Source: Saccoglossus kowalevskii
Taxonomy: Eukaryota; Hemichordata; Enteropneusta; Harrimaniidae
Reading direction: 5' to 3'
Length of the DNA stretch: 28,614 nt
Assembly: GCF_000003605.2 (NCBI RefSeq)
Contig: NW_003133373.1
Coordinates: forward strand, 94,868-123,481
Positions 1-28,614 of this stretch are shown piece by piece (the stretch's first letter is position 1; the number at the start of each line of letters is the position of its first letter). The notes under the pieces are model-generated. The model had not been told where the DNA came from, did no database searches, and saw only the letters and a program-made list of their open reading frames with translations. The position numbers and the translations under genes are program-made.

Positions 1-421
1 ATCAATTACTCTTTATAATACTCATGGTGAACTTTATTGGCCACTTAACCGTGAGCGGTAGATATCACTTTAATTTGCACTTCGAAGTGGTACAAAATTC
101 AATAAAGGGATAAAATAGGTTTAGTCAGAAAAATACGACACCTATGAGGACGTACGAAACACATATTCACATAATCACTGCTCCACAAAAGACGACTTTT
201 ATGAGGTAACACAAAACAAATGTTCATATGCCCAAAAGAGAGACCTCCGCTATGAAGACACAAAATACATATATTCATATAATCACAACTCTTCAACAAG
301 CAAAATAACCTGTACGAGAACACAGAATACAATCGCTAAGAAAAGACGCAATATGGGTATTCAATAATCACAGATCCTTTTTTTTATTTGTAGCATAATA
401 AATCGTCCATAAAGTGTGACT
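1..421. other. Upstream intergenic DNA of the DOMON gene
   Basis: No gene is supported here. The stretch holds the degenerate minisatellite listed separately and AT-rich sequence leading to the start codon at 422. I see no clear TATA box at a convincing distance, so the promoter of the DOMON gene cannot be placed. Confidence 0.5.
143..335. repeat. Degenerate minisatellite, about 3.3 copies of a 51-60 bp unit
   Basis: Units begin with TATGAGGA (143), TATGAGGT (200), TATGAAGA (251) and the partial TGTACGAGA (311). Each full unit carries an ACACA-AAACA run followed by ATATTCATAT-like sequence. Spacings are 57, 51 and 60 bp. The repetition shows in the minus-strand translation as recurring YMNIC / HMNIC / YVNMC blocks, so the 77-codon minus-strand open frame over this stretch is a by-product of the repeat and not a gene. 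Confidence 0.6.
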
Positions 422-3400
422 ATGAAGTTGATGTTGATCTTTATCCTGCTGCCAATGGCTGCCATGGCAGAGATCATGGACACGGGTTGCGAAAGTTCGA
501 AGGCATGTTTCATGAAACCAGACGGGTGCACATTAGGCACTGATTGTACATATTTTATGTCATACGCCGACAATGGTGTAGATGGTGTAGACTTCGAAAT
601 ATGGGCTGATTTGTCTTCTACTGGCGGTGTTGGATGGGCTGCTGTGGGAATCTCGACTGACACAGTTATGGTAAGACAATACTTATTACCAGAATTCTAC
701 TACCCGTATGCGCCTCTCTTTAAAATAATAGTCAAACCCATTCCTACCCATTATGTAAACCTCTCCTCATTACAACCAAACAAACAATTTTCCGCCTTAG
801 ACGTAGAGATTCCACTACCCAATAATTTCTTAAATTACCAGTATCTGCTTATATGTAACTCTCTATATCACTCTGTCCAATAGCTTCTAAAGTTACCGGT
901 ACCTGGTTGTATATATACCTCTACCTGATTACCAGCACCTATCTTTTCTAGATGAAACGTGCCAATACCTATTTTGAAATTTTCTGTTGAAAATTATCGC
1001 TCTATTTCATTGTTGCCATTTTGTTCGAGAATATCTGCCTGTTATTTTGCATTATTTCATATAATCATATCAGCCCCCATTTCACTGACGCTCAACATAG
1101 ATCCTGCAGCACGAATCTACCAGTTTACACCATTTTCCTATCACCTTATTGTATTTTTTATGTAAAATCTATTCTTGAGTAGAGCTCTGTGTTTTGGGCG
1201 TCACATCAAATAAAGCTTTCTGGCAAGATCGAACGTGTGTAATTTAAATTTGAAAGCTGCACGTTCATTGTTGTGCAACTTATGTGATTTACTGCACACC
1301 TTTCAATATACCTCTTTAATCTAACAAAAGAATCATCTTTGATATGAGCTTCCTGCTTATTTACATGGACGACAATTCATATTTTTGTCAATACACAATA
1401 TGAAGCAAACTAGCGTGTGTTTATGGTTACCCAGGGTAATGAGTGAATGAGTAACCCTGGTGAGCATTTAAATATTTAAATATATGTTGTCAATTTCATA
1501 CAAAGGTTTCTATCTTCACAGGGAGACGATGGTGTTCTTATGTGTCGTAACCCTGACAATGACAATGCAGCGGATGTCACTAATTCCGTCAACGTTGGAG
1601 AATTGAACTCAATAACAGATACGGTGAGCACTACATAGGGGTGCATTTAAGTATTTCATCTAGTTGTGAGTGAGCAGTTAACAAACTTTGTCTTTCCTAA
1701 ATTAAAATCATTTCAATGTAACGACTTAGATTCTATCTTCTTATAATGCATATCACACACACTTATTGATAAATTCCACTAAAGAAAAAAATCCCATCAT
1801 TTTAAACTAAAGTAATACACTTATATGACAGCAGAACATTTTCTCAATATTTATGAGAAAAACTGTTGAACACAGAATGACGATTAAATATTTTGACTTT
1901 TAGTTTTAATACTTAGTCTTCAACTTGTTCTGAAGACAATTTAAACACAATTCCTGACATTTTAATTCATGAGTAGGATTCTACCGTACGTTGTTTGATA
2001 GAAAAAATAATTTATGCATCTTTTATTTATTTTAACTGTTTACAACTGACTAAGTGTTCTTAATCTCTACATGTCTGCTCGTTTCAAAATGTTCGCCGTT
2101 CAATGTGATTAGATTACTAAATCATAAAGCTAGGACTCTACATGTCATGGAACAGTTCTAAACAGAAAAGCGGAATAGGAAATACTTGATTTGATAAGTT
2201 GTGAGATCAATGTTGGATTAAATGTAAAAACAATTATATTATATCGCTATTACACATATTTGTATCTTTTTTTGTCAAGTTATAAATAACTGTAATTTCA
2301 ATATGGGAACAGTACGGAATGACCCCCCCCCCCCTCAATAAAAAAAACGTCGTCAATGATACGTCGTACAGCGATGATTAGTTTAATTGTTTTGTTGTAG
2401 AGCGGCATAAGCAACGCATCTGTTAGCGTAGTGAGCCAAATGATGGAGTGCACCTTCACAAGTGTCTATACTATAGATGGAGAGACTACGAACTTTGATC
2501 TAGGAGGCGCTACATCATATTACCTCTTTATGGGTACCGGTGATATTACTTCAGGTAAGAAAAAGCCAAGCCAATAATTTGTATCATGACAACCAAACCA
2601 CTTTCAATTTATCAGAAGCGATTATCTAATTGTTTTTTAACTTTCGATGTTGTACCTAAAACGAGATCACTGTAAACGCAATTAAATGTATATATTCAAG
2701 TTGTACGCTCGCTACTATTTTGAGCCTTACAGACTTGTCAAGTGGTAAAAAATGAAGCAGTTACTACGTTTGAAAGATATCCGTGTCAACGTTCTCTCGC
2801 CGATAAGAGCCGAAAATTGCCGAGCATTTCCGTACTTTGAACATCTTAGGGTGTCAAAGCGCACGCATGATTGTCTGATCAGCGATTTAGAAAATTAACT
2901 ACACCATACATCATTATTACATTTAAGGAAACATTGAATTGTGTGGTTAGTTGAGTTCGGTGTCATAGAAACAGCAAAATATGAGAGATGTATTGTAGTT
3001 AAAGATGTCAGGTTTCGATCAGTGAGACTTATAAAACATCGTTTTTTTATCAAGTTACTTTAAAATTGACATGGCACTCGACAACATCACGCCGACAATG
3101 CAACTTTGATAAGTTAAACAATTTCCAGATTATATAAATGATAACATGGGAGGAAATCTTCCTCTTCGAATACAGTTTAATTTGGTACTTTGAAACAATT
3201 TATGTGTGAAAAATGTCACATGTAAGTTATTATCGAATACAGTTTTTCTATGTCTGAACCCAACTGAATTACTGTTTGGTACATCAACGATGTTCAGTAG
3301 TGTCTGGTACATCAAAGATCATGCTCATTACCGTCTAGCTTTATTATTAAAATATACACCACGCATTATTTAGCACAGAATTAGTAGTCATCGACATAAA

Positions 3401-4167
3401 ATGTTGCAAAAGATTGAATTATACTTGATTAATTGTGAAAATTGCGGAATACGTTACGTAACATTCTGGATGCATTATTATTTGCTACTCGAATTCGATG
3501 AAAATCACATGAAATCTGACTATAAATGAAAAATTGGCCAATAATTTCAATCTTTATACATGTAAAACACAAACCCTAACAAGATTTTCTCGACATGGAT
3601 GTATCATAGTCAGAAATCGGGTCGCTTGTTTAACCGTCAACGTATTTATCAACAACTAAATAATGCAATGCAAAGATTCAATCCACGCCGATGGCATTTG
3701 GTTTTAATAACAATAGGTTCATTGTATTATTATTGATTGGAAATGAATACGACCTTTCTACTCATATCCAGGCGTGGAGCTCGAACACAGTGTCATTCCC
3801 TGGGTATCCAGTGAGGTAGTTGACATCGGCAGTGTAAACAATTTGATTGCTACCGAGGGCGAATCTGATTCCCATGTCGATGATGGCGCCACAACTTCGA
3901 TACCAGGTAAGTAACACATTCATTCATCATAATGCCATGAAATGTTTCATCGACAAAACGTCATATTATTTACTGTCACACAAAACTTTTAGCGTGAATG
4001 AGACTGGGCTTCAAGTCAGCATTATTATAATGGGAAGCAAGTAGAAAATTAAATCTAATTTGATATATAAATTGTCTTGTAATTATTAACATATGTACTT
4101 TATTTCATTCACAGCTGTAACATTGGTTCTTGCTGTATGCAGTCTTGTGATGGCGCTGTTTCACTAA
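422..4167 (+). CDS. Secreted or GPI-anchored DOMON-domain protein (five exons)
   Basis: Exons are 422-670, 1522-1623, 2401-2554, 3772-3906 and 4115-4167, all with GT-AG junctions. They give 693 nt, or 230 aa. Residues 1-16 form a signal peptide. Residues 22 to about 190 match the DOMON pattern seen in ferric-chelate reductase 1-like proteins: paired cysteines C23/C29/C36/C42, the GWAAVGIS strand, MGDDGVLMC at 83-91 created across the first intron, MECTF, a YYLFMGTG strand and LEHS. M83 and H174 occupy the places where cytochrome-type DOMON domains have their Met and His heme ligands; heme binding is inferred. There is no cytochrome b561 region. The last 17 residues are hydrophobic after a Ser/Thr/Asp-rich stretch, which suggests a GPI signal. 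I chose ATG 422 because it opens the signal peptide directly; the in-frame GTG at 416 is not needed. The physiological role is unknown. Confidence 0.85.
2323..2334. repeat. Poly-C run in DOMON intron 2
   Basis: Twelve consecutive C residues lie about 65 bp before the exon 3 acceptor, followed by an A-rich run. Such homopolymers often have uncertain length in assemblies. Confidence 0.8.
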
Positions 4168-5340
4168 TTCCTCAAAGGAGACCACATACTGGCTACTCGT
4201 TCCGAACACAATAGTATACCATTCTCTGCACGAATGCTGTCTTTAGATTGCCTACTCTGTCTTTGTTAACTGTTACCACATGATACAATATAGTAATTCG
4301 ACATACAACTCATATAAGTGCTCGTCGCTGACAAAAAACTTATAATGTACTTGTCTTAGAATAATGTGTCGGTCATATAACCATAAACAAACTCTTTTTT
4401 ATGAGCTGTTCAATAATTCCATATGCGAACGCTTTTCGGATAACACAGGGAGTTGGAGTAAATTATGTGAATTGTTAGTAGTAAATCTGAAAAATTAAAT
4501 TGTACCAGTCTTATCTTTTCTACTCATGGATATATTTCACGATTGTTTAATTGGGATTAGAAGTTGCGTAATGTCAACAATTGTAAACCGATGACGTAAT
4601 GAATGTACCACCGCAAAGATCGCTTACATGAGTTCAGTTACATGAAATGAAGTAAAAAGTATGATTTTTTTTATTCCAACTCCCTGTGCATTTTCCGTAC
4701 TTTCTATGTGTATATAATCATTAGCAAAATATTTTACAATCTTTTTATTTTCATAAAAAGATAATATGACCCATAATGCACCACGAGATATGGTCATCTT
4801 GGCGAAGACATTGCGTCAGACATTTGAAGATTGTCAGATTTGAATATTTGTCTAATGTGTAAATATTTGGGTTAATATTTTGTATAACACGTATTTTTGA
4901 AGGCATCGCCAGGAAAAACAGGGTATTCGTTGAAATATAAGTACGTGATATAATTTTCACGCTATAGGTAGATATTGTCGATATTTACGATATTGTTTTC
5001 ATCACATCCATCATGTCGGAACAGTCATGTTCATGCATATCCTTAAATTTCATTATTACAGTATACTATGATGCGATAGCTCGATATGTGAATATATTAC
5101 AATAATAGCTGTAAATTCTTCTGCATTTTGTATCAGTTTTTCGTCATTTTCTACAATAAATCAACATTTTTTAGGGAAAAAAAAACAATCAATGTGTCGT
5201 TTTTATAAATAACATCAGAAGTTTGTTACGATCAAGGAAGTCCATGTTGAAGAGGCACTACTAGTGTATGGTAATACGCATGAATTCAGTACGTATAATG
5301 AGTAGTGATACACGCATATCTTTGTGAGTGAAGCATCTGA
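4168..5340. other. Convergent intergenic region between the DOMON gene and gene III
   Basis: Both genes end into this stretch, so it should hold both 3' UTRs. Candidate plus-strand poly(A) signals are ATTAAA at 4494 and AATAAA at 5155; neither can be chosen from sequence alone. I found no convincing minus-strand AATAAA close to the gene III stop. A MITE-like inverted repeat occupies 4444-4688. Confidence 0.5.
4444..4688. mobile_element. MITE-like element with 19-bp terminal inverted repeats
   Basis: The left arm 4444-4462 begins CACAGGGAGTTGG and the right arm 4670-4688 is its inverse complement with one mismatch in 19. The 245-bp span has no coding capacity and an AT-rich middle, as expected of a non-autonomous DNA transposon. 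I could not define a clear target-site duplication, so the superfamily is unassigned. Confidence 0.55.
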
Positions 5341-6527
5341 CTATTGGATAAATGATGTGAGAAAACCGAGCATCACGATATACCACGACGATGTGCCGAA
5401 TACTGCCGACGACACTTCTTCCTTTGTGAAATGAAATGTTCCAAGAACAGCGTAATGATCTGATAAATCAGTTATGGTTTTATTTTCACCACATTCGTCA
5501 TCATAAGGAAAGCGATATCCTGCGAAAAGATCAGTTCCATCCATGCATACAGGAAAAGCGTCACTGTCGGTGTACTTCACAGCTTCTTGTGACGACTTCG
5601 TTGGAATGAGATGCGCAAAGCTATATAAAACGTAGTCATTCCATTTCGACGTGCCAGTGCTAGGGGCGTTTATGTCATTGTTCACTCTGTCTATAGTAAA
5701 CTTAATTTCTCCATGTATATCCGGAACCTCTGCTTCTAAAATAGCCAGAAGATCTGTCAACTCGTCTTCCCTCTCGTACAAATCAGTGCTAAAGTCTCCA
5801 GTATAAATTACTGGTTCGGAAAATGGGATACTTTGATTGATCATTAAGTTATGCATTTGCTGGACTTGCTTTCGTCTTACTTCGATGCCGCCATCATCTC
5901 GCTTCCCGGACTGTAGTTGAGTACCTAGCACGTGGTAGATCGCTGTCACACCGTCTACCGATTTCTCAATCTTTGCATAGATGGCCCCTTTAGCAGATAA
6001 CATATCTTCTGAGGCGAACACGCGATCCTCGTATACCGTTTCTTCCCATTTTACAATCGGCCACCGCGAGGCAATAAAGACTCCACCATTTTCTGGCTGC
6101 GGGATAATAGGGGTGAAGTCACCCACCGTATCTGTGAAATACTTAAACCCATAGGAATCGAGAATTTGTCGAAAAGAAGCCCCATTTGTTGGAAAGCAGC
6201 CTCCAATAAATGCTTCATTGAACGAAATCACATCGACATCAGCGTGCTCACGGAATACTTCAGTCAGCATTCTACAAGTTCGTTCTCGCTGTCCGCTTTG
6301 GTAATACAAATACGCCAGTTCCCATACGTTATACGTTAATACCTTGAATTCATCAACTGGTGTTGACGATGATATACTTAATTGGGGTACAGCACATCGC
6401 ACGTTTTTACCAGTATCAGTTTTGAAATGGCAATGGTCCCATATTTCGTAGTCCGCAGAACAAAGGTATTCCAAACCAAACATGTCACAGTACGCAGGAG
6501 TCAGTTCGCACTCGAGGGTGGCTCGAC
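5341..6527 (-). other. Gene III exon 5: C-terminal EEP domain, probably catalytically dead
   Basis: The fold markers are all present: YNVWEL (N502), SFNEAF (E540), PENGGVFIASRWPI, LSAKGAIYAKI and SDHYAV (D792, H793). Two active-site positions are altered. The GTH motif reads GTQ, with Gln639 encoded by CAA at 5917-5919. The metal/phosphate-binding GDxN motif reads GDFS, with Ser682 encoded by AGC at 5788-5790. WIDYV is also WNDYV. The reading frame is otherwise open and conserved, and the tail keeps a GPI-type hydrophobic end, so this looks like a maintained pseudoenzyme domain and not a decaying pseudogene. Confidence 0.8.
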
Positions 6528-9500
6528 CTGAGAGCAATAATAACGCAAATAAATAAACGAAAATAATTACACAATTTATATCGCGACACACAGTATAAGT
6601 GTACTGTATGATGCACATTATATACACAAAATGATTTCTTACAGAAACAACGCCACTCATTCGTGAATATTCTATGGTAGATACACTTACCCAACCATAC
6701 ACTTGGTCTATCGTCATAGCACGCGTCTGTAAGATAACAAGAACATTTCAATGACGCATAAGGTGACATGCCTGCCACAGACATGCATTGGATGTTAATT
6801 GGCTGGTTCACGTGACTGAATGAACAAATGAAAGCCAAATTGTGTCTCTCCATCAACGCAAATATTTCCATCACTTTAAGAAGCATATTGAACTGTACAG
6901 GTATGATATAGAAAGGGCCACTGCGTTGCATACTTTTCAACAGCATCTAATGACATGTTAAAAGTTAAATGTCGCGTAATTGTGATCTTTAAAGTAACCG
7001 GGGTAGAGTTGTTAGAATAGTTGTGGTTTTTTTACGATTGCTCTCAGTTTCTAACAATAATGACGTAACTATAAACATCATTCATAGATTGTGTGATAAT
7101 GATTTGGCACGTGAAGAAATTAACTTATCTAATCTGAGCATAACATTTATTAAACAATCACGGTATTTAGAGTACTTCATTTACCTGGTAAAGGTGATGG
7201 TGTCGGGTTCAATGTTGGTTGTCCAGGGTCTGTAAAATCGAAACGTCCTAATACGGCATAGTGATCTGACAGGTCAGTTATTGGCCACGACTCTCTGCAG
7301 AGTAATTCGTAGGGATACACGTGTCTAGACGTCAACACTGGGATACTACTCATGCATACTTCAAATGGTTCACTGTCTGTGTACTTAATAGACTGCTGAC
7401 TGGCGTTGTTAGGGAGGAGATGCTGGTTGCTATAAATGACGTAATCAATCCACTTAGACCAGCTTGTCGAATTAAGATGGATGACATCATTGTTCTGATT
7501 ATCATCAGTGATGTTTAAAGGCCCTACGGTGGGAGGCATATCGGCCTCTAGAATTTGTAGGACCTGATCCCATTGGTCAGGTGAAGTGTACATATCAGTA
7601 TTGAGATCACCGCCATAAATGACAGGCTCGTTCAAGGGTATATTTTGTTTTACCATAAATGAATGCATTTCTTTGGCCTGTAAGGCACGTGCTTCTGCAT
7701 ATTTATCCCCCTCGTGTGCTTGTAAGTGAGTACCAAGGATATGATAGTCCATTGTCTCATCATCAACACTCTTTCGAATTTTTGCATAAGCAGCCCCTCT
7801 AGAAGAAAGTGTGTCTGGTGATGAACGCGTTCGATGTTTGTAGATCCACTCTTCTTCTTCAAGGATAGGCCACCGAGAAGAAATGAAGATGCCGCCATTT
7901 TCTGGCTGTTTAGAAATGTCTCTTGTATACTCGCCTATTCTCGTCGTGTGGTGGTTGAAGCCATACTGATTTAACATCTGAACTATTGAAATCCCGTCAT
8001 CGGGGAAGCATCCACCCATGAAAATCTCATTCCAGATTATGACATCAATATCGCCATGGTGACGAAATATCTCTTGGGGGATACGACAGGTGCGCTCTCT
8101 TTGACCACTCTGATAATAAAGATAACGTAATTCCCAAATATTATATGCCAAGACATTGAGTGTAGTTGCTGGGGTAGGTTCCCAGATGTTCATGTGTGGT
8201 GACGCGCATAGCACATTTCTCGGGTCATCGGAGCCAGGTAAACCTGGACCAGACAAACAATCATCACCATCGTTGTAGTCAGCTTGACAGACAAAATCCA
8301 ATCCAAACATGGCACAGTAGTCTGGTGTTAAATCACACTCAGATGTCGCATAACCTGAATGTATGTGATACATAACATAATATTAATATAACATACATAG
8401 AGGATATCACAATCGTGACGTCATTTTCATTTAGCAAGGAACAAATATAAACGACTACACGTGCTTAAGAAATCTGAATTTATGTAGGTTTACTAATTTG
8501 TGTATACCATTTGCAGCTTTCAGAGGTTAAAACACCAAGTACATTAGTTTTTTTTTTAATTAGGAAACATGGTTTTCTCTTGGAGTCATCTCTTTGTTTA
8601 CATTTTCGGGGATATATTATAAACATAATTGCTAATTTTGAAGTCAAGACCGTCGTCAAAATATAATAAATACAAATACATTGTTTAGGGTTGCGGGTCC
8701 CAACAAGCCTCTATCTATTCCACAATTTCAGTTGCCCCTACGTTTATTATAACATGGATCCCTGTGTTTCGTCACCAGGACAACCACAGACAAAAAGGCA
8801 TACTCAGCTGCAGACTGTCTGTGTACTAATACTATTATGTCTTGGAATATCTACTTACCTAACCATACCTGAGGTCTGTCATCCGTGCAGTTGTCTGAAT
8901 GATAATACGTAATAATAAATAGGATATTAGAATTGCTATGTAGTTTTAATGCGACAATTTTATTTGTAAATACGTGTTTGAGATAAATCACCATGGACAT
9001 CCCATTTTCATTTTCCTTTTACTGCGAGATCCCGCGTGATGAGTGACATAGAACGTAAAAATAGGACAAAAAGGTGAAAAGATAAATGCCAGTTTAACAT
9101 ACATCAACTTTACTACAGTGACCTACATACAAACTCTAAAATATAAGATAGTGAGTTAACATAAGATAGCAATGTTTCGAGACGAGATAGGAGCCTATTT
9201 CACCTGTAACGTATCATGCTACATACACACCCCACCACCATAGACGAAGACATACATACATACACGTATCAAGAAAATGTGAATTGATATCTCACTGACA
9301 TTCTGTCAGTGTAAGGCCTGCTTATCGCAATTGAGATACAAACGGTTGAAAAGAGCTGGCTGGACTTTTTTGCTTTTGCAACAGAAACGAACAGTAGCAC
9401 GCGACCCATAATTAAATGATCTATACCTAAGTACTCTTGTTCTCGTTAGTATGCGTTAGGGGACGCAGTTGGTTTGTGTATATGTCGGTTAAATACATAC

Positions 9501-9564
9501 CTGCCAAACTCGCGTAAACTCGTAGAACAAGATGCCAGAATAGAACCGTGCTATATCTCTTCAT
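5341..9564 (-). CDS. Gene III: two-domain sphingomyelinase C-like GPI-type protein
   Basis: In transcript order the exons are 9501-9564 (signal peptide), 8859-8894 (mini-exon), 7185-8354 (EEP domain 1), 6691-6726 (mini-exon) and 5341-6527 (EEP domain 2 and tail). Together they give 2,493 nt, 830 aa. All introns are GT-AG and phase 1. Residues 1-21 form the signal peptide. Cys-rich modules cover about 24-83 and 424-480, and the EEP domains about 98-408 and 496-802. A Pro/Thr-rich linker spans 408-423. A hydrophobic tail after EEVSSAVFGTSS suggests a GPI anchor. The likely activity is extracellular phosphodiester cleavage of sphingomyelin-like lipids; this is inferred from the family. The second domain has lost key residues (see its own entry). 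An ATG-initiated frame reads from the intron at about 6946 into the second mini-exon, so an alternative start giving only domain 2 cannot be excluded, though it has no good signal peptide. Confidence 0.82.
6691..6726 (-). other. Gene III exon 4: 36-nt mini-exon of Cys-module 2
   Basis: The exon is flanked by a TTACAG acceptor and a GTAAGTG donor. It encodes DACYDDRPSVWL, with its first codon completed by the last G of exon 3 and its final G starting the codon finished by exon 5. The motif is shared with the five other mini-exons in this window. Confidence 0.8.
7185..8354 (-). other. Gene III exon 3: N-terminal EEP (sphingomyelinase C-like) domain, intact
   Basis: The exon encodes GYATSECDLTP..., five cysteines of module 1, then the catalytic domain. 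Expected catalytic residues are present: N105 in YNIWEL, E143 in WNEIF, H243 in GTHLQA, D283 and N285 in GGDLNTD, D397 and H398 in SDHYAV. Paired cysteines conserved in every copy (ERTCR with GGCF, and VCM with a Cys after YPY) suit a secreted, disulfide-bonded protein. The frame ends LNPTPSPLP at a GTAAATG donor. Reading on gives one Lys codon and a stop, so a transcript retaining this intron would encode a soluble one-domain form. Confidence 0.85.
8859..8894 (-). other. Gene III exon 2: 36-nt mini-exon of Cys-module 1
   Basis: It encodes DNCTDDRPQVWL between an ATTCAG acceptor and a GTAAGTA donor, with phase 1 at both ends. It joins the signal-peptide exon 9501-9564 (MKRYSTVLFWHLVLRVYASLA) to the domain 1 exon without a frame change. 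Confidence 0.8.
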
Positions 9565-10537
9565 TGTGTATTTCAGTGGAATAGGTATAAGTGTGGTGGG
9601 GGTCACAGAGACAGGTTGATTGCATTCAATGCGTTAACCAGATACCTAATGTGACATGACTAAGTTAATCATTATAGGTAGATAAGATACACATTTTCAC
9701 TACAACACAGGAGTTGTACTGACAACACGTTTTGGCGATCGATCGACATATTAACTGTGTATTAACCGTTGTTTAATATTACAGAGAAGGAGCGGGAGAA
9801 GGAATGTTTTGTAAACGTGGTGGAATACTTTTATTGGGTGTTATCATTACAAACTTTCAAAGGATTTTATGTTCACATTAAACATATACGAACTTCGACT
9901 TTATCAATTTTTAACGATAAATTACATAAAAATAATCCTCATATTATCAACAAACAATGAAAGCATATATAAGTGAAAAATCTGCAGTTAGTGTCATGAT
10001 GAATAATAAGTTGATTTTTGAAATTGTTGAAGAGATATTATTTACTGTATCTTTCAAACAATTTGGCAAAGGATTTTCCAGACTACTAGTATATTGAAAA
10101 ATGTCATTGTTACAAATATGTCACTAAGTAACTTTTCTAATGTTCCTTTAAATCCGTCACTGTACTGTGTCCATGGTTATCGTCTGTTCATGATGCTATT
10201 TATATTTTTTCAAACATGTTCAAAACTCCCAATTAATGTCAAAAAAACTGTGAAAACCATACTACAGGTACTGCAACGATGATTCATTGTCGTTCCGTGG
10301 GGATACACACTAAAACACATATTTGATCATGATTAACTTATATTTAACCGCTTTGTGAAACGCCTTCATCAGATAATGAATGGTACTTACAATGGGTTCT
10401 AAATCGCAACCTTCCACAACCTCATGTATTTGTTATGACAGTTATGGTTAACCACAATTGCATGTGCACTACTGTGAAAGACACCAGTCGCCTTCTGACA
10501 AGTGAAATGTAACGAGAATAGTGCATATTGATATGGA
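9565..10537. other. Intergenic DNA upstream of gene III
   Basis: Transcription of gene III should start in this stretch, but I see no convincing TATA box near the ATG at 9562-9564. Plus-strand open frames at 9769-9960 and 10094-10282 are AT-rich, short and without recognisable motifs; I do not call them genes. Confidence 0.45.
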
Positions 10538-10740
10538 AAATCAGTTATGTTTTATTTTCACCACATTCGTCATCATAAGTGAAACGACAAGTTCCATCCA
10601 TAAATACGGAAACAGAATCACTGTCGGTGTACTTTACATTTTCATGTGATGACTTTGTTGGAATGAGATACGCGTAGCGTAGCTGACACGCTCGATGCCG
10701 GATTTTTTTTTTGCTCTCTTTGTCGCCATCATCTCGCTAT
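10538..10740 (-). pseudogene. Eroded fragment of a C-terminal sphingomyelinase C-like domain
   Basis: From about 10538 to 10677 the sequence closely follows the 3' part of gene III exon 5 (around 5465-5620). Shared blocks include TTTTATTTTCACCACATTCG, AGTTCCATCCAT and TGTCGGTGTACTT. It has a one-base loss after TCAGTTATG and a deletion of some 20 bases. The match then jumps to CTCGATGCCG (10691) and GCCATCATCTCGCT (10724-10737), which correspond to about 5882-5902 of gene III, so some 260 bases are missing between them. No open frame survives. It is a relic of a further copy of the array. Confidence 0.75.
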
Positions 10741-10792
10741 TGAGATTATAAGCACAGATAACAGGCCCGCACAGAGGCACATTTTGTGTTTT

Positions 10793-10875
10793 AATGAATG
10801 AACGAACGAACAAATGAATGAATGAATGGATTAATGAATGAATATATGAAGGAATGAATGTATGAATGTGTGTGA
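10793..10875. repeat. Imperfect (GAAT)n microsatellite
   Basis: About 80 bp of GAAT/GAAC tetranucleotide repeats with scattered substitutions, lying between the pseudogene fragment and the assembly gap. The two minus-strand frames that translate it as IHSFIHS-type repeats are artefacts of the repeat and the gap. Confidence 0.8.
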
Positions 10876-10947
10876 ATCCCCTCTTTTTCGTCTCTGATAA
10901 ACCACAGTTGAGATGATGTGTCGACGTCGCCATTTCCTGGTTGCATA

Positions 10948-11588
10948 NNNNNNNNNNNNNNNNNNNNNNNNNNNNNNNNNNNNNNNNNNNNNNNNNNNNN
11001 NNNNNNNNNNNNNNNNNNNNNNNNNNNNNNNNNNNNNNNNNNNNNNNNNNNNNNNNNNNNNNNNNNNNNNNNNNNNNNNNNNNNNNNNNNNNNNNNNNNN
11101 NNNNNNNNNNNNNNNNNNNNNNNNNNNNNNNNNNNNNNNNNNNNNNNNNNNNNNNNNNNNNNNNNNNNNNNNNNNNNNNNNNNNNNNNNNNNNNNNNNNN
11201 NNNNNNNNNNNNNNNNNNNNNNNNNNNNNNNNNNNNNNNNNNNNNNNNNNNNNNNNNNNNNNNNNNNNNNNNNNNNNNNNNNNNNNNNNNNNNNNNNNNN
11301 NNNNNNNNNNNNNNNNNNNNNNNNNNNNNNNNNNNNNNNNNNNNNNNNNNNNNNNNNNNNNNNNNNNNNNNNNNNNNNNNNNNNNNNNNNNNNNNNNNNN
11401 NNNNNNNNNNNNNNNNNNNNNNNNNNNNNNNNNNNNNNNNNNNNNNNNNNNNNNNNNNNNNNNNNNNNNNNNNNNNNNNNNNNNNNNNNNNNNNNNNNNN
11501 NNNNNNNNNNNNNNNNNNNNNNNNNNNNNNNNNNNNNNNNNNNNNNNNNNNNNNNNNNNNNNNNNNNNNNNNNNNNNNNNNNNNNNNN
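10948..11588. other. Assembly gap of 641 N
   Basis: A run of unknown bases. It is flanked on both sides by pieces of sphingomyelinase C-like pseudogenes, so it may hide more of the same copy. Open frames drawn across it have no meaning. Confidence 0.99.
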
Positions 11589-11670
11589 CACCAAGAAGCA
11601 TTCACCCATGACAATCTCATTCCAAAATATAACATCACTATTGCCATAGTGACGAAAACTCTCTTTCAGA
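11589..11670 (-). pseudogene. Fragment of a sphingomyelinase C-like domain beside the gap
   Basis: Read on the minus strand this gives FRHYGNSDVIFWNEIVMGECF. This is closest to the FRHHGDIDVIIWNEIFMGGCF block of the gene III N-terminal domain, with the catalytic Glu still present. Upstream of it the similarity fades within about ten codons, before the intact genes' ERTCR block would appear, and downstream it enters the gap. It is more like an N-terminal-type domain, while the fragment at 10538 is C-terminal-type. The two could be remnants of one two-domain gene in the expected order. Confidence 0.7.
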
Positions 11671-12754
11671 ATATGATGAATCTACAAAAATAGCTCCGAG
11701 TAATTCATCATGTTTATTTACTAAATACTTGGTTAGTTACTAATCAGCATTTATTATTAGCTACTCACAAGATTGTCCCTGATTGGCTACACAACCCTAA
11801 CGTCTAACAATCAGACCAATCAGAGAACAGCTAGTTTGTTGCCAAGTTTGTTTGACCTATAAAATTCTCTATTGTATATATGCTTAGACTCAAGTGGGTA
11901 GCGCAGGCGTCAAAATAATAAGGTCAAAAGGAAAAGACATGGATGTCGGTCTTTTTGAAAGGAAGCACGGTGTCATGTCCTTAAAAAATACTGCATGATG
12001 CGTTGCGACGATCAAAATATGGCGATAAACGAGAGAGCATGGATTTGTACTAGCTTCTGTATTGGATATAATTGCACAAGCCGATGTTATAACAGGACGC
12101 CGTGGTCGCCTCCGGGGTGACGTCACGGCGATCTTTCTGATTGGTTAGTAGTTCTCAAATTTATTTCCAGCACTATATTCATCATACATACTTTAGTTTC
12201 CATTGATGATGTGATCGTGTAAAGCATGCATACACATAGACAGCCAACAACAAGAAACCCTGCGATCCTACCTTTGTTAACAACTATTCGAGTACACCCT
12301 TAAACAATCCTAATATTTGCAATGAATCGTATCATCGAGTGTTCCACATTTTTTCAGCTGCTAGTTCAGTTTGAATGAACTTTAATAGTGACCCTCTGAC
12401 CAGCTATAATAAGAGCCATCCATGATATCATAGATGTTGCTATTAACGATGAGATAAAGGTCTCAATTGTCGATGTACAACATAAAATGGCAATAACACT
12501 AAACTAATACCTAGTAGCATTTGACCCTATGCTGGGACTTAATATCCTCTACTCAAGTTCGTTTTAAATAAGTGTACCAAGCGGCATAAATGGCACACGA
12601 TCGAAACAAACATTTTTTTATAAAATTACATGCTCGTCACCTAATAAATTTGTGATTTTGAATTAAACTGATAACCGATATAAAAAATGCGATCAAATTA
12701 AACCATAATAAACTGCAATCCTATATAGGGTTGTGTTTTTAGTGAATTGAATTC
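11671..12754. other. Intergenic DNA with CCAAT/TATA promoter-like motifs, no gene
   Basis: The stretch has ATTGG at 11782, CCAAT at 11816 (in GACCAATCAGAG) and TATAAAA at 11858-11864 in plus orientation, the spacing of a core promoter. No credible open frame follows. A further ATTGG lies near 12140. Otherwise the DNA is AT-rich and featureless to me. Confidence 0.4.
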
Positions 12755-12761
12755 AAGGTAC

Positions 12762-12895
12762 CGTATTACCCCGGGCACGCGCCCCTCCCTGGGCAAGCGC
12801 CCACCCCCTGTTTTCACAAAAGTTACATGTTGGGGACATCCTCGGTTAAACGCCCAGGGTGATTTTTAGCCAAGAACGGGGTCAACAATAAAGTT
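12762..12895. mobile_element. GC-rich interspersed-repeat-like segment with GCGCCC motifs
   Basis: In contrast to the AT-rich surroundings, this segment starts ACCGTATTACCCCGGGC and carries repeated GCGCCC / AACGCCC blocks, ending near an AATAAA at 12888. Such sequences are typical of non-autonomous repeats in invertebrate genomes. I cannot assign a family, and its ends are uncertain. Confidence 0.35.
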
Positions 12896-12974
12896 TTATT
12901 TGTCAAAAACGAACGCGTTCGATTTATTTAAATAGTGTGTTTGTTACGGTAGTTCTCTTTTTGGAGTGTGTGGT

Positions 12975-12990
12975 GGCCCTGAAAAGGGCC
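12975..12990 (-). promoter_or_regulatory. Histone-type mRNA 3' stem-loop, orphan
   Basis: On the minus strand the sequence reads AACAAAAC then GGCCCTTTTCAGGGCC then ACCACAC. That is a 6-bp stem with a TTTC loop, a CAAA-rich 5' flank and an ACCA 3' flank, matching the replication-dependent histone 3' end. A purine-rich AAAAAGAGAA follows about 15 bases after the stem, where the U7-binding histone downstream element would be. No histone reading frame is visible in the 600 bases upstream on that strand. Confidence 0.6.
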
Positions 12991-15026
<2,036 letters not shown>

Positions 15027-16216
15027 TCACTTTATAACACCATATACAAACATACACAACATTATTTGAAACACATCAAGCACGAATGTGTTTCGTCTGC
15101 CAACAGAGGTAGTTTGGGAAAACGAAAATGTTCCGATAACAGCATAATGATTAGAGAGATCTGTTATTGTTTTATTCTCTCCACATCTTTCGTCATAGGG
15201 ATATAAATGGCGGGAGAATAACGCAAATTCATCCATGCACACCGTGTATGGATCGTCGGTGTAATTGAAAGCTTGCATACTCGAATCGTCTGGATTTAAG
15301 TGCGCGTAACTGTACATGACATAGTCAATCCACTTTGATGTTTCGTTACTGGGACCTATGATATCATTATGCTGTTTGTCATTTGTGTATTTGAGAGGGC
15401 CGACTACAGGGGGTACGGTTGCCTCTAATACTTCCAGTATCTTAACCAGTTCATCTTGTTCTGTGTACATGTCTGTGTTGTAGTCCCCAGCATAGATGAC
15501 TGGCTCGTTTTGGGGGATATCCTGAGACAGCATCAAATCATGCATTTGTTCAACTTGTGCGAGTCGTACTTCCGATCCGCCGTTACTTCTCTGGCCTGCC
15601 TGGAGATGGGTCCCCAGAACGTGATATTGCACCGTCTGTCCATCCACCGTTTTCTCAATCGCGGCATACATGGCACCTTTAGACGATAACATATCACTAG
15701 ATATTATGACATAGTCCTCGTAAATGGTTTCTTCCCACGCTGTGATTGGCCAGCGTGAGGCGATGAAGACACCGCCATTTTCTGGCTGTGGCAGCAACGA
15801 AGTGTTCTCACCAACTGTGCCAGTGAAATAACGAAAGCCGTAATATTTGAGAATATCGCGGAATGACGCGCCGTGCATGTGGAAGCATCCGCCCATGAAC
15901 GCTTCATTGAAGACTATCACGTCGACGTCCCCGTTGTGTGTCATTATATTTGGCAGCATTCTGCACGTGCGTTCATATTGTCCAGTTTGGTAAATCAGAT
16001 AACGCAGTCCCCATATATTGTAGTTCATGACCTTGAAGGTCAATAGCGGAGTGGGTTGTGTGACTGCTACCTCAGGGATGGCACACAACACATTTTGTCC
16101 AGTTCCCGATAACGAATAACATCTGTCCCAGACTTCAAAATCAGATGAGCATATAAACTCCATACCGAACATACGGCAATAATCAGGGGTAAGGTTGCAT
16201 TCTGCTGTGACACGAC
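15027..16216 (-). other. Gene II exon 5: C-terminal EEP domain with SDH changed to SNH
   Basis: The catalytic positions N507, E545, H644 (GTHLQA), D685 and N687 (GDYNTD) and H797 are present. The Asp before the final catalytic His is Asn796, encoded by AAT (15150-15152), one base from GAT. In EEP enzymes this Asp belongs to the catalytic His-Asp arrangement, so activity should be reduced or lost. The tail after FSFSQTTSVGRRNT is hydrophobic (FVLDVFQIMLCMFVYGVI), consistent with a GPI signal or a short membrane anchor. Confidence 0.82.
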
Positions 16217-18588
16217 CTGCAAATCGAACAGTCTCTTGTTTACTCTATATATTTACGCCTGTACTATCAGCGCGTGCTATGAAATTCACTTCTAGCTAAT
16301 TACACAAATAACTTATGCAAATATCGTCATTTGTAATAACCTATAGCTCCCTCTAGTGATAGAACGCTTCTGTGACGTAATCGATTGCCAATTTGGTTGT
16401 GTCGTCGATTGTCATTTAGAATAAAGTAAAATGTCTCAAAAACATAATTGATGAACCACTGCATAGAAGAGGTTTAGGGGCGCGATTTCTATTAGTATTA
16501 ATATATATATAGTGTAATAGCGCATGTTCAAAACGCAAAGACTCATGGGTAGACGCTTGTTTGTAAACAATGACACGCTATGGCCATCTTACGCATGCGC
16601 AGGTGACGACTCCCCCGCTTTAATAATAGCTGCACAATCAAAAACATAAAAGTACTCACCTAACCAAACACTTGGTCTATCACCAACAATGCATTCAGCT
16701 GAAAGAAGTGATGAAATTAATATTTGTAATCAATACATTACAAAGTTATAACATGTTTATGACAGACTTGTTTTCGGAAAAAATCACTATTTTTGTTACA
16801 TCTTAAGGCTAAATAACGATTTATAGTGAAATGAAAATATGAATATATAGTACTCGAGAACTTTAAAATTGTTAGTAATTACTTTCATTGTACCTGGCAG
16901 CGTTGGAAATCCTGAGTCAGATGTCGGCATTACACTAGATGAGAAGTCTAATCTTCCTAATACAGCGTAGTGATCTGAAAGGTCGGTGATATTCTTAGAG
17001 CTCCTACACGAAGACTGGTATGGGTACGCATGCCCAGGCTGGAGTATCCTTCCATCCATGCATACCCAAAACGGTTGCTCGTCAACAAATTTGATGGCCT
17101 CCTGACTGGCGTTACATGGCATAAGGTGGTCCTCACTATACAAGACATAATCGATCCACAAAGAAGGCGTGGTCAACCCTTCATCGAAGACGTCATTATG
17201 TTGATAATCGTAGGTAACATTTATAGGGCCGGTGATTTGAGGCATGCGGGCACGTAATATCTCCAGTATCTGTTCCCATCTGTCACCATAATAATCAGAG
17301 TTGAAATCACCAGCGTAAATAACAGGGTCGCTTTTCAGTATATTCTGCTCAAGCATAAATGCATGGATTTCTTTTGCTTGTAGGGCTCGAATCTCGTCGC
17401 CATCTTCGTTTTCTGTTGACTGCATGTGGGTTCCGAACACATGGTAGTACTTCGTTTCATCGTTTACAGATTTTTCTATTTTAGCGTACATGACACCCTT
17501 GGCGTTTAGAGCATCGGATGTTAATCGTAGGGCATTCCTGAACACGTGTTCCTGTTCTGCGACAATTGGCCACCGGGAAGCTATAAATACACCTCCATTC
17601 TCGAACCTTCCCATTGACGGGAGTTTTCCTACACCCAGTGTTTTGGTGTAGTACGGAAAACCATATTGCTCTAATATCTGGCGCATAGAGATGCCGTCCT
17701 GAGAAAAACAGCCACCCATGTGACCCTCGTTGAAAACTATTGCATCAACATCGCCATAATATCGAAATATATGTTGTGGGATGCGACAAGTGCGTTCAAT
17801 CTGACCGTTCTGTTGTCCGATGAAGAGACGCAGTTCCCATATATTATAAGTTATAACATTTATTGTAGTAGCGGGAGTTGCTTGCCAAGTAGAACCACTC
17901 GGCGATGCACACAGAACATTCTGAAGTTCCGACAGAGGGAGTGGGCCAGGACGCCCGCCAGGTTCTTCCAAACACGAATCGCCATCTTTGTAAACATCGC
18001 TACAGACGTAATCTAATGAAAACAGGTCGCAATACTCCTCAGACAGATCACACTCTGATGTCGCATATCCTAACAAGAAAATAATGATAACGTTAATTGA
18101 TATTGAATATATATATATTCAATCTCACACTTCTACACACACGCCGTTTTACTAGCAAACATAGAAGAAGCTTATCTTGAATATATAACGAAAATAGTAC
18201 TGAGAGTTATATTTAGCCGTCATCAAAGAAAACCAACCGAGCCATACTTGTGGACGACTGTCTTCACAATCATCTGCAAATTAAAAATATCAACAAGTTA
18301 ATGTTAATATTCGCAAGATGTACTAACTTGTATTTATAGTACATCGAACATCTATCATAATTTAAAACAGTAGCCCACCATATCACACATCTTATCAGAT
18401 TACAAATTACAGGGTGAAATATAGCTGCTCCATACATGTCTAGGGTGGTCGAAATTGATCACATTTATATTTAAATCCAGTTGCTAAGAAACCGAGTATA
18501 ACTATCAATGTACCGTACCTGAATGTGAGGCGTGAATGATGAACGCGGCGACAACGAAGATGGCGGTCTGGACACCGATGTTAGCCAT
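15027..18588 (-). CDS. Gene II: two-domain sphingomyelinase C-like GPI-type protein
   Basis: In transcript order the exons are 18519-18588 (signal peptide MANIGVQTAIFVVAAFIIHASHS), 18238-18273, 16894-18069, 16660-16698 and 15027-16216. They total 2,511 nt, 836 aa. The four introns are GT-AG and phase 1, and short (168-443 bp). Cys-rich modules cover about 24-89 and 428-485, and the EEP domains about 104-413 and 501-806. A Ser/Pro linker spans 413-427, and a hydrophobic C-terminal segment lies at about 817-836. The intron between domain 1 and the second mini-exon is only 195 bp and holds no start exon, which is the strongest evidence that both domains belong to one protein. Extracellular sphingomyelin-type phosphodiesterase activity is inferred. 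Domain 2 has an altered SDH motif. Confidence 0.85.
16660..16698 (-). other. Gene II exon 4: 39-nt mini-exon of Cys-module 2
   Basis: It encodes AECIVGDRPSVWL, one residue longer than the other five mini-exons, between a TTTCAG acceptor and a GTGAGTA donor. Phase 1 is kept at both ends, so the extra codon is in frame. Confidence 0.8.
16894..18069 (-). other. Gene II exon 3: N-terminal EEP (sphingomyelinase C-like) domain, intact
   Basis: N111 (YNIWEL), E150 (FNEGH), H250 (GTHMQS), D290 and N292 (GDFNSD), D401 and H402 (SDHYAV) are all present. A Pro/Gly-rich loop (EEPGGRPGPLPLS) lengthens the Cys-module before NVLCASP, a feature also seen in domain 1 of gene III but not in any C-terminal domain. 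The exon ends FPTLP at a GTACAATG donor. Reading past that donor gives about 37 further codons to a stop, but the spliced reading is preferred because the phase matches the next mini-exon. Confidence 0.85.
18102..18123. repeat. 22-bp perfect AT-rich palindrome in gene II intron 2
   Basis: ATTGAATAT...ATATTCAAT is its own reverse complement over 22 bases and lies 33 bases before the exon 3 acceptor on the transcribed strand. It could form a hairpin in the pre-mRNA near the polypyrimidine region. It may equally be just an expanded TA repeat. Confidence 0.7.
18238..18273 (-). other. Gene II exon 2: 36-nt mini-exon of Cys-module 1
   Basis: It encodes DDCEDSRPQVWL between a TTGCAG acceptor and a GTTGGTT donor. 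The donor is weaker than those of the other mini-exons. The signal-peptide exon 18519-18588 ends with the G that completes the first Asp codon. Confidence 0.78.
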
Positions 18589-20846
18589 GTTGACAGTCTT
18601 ACATATCGTCCGTATCAATAATATAAATACGTATCTACACCAGGGGTCGGACTCAGTCTGTCGTACTATGCCCCTTCTGGGAGAAAGTTCGATAAACTTT
18701 TCCAAAGGTCACCACATTAATGATTATTGGATACAGTGACTGTACACATTTAAAGTTTACTTTTGAAACAAAAGGTCAATCAATGCATCTATAATAAGAG
18801 GTAGGAATATCATGCCCTGTCCATGCATTGAATATGTGATATATACTCATTTAACTCAAGGTCTAAGGGCATGTATATGTTATTCTTATCAAGATATCAG
18901 TAAAACTTTTCTACTAGGACGGGCTTTATAACTCACAAGTGTTAATGTCAATTAAGTTTGTTAACAACGTGATTAAACCACTTTCAAAAAAATGGCTTTC
19001 AATAAACGCGGTCATCTGTGATTAATAACATTAACATTTATATGTCATCTATTATTATCAAGTAATGAACCAAAAACACGATGATATCACCGACAAATAC
19101 AGTCATGAGAAGTGCGGAGTTTCGTAGTTCACGTTTAATGCCGCAGAATGTTGAACAATTTAATATTCACACCGTGATATGCACGAGAAGAAAGAATTCA
19201 ACCGAGTTGTTAGCGTGTAAAAAACACTTATATTTCAGTTACGTGTAAACCATTTTTTTTTTCAAAAGACACATGTAAATAGTTGAAAAAATGGCCTGAA
19301 TTGTTCAACTTGAGATAAAACATTAGTTTGAATGTTGAATAAACAATCTGTGCAAACATAAGGAAATAATGTATACTACTATTAATACAATTCTGCTCGT
19401 CTATTCATCATTGACCGCAGTACATTCTGGCCATTTAAAGAATTAGGACGACGCCGATTATTTTGTGTTACAAATAAACACTATCATAATTGGAAGTGCA
19501 TTATACACGTACTTATAGAACATTTACGAGTAATCGGTATTTGAAAACAAGTTGATGGAAAATTTTCTATTTAAAAAAAAAACGGTTTTCTTAACGTGAA
19601 AATCACGGATGGTTTGTTGTTAAAACGAATGGTATTTTAGGGAACATTGGACAGGGCTAGGTCACACACATTCTCATTGTATGTGTGTGCATTGACCTTG
19701 ATCAATAACTTGTTATCGTTTATAACAGGACTGCACGTGGTAACGATCAACCAATGAGAACACGGCGTTTCAATAATGGCAGCGCATGGTAGCAAAATGC
19801 CCTACATAATACATGTAGTACATAACTGCTCAATAACAATGTCACCCTTTGCAAGTGTATGGTATTATAATTGCGATATGAAAAAAAAATGCTACTGGGA
19901 TTGGACTAAACTGCATATATATTTACACAGTGCGTTGCCAAGGAGATTATCAATGCTGTCATACATTACAGATAGAGCACATCAATGTGTCAATCATCAT
20001 TCGAAAAATAGTCATACATCGAAGACGGTAAACATAATTTGGATTTACCAGACAAACGTTGAGGAAATAATTCCAAAAATGCTTTTCATGTGATTCAGAC
20101 GTTCTCTAAAAGCACGCTACTACACAAATCATACAACACCATCTGAAAGTTTTGATATAGACGATTACGGTAAGTGCATTTGCCGTATTAATGTGTCTAA
20201 GAAATTATTTTACGGCAAATTTCGTAAGTTAAAGAAACCTAAAGATGCGTTTACGTTTTGCAAAGCTTTCGGTTTCACACTCATCCCAGAGTGTTGTTTT
20301 TTTGTGAGCAGTGTACATTTCCTTCTTATGTCGTAGTTTCCAAATAACAGCCTTCAAACCTACACAGCAAAATCTCGACAGCACGTCCTTAGTTGTTCAT
20401 CGCAGCAAAAACCAAAGGCAGATAAAGAAAAAAAAACAAAACAAAACACGAGACATCTGATACGAACGACTCGTGCAATTCACAGACCATTTGTGTGACT
20501 GAAAGTGCCACCCTATACGCCTATATCTAAGCTTTAGGATGCTATATAGTTTGTTAGCAGCATGCTTAGTAACTTTCAGAGAATGTTTAAAAACATAATT
20601 AATGTTTGGTGAGGTTACCATGCGACGTAGACAGCTTGTGTAAAGTACATAAATCATTGCTAACATGTTACATGATATAATGTGTACAACGAATGTTTTG
20701 GAGTATCTAGCCATACGATAAATTGATATATATGTTAATCATGTGTAATGTTCTTGAACTTGTAAAACATATTGAAAAGCAAAAAGTTATAATGTTTCCT
20801 CCAAATGAGTAGTAACTTTTATAAAATGCTAGTTGATTTATTGATT
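18589..20846. other. Intergenic DNA between genes I and II
   Basis: This contains the gene II promoter side and the gene I 3' flank. A minus-strand AATAAA (20837-20842) lies only four bases beyond the gene I stop; it is a candidate poly(A) signal but unusually close. Open frames at 19776-20093 (plus) and 20397-20714 (minus), 105 codons each, show no recognisable motif and are not called. A TGACCTTGA nuclear-receptor-like half site is at 19693. Confidence 0.45.
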
Positions 20847-22048
20847 TTAGGTCAAAAATGCGTAAAGGAATATTAGGATCAAAATGTGGAATTTCGTAGC
20901 ACCGTATATTGATGTTGATGACACGCCTTCTAAATAATCGAATCGACCCAAAACTGCGTAGTGATCTGACAGATCGGTAATTGTCTGGGTAATTTCACAA
21001 TTACTTTGATATGGGTACACGTGAGAACCAAATAATCTGAGTTCGTGAATACAAACGGTAAACGGTTCTTCATCTACATATTTGATAGCTTCCTGAGTGG
21101 CAGCAACTGGCTCGCGATGGGAGATGCTGTACATCACGTAATCAAGCCAGTAACCCGGGACCCAATACTCGCTAACACCGCCAACATAGTCAACTGTGTG
21201 TATATCGTTGTAAACGCTGTCCGATGTGACGTTGATATACCCAATTCTGTCTGGTAATCGCGATTCGAGTACCTTGAGGGATGCTTCCAACCACTCGGAC
21301 TCTGTGTAGAAATCGATGTTGAAGTCCCCACCATAGATAACAGGTTCCTCTGCTGGAATGTCTTGCTTCAACTTCAGTTGATGCATCTCGATTGTTTGGT
21401 TCAGTCTCACCTCGTCGCCATCATGGGAGGAACCCGACTGTAGATGTGTACCGAACACATGATAGATCATAGTTTCGCCATTCACGGTCTTTTCAATTTT
21501 AGCATAGACTGCACCTTTAGCTGCTATCGCATCAGCAGTAGGCCTAGCTTTGTTCTCGTACACTGTATCATCCCACTGAATTATCGGCCACCTCGAGGCT
21601 ATAAAAACACCACCGTTTTCCATCGGCCAGGATAAATTAACCCCGACAGTGCCAGTGTAGTAAGGGAATCCATAATACTCCATAATTTGTCTGAAAGAAG
21701 CACCATGTCTTGGAAAGCAACCACCCATGAACGCTTCATTGAAGATTATCACGTCGATATCCCCGTGTTGAGAGAATATATGTGTTAACATTCTGCAAGT
21801 GCGTTCTATTTGTCCACACTGGTATACAAGATACCTTAACTCATAAATGTTGTAAGACATAACCTTGAACGTGGTGGCAGGTGTTGGGGCATAGACAGTC
21901 ACACGCGGCACAGCACATAGTACGTTCTTCTCGGTGCTTATTTGCTTGTAGCATACATCCGAAACTTGGTAGTCGGCACTACAAACGTATTCCAGACCAA
22001 ACATACTACAGTGTTCGGGCGTAAGATCACACTCACTCGTCGCAATCC
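20847..22048 (-). other. Gene I exon 5: C-terminal EEP domain, intact
   Basis: N527 (YNIYEL), E565 (FNEAF), H662 (GTHLQS), D702 and N704 (GDFNID), D822 and H823 (SDHYAV) are all present. A short insertion around 745-760 (VGGVSEYWVPGY) precedes WLDYV and is absent from the other five domains. The first codons, GIATSECDLTPEHC, come from a CACAG acceptor at the exon's 5' end. Confidence 0.85.
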
Positions 22049-25000
22049 CTGTGAAAAGAGCAGCGAAGCATTACTCAGCCTAGCACGGCTTTCTGAGCAC
22101 AAATGAGTCAATCATATGTAGTTACGTAGTGACATTGCATCCATGAATATACAATATTGAACCAATCAGTACACACCTTCACTTTGCAGCATTGTTGTTT
22201 TGGTACACTGTTAGAAAATGCATACAACGTAAAGACCGAATATACGTGCACATATATAGTATCACTTACCTAGCCATACTTGTGGTCTGTCGTCTTTACA
22301 CTCATCTGCAAAAAATAACTAAGAGAATAAATGACCATATCGACTCGGAGGAAATTCACGTCAGGAGGGTGTCGGAGGTTATCGTTCTAGTACTGATTTC
22401 ACGTGTTTCAGATATGTATTGCCATGTATACATGTACAACTGACTCATTGCTCAGTCCATTTCTAGACACAGATACATATACACTATACCTCAGATTGTT
22501 TTATAGCTACGTTGTAAGAATCTGCGAGTTAGTGTCGATATGAATCTTTATGGGATGCTCAGTATCATTAAGGTCACAGTGGATGCAACTCATAATGCAT
22601 TACGACATACGAAATAACTTTTGAATACATTTTTTTGTATTAAGTTATTAAATTCGAAATGCAAACCGCGTATTTTATGCATTATCTTGTTACACGCTGG
22701 TGTGTTTTTTCAATAGAAAACTAAACCTACCTGGAGGATTATAAGTCGGATTCGGGATTGGTTCAATAGGTGATGAGAAATCAAACGTTCCTAGCACTGC
22801 ATAATGATCAGACATAATGATCTAGTACTGATTTCACGTGTTTCAGATATGTATTGCCATGTATACATGTACAACTGACTCATTGCTCAGTCCATTTCTA
22901 GACACAGATACATATACACTATATCTCAGATTGTTTTATAGCTACGTTGTAAGAATCTGCGAGTTAGTGTCGATATGAATCTTTATGGGATGCTCAGTAT
23001 CATTAAGGTCACAGTGGATGCAACTCATAATGCATTACGACATACGAAATAACTTTTGAATACATTTTTTTGTATTAAGTTATTAAATTCGAAATGCAAA
23101 CCGCGTATTTTATGCATTATCGTGTTACACGCTGGTGTGTTTTTTCAATAGAAAACTAAACCTACCTGGAGGATTATAAGTCGGATTCGGGATTGGTTCA
23201 ATAGGTGATGAGAAATCAAACGTTCCTAGCACTGCATAATGATCAGACAGATCATTGATGTTCCAAGCATCGAGACATTCATCTTGGTAGGGATATCTAT
23301 GTTGTCCTAGCGTGATTGGTAACACATTGTCAGAGGGTTGTATTGGCAAAGCTGCCATGCACACGGGAAACTTTTCATCCGCAAGAAACTTGACCGCCTC
23401 CTGGGTTGCATTACCGGGCATCAAATGTTGATTACTATATAAGACGTAATCTATCCATGTTCCACCAGTTGTTCTATCACTTTCCTTAATCACGTCATTG
23501 TTTTCGAAGTCTAACGTGACATTAATATCACCCACAATCTTTGGATCATCAGCTTCAATTATCGCCAAAATCTGATTCCACCGACCACCGGGGTCGTTCA
23601 TTGGTGTATTCAGATCACCTGCGTATATAACAGGCTCGTCCCAGGGAATCTGCTGATCCTGCATAAACAGCTGCAGCTCTTTGGCCTGTAATATTCTTGT
23701 ACTTTGGGCTTCATCAATGTCCGTGTATGTGGCTTGGAGATGAGTCCCAAAGACATGATATCTTTGACTTATCCCGTCTACATTTTTCTCAATTTCAGCG
23801 TAACTTACTCCTTTTGCTGAGAGCATGTCCACAGATGGGAGAAGCGTGTTTTTGTATATCCATTCAGATTCTCTTAAGATGGGCCATCGTGACGCCACAA
23901 AAACTCCCCCATTTTCCGCTTTCCTCGGAAAGGAACGCGTATCAACACCGACTGTTTTGGTGAAATATTTAAAACCATACTGATTCAACATGTTGCGAAA
24001 TGAACAGTGCCTCCCACTCGGCACAGGGAGGGGGACCGGAACAGGAAGTTCAATCGGTAATTCAATCTCCGCAAAACAGCCTCCCATGAAAACTTCATTA
24101 AACACGATGATATCAACGTCACCATGCAGGTCGAAGATCGCCTGCGGGATGCGGCATGTTCTTTCATGTTGGCCCTTTTGATTAAATAGATAATGTAATT
24201 CCCACACATTATACGTCATCACTTTCAATGTCGATGCTTTGGTTGGTGTCCACATGGTTTTATTAGGAGAATGACAAAGAACATTCACACCTTTTCCAAA
24301 ACAGCTGTGTAACCGACCGTAGTCTTTAGAGCATCCGAAAAGAAGACCAAACCTATGGCAGTAAGTTTCATCTAAGTCACATTCAGTAGTAGCATCACCT
24401 TAAGAGATAGATATTAAATTTCAATAAACCAGGAGAACTAACGATATTCCCAAATTCAGTCAGAACATTCATGTGTCAAAAAACTGAAAGGAAAGTATTT
24501 TGACTGATATTTAAGTGAACTAACTGACAAGGCGAACGCGCGCCTAGACGTTCACTGATTGGTGCATTATGCGTAAATTCAACAGTAGGCGTTTTCATAT
24601 GATTAAAAATCAGACGGCATAGATCGGCGGGTACATTTCGGCGAAACGACCAAAATTTGATGTAGATATCCTGAACTTTTAGCCTTTATGTCATGTACAG
24701 TAAGCAGTGACAAGTTGGTGTCCATCTATTTGAACTGAGAGCAAACCGATGAACTTGTCACGTCTATACAATCTCTAAACATTGGATTTAACTTCGCGTT
24801 GCACTGTCTATGGGGTTGCCTTGACGCCAGGTAATCAGTAAAATCTTCCTGGTGCAGATAAGATAACGGTTCAAAAAAGATCGTGCAACACGATAAACAT
24901 TATGACGCTCAAATAATGTTGACATGTGTTTTAACCTGAGTATTGCTTGCAAACGCCATTATATAGCGAGCACATACATACACTTCATACAATGAATCGA

Positions 25001-25549
25001 CTCGTTAACGTTAACGAATACGACTGAACTTATTGACGAATGTTCCGTTACTCACCTAACCACACGTGTAGGATGTCTTCATTACACTCGTCTAAAACAA
25101 ATCACATATCTTGTTAGTATATAAATGAATTGATAGTTAACCAGAGGTCAAGAGATCCACAGAGGCACGTTAAAGATTGATATACACTCAATAGTGTGTT
25201 TGTATCTCAATGTATCTAGGCGTAATGCAGTCAAGAAAAGCATATCCCCATTTCTCTCCGAAACCCGGCCGAGTATGTCAAATCAGTGTTTTCTCAAATC
25301 GAACCCACCTACACCCGTATTGGTGCCCTCAAATACGAAAACAACCATTGAGGGAGAAGAGACAGAAAAAAATGTCATTTATCAAATTACAGTTTCTTCA
25401 GTTTCGATCAATTTCCCGAGCACCACATGGCATTAGTTCAATTTCATGCCTGTATTGCGCAATAAGTACTCACCACATGTATGCATTCCCAGCGCACATA
25501 CCACAACAAGACACGCGAGAACATTTGATAAATTAGCTTCCATTGTCAT
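20847..25549 (-). CDS. Gene I: two-domain sphingomyelinase C-like GPI-type protein, both domains intact
   Basis: In transcript order the exons are 25474-25549 (signal peptide), 25056-25091, 23166-24398, 22270-22305 and 20847-22048, giving 2,583 nt and 860 aa. All four introns are GT-AG and phase 1. The signal exon encodes MEANLSNVLACLVVVCALGMHTC, preceded in frame by Met-Thr. I used the upstream ATG (25547-25549), but 25541-25543 is equally possible. Cys-rich modules cover about 28-79 and 451-505, and the EEP domains about 95-433 and 521-833. A Pro-rich linker (PIEPIPNPTYNPP) spans 436-448. The hydrophobic tail HILILIFLYAFLT after a Ser/Thr-rich stretch fits a GPI signal. This is the only one of the three genes in which both domains keep all catalytic residues. 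The intron between the domains carries a recent tandem duplication. Confidence 0.85.
22270..22305 (-). other. Gene I exon 4: 36-nt mini-exon of Cys-module 2
   Basis: It encodes DECKDDRPQVWL between a TTGCAG acceptor and a GTAAGTG donor, phase 1 on both sides. No signal-peptide-like exon lies between it and the upstream domain exon ending at 23166. Confidence 0.8.
22386..23249. repeat. Direct tandem duplication, two 429-bp copies about 99% identical
   Basis: Copy 1 is 22386-22814 and copy 2 is 22821-23249, offset by 435 bp with six bases (TAATGA) between them. I see only two differences (C/T at 22489 versus 22924, and T/G in TTATCTTG versus TTATCGTG). Copy 2 includes the last 84 bases of gene I exon 3. 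Copy 1 therefore carries a stranded duplicate of that exon end (22731-22814) with its own 5' splice donor inside intron 3. Confidence 0.9.
23166..24398 (-). other. Gene I exon 3: N-terminal EEP (sphingomyelinase C-like) domain with Pro-Val loop
   Basis: N101 (YNVWEL), E139 (FNEVF), H257 (GTHLQA), D299 and N301 (GDLNTP), D423 and H424 (SDHYAV) are present. Immediately after GGCF an insertion at about 147-166 (EIELPIELPVPVPLPVP) replaces a loop of 3-4 residues found in the other domains. The coding part starts upstream of any ATG: a CTTAAG acceptor opens GDATTECDLDETYC. The exon ends NPTYNPP at a GTAGGTTT donor. Confidence 0.85.
25056..25091 (-). other. Gene I exon 2: 36-nt mini-exon of Cys-module 1
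   Basis: It encodes DECNEDILHVWL, the most divergent of the six mini-exons (ILHVWLG where the others have RPQVWLG or RPSVWLG). It is flanked by a TTTTAG acceptor and a GTGAGTA donor, phase 1 on both sides. Confidence 0.75.
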
Positions 25550-28500
25550 CGGATGTCCGTTGGCACTACTGTTGTCGAAGCATGTGTACAATGGTGAGGT
25601 TAACTTGAACGTCAACTTGAGATATGTTTATCTTGTGCAAACAAAACATGTGCTGCCGTCACGTGGTACTCATGAATAATCCAAATTATTATACATCTGT
25701 CACCGTAACGCCATAAGTTACAGCGTGCCGTAAATTTGTGATATTGTACCGGGTATTTTCATTCTACCACATTAGGAAACGCGAATACCAAATATGGAAG
25801 GATTACGCGCATAAGCGTCCTCTAATAATAATAAAAAAAAACATAGCTACCCCCTAGGTTTGACCACTGCGAGTCGGTCGATACTCCTCCTGTCTTTGCG
25901 CATACTTTGCAGTATCCTCGCAATAACGTCACAGCATGCAACCGAGTTAGGAAATGGCTACATTTCGTTCTCTCAACGATGTGTTCAATACTAAGAATAT
26001 ATTTTTTTTTTAAATATGGTTATTAATTGGTAAATAATTATCAGGGAAGTAATATGCCATTCAAGATTGTAAGTTTCTCGTGTAGAACCATTGTCATATT
26101 GTTATGGTCTAACTATGGCTAACAGCGACAATTCTGCCACATCAGGATACTAGTAGATTTTTTTTTAATATGAACCCTGATATATGTTGTGGATTTTCGT
26201 TTCTTTCTTTTAGGTATTTTATCGTCTTTGAATGTAACAGGTAATACGCACGTGTTTTGAATTTCTTTAATATGAGTCCCAATAATAATTTTATCGATTC
26301 AGTTTTTAAAACGGAATCTGTTCAACATATGAACTTATTCAAAATTCTGGAACTCGTAATAATATAAATTTTCACATCGAGTCACAGTTTGGTAAATTAG
26401 ATGCCTAATAAGTGAAGTGTGAGTAATTGCATCGAAAATTACTTCGTCTACGAAACGCAGCATGAACATGTTCGAAAGAGTTACACAAAGTATTCTCTAT
26501 TTTGAAAATGTGTGACAAAATTAGGTCATAAGAATTCTGTTTTGTTCACATCGGATGCACTGACATTGTAGTGCCTGATTCAAATAAAGTCAAAAGGAAA
26601 ACAGTAGCGGCATGAATAATGTTTTCTGACTTTTTAGGATGTTACATTATGACTACAAGCGAAAAAAAGACGTATACAACGGAAATCCCGCAAAGTATGT
26701 TATTTGGGAAGTACGAGATCGAACCGTACTGTTTTTGTGCATATTCTAAAATAATATTTCAGTAAACTAGTACATTACAGGTGTTTGTTTGATGGATAGT
26801 TTTATATCTTAATAAATTAATGATGTCATACCATATTATCTATTTCAAAGAACAAGAATATGCAAGATTGAAAGATTTTATAAAGCGAAAATCACATATC
26901 AACGAAATGAATGACAATATTAAATTAAAATAAGATTAACATTATTTGTTGATTAATTAAAATTAGTTGACCAATAAGATTAACTTAATTAGATAATTAG
27001 GAATTTAATGTAGCTAGGAGTAGGTATGTATAGGGTAGAAATGAAAACGTCTAAATTATTGTGCAACTAACAAATGAAACATTAGGAATCAAAATAACAT
27101 GGTCGACATTTTGCAAAACATCAGTATTTTGCTAATATTAATCATCATTAGGATTTAATTCAGTACGAATGTGAGTTTTCTTATCTTTATATGTCATGAT
27201 ATACATGTACATTGAAATTGACATCTAAAAATGTAAGGTTTCCATATATATGTACATTATGTTTTTACAAATCTAAAATTTCGAGCAACTCTACTACTGT
27301 AACAATGAATTTACTCACAGAGCTATGCAAACAATTATGAAAATAATAATGTTTGTGCATTGTATTAATACACTCCGCCCGTTTTGGGTAATTTGGTTGA
27401 AACACTATAACAGAAAAGGGGTAACCATGTTCGTTTAGATGTAGTACATTTTTGAACAAATATTTCTAAAATATAATGAATTTAAAAAATGTACATCTTT
27501 TTTTCTTCCACTATCAGATTACCAGATTTTTCATAGCAGAACAATTTGCATACTTGGCACAAATTTTCTGATAATATGTCCCAATGAATTATTTACTAGC
27601 ACCAAAGTATCTTTAAATTTTAATTAAAAAACTAATGTGAATTAAACATTATGGGCTTTATTGAGTGAACCATGGGTATATGTACTCCCATTAAAAATAA
27701 TTATTTAAAGACAACATTAAATACATTTTCATCACGGGCAAAATATACAGTTTCAAACAACAGTACTGAAAATTACATGGCATGTTTCATATTCTAATTT
27801 TGAACATTACTTATGTTTGTATTATGAAGAATAATATAACTCAACTAGACTCTATTCAGTCAGGTAGACGTGCGTGTGTACTTATTTGGTGCGGTGTTAG
27901 AACTCGTCATCTTGACATTGTAACATGTTGCACTAAGGTCAAACACAAGTTCAATACAATTCAATACCTGGTATGAACGATCATATGCCCATGGTGAGCG
28001 GTTCAAGGTCAATCAGGTTTATTTATAGAAAGCATCAGTCGTGTACACAGAGATAGAAGTATGTACACAGATTGCAGACGAGTATATTATCTTATTTACA
28101 TACCTTGTATACAATACGGTATTTTGAATTCGGTTGACCTTGAACATGTTCAAGGTTAAGCACAATTAAGTTACGCTTTAAGAATGTAAAGGAAGCATCA
28201 GTTTTGTCAAAATCTCGTTTTGACATTGTGGTTCAATGTATATGCTCTCATTGATGGCCTGTGGGGTCGCTGTTGTGAGATAAAGGATAAGATGTTAGAC
28301 TGAATTTGTATTTCACGCATACGGCACGCTGTAATTGCGTTACGATGACAGATGTATGATAATGTTTATTATGTACATAACATTTATTGCTTCCTACTAT
28401 TATGAGTACAGGCACGTTAACAAACAACTCATCTCATTACTGTAATCAGATATTTCCCTCACGATGTCACATTAGCTAAGGGACGACGTCAAAAGATCGA

Positions 28501-28614
28501 TGTCGGATAAAAAAACTTAATCCCTTTAGTTTTTTTCCAAACCCCCCTACCCCCCACTGAAACTTAATTGATAAATATTGGTCATGGCGTCAGACTACAT
28601 TCACCATTAAATAC
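25550..28614. other. Gene-free region upstream of gene I
   Basis: About 3 kb of AT-rich DNA without a supported gene, tRNA or other RNA. Short open frames at 27265-27459 and 27782-27976 have no recognisable features. The stretch 26880-27060 is especially rich in ATTAA words. Two TCAAGGTCA-type sites in opposite orientation (28003-28011 and 28135-28143) and a 20-bp palindrome lie near the right end. The gene I promoter should be near 25550-25800, but no clear TATA box is seen. Confidence 0.5.
28137..28156. promoter_or_regulatory. 20-bp perfect palindrome overlapping a TGACCTTGA site
   Basis: ACCTTGAACATGTTCAAGGT is fully self-complementary. Its left arm overlaps TGACCTTGA (28135-28143), the reverse complement of TCAAGGTCA, the extended half site bound by ERR and NR5A-type nuclear receptors. 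A second TCAAGGTCA lies at 28003-28011. Function is unproven and no adjacent gene is visible. Confidence 0.4.

What the first reader, a model, noticed from the sequence alone, without database searches (positions are those of the whole stretch)
5341..25549. Three tandem genes each encode a double-headed sphingomyelinase C-like ectoenzyme
Six complete EEP domain exons look like six genes. Good signal-peptide exons were found only upstream of the odd domains (25474-25549, 18519-18588, 9501-9564), and hydrophobic GPI-type ends occur only on the even domains. The odd domain exons end with a phase-1 donor after a Pro-rich stretch, and the next mini-exon has a phase-1 acceptor that completes the codon. 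Known bacterial sphingomyelinase C and animal nSMase1-type proteins have a single catalytic domain. A secreted, membrane-tethered tandem-domain form is unusual and I do not know a described equivalent.
Basis: partly seen in the sequence, partly recalled or inferred. Interest (0 to 1): 0.78.

Follow-up and report, generated by a model that had tools for sequence, protein, structure and literature searches.

The report
Two-domain sphingomyelinase-like animal ectoenzyme array
This animal DNA holds a row of genes that each appear to fuse two copies of a bacterial-type sphingomyelinase domain into one secreted, probably membrane-anchored protein, with the second copy having lost key catalytic residues in some of them.

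Summary
Three minus-strand genes (A 25549-20847, B 18588-15027, C 9564-5341) each splice in silico from five phase-1 exons into an 830-860 aa protein without internal stops: signal peptide, Cys-rich module, sphingomyelinase-C-like (SMase C-like) EEP domain, Pro-rich linker, second module and domain, hydrophobic GPI-type tail. Trees support the fusion: odd and even domains split, within-gene pairs are rejected as clades, and odd and even subtrees mirror each other. The array extends beyond the window: at least seven genes on the contig, a decayed remnant, and two further odd/even pairs of the same build. Single-domain paralogues lie outside the tandem clade, suggesting one internal duplication, then whole-gene duplications.

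"Double-headed" needs correction. Of the three window genes only A keeps the SMase catalytic residues in both heads; B's second head has D295N, C's has H151Q and N197S. Substrate, GPI anchoring and transcription are inferred; there were no RNA data, and gene B has two weak splice donors. My paper searches found no described equivalent. New variant of a known kind. A single-domain Mariprofundus protein shares part of the Cys module, hinting at cross-kingdom transfer.

The parts
25474..25549 (-). Gene A exon 1: signal peptide, phase-1 donor gtgagt
   Evidence: MTMEANLSNVLACLVVVCALGMHTC, max 9-residue hydropathy 3.47
25056..25091 (-). Gene A exon 2: mini-exon, Cys module start (DECNEDILHVWL)
   Evidence: 36 nt, phase 1-1
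23166..24398 (-). Gene A exon 3: domain D1 (odd), catalytic set intact, Pro-rich end, donor gtaggt
22270..22305 (-). Gene A exon 4: mini-exon (DECKDDRPQVWL)
20847..22048 (-). Gene A exon 5: domain D2 (even), catalytic set intact, hydrophobic tail; AATAAA at 20842
18519..18588 (-). Gene B exon 1: signal peptide
18238..18273 (-). Gene B exon 2: mini-exon; weak donor gttggt
   Evidence: donor -2.58 bits
16894..18069 (-). Gene B exon 3: domain D3 (odd), catalytic set intact; weak donor gtacaa
16660..16698 (-). Gene B exon 4: mini-exon (AECIVGDRPSVWL)
15027..16216 (-). Gene B exon 5: domain D4 (even), D295N, hydrophobic tail
9501..9564 (-). Gene C exon 1: signal peptide
   Evidence: hydropathy 1.98
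8859..8894 (-). Gene C exon 2: mini-exon (DNCTDDRPQVWL)
7185..8354 (-). Gene C exon 3: domain D5 (odd), catalytic set intact, donor gtaaat
6691..6726 (-). Gene C exon 4: mini-exon (DACYDDRPSVWL)
5341..6527 (-). Gene C exon 5: domain D6 (even), H151Q and N197S, hydrophobic tail
11595..11675 (-). Decayed remnant, odd-type fragment, 86% nt identity to D5 over 71 bp; next to an N gap
10500..10676 (-). Decayed remnant, even-type C-terminal fragment, 76% nt identity to D6 over 190 columns, carries a stop
22386..23249 (.). 429-bp tandem duplication, 99.5% identical (22386-22814 and 22821-23249), copying the end of exon 3 of gene A with its donor into the next intron

Best explanation
Each of the three loci is one gene for a secreted two-domain SMase C-like ectoenzyme. 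Shown from sequence: a phase 1-1 block (mini-exon plus one intronless domain exon of about 1.2 kb) occurs twice per gene and joins in frame; signal exons precede only the first block; hydrophobic tails follow only the second; odd and even domains are separate, co-duplicated lineages. Inferred: in a single-domain ancestor like the paralogues still in this genome, the symmetric block was duplicated, and the first copy kept a Pro-rich linker and donor instead of the tail. The protein enters the ER, is disulfide-bonded through its Cys-rich modules, and is GPI-anchored through the second domain. The outer (first) head hydrolyses the phosphodiester of outer-leaflet choline-, ethanolamine- or aminoethylphosphonate-type sphingolipids by the Mg2+ and His151/His296 mechanism of SMase C. 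The anchor-proximal head is a second active site in some copies (A and at least one upstream gene). In B and C it has become a partly or wholly non-catalytic partner, perhaps for positioning or substrate binding. A digestive or defensive role at an epithelial surface is the likeliest use, but that is a guess.
For: In-frame splice models for 3 of 3 genes. Odd|even split 100/98 on six domains and 98/96 on the catalytic core alone, with D1+D2, D3+D4 and D5+D6 each rejected as a clade (AU p 0.018, 0.0004, 0.005). Congruent quartets (D1,odd138)|(D3,D5) 95/94 and (D2,even136)|(D4,D6) 100/100. Two further pairs on the contig with the same mini-exon before the even domain and the same phase-1 CAG|gtaatt donor, 5.1 bits, reached by 0.4% of 6,676 GTs scored. 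No hydrophobic phase-1 start exon in any of five odd-to-even introns, whereas likely ones were found for both C1001 single-domain paralogues. Tandem domains form one clade apart from single-domain paralogues (84/96 core; 98/99 with module). Catalytic residues N16, E53, H151, D195, N197, D295, H296 present in D1, D2, D3, D5 (numbering counted on the alignments). pN 0.28-0.37 against saturated pS 0.80-0.90 among the six window domains; dN/dS 0.14-0.15 in the two unsaturated pairs.
Against: No transcript data. Gene B needs two weak donors. The intron of gene C has an AATAAA at 7151 that could end a one-domain transcript. The start-exon scan gives about 0.7 chance candidates for the 2,490 bp scanned, so their absence is only mildly informative. 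The start exon of the upstream gene with odd138 was not convincingly found, and the mini-exon pattern missed those of odd138 and odd154. With the long Mariprofundus row added to the six domains, support for the odd|even split fell to 70/55. Rooted with paralogues, the odd domains are not resolved as a clade. GPI anchoring rests on hydropathy only, and D4's tail has charged residues. No structure was obtained.
Confidence: 0.82

Rival explanations
1. Two products per locus: the full two-domain GPI form and a soluble one-domain form made by intron retention or polyadenylation after the odd domain.
For: Each odd exon of the window runs into an early stop if its donor is not used. An AATAAA lies about 34 bases past the donor in gene C. 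Gene B's donor is weak. Other paralogues look naturally single-domain, and some lack a tail.
Against: No AATAAA or ATTAAA in the A and B introns. One AATAAA in a 458-bp AT-rich intron is near chance by my estimate. The even domains still need the joined form for secretion.
Confidence: 0.3
2. Six separate single-domain genes, the even ones with undetected distant signal exons.
For: Single-domain paralogues with their own likely signal exons exist in the genome. No transcript evidence excludes it.
Against: Even mini-exons have phase-1 acceptors with a phase-1 donor just upstream at the odd end. The intron of gene B is only 195 bp. No hydrophobic start exon in 5 of 5 introns, though chance would give only about 0.7. 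Odd ends lack tails and even starts lack signals in complementary fashion. Odd and even trees are congruent.
Confidence: 0.08
3. The enzymes act on another phosphodiester, for example phosphorylcholine or phosphoethanolamine on glycans or ceramide aminoethylphosphonate, rather than sphingomyelin.
For: EEP enzymes clustering next to sphingomyelinases remove such groups from GlcNAc (PMC10704324; abstract and passages). The domains score 87-113 bits against a 248-bit cut-off for the sphingomyelinase equivalog model.
Against: Best PDB hits are SMase C enzymes, for D1, D3 and D6 searched singly and for the six-domain profile. The SMase catalytic set is kept in four of the six window domains.
Confidence: 0.35
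4. Decaying or misassembled array with no functional product.
For: N gaps flank and interrupt the array. A decayed remnant and a 99.5% identical 429-bp duplication lie inside it. Two even heads lost catalytic residues.
Against: Ten tandem domain exons are open over about 390-430 codons each, with pN far below pS. Splice phases are conserved.
Confidence: 0.05

Closest known systems
Bacterial sphingomyelinase C (TIGR03395; B. cereus 2ddr/2uyr, L. ivanovii 1zwx, S. aureus beta-toxin 3i5v)
   Same: Catalytic domain along nearly its whole length; catalytic and central-metal residues in D1, D2, D3, D5
   Different: Two domains per protein, added Cys-rich modules, GPI-type tail, edge-site D100 replaced by N in 6 of 6, degenerate second heads in B and C; below the equivalog cut-off
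Single-domain Mariprofundus protein L001:2863-4074
   Same: 32% identity over 401 aa to D1, including part of the N-terminal Cys module and the C-terminal Cys pair
   Different: One domain, no mini-exon motif (VWLG), no hydrophobic tail (sequence)
Apparently single-domain paralogues in the same genome (C1001, C4614, C3419, C4170, C2923)
   Same: Same domain; both C1001 copies also have the mini-exon and a likely signal exon; a hydrophobic tail on one C1001 and both C4614 copies
   Different: One domain per gene as far as read
Animal neutral sphingomyelinases (SMPD2/SMPD3 type; human SMPD3 5uvg)
   Same: EEP fold, weak profile match E 3e-6
   Different: Much weaker similarity; one catalytic domain (recalled)
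Tandem-domain brush-border ectoenzymes such as intestinal phospholipase B1, sucrase-isomaltase, somatic ACE (recalled, not tested)
   Same: Works like: duplicated catalytic domains on one anchored ectoenzyme; inactive repeats in PLB1
   Different: Unrelated folds and substrates

Membership tests
Bacterial-type sphingomyelinase C (TIGR03395) | Profile similarity over the catalytic domain | tested here: met
   E 1.7e-24 to 1.4e-32 for 6 of 6 domains
Bacterial-type sphingomyelinase C (TIGR03395) | Curated equivalog cut-off (248.2 bits) | tested here: not met
   87-113 bits, 6 of 6 below
Bacterial-type sphingomyelinase C (TIGR03395) | Catalytic and central metal residues N16, E53, H151, D195, N197, D295, H296 | tested here: inconclusive
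   Met in D1, D2, D3, D5 (4 of 6 in window); not met in D4 (D295N) and D6 (H151Q, N197S)
Bacterial-type sphingomyelinase C (TIGR03395) | Single catalytic domain | tested here: not met
   Two per gene model, 3 of 3
Bacterial-type sphingomyelinase C (TIGR03395) | Sphingomyelin hydrolysis | not testable with these tools
   Needs an enzyme assay
Bacterial-type sphingomyelinase C (TIGR03395) | Membrane-binding aromatic beta-hairpin | not tested
   No structure could be predicted (job reported interrupted; tool switched off)
EEP superfamily (PF03372) | Score above gathering threshold 24.5 bits | tested here: inconclusive
   4 of 6 above (D1 34.5, D2 28.9, D4 27.2, D3 24.6); D6 17.7, D5 no match at E 0.1; all six match SMase C, itself an EEP family
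Animal neutral sphingomyelinase SMPD3 | Closest similarity to SMPD3 rather than SMase C | tested here: not met
   5uvg 29.6 bits against 126 bits for 2uyr
GPI-anchored proteins | Signal peptide plus C-terminal hydrophobic signal | tested here: inconclusive
   Hydropathy only; no GPI predictor or experiment

The most novel reading that the evidence does not exclude
An animal lineage carries a bacterial-type sphingomyelinase shared with a marine bacterium by gene transfer, gave it a Cys-rich module and membrane tail, duplicated the exon block into a two-headed ectoenzyme, and expanded it into an array in which the membrane-proximal head is turning from a second active site into a non-catalytic partner. 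This would be a family of SMase/pseudo-SMase fusions not described before.
Probability: 0.35. Interest if true: 0.66.

Novelty: new variant of a known kind. Interest (0 to 1): 0.52.

Why it matters
If expressed as modelled, this would be a tandem-domain, probably membrane-tethered SMase C-like enzyme of animals, an architecture I did not find in print. Copies with two intact heads and copies with a degenerate second head stand side by side, so the role of a second head can be compared within one gene family. It would also point to a surface enzyme that could act on the unusual sphingolipids of invertebrates.

Tried and rejected
Tried without result. A viral-contig scan gave no relative. Pfam gave no family at E 0.1 for the plus-strand ORF at 413-883, and only one sub-threshold hit among five other window ORFs. 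COX1 from a mitochondrial contig of the assembly reads with TGA as Trp and ATA as Met, as in most animals, but I could not settle the phylum.

Considered and rejected. Six independent genes: complementary signal and tail, splice phase and congruent trees argue against it. Pseudogene array: frames are long and constrained. Fusion by chance donors: the donors of A, C and the two upstream pairs score 5.1-6.1 bits, reached by 0.4% or fewer of the 6,676 GTs scored, though gene B's donor scores 0.5, reached by 6.5%, and the end of odd154 offers only CTG|gtattc, which was not scored. Glycera venom sphingomyelinases as a precedent: they are of the acid type (PMC4202326, passages).

Rows left out of trees: the partial odd145 and odd128, two C4170 copies, and the Bermanella relative L002 (its file was not found by the script, and I did not add it later).

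Literature searches: (10 of 10), of which up to 20 rows each were seen of up to 752 papers. Papers seen: PMC9710629 (abstract, section 15, passages), PMC10704324 (abstract, outline with the opening text, passages), PMC4202326 (passages), PMC1525001 (passages); the rest as listings only.
Full report
Setting. The window is part of a 183.8-kb contig (C2529:94868-123481) of a 572-Mb assembly. A contig of the assembly carries a mitochondrial COX1 that reads with TGA as Trp and ATA as Met, so the source is most likely an animal; the phylum is not settled.

Observation. Six domain exons lie on the minus strand, each an uninterrupted frame of about 1.2 kb. All six match the bacterial SMase C model, and a profile of the six matches B. 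cereus SMase (E 1e-35), L. ivanovii SMase (2e-30), S. aureus beta-toxin (1e-28) and, weakly, human SMPD3 (3e-6). Three signal-peptide exons and six phase 1-1 mini-exons were recovered. Joining five exons per locus gives proteins of 860, 836 and 830 aa without internal stops, and all 12 introns are GT-AG. Two donors of gene B are poor. The even ends carry hydrophobic tails; the odd ends run through a Pro-rich stretch into a donor.

Fusion. Four lines support one gene per pair. First, splice phase: each odd donor is phase 1 and each even mini-exon acceptor completes the codon. Second, complementarity: a scan of the three odd-to-even introns (860, 195, 458 bp) for ATG start exons with a phase-1 G|GT donor found 1, 0 and 0 candidates, none hydrophobic, and 0 and 0 in two stretches covering further introns outside the window. 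The same kind of scan recovers the signal exons of D1 and D3; D5's falls just under the cut of 2.0 at 1.98. Upstream of odd128 and odd154 it gives four hydrophobic candidates each, of which 132016-131953 and 159177-159117 on the contig resemble each other and are the likely ones, the second with a poor donor; nothing convincing was found for odd138. For the two C1001 single-domain paralogues, with the G before GT no longer required, one candidate came up for the first (375873-375930), and a similar one (386735-386792, donor CAC|gtgagt) stands among those listed for the second. The background rate is 59 in 208,164 bp, about 0.7 expected for the 2,490 bp scanned, so the absence alone is weak evidence. 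Third, trees: odd and even domains split 100/98 on whole domains and 98/96 on the core; each within-gene pair as a clade is rejected (AU p 0.018, 0.0004, 0.005); the odd and even quartets of the four complete pairs are congruent. Against this, with the long Mariprofundus row added to the six domains the split had support of only 70/55. Fourth, further pairs: the contig holds more odd and even domains in the same order. Counting odd domains (154.2, 145.0, 138.6 and 128.1 kb, D1, D3, D5), there are at least seven genes; both heads are seen in five (one with a partial odd head). The other two run into N gaps of 7,260 and 4,123 bp. The mini-exon pattern found 9 on the contig stretch read, three of them outside the window (before even144, even136 and odd128); those of odd138 and odd154 were not found.

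Origin. Genome searches with D5 (25 matches) and with the C3419 paralogue (26 matches) show other members on C1001 (2), C4614 (2), C3419, C4170 and C2923. The copies whose frames I read (two on C1001, two on C4614, one each on C3419, C4170 and C2923) each end without a second domain attached. Two C1001 copies also have a mini-exon. In an 18-row tree the ten tandem domains form one clade (84/96 on the core; 98/99 with the Cys module) and the even domains a clade within it (98/99, 100/100); the odd domains are not resolved as a clade once rooted, and the Mariprofundus branch is long. The simplest history is duplication of the symmetric mini-exon plus domain block, then whole-gene duplications. 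A remnant in the window (11675-11595 like D5, 10676-10500 like D6, with a stop and an N gap between) looks like a decayed further pair.

Catalysis. Numbering was counted on the alignments printed. His151 and His296 as acid-base residues and Glu53 as Mg ligand are the titles of papers seen in the reference list of PMC9710629. D1, D2, D3 and D5 keep N16, E53, H151, D195, N197, D295 and H296. D4 has D295N. D6 has H151Q and N197S, visible directly against 2uyr. Of the upstream domains, odd154, odd138, even136 and even144 keep the set; for even136 and even144 the E53 and H151 motifs were read by eye from the sequences, because the motif patterns missed them. So two intact heads are seen in gene A and in the gene with odd138 and even136; the intact even144 has a partial odd partner. 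D6 and D4 are not on notably longer branches than the other domains, and pN stays far below pS, so they look constrained rather than decaying; with silent sites saturated, no dN/dS could be had for the window domains.

Mechanism. Inferred: a secreted, disulfide-rich, GPI-anchored ectoenzyme; the outer head hydrolyses a choline-, ethanolamine- or aminoethylphosphonate-type sphingolipid by the SMase C mechanism; the anchor-proximal head is a second active site in some copies and a non-catalytic partner in others. Substrate is open: EEP enzymes near sphingomyelinases can act on phosphorylcholine and phosphoethanolamine on GlcNAc (PMC10704324, abstract and passages).

Comparison with bacteria. One genome-contig scan, with two short peptide patterns, gave two relatives. 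The Mariprofundus one (L001) matches D1 at 32% over 401 aa and shares part of the Cys module; its neighbours on the contig look bacterial by eye. In a sample of 398 genomes from its phylum, 10 had a match to it, 5 including itself at E below 1e-20, one match per genome; of the other nine matches one begins at residue 59, inside the Cys part, and the rest at 79 or later. This is compatible with transfer between a bacterium and an animal in either direction; it is not tested further.

Literature. Ten searches showed, in the rows listed, no paper on a protein with two SMase C domains or a GPI-anchored animal SMase C. Most subscription papers are not held, and no eukaryotic protein database was available.

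Verdict. The structure is real and probably functional. It is a new variant of a known enzyme kind; the catalytic 'double head' is intact in only one of the three window genes.

Noticed in passing
L001:2863-4074 (Mariprofundus MAG): Single-domain bacterial homologue that shares part of the Cys module; matches D1 at 32% over 401 aa (E 6e-57), while the best other bacterial match in a 398-genome sample covers residues 84-361 of it (E 1e-29). Possible cross-kingdom transfer.
   Followed up: partly
window 22386-23249: 429-bp tandem duplication, 99.5% identical, places a copy of the end of exon 3 of gene A with its donor in the following intron; recent or an assembly artefact.
   Followed up: partly
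L033 (C3419:284242-288324), minus strand: A single-domain paralogue preceded by a frame with what look like extra Cys-rich units ending in the KVWLG mini-exon motif; the module itself may multiply.
   Followed up: no
L046:1903-2077 (C1001:374303-374477): Weak D1-like fragment (query residues 180-231, E 3e-5) upstream of the first C1001 paralogue; perhaps a degenerate copy.
   Followed up: no
window 413-700, plus strand: ORF that begins like a secreted Cys-containing protein on the strand opposite to the array; no Pfam match.
   Followed up: no
C4170:991761-1011549: Three SMase-like copies in tandem on one strand, at least one with internal stops; the first ends right after the domain, without a tail.
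   Followed up: no
G000:C4830:13523-14863: Mitochondrial COX1 that uses no AGA or AGG codon over the 447 codons read.
   Followed up: no
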